NCBI GenBank assembly: GCA_034670405.1
Contig: JAXDDX010000212.1
Coordinates: 62,001-126,000 of the forward strand
Direction of reading: 5' to 3'
DNA: 64,000 nt
From: Hoplostethus atlanticus
Taxonomy: Eukaryota; Chordata; Actinopteri; Trachichthyiformes; Trachichthyidae
In this document: positions 1 through 64,000 of the stretch, one piece after another
How positions within the stretch are numbered: position 1 is the stretch's first letter
Layout: the number at the start of each line of letters is the position of its first letter
Notes under the pieces: generated by a model
Database searches by the model: none
The model's input: the letters and a program-made list of their open reading frames with translations, nothing else
Told to the model about the DNA's origin: nothing
Translations under genes and position numbers: made by a program

Positions 1-870
1 TTTGATAGACAGGCCTTGACGTTTTCTGTTGTGCGGTCGACACTTCCTGGAAATTCCAGGCGAATTCCTGTTGCATCAGATAAGAGCAGGTTTCATTAAT
101 ATCCTCTTGTTGGTTTGAGGTACAAAGAGCTGTTGACGCTCCGTCAGTCAGCATGTCAGAGGGGCGAGGCTGACCGGAGGGCCCCACGCTTCAACGCCAC
201 TTTACTGACTCTTCTTTTACTTTGAAGGAGTCATAATATTTAGGAGAAACTTTCAGAAGAAGAAGAAACTACAGACCTCAAAATAATGACAATAATGGAA
301 ATGTACCTATACAAGAGACATGAATCCCCCAATAAAGATGTTTGATTATGTTGTGTTTTGTCACATATGTCAAAAAATGAAATAAAATTTGTTTTTCTGC
401 AAAAAAGAATTCAATAAATCGAAACATTCAACCGTTAAGACTGCTGCTTTTTTAACCAACCGTACCAATTTGTCGGCCAATGCTTTGTCAGTCAACACGT
501 TAACTTTGTAGTTCGATGCTGATTTGTTGTTGGTTTTGAGACATAAAGTCGCCAGGGGTCTGAAAAGTCACTAAATCTAGTGACAAATTTGCCAAGTTGG
601 CAACAGTGACAGGATTCAGACTACATCCGTCCCTGAAACATAATATCTGTCTCTCATGGTGAAAAACCTCAGAACAACCCGACAAACCAGCTACAGTAAA
701 GATCTGAGCTTTGGAGAAGACTTTAACCAAAACACCTTACAGTGCCAGGAGTGGATTTTTAGCATGGACGGCCCCAATGGGAACAGCATGGTGCCACGGG
801 AACCTTGGCTACCAGCTACCCAAGACCACATCACTAATTGGGCTCCCCCCTTCCCACCCATCAGTCTTAC
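1..870 (-). other. ptprb intron, truncated at window edge
   Basis: I found no further FN3 exon on the minus strand between 1 and 870. The short open frames here lack the FN3 Trp/Tyr pattern and good splice sites. The next ptprb exon should lie to the left of the window. Confidence 0.6.
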
Positions 871-1137
871 CGGTGCGTCCCTCTGCCACGGTCTGCCTGG
901 AGGCCTGGCCGGCCCTGACCGTGGTGACCACCACCTTGTAGAGGGCGCCGGGTCGCAGGGCCAGGAAGCTGAGGCTGGTGGTGTCGCCCGCCACGCTCTC
1001 GTTCTTGATGACGCTGCTGTCGTGGACCAGCAGCACGCGGTAGGAGTCCAGATCCCCGGCGGCGCGTTCCCAGTGCGTCTGGAGGCTGTCGGTGCTGCCG
1101 CCATTAGAAACCCGCAGCATGGTCACCTGGGCGGGAG
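871..1137 (-). CDS. ptprb: ptprb exon: FN3 domain 7
   Basis: A 267-nt phase 1-1 exon with AQVTMLRVSNGGSTDSL, SYRVLLVHDSSVIKNES and LRPGALYKVVVTTVRAG. It corresponds to human FN3-7. The donor GTAAGA at 870-865 leads into an intron that runs past position 1. Confidence 0.92.
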
Positions 1138-4100
1138 CTGAGAGGAGGAAACATGGAGGCAAGAACGAATTAGAGATGGGCTACGATGAAGAGGAGTCAC
1201 TGGGACCTCACACGGTTAAAAGAGAGTTAACGACTCACCGGTCGATCCAGTCACGGAGGCCGAGCTGGTCAGGTTGCCGCTTTTGGTTGTCACGGTGACG
1301 GAGTACCGGCGTCCCGGGGCGAGGCTGCTGAAGGTGCACTCTCTGGCCTCCCAGGAGAGGGTCTTCTGAGCCACGACCCCAGCAGTCGGCAGGTCGACCT
1401 GTCTGAGGACCACGGTGAAGCCTTCCCACTCGCCTACAGCTCGACTCCACGAGACACTCAGAACGGTCTTGTCGCTGTGGCGGACGACAAGCTGCAGGAC
1501 GGGCCGAGGGGCTGTGGGGTAAAAACATCCATGAGGGTGAAAAGAGGTCGGGGTGGGATAGCAGTTGTTTTAACCTCCTTGGAGCACCAGGTGGGTGGAG
1601 TTAGTGGCTGCATAGGACACAGGAGTGAGTATCAGAAAGGTCACTGAATATACTTTTCTGTAAATTGGTGCAGTTAACCAAACCATCTGATGTTCCAGGC
1701 ACATGGAAACAATCACTATCAATTATTTGCAAATACTGATAAAAATGACAAGTAAACTAACTGACGTCCTCGTAGGATCAGTGGTGGACAACTTGACAAC
1801 GCATTATTATTTGCATGGTGATATTTTACCTCTAAATGTTTCTGTTGTTAGCTAGTTTATGCGTTTTATTGTGAAAGAGTTTTATATTTCTGTCCATTAC
1901 AGGACACCATAAGCTGAGTCAGCGACCTGTCAATGTTGTTGTTATTCCGTTAGTCGCCCATAGAGGTCAATAAAATTCATACATTAACTAATGCCCCTTT
2001 AAAATTTCAGAATAAAAGTCCTACAACTTTTACTTCATTTAACAGTATTAATTCGATACTTCCCAATAAAAAAACATGAAGTGCTGTTTGACATCAGACA
2101 GGTAAAGAGGAGGGTCTCATCCTGAATGAAATTGATGACATCATGAAACATTAAAGAAGCAATAAAAAAATGTAACTCTGGACCTTTGACTAAAAGTGAC
2201 TCACCCAGTCTTCCCTGGCAGTGCGCTGTGTTACCCAGAAGGCCGCTGTGCACGGTGACCTCTGCCCTGTAGAGCCGGCCAGGCACCAGGCCAGGGAAGG
2301 AGTACTGTCTGGCTGGCTTGCCCACGGTCTCGTTCACCATCGCCGCTGAACCGTTCCACAGCAGGACGCCGTAGTTCTCCCACTCGCCTGTGGGGGGCGA
2401 CCAGGTCACCCTGAGCGTTCTGCCGTCACTGAGGGCCGACATGGAGAGCCTGGACACCTGGTCAGGGACTGGAGAACGACCAGAGAGAAAGAAAAGATGG
2501 ATGAAGGATGCACATATGAACTGCAGCCTTGACACTTGAGGTTGCATCCAACAGTTTGGCAACATTTTCTCTTTCTCTAAATCCACGTATGATTAAAAAT
2601 GTCTAGTGCAGACACTGTTGAAATGAGATTTTGGTTTTACTATCACCAGTACAAATACTAGCACTGCTGCTCCTATTGCTACAACTACTAGTACTAGTAC
2701 TACTACTACTACTACTACTAATAATAATAATAATAATAATAATAATATATTATAAAATCAACCAGCCATAATAAAGCTGAAGACTTGCACATCCTCTGAG
2801 TTGGTGAAGCTCTACCTGTCCTCCCGGTGGTCTGGGCCTCCACGGTTTGGCCTCCAGCCGTCGTCCTGACAGACAGCTGGTAGCTACGCCCGGGGGTCAG
2901 ACCCTGGAAGAGGACCTGGGTGGCGTTGGGGGCCAGCCGGCGCTCCTGGGGGGCGGATCCCAGTGCTGACAGGGTCACCAGGTAGGCGTCCACACCCCCT
3001 TTGGGTGACAGCCAGGAAGCCCTCAGCGTATCCAAGCTGCCGTTGTTGTCCAGACGCAGGTCCGACACCGCCGCCGGGACTGACGAGGAGGGATTCAAAT
3101 TCAAATGACCTTTTCTCCCTGGCTCTTATTTCTTTACCTTCATATATGGACTTCTTATAAGGTAGCACCCCTGTATCATCTGACCAACTCTCCTTTGGCT
3201 TCAACCTGAGCTTTGGCTTTAACCCGTGCACTGTTCACTATCGGTTGCCTGTAATGTTCATTCTACTGTTTGTAGTCTAAGAAGTTGCTAAATACCTAAA
3301 ACATGAACGTAAAGGTCCTTACTGTCGGTAGCTTATAAAGTTAGAATGTAAACGTGTTCTACTATTGCAGTAAATTTGAATTGCAAAATGAATCTGAAGC
3401 GTTATGAATGGATGCAAACCTCAACCTGCTAAAGTAAAGATATCATTTTCATAATAAGCTGAGCGATAATTGCAGTCTGGTTCCAAAATGACATGAAACA
3501 AATTCAAAAGCTGCACAAAGTTTTGGTACTTTTATAGGATATTTATATAGGTACTTTTATAGGTACTCTATATTTTAAGGATACTGAAGCCACATTAAAG
3601 CAGACTACTGCACTGTTTAATGGATAGCAGCTAACTCAAGGCCTGACAAAATGATAATGGGTTTACAGGCTGGATCCTCTATAATTTGGATGTTCAGGTA
3701 AAAAAAAATTCAAAACTGTTTTTCAACTGAAATTTTCAACTGTTATCAGATTTCATTCTCAGGTATGAACTGATTTATTGTATTGAAACGGTGCAGGGGG
3801 TGGAAAGGGTAGAGCTCTAATGAGGCAGCCAGCTGCAGACAGAGGAAGGGCGGGGAGGAGAAAGGCCTAAAATATCCTGGAAACAACGGCGAAGAGCGTG
3901 ACGCTGGCACTGTGTGAGCAGGGAGGACGGAGAGGCGTTGGAAAGGAAAACAAACAGCCACAAAGTGAGTCAACTGTTGAGAAACCACCAACGCCGACCT
4001 GCTGTCATGTGTCCATTCCACTTAGAGTTGGAGACGAACGTACCACCAGGTCTGCACCGCTAATCGAAAATACACTGAAAGCACAATTAACTGCAATTTC

Positions 4101-7100
4101 CAAATTGAAAATAGGCTGCGATTTTTTTATCCTAAGGAAGGAACGTCAGATGGTCTTTCAATTGAAGTTCTTAATTTTCTTCAAACTCAGCAAATCATCC
4201 CATTTTGTCCCCTAATCTACATTTATTTTAAACAATTATGTAGCAAAGGTTATGTCTACATGTAATACACATCAAAATCACAATATTCAACCCTACAACC
4301 CTCAGTGGATAAGGGCTGATTAAATTACTGTATCTATAAAAGTACTAGTTCAGACATTTGTGTATCTTCTATTTTGTGTCATCTAAGCATCTATTTTGGA
4401 TTAACACATTATCTGAAGGTCATTATTTAATATCTCTAAGATTTAGAGGATCCAGTCTGTAAGAGTGTCAACCAAGGACGTTTCATGCGACCTACTGTCC
4501 TTTAGAAACCATTATTTTGCTTTCAATCATTTAGTAAGAGAAGGTCTCACAGCAGCTATCTCATTTGGTAATGAAACACCTCAGAAACAGAGACAGCTGA
4601 GGTGACGGACATGACGCTCGCTACCTGTAACAGCTTGCTTGGACACCGAGTTCTGCAGGCCAACAGCTTCCGTCGCCACGGTGACGCTGTACAGGGTCCC
4701 AGGCTGCAGGTCGCTGAGCGTGGTGGAGGTCGTGGTGTTTTTCAGGGTGGCGTTCCTCAGCAGAACCCCCTCCTGGTCCCTCAGCAGAACCCTGAACAGC
4801 TCTCTGCTCCCCGGACCAGCCTGCCAGGAAACACTGAGGCTGCCTGAGGAGGAGGACGCCACCTGGAGGCCACTGACGGAGGAAGGAGCTTCGGGAAGCA
4901 AAGGTGAGAAATTCAAGATGCGTGGTTTTGGATTAAGGGAATACACCAAGTATTCATCATCCATGTGTCTCCGGTACATCATTGGCTCTGGTGCTCCGTG
5001 CTAACACTTTAGCATACACTATGTTGAGTGATAGTAGGCTCCATGCTAACACTTTAGCATACACTATGTTGAGTGATAGTAGGCTCCATGCTAACACTTT
5101 AGCATGCACTATGTTGAGTGATAGTAGGCTCCATGCTAACACTTTAGCATACACTATGTTGAGTGATAGTAGGCTCCATGCTAACACTTTAGCATGCACT
5201 ATGTTGAGTGATAGTAGGCTCCATGCTAACACTTTAGCATACACTATGTTGAGTGATATTAGGCTCCATGCTAACACTTTAGCATACACTATGTTGAGTG
5301 ATTGGCTCCATACTAACACTTTAGCATACACTATGTTTGGTGACTGTAGGCAACTAGCATTATCTCAAAGGTGAGAAAACGAGAACTTGTAGCTGCTCAA
5401 AAGTTAAACGGTTAGTATTCTTAGATTATATGCAGGTAAATTGGGAATTCTGTTTATAATGTTGGGTTGGATTTCCTTCAGTTGGTGGATGGTGTGGTGG
5501 TGGATACACAAGGTACAGATCAGATTTTATGTATCCATAAAAAGTGCCTCAATGTACTATTTAGTGTCTTAAAACACCAAGAACTGTTTTGGGATACTCA
5601 AAATACGTGACTTCAGTCTGCTCTGGTTTTGGTTTCACACCACTTCCTTTTACCAGGGTGTAAACAACCGACAAGGGAACTCTTCCAATAAAGTGGGGTC
5701 AGAGTACATGAATACACATGTAAACACTTCAGGTTCCCACGTAGACACCTGTACTTAAAACAATGCAACTAGTGCATGTTATTGTTTCTGTGTATGTGAC
5801 ATGTATCATGTTGCATCCTGTGTCCATGCAGACCACATATGTTCAAGTGTTGGCCCCTCAACAATAGATTAACAGGCAAACTCTGACACATCTAAGGAGG
5901 TGACATATCTATACTAGTGTGTGAACCGTAAAGTAGTGTTGAAGTTGTGGTAGATGAATCCTGTATTAATTCTACACCGGATGCACAAACTTCTGGAACG
6001 TCTGCTCTTCCCATGAAATAGTCTGACAAGGTGAATCGAGATGAAAGCTCTGATTCCTTATTGATTTGACCTATTTATTAATATCATAGTCATTATTTAG
6101 CACATTCAACATAAGGAAAGAGCCAGAGTAGCATTGTGCCGGTGAGGTCAGAAGACCCAAGGGGCTTGAAACGTTCTTGGTGGCACCAAATAACCGGCCA
6201 AGACGCCTGACCATCTAACAAGAGAACTGTGGTGGTGAACGTAATCCAACCAACTACAGGAAACCCCCCAAAACGCAAGGGATTATGGGTATAAGGAGAC
6301 AAATGTTGACATCATGGACTGATGCTGTATGTTCAGATGTTTCTCCATGTGTTCTTAACTGGTATGAACACCAGAGAAGAGCAGACCATCATGCTTAGCT
6401 GAAGTTATCGGATTTGTTCTGACTCCCTCCTGGTGCCAGAATCGTACCGCCAATAAACAAGCTACTTGTGAGTCACGTGACTTTTGTCTACAAGCCATGG
6501 TTCACTTGTTAATTGGGCAGCGAGAACATAAACCAACCAAATACAAAAATGCAACAAAGTCAACTTTTCCACTCTGGTTCAGACCAAAGGAAATCACACC
6601 CAAAGGGCAGGAGGTGAGGAGAGGAGGAGGTGCAACTGAGTATTAGGAAGGTGTTGTTCACCGACTACGTATTGAAACAGTTCCTTACCTGTAGCTGCGG
6701 TGTTCTTGACTGGCGCAGCGCTCTTGTTCCCAGCAGTTGCCACCAGACTGAGAGCGTAGAGGGTACCAGGGATGAGGGCGCTGAAGCCCGACTGGGAGGC
6801 GGCAGTGCCCATGACACGGGTACTGCGACTGGCCCCGGTGCTGGTGTCCTCCAGGGTGAGATCATACCAGTCCACATGGCCAGCGGACGGCGGCCAAAAA
6901 ACCCGCAGGCCTGAGGTACCACTCTGAACCTGAGACTGACTCTTATGCTGGGCCTGGTCCAGCTGGACGTCCAGCCAAGCCGGGCTGACGGGGTCTGGGA
7001 GGGAAGAGAAGTTGGTGGGGTTAGAGTTGACCTGGACCTCTGGAGCTGATCCAGTTAGATATCTAGCTGAGCTGGGTCTAAGAGAGACAGGAAGTGGGTG

Positions 7101-10100
7101 GGTGACTGTTTGTCTGGACATCCGAAGAGTTTTGTTTCCAAATTAGATTTCTGACATGAAATAGATTCAATAGATTTCTATTGAAGTTGAAGTCATCTTA
7201 AGACCTTTGCTGTTATCGTTTCATTCCTTGACTGTAACTAGGATGAAGGCCTTCACACACAAACTTGACCTGCTTGCAAAAAAGTAATATTTAAAATACA
7301 ATACGTTGCCCTTTTTAAATGCCGAACAATGAACATCAGGTAACATTTTCCCACAATGGATCTATCCTGTTATTTAGGAATGAAACCCTTCTTGAGGACT
7401 GACTCAGATCGGGCCGGGACCTGATCCTGCTGGACGCCCTCTTGGGCCAACTGGGTCTAGAAAGGAAAATGTTTTCAGTTCATCTGGACAGGAGGGACCC
7501 GCTGACCGAGACGTTTAGCAGAGGTCAGTTTCGAAGAACCTCCTTCCACCTTTCACTCGCTGCAACTAAGCATGATTATGTAAAGCTCAAATAAATGTTT
7601 TTTACACAATGGCAGCGTAAGTGCATGGAAGGTCTCTGTGTATATCCTGCCTTTGTGCTCCAGCTGAAGGCCAGCAGCGGCAGCGATGGAGGAGGTTGAT
7701 AAGATTGTTTTGGTTGCTTTAAGAATGTGGCGTTTTCGCTATGGAGACCTGCATGTGTCTCGAGCAAGTGTGAACCCGGACAGGAAACGACAGGAAAAAA
7801 AAACAAAATGGAGAGGAGCGGAGCAGGACGGGGCTAGCACCCCCCTACTCAGCTCAATCCTGAACTATGGCCCTTTCTTAATAATGTTTCCTCCCCAAGG
7901 AGCCTTTGTTGCTTCCTAAGGAATCTTGTTGGCAGATCAGCGAAACCCCAAGGACAATGTCCGTTACTAATGCCACGAATTCAGGACCCTTGAGAAATCC
8001 ACTAGAAGATCAGAAGAGTTTTGTTCCATGATGAGAAATGTGACACCTACTCTGCCAGCCTGATCTGGCATGAAAGTAAAACACACTGGCAATAATTGTC
8101 ACTGAAAGTTATTTGTCATCCAAAGACCTCTGTTTCTAAAATAGCAATTGCTAAGATGATATAATGATGATATAATTTAGAAATATAGAGCAAGAACATC
8201 AGGTAACATTTTTTCCAAGATATATATTTGAATTAAAACCCTTCAAATACAGCCAGGCTTACTGTAACTCATCACTAATATCATTATTGTCCTATAATCA
8301 AAGTATTTGTAATAAAAAACTGTGATTACAGTGAACTAGCAATAATTATAATACCACAAATATCTCTTCTTTACCTCCAATAATAAATCTTAATCCAAGC
8401 TCTCAAGGAAAAGAGAATATCTTGGACTCTGGATGCAGATTTTTCAGTCTAATCTATCTGTCCTACAAAAACAAGCGGTGTGAAGGCCTCCTGTATCCGT
8501 TGGTCCAGAGAAACAATGCGAGGAGGGAAGTGGCTCTGGGGAGAGGGGGCGATGTGTCTGGAAACAAACACTTAAGATTAGATGCACGGCCATTGTTACC
8601 AAGCTCTCACTTTACAACCTCGGACGGTCTGAGCAGCTCTGTGTCCTCGCCAGGGCGCTCTGACAGACTAGCAGCCAAAAAGCTTTTCTGGCAAGACGGT
8701 CCTGGCAGCACCGCGAGGTTGTGGCCTTGACAATGTACAAAGGATGTACAGAGAACGAGTTAATGAAAAGGAGGAGGCAGCATGGGAAACTCACCTTTTG
8801 TCCACCGGTCGCAAAATGTCAATATCTTACCATCCAACTAGATTTTTTTTAAATGCATCAGCAGATCCACATAATGACTGGTTACCTGCCAGAGACTGGT
8901 ATGGTAGACAGGTTTGGTTGGTGGCTGGTGGAAGTTGTGTTGGCACAATATGGTCTGACTTATCTTGACACACAGACGTTGACATTTGAATCAAGAATAT
9001 ACTGACAAATTACTATTCACCATGAATTATAATGTTATTGTATTTCTAATGTATGTGTGTCCTCAATCTGATGGAACACATGAAGGCATTGTATATTGTA
9101 TATGTTATTTTAGATTTTATAAAAGTGAATAACAGTTTTATGAACTATGAAAGAAATAAAACACGTCTGTGTGTTCCACATCAGTTGAGGTATATGAATC
9201 ATAATACACTAACTGTATGTACACTGGGTCAAAAACAGGATTGTTAGGTTTTCTTAATAAATAATATTAATACTTAAATTTTGAACCACAATCCTACAAT
9301 AGATCAATCAATACAGTTGAGCTATCAAAGGTGGACTGTATAAAGATGCATCTTGGGCCAGACAATCTAGTATTTCTTTTAAATTTATATATTTATAAAT
9401 GACTGAACAAGCAACTAACTAACTAACTAACTAACGCCTAACCTGTCTTAATATGTGTTTCATTTCATTCGTGGGTTTAGCAATAGTTCCTTTTTTACAG
9501 TTTTCAAAAAAAAAAAGAGTCTAATAAAATTAGACTATATTAGACTATAGGAAAGTCCCTTTTCTTTAAAGGTAACCAGCATTGCACGTGCGTACGGTCC
9601 CACTAGTCCACAGAGAATGTACCAGGGTCACAGTTCACAAAAACAAATTCATGTTTTTTTACTAGTAATAATTTCAGCAGGATTAAATCTCATTAGAACA
9701 AAATATGTCTTACCAGTGAGCACTGACACGTTGGCCCTCTCTCCATCCATCTTGGATATGACCGTTAAATGGTGCAGAGTCCCGGGGTCCAGGTCCCTCA
9801 TCTCACAGATGTACACGTTACTATACTCCCCGTACGGGTCGCAGTCGGTGACATCAGCCCGACTCCTCTCATAAAACACCGTGAAGTTGCAGGCATGGCC
9901 GGCTGTGGTCAATTTAACAACAACAGAATCCGAGCTGGCGTTGATTTCTGTGAAGTTGACGGAGCACCTGGCAGCCTCTGTGGTCTGGATCTGAAAGGCG
10001 TCAGATGGAGACAGGTAAGCACTATAACTACAGGCTAAACACCAACAGTTCAACACGAGTCACCTGCAACTCACCCCGTGAAAACTCCACAACGAACCAA

Positions 10101-10131
10101 GTATCAAATAGCTTGTTGCGCATCTGAGCAT
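871..10131 (-). CDS. ptprb: ptprb, receptor-type tyrosine-protein phosphatase beta (VE-PTP), 5' part
   Basis: This is the N-terminal part of a single-pass receptor tyrosine phosphatase. VE-PTP acts at the endothelial surface on TIE2 and VE-cadherin. Coding exons, 5' to 3': 10075-10131, 9714-9990, 6689-6994, 4625-4888, 2816-3079, 2205-2468, 1239-1511 and 871-1137. The first encodes a signal peptide and each of the others one FN3 domain. All FN3-FN3 junctions are phase 1, the usual pattern for this family. The domains follow human PTPRB FN3 1-7 one for one, by my recollection of that protein. Examples are the Cys-rich first domain, GEWENY in the fifth, GEWEGF in the sixth and IKNES in the seventh. 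The remaining FN3 domains, the transmembrane segment and the phosphatase lie beyond position 1. The position next to lgr5 and zfc3h1 supports the name. Confidence 0.93.
1239..1511 (-). CDS. ptprb: ptprb exon: FN3 domain 6
   Basis: A 273-nt phase 1-1 exon with VLQLVVRHSDKTVLSVSW, GEWEGFTVVLRQ and LAPGRRYSVTVTT. It corresponds to human FN3-6, which has LQLRVKHANETSLGITW. The donor is GTGAGT. Confidence 0.92.
2205..2468 (-). CDS. ptprb: ptprb exon: FN3 domain 5
   Basis: A 264-nt phase 1-1 exon with VTWSPPTGEWENYGVLLWN and LVPGRLYRAEVTV. It corresponds closely to human PTPRB FN3-5 (WTPPAGDWEHY). The donor is GTGAGT. Confidence 0.92.
2686..2752. repeat. (TAC)n/(TAA)n microsatellite in ptprb intron
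   Basis: Runs of tac units pass into taa/aat units and then AT. Simple repeat in the intron between FN3 4 and FN3 5. Confidence 0.95.
2816..3079 (-). CDS. ptprb: ptprb exon: FN3 domain 4
   Basis: A 264-nt phase 1-1 exon. It encodes VSDLRLDNNGSLDTL, a Trp in RASW, and LTPGRSYQLSVRT, the typical FN3 E-F strand region of the VE-PTP type. It contains NGS and NAT sequons. Confidence 0.92.
4625..4888 (-). CDS. ptprb: ptprb exon: FN3 domain 3
   Basis: A 264-nt phase 1-1 exon. Motifs include SVSGLQV, SVSWQAG, FRVLLRDQEG and LQPGTLYSVTV, with the N-glycosylation sites NAT and NTT. The donor GTAGCG is weak but agrees in phase with the next exon. Confidence 0.9.
4990..5338. repeat. 45-bp minisatellite with a built-in palindrome (ptprb intron)
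   Basis: About seven copies of a 45-bp unit containing atgctaacactttagcat, whose ends (ATGCTAA/TTAGCAT) are inverted repeats around CACT. The period is a multiple of three and the unit lacks stops, so open frames run across it on both strands; they are not genes. Related sequence occurs at 16440-16510 and 34600-35240. Confidence 0.95.
6689..6994 (-). CDS. ptprb: ptprb exon: FN3 domain 2
   Basis: A 306-nt phase 1-1 exon. It shows the FN3 hallmarks: a Trp in RVFWPPSAG, a Tyr in DWYDLTLED, and the LIPGTLYAL turn before the last strand. It is longer than its sisters because of about 12 extra residues near the N-terminal end. The donor is GTAAGG. Confidence 0.9.
9714..9990 (-). CDS. ptprb: ptprb exon 2: FN3 domain 1 (Cys-containing)
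   Basis: The exon has 277 nt, starts in phase 0 after a TTTCAG acceptor and ends in phase 1 at GTAAGA. It encodes a divergent FN3 domain with four cysteines, around ARC, HACNF, DCDPY and YICEM. This matches the cysteine-bearing first domain of mammalian PTPRB. Because it starts in phase 0, it can accept either the signal-peptide exon at 10075-10131 or the mucin exon at 12030-14752. Confidence 0.9.
10075..10131 (-). CDS. ptprb: ptprb exon 1: signal peptide
   Basis: The ATG at 10131-10129 opens 19 codons (MLRCATSYLILGSLWSFHG), a typical short hydrophobic signal peptide, followed by a GTGAGT donor at 10074-10069 in phase 0. Human PTPRB also begins with MLR and a hydrophobic leader. The intron to exon 2 is only 84 nt. 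The exon is too short to stand out as an open reading frame. Confidence 0.85.
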
Positions 10132-10139
10132 TGCGGTCG

Positions 10140-10450
10140 TTGATTTAAATCCGTCCGTTCAATTAACAACAAAGAGGATGCTCCGAAGTTAGCTGTCATA
10201 ACTAGCGTCTAAAATTCGAGAAACGTGTCAGCGCGTCACTAATTAAACAGAATACCCCGCCGGTATGCGCGCGCCACAGCTCTGCGCGTCGTCTCCGTGC
10301 GTCCTGTCTCCTGTGCGTCCCCACGGTGCCCACGCACATCTACATCCCTCTCCCCACAACCTGCAGCATCACTGGATGAAGTCTGGTGAACAAAGGTGTC
10401 GCGCTGTTGCGGTGACGGAAATGACTTATCGAGCATCCACCCTCAGACCT
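10140..10450 (-). promoter_or_regulatory. Putative promoter of the short ptprb transcript
   Basis: The 300 bp upstream of the ptprb signal-peptide exon are locally GC- and CpG-rich (gccggtatgcgcgcgccaca) in an otherwise AT-rich region. No clear TATA box is visible. Assignment rests on position and composition only. Confidence 0.35.
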
Positions 10451-11117
10451 GAGAGGTTTTTCTGTGGAAATCTCTTCCAAAAAAGCCTCAGTCAGTTGTT
10501 AATACGTGACAAATAATCCACACACTTTTCTCTGAGGGATCCATCGATCTTAAACTTTCACTAAACTCTGAAACAGAAGCAGACAGACTCTCTCCAGCCC
10601 AACACCCCACCCTTCTTTCCTTCCTGCCTGTGGTGGACTTTCTCTGGGGCCCTTTAGCATCAAACTAACCACAATCAATTAGGCAGCATCAACTATTGTT
10701 ATGCTAGAGTCAGAGTTATGAATTTCCCATCAGGAAATCGCCTCAGATCCATGGCCAAAAACAACGCTCTAATAATAGCACGGTTAGTTAACATTTGGAG
10801 CAAAAAATCTCATCATTTAATAATTCATAATTATCCTTATGGTCCAGGTTAGTCCAATCAATATTTGTGAACATGAATAACTCTCAAACCTTTAAAGTCA
10901 CCAACATGGAAGAACAAGCACATTTCAGTCTATTACATGAAAGTACATTTATATTTTAGATGTATTTGACCCAGAGTGACTTAGTGGACAGGCAGCGTTC
11001 AGTGCCTTGCTCATTGGCTGTTGTGGAGATCAAACCCATGACCTTTCGGATGCGGGATGGTTTCTCGAACTACTGGACCACCCACCTTAACCCTATCTGA
11101 GCTAATTTAGTATCACT

Positions 11118-11164
11118 CGCGCGCGCACACACACACACACACACACATACACACTCACACACAG
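11118..11164. repeat. (GC)n(AC)n microsatellite
   Basis: A cgcgcg stretch followed by an almost uninterrupted AC run. Confidence 0.95.
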
Positions 11165-11876
11165 AGTTTCCCCCCAAAATCCTCATACTTCTAATTACCC
11201 AATGTAAAAAACTGTTTAAATTTCATTTTCTGATCTTGGTTTCTGTTCGATGTGAGATGATAAGCTGGGGTTCCGCATTGCGTAAACTTAATTTTATGTT
11301 GAATCAAGTTCAGGACGCAGTGCAGGGTGTACGTTCTGTAGGCTACCTGGTCTTCTACACTCCTGTCAACCCACTTGGGTAAAAACTAAGAACCCAAACT
11401 GGCTGTAGACATGGAACATCCAAACAAGTTCAATATACTGTATGTTGGATAATCATCACAACTAGGAAAACCCTTAACTATATTAATATTAACAGTGCCT
11501 TTAAAGGTTCACCATATTAATAAATGATCATAATATATCTGTGATGACTCAATGATTACTCAGCTAGGTGCTCAGATTTCTCCCTTTCAAAACTCACTTT
11601 CGACTCATAGTTTGTTTTGGAACAAAAACTCTCCCCATTGGAGCTTTAAGACACTCAACCTTGTTCTCAAGACAAATATGAACATGACAAAGCAGTATTA
11701 TTATTCCAGTATTGAACATGGTGATATATATCCCCTCCAGGGATCAATAAAGTATCTATATATTACCTTCACTAGAGGTTATTGTTGGATCTATGCTCTA
11801 ATTAGCTAGCTTACTTAGTGTTTATGTCAATTGCAGGCCACCGTAGCTCAAGGGGACGGGAGGGGCTGTGCCAGAG

Positions 11877-11901
11877 AGGTAGGTAGGTAGGTAGGTAGGT
11901 T
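11877..11901. repeat. (GTAG)n tetranucleotide repeat
   Basis: Six tandem gtag units inside an interspersed repeat. Confidence 0.85.
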
Positions 11902-12029
11902 ATGTAAGAGGAGGTCGGTTCTATCAGTGTTGTTGCAATTCCTACTGGTCACCAATAGAGGTCGATGAAGGTCAACCATTACTTAATGCCCCTTTAAATT
12001 GTCACAAATTTTAAGCAGTTGTTACTTAC

Positions 12030-12080
12030 TGATTTGGTGGTGGTCAGTTCTGTAGTCAGAGGTGTAGTTGTTGGAAGTAC

Positions 12081-12122
<42 letters not shown>

Positions 12123-14752
12123 GGTAGCTGCAAGAGTCGTCGTTGTACTGGGTGTAGTGGTGGAAGTGGTAGTGGGTGTGGTTGTTGGAGTGGTGGGTGT
12201 GGTTGAAGTGGTAGTGGGTGTGGTTGTTGGAGTGGTGGGTGTGGTTGTAATCGTAGTGGGTGTGGTTATAGTCGTAGTGGGTGTGGTTTTGGGTGTGGGT
12301 GTGGTTGTAGTCATATCAGGTGTGGTTTTGGTGGTGGTGGGTGTGGTTGTAGCCATATCGGGTGTTGTTATAATCATAATGGGTGTGGTTTTGGTGGTGG
12401 TGGGTGTGGTTGTGGCCATATCGGGTCTGGTTATAGTCGTAATGGGTGTGGTTTTGGTGGTGGTGGGTGTGGATGTGGTTGTAGTCATATCGGTTGTGGT
12501 TTTGGTGGTGGTGGGTGTGGTTGTAATCATATTGGGTGTGGTTATAGTCGTAGTGGGTGTGGTTTTGGGTGTGGGTGTGGTTGTAGTCATATCAGGTGTG
12601 GTTTTGGTGGTGGTGGGTGTGGTTGTAGCCATATCGGGTGTTGTTATAATCATAATGGGTGTGGTTTTGGTGGTGGTGGGTGTGGATGTGGTTGTAGTTA
12701 TATCGGGTGTGGTTTTGGTGGTGGTGGGTGTGGTTGTAGCCATATCGGGTCTGGTTATAGTCGTAATGGGTGTGGTTTTGGTGGTGGTGGGTGTGGATGT
12801 GGTTGTAGTCATATCGGGTGTGGTTTTGGTGGTGGTGGGTGTGGTTGTAGTCATATCGGGTGTGGTTTTGGTGGTGGTGGGTGTGGTTGTAGCCATATCA
12901 GGTCTGGTTATAGTCGTAATGGGTGTGGTTTTGGTGGTGGTGGGTGTGGATGTGGTTGTAGTCATATCGGGTGTGGTTTTGGTGGTGGTGGGTGTGGTTG
13001 TAGCCATATCGGGTCTGGTTATAGTCGTAATGGGTGTGGTTTTGGTGGTGGTGGGTGTGGATGTGGTTGTAGTCATATCGGGTGTGGTTTTGGTGGTGGT
13101 GGGTGTGGTTGTAGCCATATCGGGTCTGGTTATAGTCGTAATGGGTGTGGTTTTGGTGGTGGTGGGTGTGGATGTGGTTGTAGTCATATCGGGTGTGGTT
13201 TTGGTGGTGGTGGGTGTGGTTGTAGCCATATCGGGTCTGGTTATAGTCGTAATGGGTGTGGTTTTGGTGGTGGTGGGTGTGGATGTGGTTGTAGTCATAT
13301 CGGGTGTGGTTTTGGTGGTGGTGGGTGTGGTTGTAGCCATATCGGGTCTGGTTATAGTCGTAATGGGTGTGGTTTTGGTGGTGGTGGGTGTGGATGTGGT
13401 TGTAGTCATATCGGGTGTGGTTTTGGTGGTGGTGGGCGTGGTTGTAGCCATATCGGGTCTGGTTATAGTCGTAATGGGTGTGGTTTTGGTGGTGGTGGGT
13501 GTGGATGTGGTTGTAGTCATATCGGGTGTGGTTTTGGTGGTGGTGGGTGTGGTTGTAACCATATCGGGTGTGATCATAGTCGTAATGGGTGTGGTTTTGG
13601 TGGTGGTGGGTGTGGTCGTAGTCATATCGCGTGTGGTTGTAGTCATTGTGGGTGTGCTTTTGGTGGTGGTGGGTGTGGTTGGAGTGGTGGGTGCGACCGT
13701 TGGAGGAGAGGGTGTGGCTTTGTTGGTAGTTGGTGTGGTTGTAGTCATAGCAGGTGTGGTTGTTGGAGTAGTGGGTGCGGCATTGGTGGTAGCGGGTGTG
13801 GTTGGGGTACTGGGTGCACTTGTGCCAGTGGGTGGGACTGTTGGATTTGTGCCGGTGTCTCTTGGTGTAGCCGTGCTCTGGGCTGCTGTAGTTTTGGTAC
13901 CAGATGAGGTCGCTAGGGAGACTGTGTACGTTGGGGGCAGGGTCACGGTAGTTGCAGGTATGGTTTTGATCATTGTAGCTGTGGCTTGAGGGATCGACGG
14001 CGTTAATTGATCTGTCGAAGGCACATGGGAAGCCATAGGAGAAGCTGCAGCTGCGGTGGATGTGGCTGGGACTGGAACATAAGTCTGTCTATGTAGTATC
14101 CTATCGTCGGTACTTGAATGTGCGGTATGCGCGGTTGACTTGGTGTCAGAAACATCAGATAAACCAACAGTAGCCGCGACTTCGGCGCCAGAAGACACAG
14201 ACGCGACCGCAGCGGTAACCGCTAAATCTGTCATGTCACTTGCGTCGGGCACAGAGGAAATCGTAGAGGAAACCAGAGTCACGGCTGCAGTTGACACCGG
14301 CTTTTCTCCGAGAGAGGAGGTGGAAACTCCGTGGTGTGCTGAAGGCGTCTTGGCTTCGGTCCCGAGCTCTGGGGCATTTCTGGTCGAAGCACTTGCTGAT
14401 ACATCCGTGGATAGGTCGGTCATGGACAGAGCTGGGCTTGACCAGACAGTATGGCTGCTATTCAGTGCTGACAACTCTGTGACGGAAGTTGAGACGTCTG
14501 GGGCGAAGTCTGTTGTTACCGACCTCCTGGTTCGAGTTTTGATGATGTCATTCATGAAGGTGGCGACCCGGTTAGTTGCGCTGTGGACTTTTGATGTTGT
14601 GACTTGTTGAGCGGTCCTGTGGATTTTTGCTGTATTTGATAACTGTTCATTAATCATAGTGATGGCGGGAGTTTTCATGGCGTAGACGGTGCTGGTGAGT
14701 CCCAGTGGTTCATGCGTGGATGAATACAGTGTGGTTGAGATGGAGGTTGTGC
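12030..14752 (-). CDS. Giant mucin-like Thr/Pro/Ser exon
   Basis: A 2723-nt exon encoding 907 residues, opened by a TTTTCCAG acceptor and closed by a GTAAGT donor in phase 0. The first 300 or so residues are a Ser/Thr/Ala-rich stalk without exact repeats. The rest is almost pure Thr, Pro, Lys, Met and Ile in TTTKTTP-type repeats, ending in a run of Thr codons (12081-12122). Such sequence is expected to be densely O-glycosylated and extended, like the N-terminal mucin stalk of CD45. It has no transmembrane segment. The open frame runs on to a stop at 11994 but the donor makes read-through unlikely. The repeat number may be wrong if the assembly collapsed this region. Confidence 0.8.
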
Positions 14753-17700
14753 CTGGAAAACAAGGAGAAAAGTACTTGAGTAACTTGGCAGAAGGAAAAG
14801 GACAAACATACATTCAACATTTGGGATTACCATCACTCAGATTTCAAACTGTTTTTAAACTTTAATCTTTCTTGCTAACAGAGCTGAGACCAAGTCCCTT
14901 CACTAGATCTTAATGGGACTTAAAGGGATCTTAGGGTGTAGGGTCTCTCCATCAGAATACCGAAACACAGTCTGGATATATGACTCATTTATGGATGACA
15001 TTACAGTCCAGGTCTTGAAGTTTCAGAGAAACTCAAAGTTTCTCAAAAAACTCAAAAACTCATTTAGTTGGCTCAAAGTGGCAACTAAATGGATGATTTT
15101 AGGTTTGGGATTTCACCATTTCACACACAGCAAGAGCTATGGTCTAAAACCTGTTAGTGTTTTTCACCAGAACATCAAAAAGTGAGATCATTACAGTAGA
15201 TGGAAAAGTTTCCTGCCCCCGTGAAAAAAGCCACTTGTCTGATGCAGCTCTAATCTTGTGGCTTCATTCTCCAGAAATGTCAAAACCTTCTGGCATGTTG
15301 TCGGGGTACGTTTTGGCCGAGGTGCTTTCTCAGCCCCCTTCGTGACCAACTCTGACAGGAAGAACACTGCTGACGTTTTTCCTGGCTGACTGAGTGGGCT
15401 GGCAGTAGGCTGACAACAATGTGTAGGGAAGTCAGTATCAGGAGTGTCACCGTCTGCCTCACAAGCCAAGGGATGGCTGATAGATTATAGAATCACCTAG
15501 ACAGGCTATCCTAAGCTAGCATGAATTAATGTCAAGATGAACTGAGGCATGCAGGCCAATTTATCATATTGTTCAGCATATTTCTTAATAAGATCATTTC
15601 CATTACATTAAGCATTAAGCTGATGCTTGTGTCCAATTACTACTTTAGATCACCTACATTACAAGCAAGAAATAGTAAGGAGGTCAAGGGTCAGAGCCAT
15701 TGTACCGTGAGACTCCCTGAGTATATATATATATAATATATCAATATAATTAATATTATTATTAATTATATTGTATAACTATTATTATTATATAACTATT
15801 AAATGTTACAAATTTCAACTTTTTAAGATGTTCATATGGTGGAAAGGGATTGCTTGACCACCGTCAGTGATTCCTCCTCATCCAACTCACCTGTACTTGC
15901 ACATAAAGACGTCATCACGCCGTTCCCTCCTGAATCCACCTCATATTTGGCCCAATTCGAATACCGCGGGTCTCCTCGGATCACCAGCCGCACACCCTGC
16001 TTTTTCAGGTACATCGGCGTCTCCGCCAAGCCGAGTGCCCCCTTCTCGCCGTGGCATTTCCACGCCGGTGCGTCGGTGCAGTTGCTGAGGGCGACGAGGC
16101 GGGCGTGGGGTGGCAGGTTGGGGCTGGGATTGGCCCACAGGCACCGGGAGGACTGAGCGTGGATCAACCTCATGCCACCCGTCCACTCCCACTGCTGAGC
16201 GGGATCTGTGGCATCGCACTGCCCCAGAATGACGGTCTGTCTGCGGGTTAACAGACACAACCTCCTCGGGGCCTGAATGATGTGGAAACCCGCTGGAAAC
16301 ACACACAGTCCAAACACAAGGGGTGTCAGTTTAGTAAATCCTGAGGCAAAGACCCTGCATCTTTAAAGAAATACGTCAGGTTTTTGGAAGATCGTTCGGT
16401 TGGTCAGTTTACCCGTTGTGATGAGAACATAAGACAACATAGTGTACTGCATGTGCTCCATGCTAAAGTGTTAGCATGCTAAAGTGTTAGCATGGAGCAC
16501 CGGAAGATGATAGTAGGTGACAAGCATTATCCATAGTAAGAAGTAATGAGATTTTAGAAATAAAAAGCTGTTAGTTGATTTCACCATATTTAAAGAACTT
16601 GTCTCACTTCCTGTTTTTAATATTTGATGAAGGATTCAGAAGCAAACTCATTGTCCATGTGATTTGATCAGCCTATTTCCTGTTTTTGTATTTATGATCA
16701 TGACATTATAAAAAATGTAGTTGACTTGCACCGCTGCCCATCTTGGCCAGGTCACTGTTGCAAAAGAGATTTTTGATCTCAGTGAGTCTTTCCTGGTTAA
16801 ATAAAGGGTTTATTATTATTGATCATATGGCATGTCAGCATGGAGCAGCAGAACCAATGATCTACCGGGGACACGTGGATCATTTCGGTGTCTATGTTCT
16901 CATCACTTAAATTAAATTGACCAACAACCTTGGTGTATTCCTTTAAGCAATAAGCCACGAGAGGTTTTGGTTCAGACCTACAGTGATGTTAGCTAAGAGG
17001 CATTGTTAGCCAGTTAAACCCTCTTCGCTTTTCTCAAATCTCTGTAAAGTCTCAACCGGCTTATTGGTTTTATAAAACGCACCACTGTAATATAAGAGAT
17101 CGAGAAATCTTTTCCTTGTTAGTCAGTAATAATTAAATGTTATTTTCCAGCTAGTAATATAGTTCTTGAACAGTAACTAAACATCCTGGTTGCTTGATGA
17201 GTGTGATTTCATACTTAAGTCAGAACTTTAGGACCAAAACTTTCAGTATTATAAATATAATTTGCTACCAAAACTTCCGAGCTCTTATTTTACTTACTTA
17301 TATTGGTTAAATTCCTGGGGGACAAAGTGGAAGAATGACCGATGACTGACAAGATATTATTATTTGGTTAATGTGATAAATAAAGATCTTTGTTCTCCAT
17401 AATGGAAAAGCTACAAGATGGAGTTTGGACTCGTTTGGCTACGGTATGGTGAGAGCCCACACCTTACCACACCCAGGTGACGCCTGTGCCAACAGTCAAC
17501 GAGTCCAATACAAAGTGCAATAAAGGCTAGTCCATCCCTACTGAAAACTATCAATATCGCAGCAAACCTATTGATTATACATAATATCCTATAGGAACAT
17601 TATAGTGGTACCATAGGAGATAGAAATACCACAAAGTACAGTAAGGATTCACTATCCAGTACACAGACACACTATAAGATCCTATAGGAATATTGTAGGA

Positions 17701-18536
17701 ATATTATTAGATTTGGGGGATTTCTGTTAGGGATGGAGGACTGAATAGATGATCTTTTATCGGGCATTTTTACCAAATCCTGTCCTCACCAACTTCCTCC
17801 GGATAATTAATCTTCCTTATGGGCTTTTATTTAACCTCTTCAGTCTCAATAAACAACTTTAATCTCAGCCACATAAAAAGCAGTTTGTGTTTTATCTTCA
17901 CCACTTGGTGTTTGGGTAGATTTACAGCAGTAGAGCAGACTGGAGACTTAATGATCTTCATCCTTTCAACTTTCATTTCTCAGAACATGTGACGTAAGAC
18001 GAGATTTATAGCAAAGGACCTTTAGAAATATTTGGACACCATTTATTTTCTCAGGAAGTAATAATTTGCTTATCAAACTGTGATTCCATTAGAGGTCACT
18101 GTCACTTTAATGCAGCCCTCTAATTTAACACAGAAATACTCTTTTGATTGAATTATCACAACGTTACAGTGGTTTGCAAACAATTGGACTTCATTTTATG
18201 TTTCTCAACAGTTGAGACAGAATCTAACAGCCTGACAGAAACCAGGTTAAAACAACTTCTATCAGTAGAAATAACAAGTCTGAACCCACAGGCCACATAA
18301 CATTCAGCCACATGTAATCAGAATCAAAAATGTTTGAGTGACCCTTCTTTGTATACAGATAAGGGTGAACTCCTCAGTTTCCGTAGTTGGCTATCTCCTC
18401 TCGGTATGAACCTGTGGCTCAAACGTCCTGATCACGGTCCAAAACCATCACAGCAGTACTTACATGCAGAGGGGAATCGCAGAAGAATAAATAAAACCAA
18501 AAACAAGGTATCCATTTTACTCTGGTACAGTTTCAT
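12030..18536 (-). CDS. Signal peptide + R-type lectin + mucin-like exons upstream of ptprb (probable alternative ptprb 5' end)
   Basis: Three exons fit together in frame: 18464-18536 (signal peptide, ends phase 1), 15891-16292 (lectin domain, phase 1-1) and 12030-14752 (mucin-like, phase 1 to phase 0). Together they encode about 1066 residues of a secreted or extracellular N-terminus. None contains a transmembrane segment or a credible stop; the mucin frame ends at a strong GTAAGT donor. The next phase-0 acceptor I can identify on this strand is ptprb exon 2 at 9990, giving lectin-mucin-FN3-phosphatase. Alternatively this is a separate gene whose last exon I failed to see between 10.1 and 12.0 kb. 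The exon chain is fairly secure; the join to ptprb is inference. Confidence 0.72.
12360..13570 (-). repeat. 111-bp (37-residue) coding tandem repeats inside the mucin exon
   Basis: A unit carrying TTTKTTPITTITRPDM, ATTTPTTTKTTPDM and TTTTSTP recurs every 111 bp. Unit marks (ggtctgg) lie at 12901, 13012, 13123 and onward at the same spacing, with degenerate or partial copies nearer 12360-12800. Units in 12900-13570 are nearly identical in DNA, pointing to recent unequal exchange or gene conversion. Confidence 0.92.
14820..15830. other. Intron between lectin and mucin exons
   Basis: A minus-strand frame of 92 codons lies at 15191-15469 (CCQPTASPLSQPGKTSAVFF). It lacks splice sites and recognisable domains and is not called as a gene. 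Nothing else stands out. Confidence 0.5.
15721..15745. repeat. (TA)n microsatellite
   Basis: Alternating TA followed by AT-rich low-complexity sequence, in the intron between the lectin and mucin exons. Confidence 0.85.
15891..16292 (-). CDS. R-type (ricin-like / mannose-receptor Cys-rich) lectin domain exon
   Basis: A 402-nt exon, phase 1-1, flanked by TTTCCAG and GTGAGT. It encodes 134 residues with six cysteines in the contexts RRLCLL, LGQCD, SSRCLW, LSNCTD, WKCHG and TSLCAS. It has the beta-trefoil QxW motif (QQWEW) and a late Trp (SNWAKYEV). The order and spacing follow the N-terminal cysteine-rich domain of the mannose receptor family, which is an R-type lectin; in MRC1 this domain binds sulphated sugars. 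Sugar binding here is inferred, not shown. Confidence 0.82.
16365..16950. mobile_element. MITE-like inverted-repeat element with palindromic core
   Basis: The left end (tttaaagaaatacgtcag ... gttggtcagtttac ... gtgatgagaacataag) reappears as a reverse complement on the right (gtctatgttctcatcact ... ttgaccaacaac ... gtattcctttaa). This gives terminal inverted repeats of roughly 70 bp with mismatches. No coding sequence lies between them. The same ends flank 34541-35350. Class is not assigned. Confidence 0.7.
16453..16500. repeat. 48-bp palindrome
   Basis: The outer 14-bp arms gtgctccatgctaa and ttagcatggagcac are perfect reverse complements, with two inner ATGCTAA/TTAGCAT palindromes. It is a single-copy relic of the 45-bp minisatellite unit. 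Confidence 0.9.
18464..18536 (-). CDS. Signal-peptide exon of the lectin-mucin transcript
   Basis: The ATG at 18536-18534 opens 24 codons plus one base. A charged start is followed by a hydrophobic core (DTLFLVLFILL) and a small-residue end (RFPSA), then a GTAAGT donor. Joined to the lectin exon it gives ...PSA-S-GFHII, with a plausible signal-peptidase site after SA. Phase 1 matches the next acceptor. Confidence 0.68.
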
Positions 18537-19969
18537 GCGTCTACCAGGTTCAGATGAGCAGAATAGAAGTGTTGAAGGGAAGTGCGCCTTTCTGGGGAGG
18601 AAAAAGTCAGCGAGCAGCGCTTCCTTCTATTCAATTGTTTTGGAGGTTTCATAGTAAAGGACCCCGCAGCGACGTGGAAATGCTCTTCTCTCGGAAATAC
18701 CAAAGCACATCCCAGATGTTCGGTTTGTTCTAGTAACTCTGATGCAGAAAACATTCAACAAGACACACACGATGTGATGGAGATGCACAAGTATTACATT
18801 CACTTATTTCACACATGCAGACATTATAGAAACACTGAGAAGAAGAAAATTACCTCATGCTTTGTTTTATTATCGTTTTATGCAACTTCACATCATGTGG
18901 AATAGAAATACCACATATAGACATTCATTAATGCCACACTATGAGTAAATATACCTTTACAGTACATATTGAAGAATTTTATTATTATTCTTTTCAAGTA
19001 ACAATCACAAATACATTTATTTATCCATTCAAACTACTGGAAGGTTTGACAAGAAAAAATGCATTTGAATCAAAAATGTAAAGGTTACATGCAAAAATAC
19101 ATCTAACCTGCAGAACAGCGCCTCAGTATATTATCTTTTAGGTGTTTTGTCCCCCAACAGAGAGCTAGCAGAACAATTGGTGGTAAGTAGTTGAGTTAGA
19201 GAGGAAACTGTAAAAATAATGATTAACTGAAAGGTTTCATTCCAAAATGCTATATACACGTATATATACTACCTGGGATTCATCAGGCAACATTTAAAGG
19301 ACTATATTGACATAAACAGGACTACTGTTTAAGCAGATCTCTTAACCCATATTGTGCTTTAATGTCAGAAATCATTTTCTAAGAGCTGTTGTCAGTTTTA
19401 AAATCCGGCATGTGTCATATTGAAAATGAAACTCTTCAATTACGTCTGGAAGTAACCATTGTTATTGTAAATCCCCAGTGTTTTCACATAGACAGTAGCT
19501 ATCTAGTTTATTAGTTCAGTTTGGGTTTGTTTCTGCTCCCTGAAAGGCAGCAGGCACCGTGGAAGCAATGGCAGTAATACGAGATACTTGCAGAGGTGTA
19601 AAATATAAATAGAACAAAAGTTAAATTAAATTAAAACAGTAGAACAACATATAAAGTATCTATTTTACTTCTCTACAGCACAAGAGCAAGAACAGAATAG
19701 ATGGTGGTGAATGATACATGTTACTGCCATGACTTTACTTTTTACAATCATAGTCACTCATGATGTTTTATGACAAAGCGAGATGTCCACCATTTGAAAA
19801 ACAAGAAAACGCTTCACAAACAAAGTCAGGTGCTTTTCAATGAGTAGGAGGTCGGCTCAATCCTTGGCTGTCAAAATGATGATGGGCTATCTTTACAGAG
19901 CCTGAATGATGAACTTCAGCTAATAATATTTTTTTTCAAAGTGGATGCATTGCATTTTGGAATGAAGGA

Positions 19970-20108
19970 GTATGACCGGAAGGTTGCCGGTTCAAATCCC
20001 AGTAGAACCAGTAGCAGACTTTGGTTGTACTGGGCAGCTCCCAGTGTGGATGTTTGTATGGATGTGAGCAGGGTGTTGCTCAGCCTTCCCTGGATCAATA
20101 AAGGCTAA
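19970..20108 (+). mobile_element. SINE-like element
   Basis: Contains a tRNA B-box-like motif (ggttcaaatccc, near 19989), a body with gggcagctcccagtg, and a tail ending in ccctggatcaataaagg. This is the layout of tRNA-headed fish SINEs. Confidence 0.6.
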
Positions 20109-20251
20109 AATGTTATTAATAAAAGGGTAAATCACAAGTGCTGAAGAAGCTAAAGCAACGTGAATCGCTTGGTTGGAAGTTACTGGAGGCTGTATTGCTG
20201 TAAAATTAAAGGTGCTATGTGAATCATTTTTAAACATCAATACATCATTGT

Positions 20252-20350
20252 CAACTTAGTGTTTCTCCAAATACCACATTTCCCATAAACCCCTTTGCTT
20301 CCAGATTAATGATGTTGCTAACCAGAAAGTTTTAGCTCTGTTAGCGCTGG
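20252..20350. repeat. Interspersed repeat, copy 1
   Basis: The string gtgtttctccaaat followed by acatttcccataa and gccccttt-like sequence recurs at 25308-25395, including a later ttgc..ccagaaa motif. Unclassified. Confidence 0.5.
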
Positions 20351-20704
20351 AAGAACAGCGCCCTCTTCCTGGTTTGTCCCGTAAAGCAATCCAGCAGATT
20401 TCCCTCCAAATCGACCCGGTGGCCACGATGTGAAATGCATGGTCTGGTTTGTTTACGGTTATTCTAGTAATGTCTCTAATTTGATGTGGTGATGATTTAT
20501 TGATGTTAAAATGCTTCACACAGCAGCCAGTTTAACCAATCAGTGAGGTAGTCAGTCTTCACTGCTCTGACCCTGGAGATGAAATGAAGACTCAAGAGGA
20601 ACCTTGACCATGGAGACATTTTGTACTTTTTTTCAGCTTCCGCTTTTTTCAGAGTCCACATTGAATATTTGGCACCATTTAGGACGAGACGATGTGTTGT
20701 AGAA

Positions 20705-20711
20705 ATATAAT

Positions 20712-20748
<37 letters not shown>
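20705..20748. repeat. (AC)n microsatellite
   Basis: About 20 AC units. Confidence 0.95.
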
Positions 20749-20750
<2 letters not shown>

Positions 20751-21944
20751 CTTTTCCCAGCAGAATCACTCGGTCAGCAGAGTTTCTGGGACTTTGTATT
20801 TGAACGCTCTCCTTTTTCCTGCTCTTATCTTCAGGAGTATTGGTCCTTTTGTGGGACAGGGTGCTAAATCAAACAACTAGCACCCCCCCCCCCCGAAACC
20901 CTCCCCTAACATCCTGTCCTTAGTCTGGGATGAGGAAGAGGAGGAGGAGGAGGAAGAGCAGAGAAAGGAGAGCTCTCACCAAGCAGGACATCTCCTCCAC
21001 CCATCCACATCCTGACTTCAAGCTTCATAAAGCGCAAACCCGCCAACGTGGACCTTCACTCCCCTTACTGGAGAGTCGGTTTCTTCTCTGTTCAGATATT
21101 ATGATCCATTAAAAGTGGAATGAAATGGGGAAAAAAACAAACGTGAATTTTGTGGCTTTTCTAAAATTCAACACGTGGTAAAACAAAAAAGTGACACGAA
21201 ACAATAGTGCTTTTTAGGAATAAGCAGGAAAATAAAGTTTATTCTACTGTTAAAGACAATGGATTAACAGTAGTTTTTAGAGGATAGTAACTTTGGTTGA
21301 CAAAATAACTTTTACACCTTGAATGATGAACTCCAGGTTAGGATTTCTTTTAAATGTTTTTTTTTTAAATGTTTTTGTCATCAGAAACTAATGCATCTGA
21401 GGTGATTTCTTCTTATATAAGATAAATTGGAAGGTGCAAGAAGAGAAATTGCCTTTAAAAGACAATCCCACTGCACATTCTCTGCACACACAACCATGAA
21501 AACGAAGCTCTTGACAGATCCCTGTTTACTCTCTACTGTAAAAACACAACCTGGTTTCTCCGTGCAGCTTCGGGAAACGTTTAAAAAAGTGGGACAGGTG
21601 AATTTCAACACTCAAGGTCGCAGGACAAGTTGATTTTTTCTGCAGCAAATTGATTGATTTCACAAGCTTTTGTCACAAGCCAAAACAATTCTTCTCCTGA
21701 ATCGGTTGTGAGTCGGGTCTGACGTTATCGGGCTGAACTTACTGAACTTACTGGACCGTCTCTGGGTTTTCCACGAGTCCGTCTGGTGTCTATCATTTCG
21801 TCAGCTATTTGTGTGTCTTCCCCTCTCCTCCCCTTTCCTGTCTGTCCTCTCCAAGTCCCCAAAGTCCCTCGGCGTCCTCGTCATCTCTGCTTCCTCACGT
21901 CTGAGTCACAACACAGCTCGGACCAGCTAAGGCTGCCAAGACCA

Positions 21945-22081
21945 ACAACACGCTTTATTGATCTTGTAGGGAAAATAGCTTTTCTCTGGGTTGGCTACAG
22001 AACAGCATCTACGGAGCTGGTAGGGACTCAGCGTCTTGCTCAAGGACACTTCAGCAGGCCAACACCCAGGAAAACATCTAA
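21945..22081 (-). mobile_element. SINE body and tail behind the tRNA-Lys unit
   Basis: On the minus strand the tRNA-like unit runs into ctgaagtgtccttgagcaag, then a body ending in gatcaataaagcg. The first string also occurs near 34388 (ctgaagtgtcctggagcaag) and the aataaag tail is shared with other elements here. This is the layout of a tRNA-derived SINE in minus orientation. Confidence 0.6.
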
Positions 22082-22154
22082 CGCCTGAACAGGGACTTGA
22101 ACCCTGGACCCTCAGATTAAAAGTCTGATGCTCTACCGACTGAGCTATCCAGGC
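22082..22154 (-). tRNA. tRNA-Lys (anticodon TTT), or intact tRNA head of a SINE
   Basis: Read on the minus strand this is a 73-nt full cloverleaf. It has acceptor GCCTGGA/TTCAGGC, A box TAGCTCAGTCGGTAGAG, anticodon loop CTTTTAA with TTT at 22121-22119, B box GGTTCAAGTCC and discriminator G. The fourth acceptor pair is T-A where the usual vertebrate gene has C-G, a paired change that keeps the stem. TTTT occurs 8 nt downstream (22074-22071) and could stop RNA polymerase III. However, the downstream sequence continues into a SINE-like body (see 21945-22081), so it may be a SINE head. Confidence 0.72.
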
Positions 22155-23307
22155 TCTGCAGATGCTCTCTCTCCATATGTAAAGAGACCTTGTGAGCGAC
22201 TTGCCTCGGGGTGAGCAAGGTCCTCTTCAACAGCCTGCAGGCAGAGCACATGCAGCACATGTCCAAAAGCAAACAGATAAAACAAACAGATTTTGCTCTG
22301 GTCCAGGACTTCTCAAGACCTCTAACAGACGTTTATCAAAAGCAAAGCAGGTACCTTGTGTTTGAGGAATGTCTTCACACAGTGGCTGGACTATGAGATG
22401 CAACCGGTGAGCCCCAGCCCGGTCTCAGCGGTTCAGACTCCTCGCTCCCTCCCCGCCGGTGCATTGTGTTGAGTCTTGGAGACGGGCGAGGCCGGAGAGA
22501 CTGCGGAGGTCCCAAGGGGTCAGATAAATGAAGGGGGGGGGGGTCAGTCCCGTCCAAGTCGAGCCAGGGCGGTCCCTAGAACCCCCTCCTCTCCATCCTC
22601 ATTTTCTACTGTTCTCTTTACTAACTTTCCTTTTTCTTACTTTTTTGAGCTTCATTAAAGTGTGCAGCTTTTTCACATTAAAATAACAATAAATAAATAG
22701 GATATATTTTACATTATCAGTCTGTGTGTTCAAGCCTAAATCCCCCCATTTGCCTGAAATTGCCTTTTTCAACAGTGTTGGGACATTTAGGGACGTGTAC
22801 CACTTCCTGTGGGCGTGGCCAGAGGTGAGCTGGTTGTGGCTATCAAGGTGAGGCTAGGGAAGTCTTGTTCTCCTTCATCTCTTATTCTCCTGTCTTATGA
22901 GTCCTCAATGAGTCCTCAATACTTTCAAAGTCTAAATCAGAATCTCTTTTTGGTGTTTTTTCTCACTTGAATTAAAAGTTTCTGTGGTGCTTTCTGTGCT
23001 CAGTGAGTTTCATGATGCTTGAAAAATGTTAAAACATTGTATAAAAATACATCAGCATCACTGATGAAAAACACACTTTTTGCAGATGTGTGTTTTTTGT
23101 CCAACAACAACGATTTCATGACTCAGATTCATTCAAGTCCACCAATTTTATCTGTAAGACAAATGCAGAGAAAGTGAAGCTCTTGTGTCCAACCCTGTTT
23201 CTCATCACTGCAGAACATTAAGATGACCTCAAACCTCTAATATCTACAGTATTATCACACATCAGTATTATCTAACCCTAACCCATAACAGGCAAAATAA
23301 AAATAAT

Positions 23308-23418
23308 AAAAAATTAAATTAAATTAAATTAAATTAAATTAAATTAAATTAAATTAAAATTAAAGTTAAAGTTAAATTAAATTAAATTAAATTAAATTAA
23401 ATTAAATTAAATTAAATA
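23308..23418. repeat. (AAATT)n pentanucleotide repeat
   Basis: About 20 aaatt units with one short interruption near 23360. Confidence 0.95.
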
Positions 23419-23834
23419 CAAGCCTGATGTTCTGCTATGTTATTGTATCATATTTCTTCCCTTAGCACTTCTCTACTATACATGATCAGGATTATTACTG
23501 CAGCTACATCTCTTGTCTGGCTGCTCTATTGTCTGACCCTTGACCTCTGTACTATTAGTTTGAATTGTTGGTGATCTAGGAATTGAAGCATAATAATGTT
23601 ACACTCATCACATCATAACCGACAGCGTGAGGAGGAGCAGCGTGTCGGTGCAGTATGAAGCAGCGTTCTGCAGCCGTCCGGTTCATGGCGTGCCGAGCGT
23701 GCGCTTGTATATTTAACCCCTCTTGAAAAGTGTCCTGTTGCTGATTGGCAAGAAGGAAGTTCCACCCTCTACAGGAAGTCATGCTGTGTAACCCTGTCTG
23801 CTTCGGTCCTGGAGGACTAACCCAGACCACTGAG

Positions 23835-23861
23835 AACACACACACACACACACACACACAG
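23835..23861. repeat. (AC)n microsatellite
   Basis: About 13 AC units. Confidence 0.95.
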
Positions 23862-24059
23862 ATAGATTTACACATTCAGACGCACACACTCATAATGCTG
23901 TCTAACCTGAGCTATACAGTAAACTGCAGAATGGGAGACAATGCGTTGAGGTTTCGACCTATTTCACAATTTTTACAACGCAACGCCAAAATGTCATGAA
24001 GTTGATCACAACCTCTGAAACTGTTACGCGTTGTGGACACGAATAACATGAAGTTTACG

Positions 24060-24430
24060 TTCCTCCTTAAGGATTCCTTAAGGATTAAGACAGTACGCCT
24101 TTTTCACTTGTTCAGCACATGAAAAAGCTAGCTAACAGTTGAGTTTAGGCAAGTAAAACAACTTTGGTTAAGGTTAGCGTCGAGGTTAGGCAACTAAAAG
24201 GTTTTGGTCATGTTTAAATCAGAAAAACTTCGCTCCCGGTAGAAAACCTGTGTGGAGAGTCGGAATTGAACCCAGGTCAGTAAATGTCTCTGCCCACCCA
24301 ACCTCCACACCCTTACTCCCTACCACGCTGTTTCACCATCAAACTACTTCCTGTTTCTAGTCGTGTCTCCTTCATGTCATTTATAGTGGAGAGGAAACGT
24401 ATTTCTCTCACTTTTCTCACACGTTATTTT
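24060..24430 (+). repeat. Interspersed repeat, copy A
   Basis: Landmarks ggaattgaaccc, gtaaatgtctc, tactacttcctgtttctag and cgtgtctccttcatgt recur in the same order at 33100-33345. Unclassified element; no coding frame. Confidence 0.65.
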
Positions 24431-25064
24431 CATTTGAACACACCGTCCTCATCTCCAGGCTGGGTTTTAATACAACAACATATGGGTCTAACTCTAGGTT
24501 CCTCCCTTTATTGTTCTTAATTCAGGTGGATGACCAGAGAAATAGTTCCTGGGTGTGAGAGGATTCATGGTGGTCAGTCTGTGAAACCTGCCTCCCCCTG
24601 CCTCCCCCTGCTAACCCAGCGGAGGTTCATCAGTCTGGGTTTCAGTGGAGAGTTTTAGTGTCCCATAATGTTTAAATGCTGTTTCAGAAGATTTTCACCC
24701 TGATGACAATTAAAAACACTGAATATTTGTTTTGTTTTGAAACTTTTGGCATGAACATGGTTGAAATGAAAGATTAAAATATTGTCTATCATCAGTTTCA
24801 ATCCAAAAGTACTGATCCTAGTCGTAACAGCACTATGCCGAAGACGAAGCAGACTACTGTGTCTGACTTCCCTGCAGGGGAAATAAGGACTTTTATTTGT
24901 TGAAGCCCTCGTCTGTGTTTCTGTGTCCGAGACCCGTGAAGAGTGTAATACTTGTGTAACGCAGCAGCTTTTCCATTTGGAAGGGAAACAGGAACACTCG
25001 ACCTGAAAGACACAAGTCACTCTCTACCTCTACCGAGTCTTCCTGTGTCCTGCTGAACAGCGTG

Positions 25065-25160
25065 GCAGGGTGGGCTGGTGGTTAGAGCCTGTCCTGTAAC
25101 CACAAGGTCATAGGTTCAAACCCAGCAGGAGGCAATGTTTACCATCAACTGTCTTTGCTT
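25065..25160 (+). mobile_element. tRNA-headed SINE fragment
   Basis: An A-box-like gctggtggttagagcc and a B-box-like aggttcaaaccc lie about 35 bp apart. The reverse complement of this head (taaccaccgggccacc) occurs at 34194-34209. Confidence 0.55.
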
Positions 25161-25299
25161 CCAGTTATTGCATGAGGCACCAAACCCTGACCTGTTCAGT
25201 TTAAAGGTGCTACAGGTCTCACTGTTAAACAATTGTGATACTTTGATGAAATTACTGAAATAGTACGAGACTACTGGTCGCCTCTATCTCACGCCCGTG

Positions 25300-25395
25300 G
25301 TATTGTTAGTGTTTCTCCAAATTAGGACTACATTTCCCATAAGCCCCACTTCACTCCTTCCACCATCTGCTGTTGCCAGAAACTCTGAAATCTTT
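25300..25395. repeat. Interspersed repeat, copy 2
   Basis: Same orientation and same landmark strings as the copy at 20252-20350 (gtgtttctccaaat, tacatttcccata). Unclassified. Confidence 0.5.
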
Positions 25396-25582
25396 CGCCT
25401 GTGATCAGACAAGACGCTTTATTGAACATGTCGGTGTCTTTTTTTTTTTCGGTTCATTGATTTGTTTCCATGTCCACTAACATCTCAACTCTTCAAAATT
25501 AATCATTGTTAGAGGAAATCTGATGACCAAACGGTCAAAATCCTCAGATTCCCTCGGCCGCCTTTGTCATTCTTTCACTGGA

Positions 25583-25614
25583 GCTGTTGTTGTTGTTGTT
25601 GTTGTTGTTGTTGA
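25583..25614. repeat. (GTT)n microsatellite
   Basis: About ten gtt units. Confidence 0.95.
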
Positions 25615-25644
25615 TGAGATATACCGCCACCTTAAGCCGTGCAC

Positions 25645-25684
25645 ACTCACACGTACACACACACGTACACACACACACACACAC
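25645..25684. repeat. (AC)n microsatellite, impure
   Basis: AC runs interrupted by acgt. Confidence 0.9.
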
Positions 25685-26404
25685 CCCAAAGCTCATAAAG
25701 CTCTTCCTCCTCGTCTTTCAGTCCCATGGTGGCCAGGTTGGGTTTGGCCGCTAACCAGGAAACCTCCTGTTCCTTTGCAATTAGGCGCTTCCTCAGCCAA
25801 TCAGCGAGTGACGACCTTGAATGCACGCCCAGACCCTGACCTTTGACCCCGTTGGGGAGAGACGGACTGTCTGTCTGAGGAGGTGGAGTGCCCACCTAGC
25901 ACGCTACCTCTGTGTTGGGCCAGTAGATTACAGGCCTTTAGGGTATAACTCTTATTTTTTCCACATTAGCCACATGGATTTTTAAATGTCCGCACAGAGG
26001 CAGTATTTTTTTATTGTTCAGATTATTGTTTTCTATTTGACATTTTAGGCATTTAGCACTCATACGCAGTGACTTGCAAAGAGTACAACAGTAAAATAAG
26101 CTTAACTTCCTCTGTAGATTGGCAACCAGGGTCTGAAATGACCAAGCACCAAATGCCAGTAAAGTTTGTCTTTGATGGTTAAATCAATAAGGAAACTTAG
26201 ACAATAACATTTGAACACCATTAGAAACCTGTTCTATACAGTGTTTGGTCTCATGTTGTCCCTGCTGACCACCGTAAACTCTTTCTGACCGTGAGCCAAT
26301 CAAACCGAAGCAACTCAATGGTTCTGTGTGAAACTGGCTTGCTGATTGGCTCGACACAAAGCGATAGCATCTAAACTGGAACTTAACACGTGGTGAGTCT
26401 CCTG

Positions 26405-26455
26405 AGGATGAATTTCCCCCCGGGGATCAATAAAGTATCCATCTATCTATCTGTG
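26405..26455 (+). mobile_element. LINE-type 3' tail
   Basis: gaatttccccccggggatca followed by ataaagtatccatctatctatctg, the common 3' end of fish LINEs. A similar tail (aatttcccctcagggacaat) is at 29231-29262. Confidence 0.55.
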
Positions 26456-28812
26456 AACTACAAAGTTAAGCTAGTGTATAAGTGAGTGAGCAACTTTTAA
26501 ATTGAAAATCTGTTCTTGTCTCAGATTCTATACGGGAAAATGTGTGTTGATTATTTTTTACTGATTCAATTATTCTTTCTTTCTATTATTATTATTATTT
26601 TATTCTTAACTTCTTTGCCTCGGTTTGTTCTACCGCTGTTATTCTGCTCATCCTAATAATGCTGTATTTGTAGTAATACTCTATTTTCTTGTATTTCCTG
26701 TATCGTTTTACTGCATTGCAGCTGCAACGTCCCAATTTCCCCACCAGCATTGTTAAAGTTTCATCTCATCTTATCTCACCCAGAATGGTTGCGACTACTA
26801 GAGCATCAGTCCGGTTTGACATGAGGAGGAGAAAAGGTTGAGGAAGAGTCGTAAAGTGACATGGTCTGACTTCCTCTGCCGGCCTGCTGACTGAGACAGA
26901 GAACACCTAACATCCTGGAGAGGAAACTGAGAGATATGTGGTTTTATGATCAGGCGAGGCTGCCCTGCGCGGTGTCGGGGTCCTGGTAATAAGTCCACAG
27001 GGCATCGCTCCCCGGCCCAGAGCTGCTTCCTCTCCTTGACCCTGGGCTGATGAAGGAAGAGAGTTTATGAGAGGCGTCCACTTGTTGCCCTCTGTAGTCA
27101 TTCACACGTTCACATTTCAGGCATTTAAAGGGGCCCTGTTGTTTATACACACACACGATCAAAGATGTTTAGTGAAGACAAAATTTGATTTTGTTGGTTA
27201 CAATTATTGCATTTTCAAAAATTCAATTTCACAAATTCTTTCAAGGCAGTTTCAGACCAACTCCAGTAAACGCATCACAACTGGACCTGGTCCTGATTGG
27301 CTCCCTCTCCCTCACAAGACATCTGTCCAATCAGGCCAGTTTGCAGCATTTGAACTGGAAAGCCTCTCAGCAGGTTGACCTCTTAGTCTTCACATTCATT
27401 TAATTTAACTAATACAATTCAACTTTTAACTAAACTACATTTATTTGCAAAACATCATGAAGAACTTTATTTTAATCCTGAGCCAGAGTAGACTTGAAAA
27501 CAAAATCATGAAAACTGAATATGTGTTACAGCCGCAGCCTGACTTCCCACTCTGCAGCGTACCTCAGTGTTGAAACACTTACATAACCACACTATTGCCC
27601 ATATTCCATTTTATAGCTTTTATTGTTTTATTATTTGTACTATTCTTATTGTTTCTACTGTTTTTATTGCCAATTGTATATTCTTTTTGCGTGCTTATAT
27701 TCTATTTCCTTTTACCTGTTGAATCTTATTACTTTTGCTGCTGTAACGACCCAATGTTCTCATATAATCTCGTATTATTTCTGTTAATTTCTTTTGGTTA
27801 GACGGTTATCAAATATTGAGAAGAGATATTCTGTGTGGCACCTTTCTATGTATGATACTTGAGTTTGGTGAAGAGGACGTTCATTCATTCAGTCAGTCAG
27901 TCAATCAACCACTCAAGTTTAGAAACCAAGTCTTTCAGACATTAATAATCTTCCCAGGTTTGGTCTTTGCCAACATGCTTGTTTGTTCCTCAGATTTGAT
28001 TTCTGTCTTTCAGTTTCCTCACTTTACATTTGCATCACTACTTTGGAATGGAAACCTGCTGCAAGTTCCTGGTAGCAAGGAGCGTCGATCCAAGAGCACA
28101 TGAATGTAATTGTAGTGACAGATGTGTCCACTAGGCGTCCTACTTTCACTACAAATATCAGCTCCGGTATGAAATGAAACCCACTGTGACCAATACTAAT
28201 GTATGAATTTGATGTGAGTCTTTACTGACTCTGGAAGCTGCAAGACTCCTAAAATCAAATTGACTAGATACTGTGAGAAAAAACCCAGGGGTGTGATGAG
28301 TCCTAAAATATCTTACTCAAATAGAAATACTGCTACTTTGAAAGTTTACTTAAATAGAAGTGAAGATTCTGGTGAAAGTGAAGTAAAAGAAGTTGAGTAA
28401 CTTTTGTTTTTTTTACAGAAGAGAACATTGTTGCATGTGAGAAGACAGAGAACAGAAACACAATATGATGCAATGCTTCTGGAGAGACGACAACCTGTGC
28501 TCAGATTTTCCTGGGGCCTTCCTGGAACCTTCTCAAGGACCTCTGGCTGTTCCAGGACCCTCTAGGCCGCTGTCACCCCACAAAACACCAGAAGATGGTA
28601 GCAAACTACAACATCCAGCATCCAGCATGAAACCAACCTGCTCAAATCATAGGAGACCCCCCCCTCCACCCCCACCACCACCACCCCCAGCAGGTCCAGT
28701 GCTGCCAGATGCTGCAGCTGCCCGAGACTCTCAGATCCCCTCTGGCATGCAGCTGGTTGCCGAATGACAGGAATATCGTCTAGGACGTCTCCCCTTACAA
28801 ATATAATATATC

Positions 28813-29003
28813 ATGTACCATCTTGCTTTTATTCTAACCTCACTGGGAGTCGTTTACGGCAGGGCGGTGAGGACCAAACCCCGGAGCGCCGACTGTCCCT
28901 CTCTGTGTAGGTGTGAAGGCGATGGGATGCTGTGGCGGGTCGACTGTGTGGATCTCGGTCTCAGAGACGTTCCCTCTGACCTGAGTGGCTTCACGTCCTG
29001 TCT
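28813..29003 (+). CDS. lgr5: lgr5 exon 1: signal peptide and Cys-rich LRR N-cap
   Basis: The ATG at 28813 is preceded in frame by a TAA at 28804, so no upstream start is possible. [16 protein letters not shown] is a short signal peptide. The LRR N-terminal cap has [11 protein letters not shown] and WRVDC, matching the four-cysteine cap of LGR5. The exon ends in phase 2 at GTAAGT. Confidence 0.88.
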
Positions 29004-32000
29004 GTAAGTAAAGCAGATATTAAAAACTGAGTTTTGTCTGGAGAACTTTGCACACTTTAAAAGGTACATATACTTCAAATTGTATTTTTATAGGATATTC
29101 AGGAGTCTGTTGTTAGAGCGGTTTAATGCTTCACTCAGGACTCTTCTGTCTCTGCTATTGTTTTTTACATACTTCATGTATTGATGTATATGTGATTTAT
29201 GCCTGTTCTTATGCACCTGGCTGCAAGGTGAATTTCCCCTCAGGGACAATAAAGTTTAATTGAATTAATTGAAAATATGTGTAGAAATTTTTCTCACAAT
29301 ATACAAACTATATTGTACATGTAGACAACATTCATTTGAAATTTATGTGAGTGTCCAAAAGATATTTTGGATATGCTTGCAGATTTTTTCAACAGGACTT
29401 AAGAAGAAAACGTGTTTTCAAAACATAGTTTGAATGAATGAATTGAATGAATATTTATATGTGCACATTTTTGTAATCAATCTCAATAAAATAAAATATC
29501 TCTATAATAGTATATATATATATATATATATAATATATATCTCTATCTCTCTAAATATCACATATTCTGTATAGTAATATATGTGAAATGTGTTGTTTTG
29601 CACTAGTTTTATTACAAGTATGTTTGTAGTACACTACAAGTAAGGGTTTTCTTCTCAGTGGCTGGAGGAGTTGAACAATATCCAGTAACAGTTTAGTGTC
29701 CTAACTGTAGCTCTGTGAGGAAAACCTGCCCATAAAAACTCTAGATTTCTTTATTTTATTTAACATTTATTATGAAGTCGATTACTGTTAGAACAAATTC
29801 TTATTCACAATGACGGCCTGGCAAGAGGAAAAAGGACTCTTGACGGGGAATTTAAAAAAAAAAAGGCTAGAAAAACATAATAAAACAGACACATAAAAAA
29901 CACAAACATAATGGACAGACACATTTAAGGACTTGGAGACAAACAGCGTGACAAATAACAACAAGAAAACCACTAAAATCAATTAAACCACGCGACAAAA
30001 ACACAGCTGCACCAACAGAGAAGTTAGTGTCGTTATTTTGGTGAGAAACTTTTGGACTGAAACTGTCCGACTGGAACGAGACCCGGCTTATTTCAATAAT
30101 GGATCTTATTAATTGTTCACAATGCCAGAAAAAACATTGGAGCTCAAATTGTTGCAAGGCGGCCTAACAAAGGCCCCGGCAGCCAGAAGGCCTCATGGTA
30201 ACACAACGCCGCTGGTGAAAACCTCAGAACTCCAGTTTTGGTGATTCTCATGTTTTAACTTCAGTTGAAGGATTTCATGCTGCACAATTCTACAACTCTT
30301 GAGTTTATGAAACCTTTTCAAAACTAATTCGATAGACACAAAAATGCCTTTTCTTAGTTAATTTTGGAGATACAGCGATACGTTTATTTTTCATCAATTT
30401 AAAAGAAATGTACTTATTTGTCAACACTCCTCATCTTGTTATAATAAAAATAATTTCAATCTTGAGTCATGTCAACTTCACTTTAAGTACATTTTTCTTG
30501 CCACTGCACCAGTTGCTGCAAGAGAAGTAAAGAAATGAAGCAAAGTTACCATAAGTGGTGCAGACACACAAAAAAGAGGCAAATAAAAACTTTTTTCATC
30601 AAATAATAAACTCCTGATAGCAGTGTTACCACCGCCTCCAGCATCCCTGCTTGTGTACTTTCCTCAGCCCCAACTTGGAAATGTATAGAAAGGATGGATT
30701 GGACAGGGTGGGGGCTGGGATTCAGGGGCCCCATACCTTTGGCAGGGGCCCCCAAACCAGTAGGTCCGCCCCTGAGGGCAGGAAGTGGTGTTTATTGGTC
30801 CAACATCAGCTGGTAGGTTTGATCTCCTTCAGAAGAGACAAATACAGAAAACTGATTCTGTAACAAATAAAATAAATGTACCTTCAGAAAGAGAGAAAGC
30901 AACTGACTAAAAGTAATTTTAGATAAATATAAATATGGCTGACCAATATAGGCAACAATATACATTAACAAAGCATTACAATTCATTTGGGTTTTATAAT
31001 TGATAAAGTTTAAATTGTGTAAGTAAAATAACTGAAATGCAATAGCCTGTATCCTTCATGACCTACACCAAACCCTCACGGTGATGTGTTCATCATCCTA
31101 CAGCTGCATTCTGCCACATGCTAGTCCTGTGATCTTCTGATGAAAGTTTTGAACATCGAAACGCCAATAAATTTTCACTACCGATGCGAGAAAACTCCTG
31201 TGATCTCGGACAGTAAAGTCGAGATTTGTGAACCGAACGAAGCAAGCCAAGACCCAAACCTGTGATTTAATCAGGACACGAAGCCTGGGAGACCATGGTA
31301 TGCTGCTTTTCTTGACACATTGATGGCAACAGATTAAAAAAAAATTAAATTCCTTTCAGGCTTTCCTCAGCTCTTCCCAGGAGTAATGTGTGATCCACAC
31401 AGACATGTCGCAAATCATCTTCCTCACAAAAATGAAGACGTTCATGCAGCTTCAGAGTTTTGTTTTGCAGGAAGGTGATTCTTAGTTGTTTTTTTCTGAA
31501 GTTCATTTCTAATACTGCTTCTCTAATGTTTTCCTGCTGTTTTTTCCTGCTTTTTGTGTTTCTCAACACCTCGGGCACATGTTCTGGTTGGGAACTGTTA
31601 AAACTACTATAATAACCTTTTACGATCGTACAAAATCCATCATCCACTTCCTTTGCCAGAGGATCAGATCTCGCTCTCTTGATGGAATCAACCTGAATTA
31701 AAACCTGTATGATTGTTTTTAGGAGGTTTTGTTCACAGGAGTAATTGAACTGTCTGAGGTTATAGGAAGAACACTGGATTTTCACTACAATACAGAACAT
31801 CAATTTCTATGGAAGAACCAACGTATGTTGAGGAATTCTTCAATAATGGAAACTACATCTGAACAGCACTCAGCACAGTTATAAAGTACAGTATAATAAA
31901 AGCATCAACAACCAATTAAATCTGAATTTCACTGATGATGTTGAGGACAAACTGATGATGTTGAGGACCAGCTGATGATGTTGAGAACAAACTGATCATG

Positions 32001-32704
32001 TTGAGGACCAGCTGATGATGTTGAGAACAAACTGATCATGTTGAGGACCAGCTGATGATGTTGAGAACAAACTGATCATGTTGAGGACCAGCTGATGATG
32101 TTGAGGACAAACTGATGATGTTGAGGACAAACTGATGATGTTGAGGACCAGCTGATGATGTTGAGGACCAGCTGATGATGTCGAGGACAAACTAATGATG
32201 TTGAGGACAAACTGATGATGTTGAGAACCAGCTGATGATGTTGAGGACCAGCTGATGATGCTGAGGACAAACTGATGATGTTGAGGACCAGCTGATGATG
32301 TTGAGAACAAACTGATGATGTTGAGGACCAGCTGATGATGTTGAGAACAAACTGATGATGTTGAGGACCAGCTGATGATGTTGAGAACAAACTGATGATG
32401 TTGAGGACCAGCTGATGATGTTGAGGACCAGCTGCTGCTGAGCTGGTTCCTCCGCGGGGTCAGGCGGGTTTGGGCTGCAGCGGGCAGGGGGGGGGTTAAC
32501 AGCAGCAGCAGTCTGCTTTGCTTCATGACACCTTGCTAATCTTCACGCCAGCAGTGAAATGTTAAGGAGCGCTGAATGTAACCTGCTTTGATCAGCGTCA
32601 CACCACCGCCCTTCACTGCTGCTTTATCAGCCCGATTACAGCGACAAATCCCTCCACGCATGTTACATCAAGTTTCACAAGGATGTTAGCCTCCGCCTTA
32701 GTGA

Positions 32705-32758
<54 letters not shown>

Positions 32759-35700
32759 TGAGAGGTAAACTGTCTATCAGCAGGCTGCGGTCTGTCCTCT
32801 TGGTCATGAAGATATTGGAGTTGCGATTTTAAAATGAAAGTCATTCTGCCATCTTCTGAACACACAGGATGTGATGCAACCTGCACACAACTTAGGTCCA
32901 GTTGTCCAGTACCATTTGAGTCAGTTTGTGCTGTGAAGCGTCGATATGACTGCATGCAACACGGTCTTGGAACGTTTTGTGAAATGTACAAATACCGTAA
33001 CTATGAAACGCAGATTCATGTTCAGGAAATATGTGAAGGTTTCGTTCCTCCACCATGAAAGGATTATGTGACAACAGCATGAATTGGTCATTTTCACGTT
33101 AGGTAACACTCTAGTTCAGGTAACTAAACCAGTCTGGTTCAGGTCAGCTTAAGGTTCTGGTCATGGTTAAATTGAAAACTTGAGTCATGAGTTGGGAATT
33201 GAACCCTGGTTGCCGGAGTCGAAGGTAAATGTCTCCGTCCATCCTGTTTCAATGCCAAACTACTTCCTGTTTCTAGCCGCGTCTCCTCCATGTAATCCTT
33301 TCATGGTGGGAAAACAGGTTTCTATCACTTTTTGTGCACAGAGCATCTTCTATCTTATTCTATCTTATCTTCTATGTTGTTTGGATTCAGTTGATGTTTC
33401 TTAATACCTCATTCTTATTTGGCTCATCTCATCTATCTGATTGTTTGGTTTTCTCTCCCTAAATTTAAGACTTTGTAGAGAACCTTTTTTCCAATTGTCC
33501 AATAGCAAATCAGATGAAGCATATCCTACTAATAACCCTGATCTGTATTGACCCAAGTGTGGACATGAAAACAACCCAGTAACCCTGATTACTGCGTGTC
33601 AGTATGGTGCGTTTCTGCAGTGGAAAAAGCATACATGTGTGGAATGAACAGCTGGGCAGTCGGGTTGCGGGTGCATCTTGCTAACACACTCTGTATCTGG
33701 CCATCCAGAGATCTGAGCATGAACGAGCTGTCGGCGCCGCCTGCCCACGTCTTCTCCAACCTCCACGCCCTCCGAGAGCTGTGAGTAAGACCTGCCTGCT
33801 GTCTGGGAACATTTACATTCATGTTGTCAGGCGTTTGGATGACGCCTTGATCCAGAGCAAGCTGTAATGAGTTCAGTTCAGTGTGTTGCTCAAGGACTCT
33901 GACAGGACACACTGGCTGCTGCAGATATCAAACCTGATGGAACCACAGGGGCACCCTGAAAGTCATGATGACATGTTTCCACTGATTTTTGATTAAAGTT
34001 TTAGAGCACTTCAGTTGCCACGTTGCCCGCTGTAATTTAGAGACTCACATCCATACATGCCTTTCACAAGTCAGCCGGCAGGGTAGCCAGGGGTGGCGTC
34101 ACCGTGCAGCTAATGGACACTTTGACAGGGTGGACACATCAGCTGCTGTGGGATTGAACCTGTGACCTTATGGGTGCAGGACAGTCTTCCTAACCACCGG
34201 GCCACCCTGTTCAGCTCCAGGTTTCACAGTGATGCCTAAACTAGATTTCTAACATGATCCCTGCTTCACATGAGTGCATCGGTGGCCAAAAGGTGACCAC
34301 AGGAGCGGCAGGGAAGACAGCTTAGACAGACCGTCCTGTTATTGAAATACCACAGGTTTGATCCCTACCACAGCCATGTGTCCTGCTGAAGTGTCCTGGA
34401 GCAAGACACTGAACTCCCTACCTGCTCACTCACTGTAAGTCGCTCTGGATAAGAACGTCAGCTGAAAATATAAAATATAAAAAATATAAAAGTTGACATA
34501 CTTAAAAGCGGAGATGTTGGGAGCTCCTCCCATTGGTCAGTTTACCAGTGGTGATGAGAACATAGACACCAAAATCAAAATGTGTTCCTGGTAGATCATT
34601 TGCTCCGGTACTCTATGCTAACCCTTCAGCATACACTATGTTGAGTGATAGTAGGCTTCTAGCATTATCTCAAAGAGAATAAATGAGAAAATGAGAACTT
34701 GTAGCAGCTGGCAGTTTTATGTAGGAGGCTGGTAAAATTTACACACAACATGATATAAAATTAACGTACTGTTTTGAACTGCCAGGATCTACTTGGATCC
34801 ACTACTAGGAAGTGAAGGTGGCGGACGAGAGGCTCGACTATTTATAAATGTACATTCCATACAATAAAACCCCCTAACAACATTTGATTACTAAAAGATC
34901 ACCCTTCGTTGGATAATGTTTCACCTACTATCACTCAACGTAGCGTATGCTAAAGTGTTAGCATGGTGCCTACTATCACTCAACATATCGTATGCTAAAG
35001 TGTTAGCATGGAGCCTACTATCACTCAACATATCGTATGCTAAAGTGTTAGCATGGAGCCTACTATCACTGAATGTAGCGTATGCTAAAGTGTTAGCATG
35101 GAGCCTACCATCACTGAATGTAGCGTATGCTAAAGTGTTAGCATGGAACCTACTATCACTCAACATATCGTATGCTAAAGTGTTAGCATGGAGCCTACTA
35201 TCACTGAATGTAGCGTATGCTAAAGTGTTAGCATGGAGCAGCATGAGCAGAGTGAATGACCTACCAGGGACACGTGGATGATTTTGGTATCTATGCTCTC
35301 ATCACTTGGGTGGGTTGGCCAACTCGACAAACCGCAGTGTATTCCTTTCACTTCTGAAATTGAACGCCTCAAATCCCTCTTGCCACATCATGGCCCTTGT
35401 GATGCCTTCATGGCTCCAAATAGTATTGGCTCCTGTGCCAGGAAGGGAACCATGGGATTAATTTAGACAGCCAGCTTGTAAATACGGGGAAAGGAAAAAC
35501 AAAGCAAACCACCAGAACAGATGAATAACACTGAGGGATCAATCCGGTTCAATAGATGAACTAACAGATCGGGGACGGAGCCAGAAGCACTAAACATGCT
35601 CAAATGAAACTCTGTTTTCTAGCCGGCGTTCCTCGTGCGTCTGGTATATGGATTCAGGATATTGAAACCCGGCAACAACAGGAGCAGGTTATTAGTTACA

Positions 35701-37404
35701 AGGCTGCTGGCTTTGTTCTGACGAGCATTTGGATTAACCCGGTGATCACCAGAACAACTGAGCTGACTCACACGGAGCAGATGTGTTTATGCAATCGAGC
35801 CGGGTGGTTCATACACAGTAGCGCGTTGCCAAACACACAGAACCTCTCACAGGGCTGTAGCGCTGCGTCGCGTCCAGGGCGTTTCCTTTCACCTTTATGA
35901 AAGCCCATTAATTGTGTTTCCTGTTTCTCCTCCTCCTGCAGCCGGCTGGCGGGAAACGGCTGGACCGGCGTCCCCAAAGAGGTTTTTGCAGGACTTGTAA
36001 ATCTGAGAGTGCTGTAGGTGACACCTTCTTTAAAAACATGTTACTAACTCATGCTTTGTGTTGAAATGAACATTTATTTATTTATTGGTAAGATATTGCA
36101 AATGAACAATGATATTGAATTAGTACTTGATGAAAATCTCCCTGATAGAGAAAGACAACATGTAGTAAGTGGAGAAAATGTAATGCACTAAAATAAGTTC
36201 TAATACGTTCTAGTGCCTGACCTAAGTGTTGAGGGATGGACCAGCGTTGAGCTGCTTTCTGTAATGAAACGATGTTATATTGTGTCTCTGAACGCTGTGA
36301 TAGTTTCTAATATACGAGGTGACGTGTTCTGTTATTTGCCAGCAGAAGATAAAAGAGCTTTTACACCCTAGTGAAGGAGTTTCATTAAGTACCAGCACAG
36401 TATCGTTCTGTTCTTCCAGTGGGTTGGAGAACCGGCTGATGAACTAGAATCAACATTTTCATTAACAGTGCTAAAAAATCCAATATATCCAATATTTTCA
36501 CCTTCACCTTCTGATTTCTCCTTCCTCCTCATACAGAATGCTGCAGAACAATCGCCTACAGCAGGTTCCCTCTGAAGCCTTGGAGAACCTGAAGAACCTG
36601 CAGTCCTTGTGAGTACGCCTCAACTCAGCTGAATTTACACTTCATACCCTCGACCGCCTCGGTATCGGTTGCTTGTAACGTTGCTGATCTAGGAACTGAA
36701 GCTCATTCTACTGTTGTGAGTCACTCTGTCCCTGCAGCTCAGTGGAACTCGACCATTCGTAGGTTGTAGAACAAAACTAGTGTCAGGCTCCGTCCACACT
36801 ACGCCGTTTAAATTTGAAAACAGCATTTTCCTGTCTTGTGTTTTCGAAAAGCTCCCATTCCACACTACACCACCAAAAACGACACTTCCTTCCATGGGCG
36901 TTCCTTCGTTTTCACCGTCCAAATTGTAGTGTTCAAATTGACGCCACACTACGCCGACGTTTTCGGGGGTAGAAAGCGGCGGCGTAGTGTGGACGGAGAC
37001 AACATGGAGAGATAAATATGCTTTTTCATATTTAAACAGCCTAGTGTGGACGTGTCCAAACGGCCTCCTGGTGGCTGAAAGAGAACAAAATTAGAAATTT
37101 CTGAACTTTCTTCCAAAGTTGCTTCGGGACGGAGCAGCAGTAAAGAAGCAGTAAACAACCGAATCACTAAAGGAGGTGGAGGAGGCCGGGGGAGGGGGGG
37201 GGGGGGTGTCTGGTATAACACAACCTGACATCTACTTTCATCTTTACAGACCATGTAGGATCGGGGTTGATGTTAATGCTTCTCTGTTGGGGTCCGTCCT
37301 CCTGAGAGCACCAGAGTCTGAGTCGAATTTTCCATTCTGTTTAGAAATGTGGTCAGGAGGGTCTATATTCCTGTCCGGATGAGAAAAGAAAACAAATGTA
37401 CACA

Positions 37405-37458
<54 letters not shown>

Positions 37459-37572
37459 CATGTAAACACATGTTACATTGCTATACTTGAGAGAACATTA
37501 GCATTAACCCTAAAATACCCACTTGCAGAAGTGAGGAGCAACAAAGTGTTTTAGGAACAACTCAGAAATAGG

Positions 37573-37620
<48 letters not shown>

Positions 37621-40419
37621 CTCTTTTTGGGCAGACCAGCGATCTGCAGGTGACTGTTGATCTGGTCAACGTTGATCAGAAGAGGCTCGGTCCATGTGAA
37701 GGTCAGGTCAGGACCTTTCCTCCACGCCGGGCTGTCGGCCATGTTAGAAAATACATGTTGATGATGGTTCACCCACGTTGGCTTGACTCTCCGACAGCAG
37801 CAGGTCAGCCAGGTCAGCCAGGTCAGCCAGGTCAGCACTACGGTGATGTCAGCAGTGTGCAGGCCCGTCTGTATTACAACCATTCATTCTAAGTGCAACT
37901 GACTCTCGCTGGTTCAGGTTCAGGGAGCAGCATGCAGGGTGGGTGATGTGTTCAGGGACCACGGGGATAGATTGGACTTACCTTTGAACACCGAACACTT
38001 CCTGGGAGATTTTTGCTCCTTTCGCCTTTTTACTCACTGTGGATTTTCCACTGCAGTATAGAAGTCGATGGAATTAGTACAAACAAAAATGTGTTTTGTG
38101 CAGTATAAAACAGCTATAATGTCATAAATCATAAAGAAAGAAAAAACAGAAACTGAATTTCTTTGAAAATCTATTTTACAAAATAGAACAGAATCTCCAA
38201 AAAAAATATTTTCCCCACGTCTTAAAAATGTTGGAAGAAAAATTGAGGCCTCCACATTCGTTATATATATATATATATGTATGTATGTATAACATATTTA
38301 CAACTGCTACAGTATCTTTTCATACCAAGTTACCAAGACATTTAGCTCTTGATGAGATTCAAGGAATTGTTGAGACGTCACTGAAAATGGCAGCAGAAGC
38401 ATTCAGGGTTCCCCTCAAGATTTCTATTATTTAATAGAATCTCTGGAGCACTAACGGTTTATTTTTGGTGGATTTTGGAGTTTTGGGATTTTGATGCATG
38501 GAGAATCAGGTGATGTTTGATGAAAATCTGAAACATTTCCATCTTAGATGTGTTTAGGTTTCCTGACGCGACCGATACCAGAGCAGGAAGCTTTTTACAC
38601 GATCTGGAAATGACAAATGTTTTTTTTACATAATGCAGGTAAAGGGAAAAACGTTCAGAGGGTTAGCAGGGAATGTCTCATCTACAGTTCCCCCTGCATC
38701 CTCAACCCAGTCCAGTGATGTTACACACACACACACACACACGCACACACACACACACACACTTCTTTATCTTTATGACAACCACTCACTCCCCAACAGT
38801 CCTAATTGTAATCTAAACCATGAACCGAGTCCTGAATGTAAGTTATCCCCCTGAAGTGAAGCGTTTCGGCGATGGCCACGTGCGGCTGCCTGCTTGTCGT
38901 GGTGCCAGGACCCTTTGTCAGACAGCTCCATCCCCAAAGCGTCAACACCATAAATTACTACCATGCGCCCGAAGAATGCATGGACCTCCCTGATCGAGAA
39001 TAAGAGGCTTGAGCCATATGGAGCCGTGGCATTTTATATTAATATGAGCCGGTCAAAACAAGACAGTGTGTTTTCTCGCCGGGTGCACTGTAAAAAATGT
39101 CCATCCTAACCAGTAATTTAATCTTATATTGATATTATATTGTCCTGAAGACAACTGTGCTGACAGGGTGTTTCAATACAACTCAGTTTGTTACAGTGCA
39201 TACAGTACATGTTCTACAGTGAGGTGATGACATCCTGATTCAAACCAATTCAAAATAAGTCTCTTTTTTCTAGAACTTTCTGAGGTAGGTCGAAATTCTC
39301 TCACCCTATTGGGAGATGCTTTCACTTGTTTTAAAGAAAAATAGAACTTTAAGCCTCAATATAAGATTCAATTACTAGTTAAAATGGACATTTTGTTTTT
39401 TCATAGTTTTGAGTTGAACTGGGAAGCTCAGGCGTGTCATATCAAGTTAAACAGATATACAAGATTTGATAAAGGTGACATATACAAACATACAAAATAA
39501 TTGATAGCACAAAATGAAAAGAAAAATAAGATTTAAGACTCAATATGAGATTCAATTACTTGTTAAGATGGATTTATTTTTTTACAGTGTACCCGACCGG
39601 TACTTGTTTGGAGTTAGTTAGTGTAGTGTTGTTTTCCAAACCTGCAGTTTGGATGTTTTATTAAACTTTAAACATCGTTTTGATAAAGAGCAATTATCAA
39701 TTATATAAATTGATCCTGAATTATGACTGAAAATAAAACACGTTGTTAAAAACTCTTAGTGATGATCCAATACCAAACTAACTCCACTAGATGACCAACA
39801 AGTTCACTCCTGTTTTCTGGGGTCATCATTATCAATCATTATCAATACAGCCAATCTAAATACTGTTTACATTTCCCATTAAAAGAAATCAGATTAAAAC
39901 ACTTTCTCTACAGTAATCCAGTCAGTAATCCAGTCAGTAATCCAGTCAGTAATCCAGTCAGTAATCCAGTCAGTAATCCATACTCATACAGTCTACAGTG
40001 TTGAAAATGTCAGCAGTGTGTCTATTTTACCCCTCAGCTGTTTCTATTCTGTTTTATTGCTTCAGTATTTTATTGTTTATACTGTTCCTGTTCTTAGTCC
40101 TGATTACAGAATCTGGTTTTCTACTGAATCACTTTCCCTCCTGCAGCGACCCGATAAAGTTTCATCTTCTCTCGTTCCTGCCAGGCGTCTGGATGCCAAC
40201 GTCATCGCCGGTCTGCCGGCCGCCTCCTTCAGGGGCCTCACGTCCCTGCGTCACCTTTGGCTGGATGACAACGTCCTGACACAAGTGCCTGTTGATGCTC
40301 TGGCCGGCCTGCCGGCGCTGCAGGCCGTGACCCTCAACCTCAACAGCATCACACACATCCCCGACCGGGCCTTCCACTCCCTCCACCACCTGGTGGTGCT
40401 GTGAGTAACGCTGTCTGCT

Positions 40420-40459
<40 letters not shown>

Positions 40460-40501
40460 TCCCTCTCTCTCTCTCTCTGTCTCTCTCTCTCTCCCCCTCT
40501 G

Positions 40502-40584
<83 letters not shown>

Positions 40585-40650
40585 TCCCTCTCTCTCTCTC
40601 TGTCTCTCTCTCTCTCTCTCTCCCTCTCCCTCTCTCTCTCTCCCCCTCTG

Positions 40651-40713
<63 letters not shown>

Positions 40714-40737
40714 CCTCTCTCTGTCTCTCTCTCTCCC

Positions 40738-40774
<37 letters not shown>

Positions 40775-43050
40775 ACCAGTAAAGCATGCTGGTTTTCTTC
40801 TTCGCTTTCCCATTATAAGCCACGCCTCTCCCCTCTGACCCCAGACATCTCCATGACAACCAGATCCACTCTCTGGGCGGGAGGTGCTTTGACGGTCTGC
40901 ACAACCTCGAGACCCTGTGAGTTGACCTTTGACCTCAAGCTGAGCACGTGCATGTGACGAACCATCAGACAACAAACGTGTTATGTGCACGACCCGGCTG
41001 AAACAGGTCGAGGACTCATGAATGGTTTTACTGTTGTTTTTAGAGACAAGCTGAATTATGTTGAAAGTCTCGTCTTGGTTTCACAGATTCTGTTACTTGT
41101 TAAAATGAACATTTTTTACAGTGTAGTTTACATTTCGGTACTTGGTATTTTCATCCTCTGAAGATTCACACGTTTGGGGTGTTTATCACAAAATAAGAAT
41201 AAGTCCTCTGGAGGAGATATCCTAGCCGGTGACGATCCCACTTTTATTAACTGGATCTTTTACACTTCAGATATTTCATGATGAACTTTTTTTTTCCCTC
41301 CCAAAATCGAAACAAACCTCAAAAACAAGTGCAGTAAAACAGTCGAACTAAAAGGCAGAGCGGCTCAGAGCCAGGGCAGGTATGGTTTGAGTTCGGCTTT
41401 ACCGGAAAGCTCTCTGGCTCGGCCCTAAGTGAGCCACCACTGCAGTTCAAACGGCCTCATCTGGCGCGTCGCAGCGCGCGGCCACAACACAGCCCGCTGA
41501 CAATTACCCTCAATCTAGGACGCACGTGTTTTCCTGACTGTTTGGATGCAACACCCAAACAAGCCCTGAGGCGACGTGGGGCGAGCGGCGCACCGGGACA
41601 GACAGACGGGTGGTGGTGGGGGGGGGGTAATGATACAGAACTATTTGGAAGGGAAAGGAAATTGCAGAGCAGAACAACAAGAAAAACTCATTTGTCTTTT
41701 CATTTGACTTTTCAACACAACATGATGCTGAAGACATTTTCTGTGTCGGTTTGTTGTTATGAAGAGACATTCATGTTGACCCCGTCCTCTTTCAGGATGC
41801 AGAGTGGTAACCCCGTCACCCTCCTAACAACCTTTGATTTTCACATTCTAACTTTAATTGGAGGATTCCTGCTCCTCTGTGGGTTGATAAAACTCTACCA
41901 CCCTTTTGTCTACGAAACTCTTTCAAAACCAGTCAAATGAACTGAAACGAGTCAAAAACCAGGCTGTGAGTCTGAGCTGCTGAGAAGTGATATGTAGAGG
42001 CGTCACAGCATAATGCATCTGGCTGGCATTTATCTAGATTGGCCTATTACGACGTAGAGCTATATAAGATAGATCCGCTTGCGGTCTCTTTGTTTCTCAG
42101 CAGACGTACACATGGGAGGAAAGGAAGGCCACGTCTTCTATAGACCAGCACAGACAGACTCCATTTTGTCTACAACATTTTAGACCTATTCACTCATTTT
42201 ATTTATTTCATATATTTTCACTTAATAGTTTCTAGTGTTTAAATTGCTGGTTGGGTCTGTTACCCCTCAGTTGCTTTATTTGTATTTATTTCATCTTCTC
42301 TTTGCTGTGACAACAACACTTTTCAGCACAGGAATCATTAAAGTTTCATAATCTCCTCTAATATCTATATATCTTGATATATTATAAATAATAAATAACA
42401 GGATGTTCCTTTGAAGAGTTCATTCCCAAAAGTTATATATCCATTTTGGAAACAAATACCCTGAAATGTATCATTCAGTTTTTTAAGACACCTAGACGCC
42501 TTTAAAAAGTGAAATCATTAGTTTCCATTTCGTCAGAGTGGATTTAAATCACCGATCTGTTTTAATGTCACATGTTGTAATTAATGGAGGTCCTCTTCGC
42601 ACTACTCCATCTGACTCCCCCCCTTCACCGTCGTGGTTCAGTCTCCTACTGAGTCGTTCTGGAACAGATTCCCACCAGTACAATAGTCGACTGTAGCGCG
42701 AGCCGGAGGGAAGCTGAACTGTGACTGTCGTGGTTTCACTCCTCTGTCGCTTCAGGATCAGGAAGTAGATGAGCACAAAACGACCTGATTGGTGGAACAC
42801 CAGTTAGGTTGAACCTCTACAGAACAGTATAATACTACTACTACTAGTAGTAGTATAGTAGTGGTATAGTAGTAGTAGTGATATTAGCATTAGTATCATT
42901 AGTATTAACAAGACTAAATTCTTCTTCTCTCCAGAGATCTGCGCTCCAACAGACTGACCAGTTTTCCTGCAGCCATCAGCGTCCTGAGCAGCCTGAGGGA
43001 GCTGTGAGTCCTTGAACACACCGTCTGACTGTCATACATACATTCATACA

Positions 43051-43081
<31 letters not shown>

Positions 43082-46000
43082 CTCCAAATTGTTGATTTTT
43101 ACAAACTAAGAAAAGCAGATTTTTTAGCAGTGTGTTTTGAAAGGGCTTCATCAGCCTGAGGGCTTGTGGGCTCGTGGATGTGATCCTTGAACTGAAGTTC
43201 CTGAAGAGTTATGAGGTTTTCACACAACACCAGTGAACTTGCATCCCTGCAGCCACACAACACTGCACATTTAAACTAAGTCTTGAACGTCCGTCCTGCA
43301 GGAACCTCCACAGCAACAACATTAACGCCATCCCAGAATATGCCTTCGCCAGAAACCCGTCCCTGGAGACAATGTGGGTACCGAGCTTCTTATACTTACA
43401 CTGACAAAACTGTGAGGAAGGCAATAAACAACACCCCATAATAATACCTTTTACATGAGTATTTATTTCTACTATCACTATCACATTTTACCAAAACAAC
43501 CACGATTCCACAGCGTTCGGTGTTTTCCAACTTTCTACCATTACATGGGCTCTGCCTTGCTCACATTATTGCCTGAATCCTGTTATACATGCATTTTTGA
43601 TGTGCATGTAAACGTGACCATTAATGTCGTGGAGTCATGGAACTGACTCAAGACAGACATGAACAAAACAAAAAAGAAAAACTATAGCTCGGGAAGAGAC
43701 ATTAGTAGTAAAGTAATAATCCACAACATGTTTATTGTTCTGCTCCTCTCACACATCAGTGATCCACCTCTACCAGGTCAGGTCGGTCTTTCCTGGGAGA
43801 CAGGAAGTGATGCGTTCTTCATTTGTCTGAAACAAACAGAAGAACCAAGTTACTGAACCGGTTTGCTGAACTCTGATTCTCCTCCAACAGAAACATCCAG
43901 AACAACCCTGTTCAGGTTGTGGGGCGCTCGGCCTTCCAGCAGCTCCCTGAGCTCCGGACTCTGTAAGGCACCATCTATATATCCTCCTTCAACCAGGTGA
44001 CCTCTGACCTCCCTGTAGAGGGGCAGTATCACATAGTTGTAATGTAATATATATCAACGACCACATCTTCACCATCTGGTAAAAAGTGATCGCTGGCACG
44101 AAATAAATCTCTCATCCATGTGAAGACGTTTCCCTGCAACAGAACAACACATGGACTCCTCCATGTTTCTGTGGGTTTCATCCTGAAGTAGATGGTGTTT
44201 TGAAATGAAACCCGTTTGTACTGCAGACATTGTTTAGACTACATTTACTTAAATTAATGTTGTTTTCTTTCTGGACGGGGAGCCTCTTCGTCTCCTCCAG
44301 CACCAAAACTAAACTACAACACAAAAACAAGCGGGTCTTTGTTGCCTCTGGATTCTCCTCTTAGATCGCTGAGTGGAACCGCCGGCATCACGGCGTTCCC
44401 AGACCTCACCGGAACAAATGGACTGGACACCCTGTAAGCCACCAAACCCCCGTCGTCGTTCTGTCGCGTTGATGCTTGCCACCCGGCGGACACTTTCATC
44501 CAAACCGCTGTATAGTACCATTACAGCAGACGTGTTTAGCATCGGCTGCCCCAGTGGGAACCTCAGCAGGGTTCCACTGATGTGGGCGATGAAGGGCGAT
44601 ATTCAAAATACTTAAATTCAACCAGTTTTGTGACAAACATTATAAGTATTCAGGGTTTCTCACTAATTCTCCTCATGTCAGGATGGAAAATCCTCTGAAA
44701 CAGCATTTAGACCAACATGGGACACTAAAACTCTCCATTGAAGCTCAGAGTAGTGAGATGGTTTTAGTGTCAGCAGGGTGACCCCCCACCTCGTCAGTGG
44801 TAGGGGAGCTCTGGGAGACATTAACGCCTTTAAATGAAGAATAAACACAAAAAAAACATTATTGAACTATTAATCAAATACATTAAATGTGAAAATAAAG
44901 GTTTTCCAGTAGCTGTGGTCAGAGAGGAACCTCCATCATACCAGTCTAACCCAGACAGACACTGTTGAGTTGTAGTGATCAGACAGAAAACATCACAGAT
45001 CACTTTAATAAAGATTCAATAAAATGAAAGAATTAAAACATTTAACAATCCATTGATGATCTAACTGATTGCGTAATCTCTCCATCCAGCTCCATCACCG
45101 GTACCCACATCTCCACATTACCCAGCACCCTCTGTGAGGACCTACCCAACCTCCAGCAGCTGTAAGTCTCTTCTTCTTCTATTCCTCATGTTGCTGACGT
45201 TCTGATCCAGAGCTACTGGGACGCTTAGACAGGAACATGTTGGAGATGTGAGGTTTTCACCCAACCAAAACAGACCATGTGACCTGCTGTCTGTGTGCAG
45301 GGACCTGTCACAAAACCTGATCCAGAGTCTGCCCAGCTTCAGCGGCTGTAGAAAGATCCAGAACATGTAAGCGGCTGATTACATTCGATTGTTTTCATTT
45401 TTTCATGTTTATCTTCTTGTTATTTTATCGTCTTGACTGATTTTGTCTTTCCAGAGATCTGCGTCATAACTCCATACATCAGGTCCACCCAGGCACCTTC
45501 CAGCGCATGAAGCACCTTAGATCACTGTGAGTGACAGGAGCTCTGAAGTCAGATCAGTCTGACAGAAAACACATTTTGATGACAAACATTTTGTTCTGGT
45601 AGAAATGGACATCATGACAATATGGACCAGAGTGATACATCCAGCCAGTGATGCCGCCATGTTTCAATGAAAATGACCTATAACCTTTTCTCAGATGTCT
45701 GTCGTTTCCATGGTTACCAAAACAGTTATTTCTAGATATTAACATAATCACAGTAAAGGATGTGCGCACAGGCAGAAATAATCTCATTGGTTGAGTTATA
45801 CCTCAGTGGGCGGAGCCAACGGAGGAAAACTCCAATTATTATTATTTCTACCTATGTGCTTTGAAAAGCAGAATGTCACACTATGTATTTTCAGTTGATA
45901 TTTAGCCCCGCCCCCTCTTCTCTCCTTCAGTGACCTCACCTCCAACCGACTCTCCTCCATCTCCTTGGAGGATCTTCAGGGCCTCACCCATCTGAAGCTG

Positions 46001-48095
46001 GCTGGGAACCTGGAGCTGAGAGCCACCCTGCCCCTCCACCAGCTCCCCAGACTCCGGTAATATGAGGGGGGTCCTGGTGCTTATATAGTATTTTACAAGA
46101 GTTTTTATTTTACAAAGGTTTCATGGGCCCAAGGGTCGTGGAACTCACTGGACACATAAACGACCAAGTAAATGTTCAAGTGACAAAAGTTAAAAGTCCC
46201 TATTTGCTGTTTGGTGTTTTCCAGCAGTATTTCCAGTCTCAGTCCTGGTGTGTTTTGTTCCCAGGCTGGCTGAGTCGTTCGAGTCCAAGAGCTCCTTGAC
46301 CCGGAGCCCCGTCGGCATGGACAGCATCAGTAAGAAGTCTTTTTTGACTCTTCAAAGTGCTCATGGTGAGCACGACAGTAGCCAAGATAGACCAGAATGC
46401 AATGCAGCCACAGCTTCCATCTTTGTGTATCTGTCGGTAGCGTGTGAAACACATTGCCCTCTTCAACGGCTTCTTTGCATCGCTCTCTCTCCACCTACAG
46501 TACACAGCACAAAGAGCCCCCTTCTCCAAGGGTTGTCGAAAGGCATTCTGGGAAATGTAGGAAATCACTAATTGAAGTAGACGAGGCAGGTTTAGGGGAA
46601 AGTAAATTACAAGAAGAACACTTCACAAAATAACTCCTGAATGTATTGAACACCAGACTGGGGATCAGAGGATGGATCGTCCTTTAACTTTAAAATTAAA
46701 CTTTGCTTCTTCTTCTCTCACAGAGAAACGAGATCCGGAGGTCTGGACCGTCTGCTGGTCCCCAACACCAGGTCAGTCAGCTGATACCCAACATCTGAAG
46801 AGACACAAACTATTACAATTGGACTGAAGTAAAACCAATTACTGTCCCTTTTAAAGGACAGCAGGCAGCTTAAAGGGGAATTCTGGTATTTTTAAACCTG
46901 GGCCCTATTGTACAGATTTTGGGGTCTAAATGACGAATAGGTGCAAAAAGTTTTGGAATTGATCCGGTAGATCGCCTCAGACGGCAGCGAAACGGGCTGC
47001 AATGGCTGCAACGTAATCCGTTGGTGGATCTCATTTTTGAGTGAAGATCTTCATTATATAAATGTGATTCTCTTCTGTATCTTACCGATCGATATTCACT
47101 AATAATGAAACCCTCATCCTCCGTCTCCAGGTCCAGCCCAGAGCTCATTGGCTCCCTGGTTGGTTCAGTTCAGCGTGCGCTTCTTCCTCATCCTCTCCAT
47201 CACCTTCAACTTCCTGGTTCTGGTCTCCATCTTCTCCTCGTCGGCTCCTCGGCCTCCCACCCAGCATCTCCTCGGCGTCCTCTTCTCGCTTCGTTTCCTC
47301 GCGGGCCTCTCTGGCGCCACGTTTGATGTGACAGACGTTACAACCGCCGACCACTCCGGCGCTTTCGGCCCGCGGGTGGAGATGGAGGCGGGATCTGGAG
47401 TCACAGGCTTCCTGTTTGCTCTCTCCTCTGAGGCCTGCGTCTTCCTCACGGTGGCCGTCATCTTGGAGCACAAAAACCTGAGCGACGACCTGAACTGGCC
47501 GACGGCTGGGAGGAGTCTGCTGGGTCACGGCGGCATTCGGGTCACCTCTGTGCTTTGTTGCGCCCTGGCTCTGGCTGTCACTGCCTTGCCTCTTATTGTT
47601 ACGGGTGAGGTTAGCGTCTCCTCTCCCTGCGAGGCCTTCTCCCTGAGACGCTCGGTGTGTTGGGGTTACGACACCGCCCTGGCGTTGATCAATGCCCTCT
47701 GTCACCTGTTAATGACCTTCACCCACACGTGTCCTCGCCGTCATCGGGAGGAAGTAAAGCTGAGCGGCGTCTGGGGCGGCGGCACCACCAACATGATGAC
47801 TTTCCTTCTCCTCACAAACACCTTGCTTTCCTCATCCGCCGCCCTGCTGTCCTTCTCCTCCCTGCTCCACCTCCCAGACGTCTCCGGACCCACGGCGCTG
47901 CTCATCGCGGCCCTTCCTGCCTGTCTGGATCCGCTGATCTACATGATCCTCAGTCCACATTTTAGAGAGGATCTTCGGCGTTTCCTCCATCAGACGTCGG
48001 ACAGGCTGGAGACACAACAAAACACTGGACGTTTGTCTGTGAAGCCAGAGGATGAACAATCCTGTAAATCCATGCTTGTCTCTGTCTCACTGTAA
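28813..48095 (+). CDS. lgr5: lgr5-like leucine-rich-repeat G-protein-coupled receptor, divergent
   Basis: A plasma-membrane receptor; LGR5 binds R-spondins and potentiates Wnt signalling. Sixteen coding exons: 28813-29003, 33709-33780, 35942-36013, 36537-36608, 40185-40400, 40845-40916, 42935-43003, 43302-43373, 43891-43962, 44365-44433, 45090-45161, 45301-45366, 45455-45526, 45931-46056, 46265-46329 plus 46724-46771 (hinge), and 47131-48095 (counting the hinge pair as two gives sixteen). They total 2391 nt, 796 residues plus stop, against about 907 in human LGR5. LRR exons are 66-72 nt, or 216 nt for three repeats, in phase 2 as in mammals. [18 protein letters not shown] and [14 protein letters not shown] are nearly mammalian, whereas the hinge and seven-helix part are strongly diverged. 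Position between ptprb and zfc3h1 supports LGR5 over LGR4 or LGR6. Confidence 0.9.
31345..31803 (-). other. Unrecognised 152-codon open frame in lgr5 intron 1
   Basis: The predicted protein is normal in composition (mixed charged and hydrophobic, [20 protein letters not shown]) and not a simple repeat. I do not recognise a family. It could be a fragment of a retrocopy or transposon protein, or chance. No splice sites were established. Confidence 0.25.
31927..32434. repeat. 20-bp minisatellite, about 25 copies
   Basis: Units of gctgatgatgttgaggacca alternate with variants (aactgatgatgttgagaaca). Three units fit exactly 60 bp. Open frames across it on the minus strand ([15 protein letters not shown]) are by-products. 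Confidence 0.97.
32703..32754. repeat. (GT)n microsatellite
   Basis: About 23 uninterrupted GT units. Confidence 0.97.
33100..33345 (+). repeat. Interspersed repeat, copy B (lgr5 intron 1)
   Basis: Second copy of the element at 24060-24430, with gggaattgaaccctgg, ggtaaatgtctccgtcc, aactacttcctgtttctag and cgtctcctccatgtaat. Confidence 0.65.
33709..36608 (+). CDS. lgr5: lgr5 exons 2-4: LRRs 1-3
   Basis: Three 72-nt exons at 33709-33780, 35942-36013 and 36537-36608, each one 24-residue repeat in phase 2: [22 protein letters not shown] and [11 protein letters not shown]. The acceptors are catccag, cctgcag and atacag. Repeats of this region form part of the R-spondin-binding face in mammalian LGR5. 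Confidence 0.9.
34060..34215 (-). mobile_element. tRNA-headed SINE fragment (minus)
   Basis: Contains gggattgaacctgtgacctt and ctaaccaccgggccacc, the reverse complement of a tRNA-like head with A and B boxes. Similar endings are at 10965-11090 and 54135-54190. Confidence 0.5.
34300..34485 (+). mobile_element. SINE with conserved central body
   Basis: Contains a B-box-like aggtttgatccc, ctgaagtgtcctggagcaag, and ends in gtcgctctggataagaacgt followed by cagctgaaa, the widely conserved core and tail of vertebrate SINEs. Confidence 0.65.
34541..35350. mobile_element. MITE-like element carrying an internal 45-bp minisatellite
   Basis: The left end (ttggtcagtttaccagtggtgatgagaac...) is repeated inverted at the right (ctctcatcacttgggtgggttggccaa), the same ends as the element at 16365-16950. 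The interior holds a single copy near 34615-34660 and an array at 34920-35238 of the palindromic unit. No transposase frame. Confidence 0.7.
34920..35238. repeat. 45-bp minisatellite, inverted relative to 4990-5338
   Basis: Seven copies of tactatcactcaacatatcg followed by tatgctaaagtgttagcatg, the reverse complement of the 4990 array unit. Open frames cross it on both strands and are not genes. Confidence 0.95.
36788..36998. mobile_element. Small MITE with perfect 19-bp terminal inverted repeats
   Basis: ctccgtccacactacgccg at 36788-36806 is the exact reverse complement of cggcgtagtgtggacggag at 36980-36998. A further cacactacgccgacg string lies inside at 36944-36958. The element is 211 bp, non-coding, in lgr5 intron 4. 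Confidence 0.85.
37188..37208. repeat. Poly-G tract
   Basis: A run of about 14 G residues next to a GGA-rich stretch. Confidence 0.85.
37400..37457. repeat. (AC)n microsatellite
   Basis: About 28 AC units with one interruption. Confidence 0.97.
37573..37617. repeat. (AC)n microsatellite
   Basis: About 22 AC units, only 116 bp after the previous one. Confidence 0.97.
37799..37838. repeat. 9-bp tandem repeat (CCAGGTCAG)
   Basis: Four near-perfect copies. Confidence 0.85.
38722..38762. repeat. (AC)n microsatellite
   Basis: About 20 AC units with one G. Confidence 0.97.
39910..39980. repeat. 12-bp tandem repeat (AGTAATCCAGTC)
   Basis: About six copies shortly before lgr5 exon 5. Confidence 0.9.
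40185..40916 (+). CDS. lgr5: lgr5 exons 5-6: four LRRs
   Basis: Exon 40185-40400 (216 nt) fuses three repeats, as in mammals: [22 protein letters not shown] and [11 protein letters not shown]. Exon 40845-40916 adds [18 protein letters not shown]. The intron between them is filled mostly by a CT-rich tract. Confidence 0.92.
40421..40775 (+). repeat. (CT)n tract filling lgr5 intron 5
   Basis: About 355 bp of CT with scattered CCT and GT interruptions inside a 444-bp intron. The antisense reads as a long Arg-Glu frame; neither strand is a gene. Confidence 0.97.
41000..42934 (+). other. lgr5 intron 6
   Basis: No coding exon seen. A plus-strand frame of 132 codons at 41542-41940 shows no domain and no splice context. 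TAC/TAG trinucleotide repeats lie at 42832-42880. Confidence 0.55.
42935..44433 (+). CDS. lgr5: lgr5 exons 7-10: four LRRs
   Basis: Exons 42935-43003 (69 nt), 43302-43373 (72), 43891-43962 (72) and 44365-44433 (69) have the same unusual lengths as mammalian LGR5. Repeat starts are [33 protein letters not shown] and [16 protein letters not shown]. Confidence 0.92.
43033..43080. repeat. (CATA)n tetranucleotide repeat
   Basis: About ten cata units directly after lgr5 exon 7. Confidence 0.95.
45090..46056 (+). CDS. lgr5: lgr5 exons 11-14: C-terminal LRRs
   Basis: Exons 45090-45161 (72 nt), 45301-45366 (66), 45455-45526 (72) and 45931-46056 (126). The 66-nt exon carries [16 protein letters not shown] and the 126-nt exon [17 protein letters not shown] then HLKLAGN, both lengths as in mammals. 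A 72-nt repeat exon expected between the last two is not found. Confidence 0.9.
46265..46771 (+). CDS. lgr5: lgr5 hinge exons (reduced)
   Basis: Exon 46265-46329 (65 nt, phase 2 to 1) encodes [20 protein letters not shown] and exon 46724-46771 (48 nt) encodes [15 protein letters not shown]. Phases join exactly. [11 protein letters not shown] aligns with VQCSPSPGP before helix 1 of mammalian LGR5. The CCAFGVC cysteine cluster typical of LGR hinges is absent; only one cysteine remains. The 46265 exon is the least certain of the gene. Confidence 0.68.
47131..48095 (+). CDS. lgr5: lgr5 last exon: seven-transmembrane domain and tail
   Basis: This single exon encodes the whole rhodopsin-like domain, as in other LGRs. 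Helices are recognisable: [20 protein letters not shown] (TM1), [16 protein letters not shown] (TM3), [17 protein letters not shown] (TM4), [13 protein letters not shown] (TM6) and [20 protein letters not shown] (TM7 and helix 8). Departures from LGR5: the TM3-base ERG is EH, the TM7 NPLLY is DPLIY, and the TM3-top GC cysteine is replaced. The tail is short, ending [11 protein letters not shown]. Stop TAA at 48093. Confidence 0.9.
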
Positions 48096-48131
48096 GAGGT
48101 CTTTCTCTACACGGCTGCTTTGTTACTTCTC

Positions 48132-48137
48132 AATAAA
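48132..48137 (+). terminator. lgr5 poly(A) signal
   Basis: AATAAA 37 nt after the lgr5 stop codon, giving a very short 3' UTR if used. Confidence 0.7.
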
Positions 48138-48159
48138 GTCAAGTGATGAAGGTCAAGGC

Positions 48160-50160
48160 CCAGTTGTTGTTTCTTTAAAATAAATGTTAAAACAAACTCA
48201 TACGCCTCAAAATGTATACACTTAACTTACTTGAATCTGAGGAAACTGAAACGATTATTCTTCTAGTTTAGACACGAGAGCGCTAGGCAGCCATATTGGA
48301 GGTCGGCTCTGAACAGCTGATCGTGTTTCTAAACGCCTCAACAGAATTGAATCTTCATGGTTCATTTCTGTCTGTTTCTACTGACCTGATCATTTCATCA
48401 CTGATACATCTGATTGATTTAGTGTTTAGATCATGTAGCTTGTTAGCTAGCTAACCATCACTGTCTTGTTGTTAACACATCTGGTTAGCACGCTAGCTAA
48501 CGTATCTAGTAGAAGCTAGCATTAGCAGTGGCTAGTCGTCCCATGTTAACAGTAACTAAACTAGCCTGCTGGCTAGTTAGCTAGCTACCAGTTAGTTCAG
48601 GTTAACTAGCTGACTCTTCTCCAGCTCCAACTCAGAGTGTTTTGGAGTAGAGACTAGGGCTAAAGACAAGACAGTTTACTGAGTCACAGTAACCTACATT
48701 TGGAGACAAATCTACCTGATCACACTGATCACTTTTACTGAGAACGTTACTGGATGATCTACAGACACACCACAACAACCTGGTTCAGACAGTCAACTGG
48801 TTCTAGATGGTTCTGATAGATTTACACATTATTTGGACAGTTAATTCTCCACTGGACCTCCAAGATGGCGCCAGACATGGTAGCTTTGAGATTGGTGACC
48901 AACTGCAAAGCCCCCACTGGAGTTAAAACAGCATCCACTATCTACAGAAGTCTCTGTATCTCCAAAGGTTTGTATTTCCAACTACATGCATCAGAACTTG
49001 AACAAATAAAAGCTGATTTTTATTGCCTCCATGTGTGATCGCTGTAAACAGGGAAAACACTGATGCTGCAACTGGTGAAATATGGTTGAAAATATCAACT
49101 TTTTAGACTGCGTGGCCACAAATACCCCTCCTCTAAGCCTCGATTACTGGTTAATTGTTTTATTTTGTTCTCATCATCTTCCTGTGCTGCTCCTGTGGTC
49201 CGGATGAGGAGAACCAGTCCCAGATGTGATGCCAGTTTGTGCTTGGCATCAGGATGTGTAACTCTGAGGTTTCTATCTGTCATTCAGCATGTGGATATTC
49301 AGTTAACAGTCATATTGTGTTACTATTCTATTATTTATCAACCTCAATCTGAAGTTAGGACATTTTTAATATGCTTTACAGAATACCAGTGAGCACAGAT
49401 GGAGCTTAAAACCGGAGCCAAGTCATACAATAAAATGTGTTAAATAACATCTAGAGTCCACAGCTCGCCCACTTCCTGATTTCCCCCCCGTTAGTTTTAA
49501 CTAAGTTGTGTTTATATATATTTTCTTAACTGTGTGTTTTGTATTACATGCCTTGCTGCTTCCATTAAACTCACTAAGCAGGTCACAGCTATGATCCAGT
49601 ATTGATTTCATCTGTTCAAGCCACTTCAGTTACAGAGGAGAGGACATGGGCTAAAGAGTGTTTTAAATGTGTAAAAGAGTCAAACTAACATTGTGAATAA
49701 TATGTTATTTTTGCGGTCATCAGTTTCTGAACAAGACAGGATTTAAAGGTTTCTGCTTTGTGTTGTGTGGCCGGTATACCTCATCCAAGCAATATAACGT
49801 AGCTCCTTGTGTTGAATAAACTGCCATTTTTATGACCAAGTAGTTTCTTTGACACCTCTATGATCTTTCTGGGTAGAGCGAGGCAGGGTTAGGGGTTCAA
49901 TTCCCACTGGGGCCACCAATGCTTAAAGTGTACTCTTTATTTATTGTGATATCAGCCAACACTAAACCTTCATTATACTCATAAGATTTTACAATGAGGT
50001 CTTAACAGGTTTCAAGGTGTTTTCAAGGTGTGAGGGTGATGAAACACTCAACTAACAAAAACACCAAAATTGCAGTTACGTGGTTTCCCCAACAGCAGCG
50101 GTGCGTTATATTTAGTAATAAATGTTCAGGAGTCTTACAACAAAATAAAACACAACAACT
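48160..50160. other. Intergenic region between lgr5 and zfc3h1
   Basis: No gene seen. The stretch 48280-48900 is repeat-like: it starts with gccatattggaggtc, is rich in ttagctagc motifs, and ends with ctccaagatggcgccag. A tRNA-B-box-like string (ggggttcaattcccac) is at 49892-49907. Confidence 0.5.
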
Positions 50161-50169
50161 TCTTTACTT

Positions 50170-51128
50170 TAGAAAATAATTTAATAAACATTTGAATCCA
50201 ACATACAAAACAACAGTGGAAGGACTTTAACTCTCCTCTGCTTGCTAATACTCTTTAATCATTATATAATAGCATTTTGACAAAAAGAAAAAAGACAAAA
50301 ATTGCACATGAGAACATGTTAGCGGTCCTGACTGTCTCGTCTCTGACTACTAGTAATGGGTTTAAAGGGCCTTCCCCGTTGGTCGGCTGGCAGAGGACAG
50401 TCACAGCGTTCATCAGTCTCTGTGGCAGTCTCACAAATACAAGGGACAATGGAAAGGCCAAATAGAAAACTAGCAGGCAGCCATGCTCCACATGGACTTC
50501 AATTTTCAGTTTTTTTTTTTTTTTTCCTTGATCAGTTAAACAAAATGGTGACATGAAAGTCAATCTCTTTCCTTGGGAGACATCGTGACAAAGACAATCG
50601 TAACGTACAGTTGTTGCAGCATCACTACAGGGGGAAAACATCCTTTAAAACACAAAGGGTATTAAACACCACAGTGAGATGTCACGGTCCATCCCAACGC
50701 CAACCCCGGGTAAAAAGAAGAAAAAAAGGGGGGGTGGGAATAAAATCCAACTTAAAAGTGACAGCACGAAAAAAAAAAAAAAAATAGGGAACACGTAAAT
50801 TAAAAACAGGGGGAAAAGGCAAGACTGTGTCACTTAGCAGGGTCTATACTTACGTACACGATGTAAGGTGATATAAGCCCAGAGAGTTTTGGACATTCGA
50901 GGGAGTTCATTGGCCTCCATGGTGAGCGTTCCTTGCTGTCTGGCGCCCCCTGGCCTATGAAGACGGCGCTGCAGCGGGGGGAGGCAGCCGACCAGGCCAG
51001 CCCCCGTCTCTGTCTTACCTAGGCAGTGGCCGTCTGATTAAGAATGAGTGAATAAGCTAGCGCCAACCTCACGTTTCTCTTTTTATTTTTCTTGGCGAGA
51101 GGGTCGACCTGAGGAACGGTAGTGAGCA
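50170..51128 (-). other. Probable zfc3h1 3' UTR
   Basis: No open frame of note. Two poly(A) signals are possible on the minus strand: AATAAA at about 51095-51090, only 34 nt after the stop, and ATTAAA at about 50187-50182, which would give a UTR of about 1 kb. Poly-T and poly-A runs lie at 50511-50527 and 50768-50785. Confidence 0.45.
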
Positions 51129-51266
51129 TCACTGATCCTCTCCCTGCGTTCTGCCCGGGCCTAAATTTAGGGGCTCACTTAGCCTCACTCCCACCTCTTG
51201 ACACTTGTCAACAAGTTTCCTCAGTTTATCTGTTTTACCTCCCTCAGCAGCTTCAAACAGCAGACG
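51129..51266 (-). CDS. zfc3h1: zfc3h1 last coding exon
   Basis: Encodes RLLFEAAEGGKTDKLRKLVD, CQEVGVRLSEPLNLGPGRTQ and GEDQ, then a stop at 51131-51129. The acceptor follows a long pyrimidine tract (TCTCTCTCTTTTCCCCCTTT). Human ends similarly, with GEASEGGKTDNLRKLV-like sequence. Confidence 0.92.
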   Translation of the reverse strand, partial: RLLFEAAEGGKTDKLRKLVDKCQEVGVRLSEPLNLGPGRTQGEDQ

Positions 51267-54200
51267 CTGGAAAGGGGGAAAAGAGAGAGAGGGAGGGGAG
51301 GGGCAGGGGGGGAGGAGGGAGGAGGGAAGGGCAGCAGGTGAACATGCGTGTATAGTCTGGTGCAACAACAAAAACTAAAAAAAGTCACATTTGTTATGGA
51401 TGTGTTTGAGTGTCGTGAGTGTGAAGAGAAACTGAGGGGGCAAATTACATCTTTCCAAAGGACGGCACACAGTGGAAGGTTTTGGAGGGCTTGCTGATAG
51501 AGAAGTCGCACCTACAAAAATAAAAAAATAACAAGGGAGGGAAAAAACAAAACAAAAGACCAAACGCCGGAGCAGTGTGTCAGTTCAGCAGAGGACAAGG
51601 ACAGGAACAAACAAAGAGCGTGGAATGAAGTCAGAGGTTTAGTCATCCTACAAACAACCAGGTTTTCCACCACACCGCCAGACTTTACACTTTTGACAAA
51701 AAGCCTGTAGGGGAAAAAATAAGATGCAACATAATGATCACGGACCGGCTGGTAAGGTAGGTGATGGAAAACCAAGAAAGCCACACTGACAGACGGGAAG
51801 TCAGGACAGATTCTAGATCAGATCCTTCTGGCTGGGTGCTCTGCCAGCATCTGCAGCCCCACTCGCAAAAACATCCCATGAAAAACATGAGAACAGCATT
51901 TAAAAAAATAAAGACCTGACATCAGTTCTACAGTTTTTAATCGATGGCTGCATGCTGACAGGGCGTCACTCCTCCATCTAAATGATCTCAGCTACACTGA
52001 CTTCATCCCCGCCTCCCCATCCCCTTCGTCACTAACTCACCTCAGATCGCTCCTTTAGCTCCCTCTCCACAGCTATTGCTCTGCCGGGAAACACAGCAGA
52101 AAGAGTCCGTCAGCGTCGCGCCGGGGAAACTCCCACAGCTAGCAGGCACACAAACTGACCCCCAGCCTTCATGTTCTCTTCCTGTCTGTTGTACTTTTTA
52201 CTTTTTACGTGCAGATTAAAAAACACTTGAGTAAGAAAAGGCTGAGGGATGTTTTCTTTTGTTTCTCTTGTGTTGTTCAGCAGGAGGAGAGAAATCTTGG
52301 ACTTACATTTTCCAGTTGGCCAAACACTTTGGAGCGCTACTGCTCAACATCCTGGCCTGGAATTTCAGATGTTCAATGTTTCCGTCATGCCACTCTTGGT
52401 GCAGCAACCTATACGGCGACAGATCAACACTAACCAGGTGGACAGGACCCCCAGACGACGTGTCAACAACCTACCAGGCTAGCTTTATTTGTGAAGGCAT
52501 GCAGACGGTATGTCACCAAGACAGATTCCTGTGGTGGAGAGCGGTTCTGTACCTCAGGCCCAGTTCACAGTTATTGGGCATGGCGTATCGCAGCCTCTCC
52601 AGGACAAGGGCATGCTGGGACTGCGGCAGGCAGCTCAGATAGTGACTCACCACCTGAAGATCCAATGAAGAGCGAGTGAATGAGTAACATCCCTTCCCTC
52701 AACTACTACTGTCGAGGTGCCCAACCAGTAGAAGACTGGCTGTACTGGGAAGCTCCCAGTGGTTAACACTAGAAGACTGGTTGTACTGGGAAGCTCCCAG
52801 TGGTTAGCACTAGAAGACTGGTTGTACTGGGAAGCTCCCAGTGGTTAACACTAGAAGACTGGTTGTACTGGGAAGCTCCCAGTGGTTAACACTAGAAGAC
52901 TGGTTGTACTGGGAAGCTCCCAGGTGAGAATGTGTTGAACTGTATGAGTATGAAACAGGATGTTGCTGAAAAGAATAAAAAATAAAAAGCACAATAACCT
53001 CATGTATTATAATATACTAATATATAAAATATATAAGCTTAACACACACAAACCATTACAATTGCATTAGCATGCTTTTAGAAAATCAGAGCTTCTTCCT
53101 GGTCTGTGAACGCACCACGCACCGACCTAGAGCTGCTCATGTTGTGTGACTTCTACTGAGGTTTCTCTGAGTGGGTTCCCCTCATGCAGGACCGTCAGGG
53201 TCTGGAGGCCTGAGGAGGCCTGAGGAGACCTGAGGAGACTCCTCCCCCCCCCCCCCCCCACCACAGAGCCTGGCTCTCCTAGAGATGCTCCTGACCACCT
53301 ACTAACAGAAAGAAGCCTGACGCCCAGCAGAGCCAGAGTTGCCTTGCCTTGTTATGGAAGCGGTAGCAGCTCCTGTACTGCGCTGGGCTGAAGGGAACCT
53401 CCAGCCGAGACGGGACGGTCCCCAGACAGCGCTGGACCAGATCTGAGAACAGCCTGGACTGGCTGCTGGCCGAGCCAGCCTGCTGACTGCTGCTGAAGAG
53501 GAGATAACTGGAGAGAGGAGAGACGGAGTTCAACCCAACCTGTTCCAACATGAGATCAGCATCATAGAAATGTGACTCCTACTAGGTAGTGGTTAATATT
53601 AGACTTATTATGGTCTTAGTATTAAAGACCATTATAAAAATAACATTTTATATATTAGTGTTGCGCAACACAATGAGATCCAACAAATAGAAAAGTGACT
53701 CTCATACAATTAGAACAGTCATGGTACATTTTAAAGTAGGTATATATAGTAATAGTATATTTATATAGTAAGTGACAAAATAACACTTTTACAAACTGCA
53801 TCTCGTTTTTTTGAATGGATATATGATTCTGATTAGATGCTTCATTTAAAGTATTGACCATTAACACTTAACATTTAACAACACATAACATGTCGGTATG
53901 AAACAACAGGTCTCTGAATCCTGAGCTGCAGCTCGACGTGCTACTCACTCCATCCAGAGCTTCTGAAGCGCGTCCCGCTGCATGGCCGAGCCCAGCGCCC
54001 GCTCAAACGCGTCCGTCGTCTCTTCTACTGTCCCATGCAGCCACTGCCAGCGGCTGGGGGAAGGGACACTAGTTGGACAACTACATTTATATTTCAAGCA
54101 TTTAGGTAAAAAGTTAGTGTCTTACTTTCAGGGACTTCAACAGGACACATTAGCTGTAGTGATCAAACCTGTGACCTTCTGGTTACAGTCCATCCATACA

Positions 54201-57200
54201 TGACAGACTTCACTTTCTTCCAGTATATTGAAACTGTTACCTGCTGTGCAGTAACAGAGAGAACAGAGCGGCAGAGCGGCACCCACCAGTGGACCAGATG
54301 GAGGTACGCCATCTGGTGGCCGAGCTGCTCCTGAAGGTCCTTCTTGATGATCGGACCTCGGAGGATCTGCTCGGTGGGGATGCCCAGCATGTGCCTGCCA
54401 ACAACACAGAGATCACTCAACCACAACTCAACTACCTTCATGCTTTTTCCATCCTGTCCCGTGAGATTCTGTTTTATGGGATGCACTCTGGAGGAGAGTC
54501 TTGCTGCGAGCTGAATCTCCCATTAGGGATCAATACGTTGGACCTACCGCAGAACGTCAACCGGCTGCTTCTGACTCTGTTCGTCCTCACAGAGAGACAG
54601 GATGAATCCTCGGAACAACGGGACGATGGCGCTCGACTTCTCCTGTGGACGAGGACAACAGGAAGACCTGCTGTAAGACTCTTGTACAGTTTAGGATCCA
54701 GAGTGAGTTACTATGAGGGCAACGGGAGAATAAGCTTGAATTCATATTGCAAGCAACCAATAATAAGCAGTACAAGGGTCAGAGCACTGACAATAGATGT
54801 GACAAAACAACCCAGAATGATTGTGTATGTGAGAGAAATGGTCTTTTCAAGGTGGGAGGTAGAGGAGGAAGACATGGGAGGGGGGGAGGTTTCAGCAACT
54901 CTGCTGTCCTGACTGAGGTGAAACCAAAAACATTTTTATTTATGAAGTTAAAATAAACTGTGACTCAACTGCAGCAAATATTACTTGTTAAATGTTCCCA
55001 CATGTAGGGACAAAGTTTATTCCACAACATGAAGCTCTCCCAGGCTGGTTACTGAGCCACGTACTGCCACCCACCTACTGTGTTAACAACCGAGCTCACC
55101 TGAGCCATGAGGAACTTGCAGGAGTGGTAGAAGACCTCGGCGTTGTTGGGACACTCTGCCAGGGCGTGAAGCCACATGCTGACCGCCTGGTCGCCGTCTC
55201 CTTTCCCCATGTGGAGGTCCGCCAGGACGTCCCGCAGCGTGCAGGACTCGGGGCAAAGCTCCAGCAGGGACTCACACAGCTGAATACCCACATCGAACCT
55301 TCAGGGGCCACAGGAGAACATCTCTGAGTACAGGGTGGATGTTGCCATGAAGGACAACCACAACATGAACAGCAGCAGGCGGCTCACCGTTGCAGGAGTT
55401 TATTGAGGAAGATGAGGTTGGTGTGGAGAGGCATGCAGGCCAGCGTCCTCTCGCCCTGCGACAGAGTCTCATCGCTGCACTGTTGGATGGCATCTAGCAG
55501 GAGAAAGCAACATCATCAGCAAACAGAGGACAGCGTTTCCTCTGTAGTAGGGCTGCATCCCATATCCCATCCCCCCCACATTGAGCACTGTTCAGTTCTA
55601 TAGATACTTCACATGGGGTGTCATCAGCAGCATAATAAGCCGTGATAAAAAGAATTAACAAGATATCAAACTCTGGAAATGTGACTGATTCACATCTTGC
55701 CATGTTCCAAGGTGTGCAGCCGTTCCCGTTCGGCTAGCGTCGTACCTTGGAACAGAGCGGTGAGGATGTCCGGCGGCGTGCTGATGTCCTGCGGCGTCCT
55801 CCAGGGCAGCTGGAAGGGCTCCCTGCTGACCAGCCTGGAGGGGCTGGAGTCGGCCGGGTTGTACAGGCTGGACGGCAGGCGGTCGAACTCCGTCAGGTGG
55901 ATGAAGGAGAGCCAGACCAGGGCCCGGTCGCTCACCGTCAGGTGGTCAGCGATGCTCCTCTCATTGGCCGATTTCAAGGCGTTCTGGAACAAGCAGAGAC
56001 GCAAACAGCTATTTTAGTGATAACTGATCCCACAGCAGATATTTCTGGTGCTGGTAGGAATTGGGACAACTGACAGGACGGTGACAGGACAGGTCTCTCT
56101 AACCACTAGGCGACCCAACTGACAACCAACTAATAATTATGGACTGAAACATGTTGATTCAACTGTTTTGTTGTTTCTCAGACACAAAAAAGTAACATGG
56201 GAATTTATATTTTCATCACGACAACGTATCCAATGAAATGAGTTGTTAGCACTGCAACCTGCACCAGAACCAGAACTGGGATGCACACGGAGTAAAACCT
56301 TCAGTAAGCCTCACACACTACTGCTGCATGAAAATGCACAGGTGGGTTTAATTACATGGGTGTAAGTAAAGGTGTGCTTTCCAGGATGTGTTTGTTTGGT
56401 CTCTGGATCTTCGATCACGTGATATTTCACCTGTAAGATGCCCAGGGCGCTCTCCATCCTGCCGGTGAACAGGTTGAGGTCGACTCGGTACAGCAGCGCC
56501 TCCATGAGCTGGAAGGAGAGTTTCTCTGTGGCGCCAGGAGACGCCACGGTGAGGAGATACTGCAGGAGGCGGTCGCAGACGTAGTCCTTCCCCTCGAAGG
56601 AGCTCTCCAAGTTCAGATACTGGGGAGAAACCATCACTGGACGTAAGAAACCGAAACTGAGACATCGATCAGATAGAACGGCCTTATTCTAGTATTAACC
56701 TGTTTTAACCTCTGAAAAAGTATTATTGTACACAACAGTAATAAGAGTACTTAATGAAACCTTCTAATAGATAAAGTACATACAAGAGTATAACAACTAG
56801 GGTTGGACCGATAGATTTGTTTTATGGGTACATCGGGTCAATATTGGCCTTTTATTAAATATGGGATCTCGGCCAGTCCAGAGCTTCCTCCCTCCCCTGC
56901 TAGGTTAGAAAGGCTAAAACCTGCAATGACATTTATCCATTTAATGGTCCAATGTTGTTTTGTTTTAAAAGGTCTAATGTATCAGGTGGCGGGTCACCCT
57001 GCCCGTCTCATGATGGAACTAAAAATATATAAAATTCTGCAGAAAACACTGAATACTTTTCATCTCTTAGCATGAAAAAGGTCAAATTCAAAGATATTGA
57101 ATATCTGCAAAAAAGTTCCTGTTGACTTCAGTCTAAAAGAATCGTATCAGCCAGATGGTCGAACCCCAATAACACAATGAGAGTATAATCAAGTTTGTAG

Positions 57201-60200
57201 GTACCCAATTTAGTACATTATGTTTGTACACTTTGTGCTGTTACACCCTCTTAAGTACATTATATTTATATTTTCGTGGTATACCAACATAGTATCGTCT
57301 ACTTCCATCCCTTTTCCAGCATCATCGGTGTCTAATAGCACTCTGACAGGTTAGCACACTGGAATAAAGCCTTTGCAAAGCATAAACTGATGTGAGTCCA
57401 GTAGAAAAGGACCTACACTCCACCACACTTGGCAGTCCGAGGCGTGCTCGACAGCCATCTCACACATCTCCTGTATCTCCTCCCTGCTGCCTCGCCTGGA
57501 GAACAGCGACAGGTAGTGGGTCCAGATCTCCGGGTTGTCACAGTTGTCCTCCAGGGCGCGGGACAGCGTGTTCAAGGCGGCGTCCAGGCATTCGGACGCA
57601 GAGCTGGAGAAGGAAACCACATAGTTGTATTTTTTTTTTTAAAACATCGGAGGAAACGCCTGCATTGCAAGTCAGCAGGAATCAGTAGCCTGCTTACGTT
57701 TCATTCTGACTGAGGTATCTGAAGGCCAGTTTGATCCACAGCTGAGCGTCCCGGGGGCTCTCCAGGACGCTGCTCTCCAGGTTCGATATGTCGTCCGTCT
57801 CGCTGACAAAATAGCGATTATCCTCTGAGGTGACACACACATCCAGGGCAGACAGGCTGGTCTTGGAGCAGTCATCTGCAACAACATGAACAGGCAGTCA
57901 GAGCGTTTTATCTCCAAAGACATCCAGCTGTTCTGAGCTGAAGCGTTGGAGTTTGATGGGACTCCATGAGGGGTCCAAGACTATTCCAAGACATATAGCA
58001 CAACTTCCAGGACCTATATTTGTCTGAGTCTCTGTATTTTCACATTCACAATCAGTTTTAGGTTGTGTGATGTGAATGTCCAGGTCTTATTTCTGCTCCA
58101 ACTATCTCAGGACCGATACGATCAGGACATTTCTGATTTTTCTTCCTCTGAGGGAAGTGGATCCACAAGCAGCCAAGCTTCACATTAAACATCTCATTGG
58201 TTGGCAACGAATTTCCATGACATTTCCATTTTCCAAGGGGAGTAAAGTAAATGTCATCCTCACCATATTTCCCTGACACCAGATCAGCATCTATGTTCTC
58301 ATCCTCGCTGTTCACTGCAGGGCTGGGGTTGGTCTGCCCTGATGGCTTTGGCCTCCACCTCCGGACATCCTTACATGTGGTGAAGGGAGGGACTGCAAAG
58401 GGGAAGGACAAGTTCAGTTTCAAACTGAAAACCCACCGAAAAAAAGTGACACCTAACCTCAGAAAATGATGTAAAAATTGAACGAATTAGGAGACTTTTA
58501 AAAGGTTTGGTTGAAACAAATCACAACATTTTTCCAGTCTGTATAAAATGTATGATGGTGTTAAGTGATGAATTTTAGGAATTGATATATACACTGTTAT
58601 GGAAAAGATGAGAACAGTAGTGTTAAACGAAAGAATGAATCCAAAGCTGATACGGATTACCCACCATGCCGTTTGCTTTCGTTCACTTTGCTCACGAGGA
58701 GGACGGCCTTCTGGTCTATTCCCATGCGGTCCTTGTTTGCACCAAACAGCTTTTTGATATACTTTTCTACAAAACAGACATTACATAAAAAAAATTATAT
58801 TGGAGCTGCAATGTGTTGCAGTGAAAATGTACATGTATGTATTTATATATATGGAGAGAAAACCTAAACCTTCATATAATCAATGTGAAGTTTATTAAAG
58901 GCCAACCTGTAGAAACACTGATGTCCTCGTTGGAGCTGCTCTCTGAACAGCTTATCAGGGACAGGTTGTAGGACAGGATATCCTGGAAAAGCTGGTTTCC
59001 AGTCAAAGTGCAGTTTCTCATGTGTTGCCTGAAGCGCAGACGAAGAGGAACCAGACATTAAACAGTGCAACAGGAAAAGACGTTTGGCGAGGAATCACAA
59101 CGAGGTCTTTCACACTCACCACCGGCAGTCATCATCATTGCAGGTTCCCGTGAGGTCAAACCGACAAAAACACTTTCTCGGTTCTACGGCGTTACTGTAA
59201 GTCACAGAGCTCAGTGATAACTTCTCCTTGGTCCTGTAATACGGACTGAACCTGAGAAAAAAGGACAGAAAACCTTTGAGTCAAAGGACTTCAAATAAAT
59301 CTACGACGAGAGTGAACACCCTGGAGGTGAGGCGTCTACCTGTAAGACCTGAAGACCAGCAGGGGGCTGTGATATGGTCCGAAGGGAACAGGCTTCAGCT
59401 CTGTGCTGCCCGCTGGGCTCGTGATGGTGTCCACATCCGCCGCTATCACCTGCACAGCAAGACAGCGGATATAAAACACACTGAGCATGGTGGGAAGAAG
59501 CAGCAGCTGGCTGTAAGATTAATAAACTACAGGCCAAAGTTTCAAACTGAAATCAAATTTCACTGGATTCCAACGCAACTCAAGAACAAGAAATCAATTT
59601 GTTTAAAGTGAAACTGCTTTGGAAACTAGTCGATTTATTTCACCTTGTTGGCAGATTTTTTTCATTCGTTTTGAGAAAAATAAGATTTAAAGACTGGAGT
59701 GAACTGTTAAGATGTTTTACACAGATGTTTTTCTTTAACTTCAAAGAAAAGCTCCAAGGATCGGCCCTGGGGATTCTGGGTATCACCTTTCCAGCTGGGG
59801 AGTTCTCCACATCCTCTCCCACTCTTTGCAGCTCCCTCAGCAGCAGCTCTCCTAGCAGGGGCTGCAGCTGGTATCTCTGTTTCAGGGCGTCCATGTCCAG
59901 CCCTGCGAACATCTCTGCAGGTCCCGCGGAGCTAGCCGAGGCCTTGGCCGGCTTGGCGGCGCCGTTGCCGTTGTCTTTAGCCGGCGTCGAGCTTAGCAGC
60001 TCCAGTTTGGGCTTGGTGAAGGAGCTGGACTGGCGGAGGGAATGGCGGCGGGTGCCTTTGACGGCGGCGGGGGTGGCAGTGGGTTCGGATTCGTGATCCT
60101 CAGCGATGTCTTCGCTGTCCAGGGTCAGCTTGTCCTGGGTGAGGTCGTGCAGGGAGGGCTGGGGCAGGGGGAAGGGGCTGGAGGGGGGCGGGATCTGGCT

Positions 60201-63200
60201 CTGAAGGTGGGGTGGCGTGGAAGCCCTCAAGGGTGGCTCTGCAGGCGGCTCCAGCGTGTTGCCTCGGTTGCGCAGGGCCTGGGCCTCCTTCAGCTTCTGG
60301 ATCTTGAGGGCGTACTCAGACTCCAGCTGCTGCAGCCTCTGCTTCTGGGCGATGAGCTCTGCAAACTGGCGCTCCGAGCCGCGGGGCGCTCCATCCACGC
60401 GCTGCAGCTTAGTAGGCTGAGGGGGGAAATGTCATTATAATCAAGAAATGCTGACCTCATTGTCAACCAATTGAAACGACCAATTACACGTGTCCACTCT
60501 TTTTCAATCCATTGCTCACCAGGAGGAGGTTGGAGTCGGGACGTCGTTTCAGGCCTCTGCCGGCGGCCACCTGGGCCTGGGCCAGCTCCTTCTCCAACTT
60601 CACAGCCTGGCCCTTCTTGATGGAGACACGGTGTTCAACACGCTGCACCTACAGGAGGGAATGGAGTTGAAGCATATATTCATTCTGCAGTACACCCCCA
60701 CCCCCCCCCCTCAACACAGCCGAAGTAACCTGTGGGAAACACTGCCCTCACCTGTTCCTGGAGCTTCTTGAGGAGCGCCTTGTTGCCGCTGATGATCTTC
60801 TCGGAGGCCAGCAGCTGCTCTTTCAGCTTGGCCACCTTCGCCTCCGTCACCTTCAGAGACTCTCGCTTCTTCAGCTCCTGTTGGAGCCAATGCCTCAGGA
60901 TGGCCTCGTCCTTCTGCAGCAGGGCTCTGGGGGAACGACGGAGATTATTTCCTTTTCGGCATCGACTTGGTATAGCTATTTATGGTACACTGTTCCAGGC
61001 TGGCGCTGACCTCTGTACAGCTACAACTATAATGTGATAGAGTTCATGTGTACAGGGTGTCTGCAAGATGCGTCAAGTTAAATTTAAGACTTTCTACTGT
61101 CATTTTAATGCCAGTTAGAATGGAATAGAATAATAATATATTTTTTGCCATGGTCAATTTCCTTTACAGACCCGTAAAGGAACAATGCTTCTTCCCAGCT
61201 GATGGTATCCCTCACCTGTGTTTGGTCAGCCTCTCCTCTGCTTCAGACAGCAGCAGCTCTGCTGTTGCCTTCGCCGTCGAGTCCGCCTCCGAGTCGGAGG
61301 CGGCCGGCGAGGCGGCGCTGCGAGGGCTGTGGCTGAGCTCCTTCAGCAGCTTCTGCTTCTCCCGGCTGGAACCAGGAAGAAAAGTTCATACAAACCCTCC
61401 TCTACTCAACCCCTTTATTTTTTAACTGTTCGTCCTTTGAAACTAAGTTACACTTAGATTGATCCTGTAGCGACATTTAGTTTGATATATTCTGATTTTA
61501 AAAAAGATAAAAAAAAAAAAAAGGCTTTTACACACCAATTTTTCACCAATTTCTCTACAAGGGAGCACGCCACCAGCCTCAGACTCTCCCAGCTATGTGC
61601 CTCACCTTTCTGACTCCTGGTGGATCTACTTCATAGAAAATGGTGATGATTGCTAATAATAGCCTACCTTGCGATTTCCTCTTTGAGCAGGCGGTACTCG
61701 GTCTTCTTGGCCTCGGGCAAGGCCTCTGGAGTTCTGACTGGGTTGTTCTCCTTCTCAGATCCTGATGCCCCTTTGGGCTTCGCTGCCTGAAACCCAGAGA
61801 CCCAGTTTCACATCACCAACCATCCAGCTGAAGAGAGGTAAGTGATGTCCCTAGCTGTAACTTTCTCCAAGGAGATGCTAAAATGTTTTTGTTTATTCTG
61901 AGGTGTTTTTTTTTGATAATTATTAGGTAATTATTATAGTTTTTTCCATTACTTAACTTTTATGTTTCTGTTGTGTGTTTCTGATGTCAACACCTGTTTT
62001 TAACTCATAAAGATCTATTGGTCATATTGAGAGTGTCCCGGCTTTCTATCCTAGTCATTCTTTTCATGTTCTGTAACTTTTCCAGGCCAACTTGACCATT
62101 TCTAATTCCCTTTTTTCCAGAATTTCCCTGACCGCAGTAGCCAGGACGGTGCTACCCACCTCGACAGTCCTCCTGGCTTCCTTGATCATGAACTCCAGCC
62201 CTCCGAACACCGCCTGTGTGGAGCTACAGGCGTCCATGTCAGAGTCGCTGTCGTCTGAATCGTTGAGCTGCACCACCACCGCCTTGTGTCTGGGGAGCTG
62301 GAAGGATGCACAGGACAACAAACCGGGAGAGTGTCAGCATCAGCACCACAGGGTTAAAGGTTTTTTTGGGAGTTTTTCCTTGTCCTCTGTGAGGGTCCAC
62401 GGCTGGGGGATGTCGTGTACTAACCATTTATTGTTTCACATGTTGAGACTGTAATGGTGATTAAGGGCTGTACAAATACAATGTGATGTGATGTGATGAG
62501 GCGGTAGCAGCTCTAACAGTCCAGTGGCATCCAGCAGACCAACCTGACTGATATCTGTGTTGAACGAGTTGTACTCAAAGTCCTATGCTATCTATGCTAC
62601 ATCATTAGCACAAATTCACAGGTGCATTCATAACTTCATAGTCAGTGCTGGTGGAGTCTGATGAGGAGGAGGCACACAATCCACCCCAATGAGACGCTAG
62701 ATGGCGTTGAGATTGGACAGCATGTGTATATTTCCTGCTGCTCTGTGCCACTAATAATACATACACCATTGTATTATTATCATTACATGACTTGAAGCCT
62801 TGATCGTTTTTCTGGCCAGACGTTCACCAGCCTCTTTATTCTACCAAACAGATTTTTATAATAGAATGGGACTTCCAAATGATGTTACCAGCCACAGCAT
62901 CTGGTAGAGTAGACTAAGCTACCAGCCAGTCTACCAGCGTTTGGCTGGTGTTCATTTCCCACCCTGGTTATTCTGGTCCGTCTCTATTTAGCATGGGGCT
63001 CTCAGGTTCTTACCACGAGAGGGGCTCTGGGTGCGTGATGCCCTCTGGTGAACTTGTTGCCCCGTGACGGGGGCACCGTGTTCAGGCTGACCGTGCTCAG
63101 GTTGCCCCTGAGTGGCGGCTGAACGCCCACAGCAGGCTGGGGGCTCGGAGAGGGAGGACCGCTGGAAGTCTTGTCCTAGAGGGTGAATAAAAACCATCAT

Positions 63201-63946
63201 TGACACAGACGCATGGGTATTATGTCCTAGGATGTCTGGAGGAAGCCTCATCACATCACACACATCACTGCTCCTGCAGTACAGAGGAATACACATGGGA
63301 TGGTTGTTTTTAATGACACGCCACTCCAGAGCCGATCCTCAGGTCAGAGACTAGACACAAACCTCCGACACCACCCTCTTGCTGGCCATGGACATCAGAC
63401 AGGTCTCCCTGAGCAGCATCTCCTCCTCCTCTTCCTCGTCTGCGAAGGGCGGCTTGGGAGGCTGCTCCAGCTCATCCGGGGGTGGGGGGAGCGGCGGAGG
63501 TGGGGGAGGAACGGCGGACAACATGGGGGACAGGAAAGGCTGAGCGAAATCCTGCAACAGGATAAAGAATGAGCCTAGTTGGTGTTTTATCATCATTATA
63601 TTGCATTTGGTCACTTTGAGAAATCGTGCAGCGCTACCGCTACAAAATGAAACTCACTATACTGTTAATTATTATTAAGACTATTAAATATATAAAAGAC
63701 CTTTGCATGCAAGATAGTGACATTTTAGAAGACATAAGATGCATTTCTGCAAAATCAGGTAACAATTTTTGTTTTTCTTATCATTTGGAAAGAAGCCATT
63801 ATAGTTGTTATCATTAAAGCCGCTGTAGGCAGAATCAGGTGTGGAACGTACCATTGCAAACTGAGGGGAGTCCGTCAGGTAGAGAGGCATCTGAGAAATA
63901 CACCCTGGATCCTCAGCTGCAAATGGGTTGTGTGTTGGTGAAGGGA
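51129..63946 (-). CDS. zfc3h1: zfc3h1, zinc finger C3H1 domain-containing protein, 3' 29 coding exons
   Basis: ZFC3H1 is the nuclear scaffold of the PAXT complex. With MTR4 (MTREX) it directs polyadenylated nuclear RNA to the exosome and holds back its export. Twenty-nine coding exons from 63852-63946 down to 51129-51266 join in frame, 4391 nt, about 1462 residues plus stop; human ZFC3H1 is about 1989. Order: Pro-rich and acidic segment, coiled coil, zinc finger, then a long HAT-repeat region. Close matches to the human protein as I recall it include CFCRFDLTGTCNDDDCRWQH, AVLLVSKVNESKRH, LQLPLCA-type (LQNLPLCAVLWKD) and FEAAEGGKTDKLRKLV. The gene is convergent with lgr5, as in human. The N-terminus lies beyond 64000. 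Confidence 0.95.
51449..51511 (-). CDS. zfc3h1: zfc3h1 penultimate coding exon (63 nt)
   Basis: Phase 0-0 and encodes VRLLYQQALQNLPLCAVLWK plus D. Human ZFC3H1 has HRLYQRALQKLPLCASLWKD at this point. The donor is GTAATT. Confidence 0.9.
52041..55298 (-). CDS. zfc3h1: zfc3h1 exons: middle and end of HAT region
   Basis: Exons 55100-55298, 54548-54642, 54287-54394, 53949-54053, 53348-53507, 52553-52653, 52307-52408 and 52041-52080. Motifs include MWLHALAECPNNAEVFYHS, VPLFRGFILSLCEDE, RDALQKLWMDYLLFSSS, VVSHYLSCLPQSQHALVLER, ELGLRLLHQEWHDGNIEHLK and KIAIAVERELKERSE. Several exons are too short to show as open frames and were placed by splice motif, phase and similarity. The 53348 exon appears to end at a GC donor. 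Confidence 0.9.
52741..52922. repeat. 41-bp minisatellite in a zfc3h1 intron
   Basis: Copies start at 52741, 52782, 52823, 52864 and 52905: tgtactgggaagctcccagt followed by ggttaacactagaagactgg. The first part matches the SINE body at 20026-20048 (ttgtactgggcagctcccag). Confidence 0.95.
53247..53260. repeat. Poly-C tract
   Basis: An uninterrupted C run in the zfc3h1 intron next to the GC donor. Confidence 0.85.
54110..54200 (-). mobile_element. SINE fragment in a zfc3h1 intron
   Basis: Contains cttcaacaggacacattagc and atcaaacctgtgaccttctg, matching the fragments at 34060-34215 and 10965-11090. Confidence 0.45.
55388..58766 (-). CDS. zfc3h1: zfc3h1 exons: start of HAT-repeat region
   Basis: Exons 58665-58766, 58264-58392, 57698-57875, 57417-57603, 56431-56619, 55746-55983 and 55388-55493. 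HAT-type helices with conserved aromatics are visible: AQLWIKLAFRYLSQNE, NPEIWTHYLSLFSRRG, DCQVWWSYLNLESSFEGKDY, LSFQLMEALLYRVDLNLFTG and ALVWLSFIHLTEFDRLPSSL. HAT repeats are half-a-tetratricopeptide arrays found in RNA-processing scaffolds. Two regions (57698-57875, and the junction at 57417) are read in a frame that is not the longest open one. Confidence 0.93.
58907..59449 (-). CDS. zfc3h1: zfc3h1 exons: C3H1 zinc finger
   Basis: Exons 59340-59449 (PYHSPLLVFRSYR), 59120-59251 and 58907-59028. The zinc finger spans the last junction: KCFCRFDLTGTCNDDDCRW ends one exon and QH starts the next. The ligands are Cys, Cys, Cys and His, with spacing C-x7-C-x4-C-x3-H if the second Cys of CFC is used. 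The 58907 exon continues LFQDILSYNLSLISCSESS. Its correct frame differs from the longest open frame in that stretch; phase on both sides decides it. Confidence 0.93.
59787..60416 (-). CDS. zfc3h1: zfc3h1 large exon: coiled coil then disordered linker
   Basis: A 630-nt exon, phase 0-0, 210 residues. It starts with a coiled-coil end (ERQFAELIAQKQRLQQLESE). A Pro/Ser-rich linker follows (HLQSQIPPPSSPFPLPQPS), then a basic segment (VKGTRRHSLRQSSSFTKPK), and finally DMDALKQRYQLQPLLGELLL near the end. The open frame continues past the exon; the GTGATA donor at 59786-59781 sets the end in phase. Confidence 0.92.
60520..61786 (-). CDS. zfc3h1: zfc3h1 exons: coiled-coil region
   Basis: Exons 61668-61786, 61216-61365, 60752-60926 and 60520-60648. 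They encode Lys/Glu/Leu-rich heptad-like sequence: YRLLKEEIASREKQKLLKE, LLQKDEAILRHWLQQELKKR, AKVAKLKEQLLASEKI and VSIKKGQAVKLEKELAQAQ. A Ser/Ala insert (SPRSAASPAASDSEADS) interrupts it. Confidence 0.92.
62160..63946 (-). CDS. zfc3h1: zfc3h1 exons: Pro-rich / acidic N-terminal part
   Basis: Exons 63852-63946 (SQMPLYLTDSPQFAM), 63363-63551, 63014-63175 and 62160-62297. The 63363 exon has a proline run (VPPPPPPLPPPPDELEQPP) followed by an acidic stretch (ADEEEEEEMLLRETCLMSMA). The 62160 exon has VVVQLNDSDDSDSDMD and FGGLEFMIKEARRT, both close to human ZFC3H1. This is low-complexity, probably disordered sequence; the N-terminal part of ZFC3H1 carries the MTR4 contact in mammals. Confidence 0.9.
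62298..63013 (-). other. zfc3h1 intron
   Basis: 717 bp without coding signal; it contains a short (GATGT)n run near 62481-62500. No separate gene is visible. Confidence 0.55.
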
Positions 63947-64000
63947 CTGGTTAAAAGAAAGAATGGGTTTCATCCTGAGGAACTGTGCAGCATCATTCAC

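Follow-up and report, generated by a model that had tools for sequence, protein, structure and literature searches.

PTPRB (VE-PTP, RPTP-beta) is a blood-vessel receptor phosphatase. VE-PTP has been described as an FN3 receptor (PMC3522677; PMC5336234), and in the main text of the latter report the words lectin, ricin and mucin occur 0 times. In zebrafish, 5′ RACE on RNA of 26-hpf embryos yielded one cDNA, a short form consisting of a signal peptide and 15 FN3 domains (1892 aa), and the word "lectin" is absent from that paper (PMC3522677). The longest human isoform of PTPRB is isoform 3, for which a lectin domain is mentioned in the accessible part of one source (PMC9900141). A long PTPRB with a lectin is already known: numerous vertebrates have it in their annotation, and it is mentioned in the literature. 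A mucin stalk in fish does not come up in the titles and abstracts that we searched, although this does not prove its absence.

Here we analysed 64,000 nucleotides of the genome of Hoplostethus atlanticus (bases 62001-126000 of contig JAXDDX010000212.1, hereafter the window), in which three minus-strand exons upstream of the ordinary start of ptprb very probably represent the 5′ end of a long isoform of this gene, judging from sequence comparison (Table 1). Recomputed boundaries and phases confirm the preliminary description, and this lectin-mucin chain is real. The mucin exon has a length of 2723 nt (2 nt plus 907 codons), contains no stop codon and is in phase 0 at its end, the lectin exon encodes six Cys, and the ordinary ptprb signal-peptide exon likewise ends in phase 0, as had been claimed. 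The long-form signal peptide reads MKLYQSK-MDTLFLVLFILLRFPSA. Its second ATG, at 18515, is preceded by an in-frame TAG, is the better of the two by the usual start-context rule, and is common to other fish long forms, which begin at the second Met. Joining the long or the short first-exon set to the seven FN3-type exons in the window gives stop-free chains of 1704 aa and 657 aa, respectively.

Table 1. Features of the ptprb locus in the window (positions count from the first nucleotide of the window)
Feature	Position	Strand	Details
Long-form exon 1, signal peptide	18464..18536	-	73 nt, donor GTAAGT, phase 1 at end
Long-form exon 2, six-Cys R-type lectin (CysR)	15891..16292	-	402 nt, acceptor CAG, donor GTGAGT, phase 1-1
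Long-form exon 3, neck and Thr/Pro-rich mucin	12030..14752	-	acceptor CAG, donor GTAAGT, phase 1 to 0
Non-repeat first part of exon 3 (neck and flank)	13818..14752	-	aligns to other fish ptprb
KTRTRRS, convertase-type motif (RTRR)	14520..14540	-	residues 230-236 of joined long chain
Tandem-repeat part of mucin	12157..13817	-	overlapping rows, period 42, 63, 111, 123, 222 bp
Short-form exon 1, ordinary ptprb signal peptide MLRCATSYLILGSLWSFHG	10075..10131	-	57 nt, donor GTGAGT, phase 0 at end
Shared ptprb exon 2, first FN3-like domain	9714..9990	-	277 nt, acceptor CAG, donor GTAAGA, phase 0 to 1
Shared FN3 exon	6689..6994	-	phase 1-1
Shared FN3-type exon	4625..4888	-	phase 1-1
Shared FN3-type exon	2816..3079	-	phase 1-1
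Shared FN3-type exon	2205..2468	-	phase 1-1
Shared FN3-type exon	1239..1511	-	phase 1-1
Shared FN3 exon	871..1137	-	phase 1-1

The gene downstream of these exons is intact. Two window exons match Pfam fn3, and the shared exon 2 has no Pfam match of its own. The remaining exons, which encode further FN3 domains, the membrane span and the phosphatase domain, are found on the same contig ahead of the first base of the window, in order and on the same strand (tblastn with Genypterus P0003 as query), so that an FN3 array, a membrane span and a single phosphatase domain occur within one gene. Because the last of these exons could be traced to near contig base 44031, ptprb spans about 36.5 kb when the upstream exons are included. 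The lectin exon has one 100% match in the 633-Mb genome of the species itself, and the sole other match there is a weak one (26% identity) to a mannose-receptor-type CysR on another contig.

That the lectin belongs to ptprb is borne out by homologues. A protein search with the lectin only (hits at E ≤ 0.001 of 183 candidates, domains by precomputed Pfam) recovered 29 proteins, all from fish or sturgeon, with FN3 domains in 29 out of 29 and a phosphatase domain in 27. Their names are receptor-type tyrosine-protein phosphatase beta or beta-like (14), protein-tyrosine-phosphatase (13), unnamed product (1) and hypothetical protein (1, sturgeon). The nearest lectins are those of Centroberyx affinis (84%) and then Myripristis murdjan (76%). 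Moreover, Enoplosus, Genypterus and Trachinotus each have a single protein (2656, 2599 and 2508 aa, respectively) that combines all long-form parts, from the signal peptide, the lectin and the neck through the S/T-rich stalk to the FN3 and phosphatase domains. With the sturgeon lectin as query, only fish were found (6 matches of 178 candidates including itself), among which Amia, Esox and Merluccius were new. A third query, a chimera with an approximate human N-terminus, retrieved 106 proteins of 813 candidates: besides fish, these included the human P0034, the human-type P0035, many other mammals, platypus, turtles, gharial, kiwi, salamander, caecilian and frog. Annotated proteins from fish to human thus support the proposal of the preliminary description that ptprb has another 5′ end, which carries a lectin and joins FN3 exon 2 in phase 0.

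A profile built from fish lectins matches 130 out of 134 sequences (133 proteins and the window chain), a figure that is not a frequency, since the searches selected for the lectin. The four without it are the short forms P0126 (Myripristis) and P0129 (Polymixia), P0132, which starts inside the mucin, and P0133, which has another start. Automated gene models seem to make up most of the matching proteins, and several of these are visibly wrong: in P0002 the mucin is missing and intron-like sequence precedes exon 2, in P0001 and P0006 much of the stalk is in another frame, and other models are without a stalk.

Whether the N-terminally longer human isoforms use the same exons, a question raised from the window alone, can be answered with yes for the lectin, since that of P0035 (2215 aa, human-type, with no name given; lectin at residues 20-147) aligns with that of the window at 34% identity over 131 aa (E 6e-26). 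At residue 57, P0035 has Asp and P0034 (Homo sapiens, clone-named, 919 aa) has Asn; its clone-style name suggests that P0034 is cDNA-derived. In tetrapods the distance from the lectin end to the first FN3 Cys has a median of 97 residues (range 87-124, n = 90 of 95), and the giant mucin is a fish feature.

Both 5′ ends can be seen in the models of one species, Myripristis. The short form P0126 begins MPKCATSYLILGLLWSFHR-IQTTEAVKC, the window counterpart being MLRCATSYLILGSLWSFHG-IQTTEAARC, while P0002 and P0014 carry the lectin and P0132 runs from Thr-rich mucin straight into IQTTEAVKC, which is the join predicted in the preliminary description. This phase-0 join of the mucin exon (12030) to ptprb exon 2 (9990) proved to be in frame in the window and occurs also in P0001. 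The short-form signal peptide MLRCATSYLILGSLWSFHG further matches MLRCAASYLIIGLLWRFFG of Polymixia. Since exon 2 can accept either first-exon set in phase 0, the choice of start would decide whether the lectin head is present. An upstream start would give a signal peptide, the R-type lectin, the mucin stalk, the full FN3 array, the membrane span and one phosphatase domain, and a start near 10.1 kb would give the short form, which has a separate signal-peptide exon; two separate promoters would presumably be used. The short start region (10001-10500, 500 bases that hold short exon 1) has a GC content of 0.50 and a CpG observed/expected ratio of 1.04, against 0.38 and 0.62 in the long start region (18501-19000). 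This base composition fits two different promoters but is no proof of them, and because the CpG-rich stretch lies at the short start and none at the long start, the long-form promoter is unproven.

The mucin exon is composed of 52% Ser+Thr and 12% Pro, with no Cys, and much of the stalk length is accounted for by tandem units of 111 and 222 bp. Long, Thr/Ser/Pro-rich and Cys-free tandem repeats of this kind are those of a mucin-type stalk, which would be expected to be O-glycosylated. We did not accept frame length as proof that the mucin exon is coding, since neither strand is closed within the repeats. The unit of 111 bp is a multiple of 3, and the repeats therefore keep a 663-aa frame open on the opposite strand as well, which makes frame length weak evidence. 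The non-repeat part of the mucin exon and the lectin exon align, in the claimed frame, to other fish ptprb proteins. Between repeat copies at offset 111, mismatches number 13 at the first, 22 at the second and 28 at the third codon position, and the codon differences are 14 synonymous and 32 non-synonymous, with no clear sign of purifying selection between the mucin repeat copies. The lectin-to-FN3 segment of the window, with 908 residues, is the longest of 33 fish models, the other 32 having 14-725, although a number of the low values stem from models in which the mucin exon seems to be missing. The sturgeon segment of 56 residues may be genuine, and the repeat count of the window may differ from one individual to another or be due to the assembly.

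Between the lectin and the repeats lies a non-repeat neck, alike in many fish, whose RTRR can be likened to the proprotein-convertase consensus. It would be tempting to regard this RxKR/RxxR as a convertase site, where the lectin head would be cut off in the Golgi and secreted while the mucin-FN3 receptor stayed behind, yet we consider this unlikely. Arg235, the putative P1 residue, and Thr233 are the sole invariant positions among 78 comparable columns in the 16 fish necks that were kept, after the motif had already been seen, from 21 segments of at least 200 residues. The putative P4 residue, Arg232, is found in 14 of these 16 chosen necks (a third-place tie with three other columns) and the full R-x-[KR]-R in 13, but the five segments left out as lying in another frame, repetitive or too divergent (P0001, P0006, P0021, P0029 and P0030) are all without the motif, including that of Amia (P0030), which has a long stalk. 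When every one of the 24 fish that have a full lectin is counted, RxKR is present within 130 residues after the lectin in 12 and RxxR in 17, many of the motif-negative fish being models without the mucin exon. Variants of the motif occur in Micropterus (RTGR), Morone (QTRR) and Trachinotus (QTSR). The linkers of tetrapods have the full RxKR in 1 out of 95 and the minimal RxxR in 85 out of 95, at a different place from that in fish (in P0035 some twelve residues after the lectin ends), and the basic patch could serve otherwise, for example in glycan binding. As the mucin exon is free of Cys, no disulphide from lectin to stalk would be expected if the six lectin Cys pair mutually. It is more doubtful still that the long VE-PTP of fish acts as a carrier of a releasable soluble R-type lectin, with the giant mucin rod kept on the receptor. 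If so, start choice and processing would together set the reach for ligands and shed lectin from the producing cells; cleavage at the fish neck motif would be easy to test.

Distinctly improbable, too, is that the window lectin binds sulphated sugars in the manner of the mannose receptor CysR domain. As to fold, the window lectin is an R-type lectin/CysR domain with a predicted beta-trefoil (mean pLDDT 84.4 for the best model, 62 to 36 for the other four), and it narrowly passes Pfam CysR_MRC2_N (PF24562; 27.6 bits, cut-off 27) while falling below Ricin_B_lectin (27.1 against a cut-off of 29); the P0035 lectin stays below both cut-offs (25.7 and 25.6). The C-terminal half of the lectin alone had 0 matches in the PDB up to E 10. 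The label "sulphated-sugar type" in the preliminary description found no support, given that the position of mannose receptor Trp117 is occupied by Tyr in the window, in a register taken from a profile alignment of low probability (9.4%). A Trp three before the last Trp was found in 0 out of 119 full lectins. In 24 fish this position holds Thr, Met or Leu in five (including Enoplosus and Larimichthys) and His in two, and a one-residue register shift in tetrapods would give Tyr in 92 out of 95 and Trp in 3 out of 95. Endo180, with Ser at that position, does not bind sulphated sugars (PMC4635314).

The remaining alternative, that the lectin-mucin exons form a separate secreted or membrane gene ending in an unrecognised exon between 12030 and 10131, is extremely unlikely and was rejected: the 1.9-kb gap ahead of the ordinary exon 1 and the ability of repeats alone to keep long frames open would leave room for it, but single chains with lectin, linker, FN3 and phosphatase parts exist in fish and tetrapods, P0132 and P0001 show the mucin joined to IQTTEA, and the mucin exon, as noted above, ends in phase 0 with no stop.

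In a long isoform of ptprb with a second 5′ end, the lectin might serve as a head that binds ligands or glycans at a great distance from the membrane. Occurring in species that range from fish and sturgeon up to human, it is a candidate for the ligand-binding part of the VE-PTP receptor. Of continuing interest are how little notice this head has received in the literature covered here, its presence from fish and sturgeon to human, and the basic motif that adjoins it in fish.

Several known systems resemble the long form in part. CD45 (PTPRC) has an O-glycan-rich extension ahead of the FN3 domains of a receptor phosphatase, which varies between isoforms; however, CD45 uses cassette exons, whereas the window has an upstream first exon and a lectin, so that "CD45-like" is only an analogy for the stalk. 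The mannose receptor family (MR, DEC205, PLA2R, Endo180 and the chicken IgY receptor) shares the N-terminal beta-trefoil R-type fold of a receptor, but differs in the residue at the MR Trp117 position (Tyr in the window). In that family FN2 and C-type lectin domains come after the CysR; in the window these are absent and mucin and FN3 stand instead, and the Pfam list of P0035 likewise has none. Much closer are the fish PTPRB models of Centroberyx, Myripristis, Enoplosus, Genypterus and Trachinotus, in which the lectin-to-FN3 segment reaches at most 725 residues against 908, but which have the same domain order as the window, the neck being common to the window and Enoplosus, Genypterus and Trachinotus, and the exon 2 join to the window and Centroberyx and Myripristis. 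Finally, the human PTPRB long isoform differs in having a linker of about 97 residues (the tetrapod median) in place of the 907-codon mucin and, in P0035, a linker without the full RxKR motif of the window neck, and otherwise has the same make-up: a signal peptide, an R-type lectin, a linker, an FN3 array and one phosphatase domain.

The neck of the mucin exon of ptprb, which precedes its tandem repeats, carries a convertase-type motif, KTRTRRS, and one Arg of this motif is invariant in an alignment of 16 fish necks, which had been chosen from 21 after the motif had been noticed, the five left out being without it. Opposite the repeats themselves lies a long open frame, which probably arises as a side effect of repeat units whose length is a multiple of three. 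Elsewhere in the window, two 45-bp-period minisatellite arrays, separated by ~30 kb, have similar-looking translated frames on opposite strands.

Positions of the features discussed (in the window unless a locus is named)
Feature	Position	Strand	Remarks
KTRTRRS, putative convertase-type motif	14520-14540	minus	neck of mucin exon
Open frame, 663 aa	11998-13989	plus	antisense to mucin repeats
Minisatellite array, 45-bp period	4948-5352		
Minisatellite array, 45-bp period	34879-35284		
Tandem-repeat region	31996-32542	minus	all three minus-strand frames open
CysR domain of mannose-receptor-type gene	L006:4783-5136 (G000 contig 14)		Pfam PF24562, 89.9 bits

A search of the Hoplostethus atlanticus genome (G000) reported this CysR domain as the sole further relative of the lectin exon. 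Among annotated proteins, the lectin-bearing Myripristis model P0002 is without the mucin exon and includes intron-like sequence ahead of exon 2, defects that call for caution with such gene models.

A partial Homo sapiens protein, P0128 (1407 aa), has the same N-terminus but lacks roughly half the lectin together with the beginning of the linker, as if an exon had been skipped. Comparison of the PTPRB proteins P0034 (Homo sapiens, 919 aa) and P0035 (human-type, 2215 aa) revealed Asn and Asp, respectively, at residue 57, a difference that corresponds to the variant p.D57N discussed in PMC9900141.
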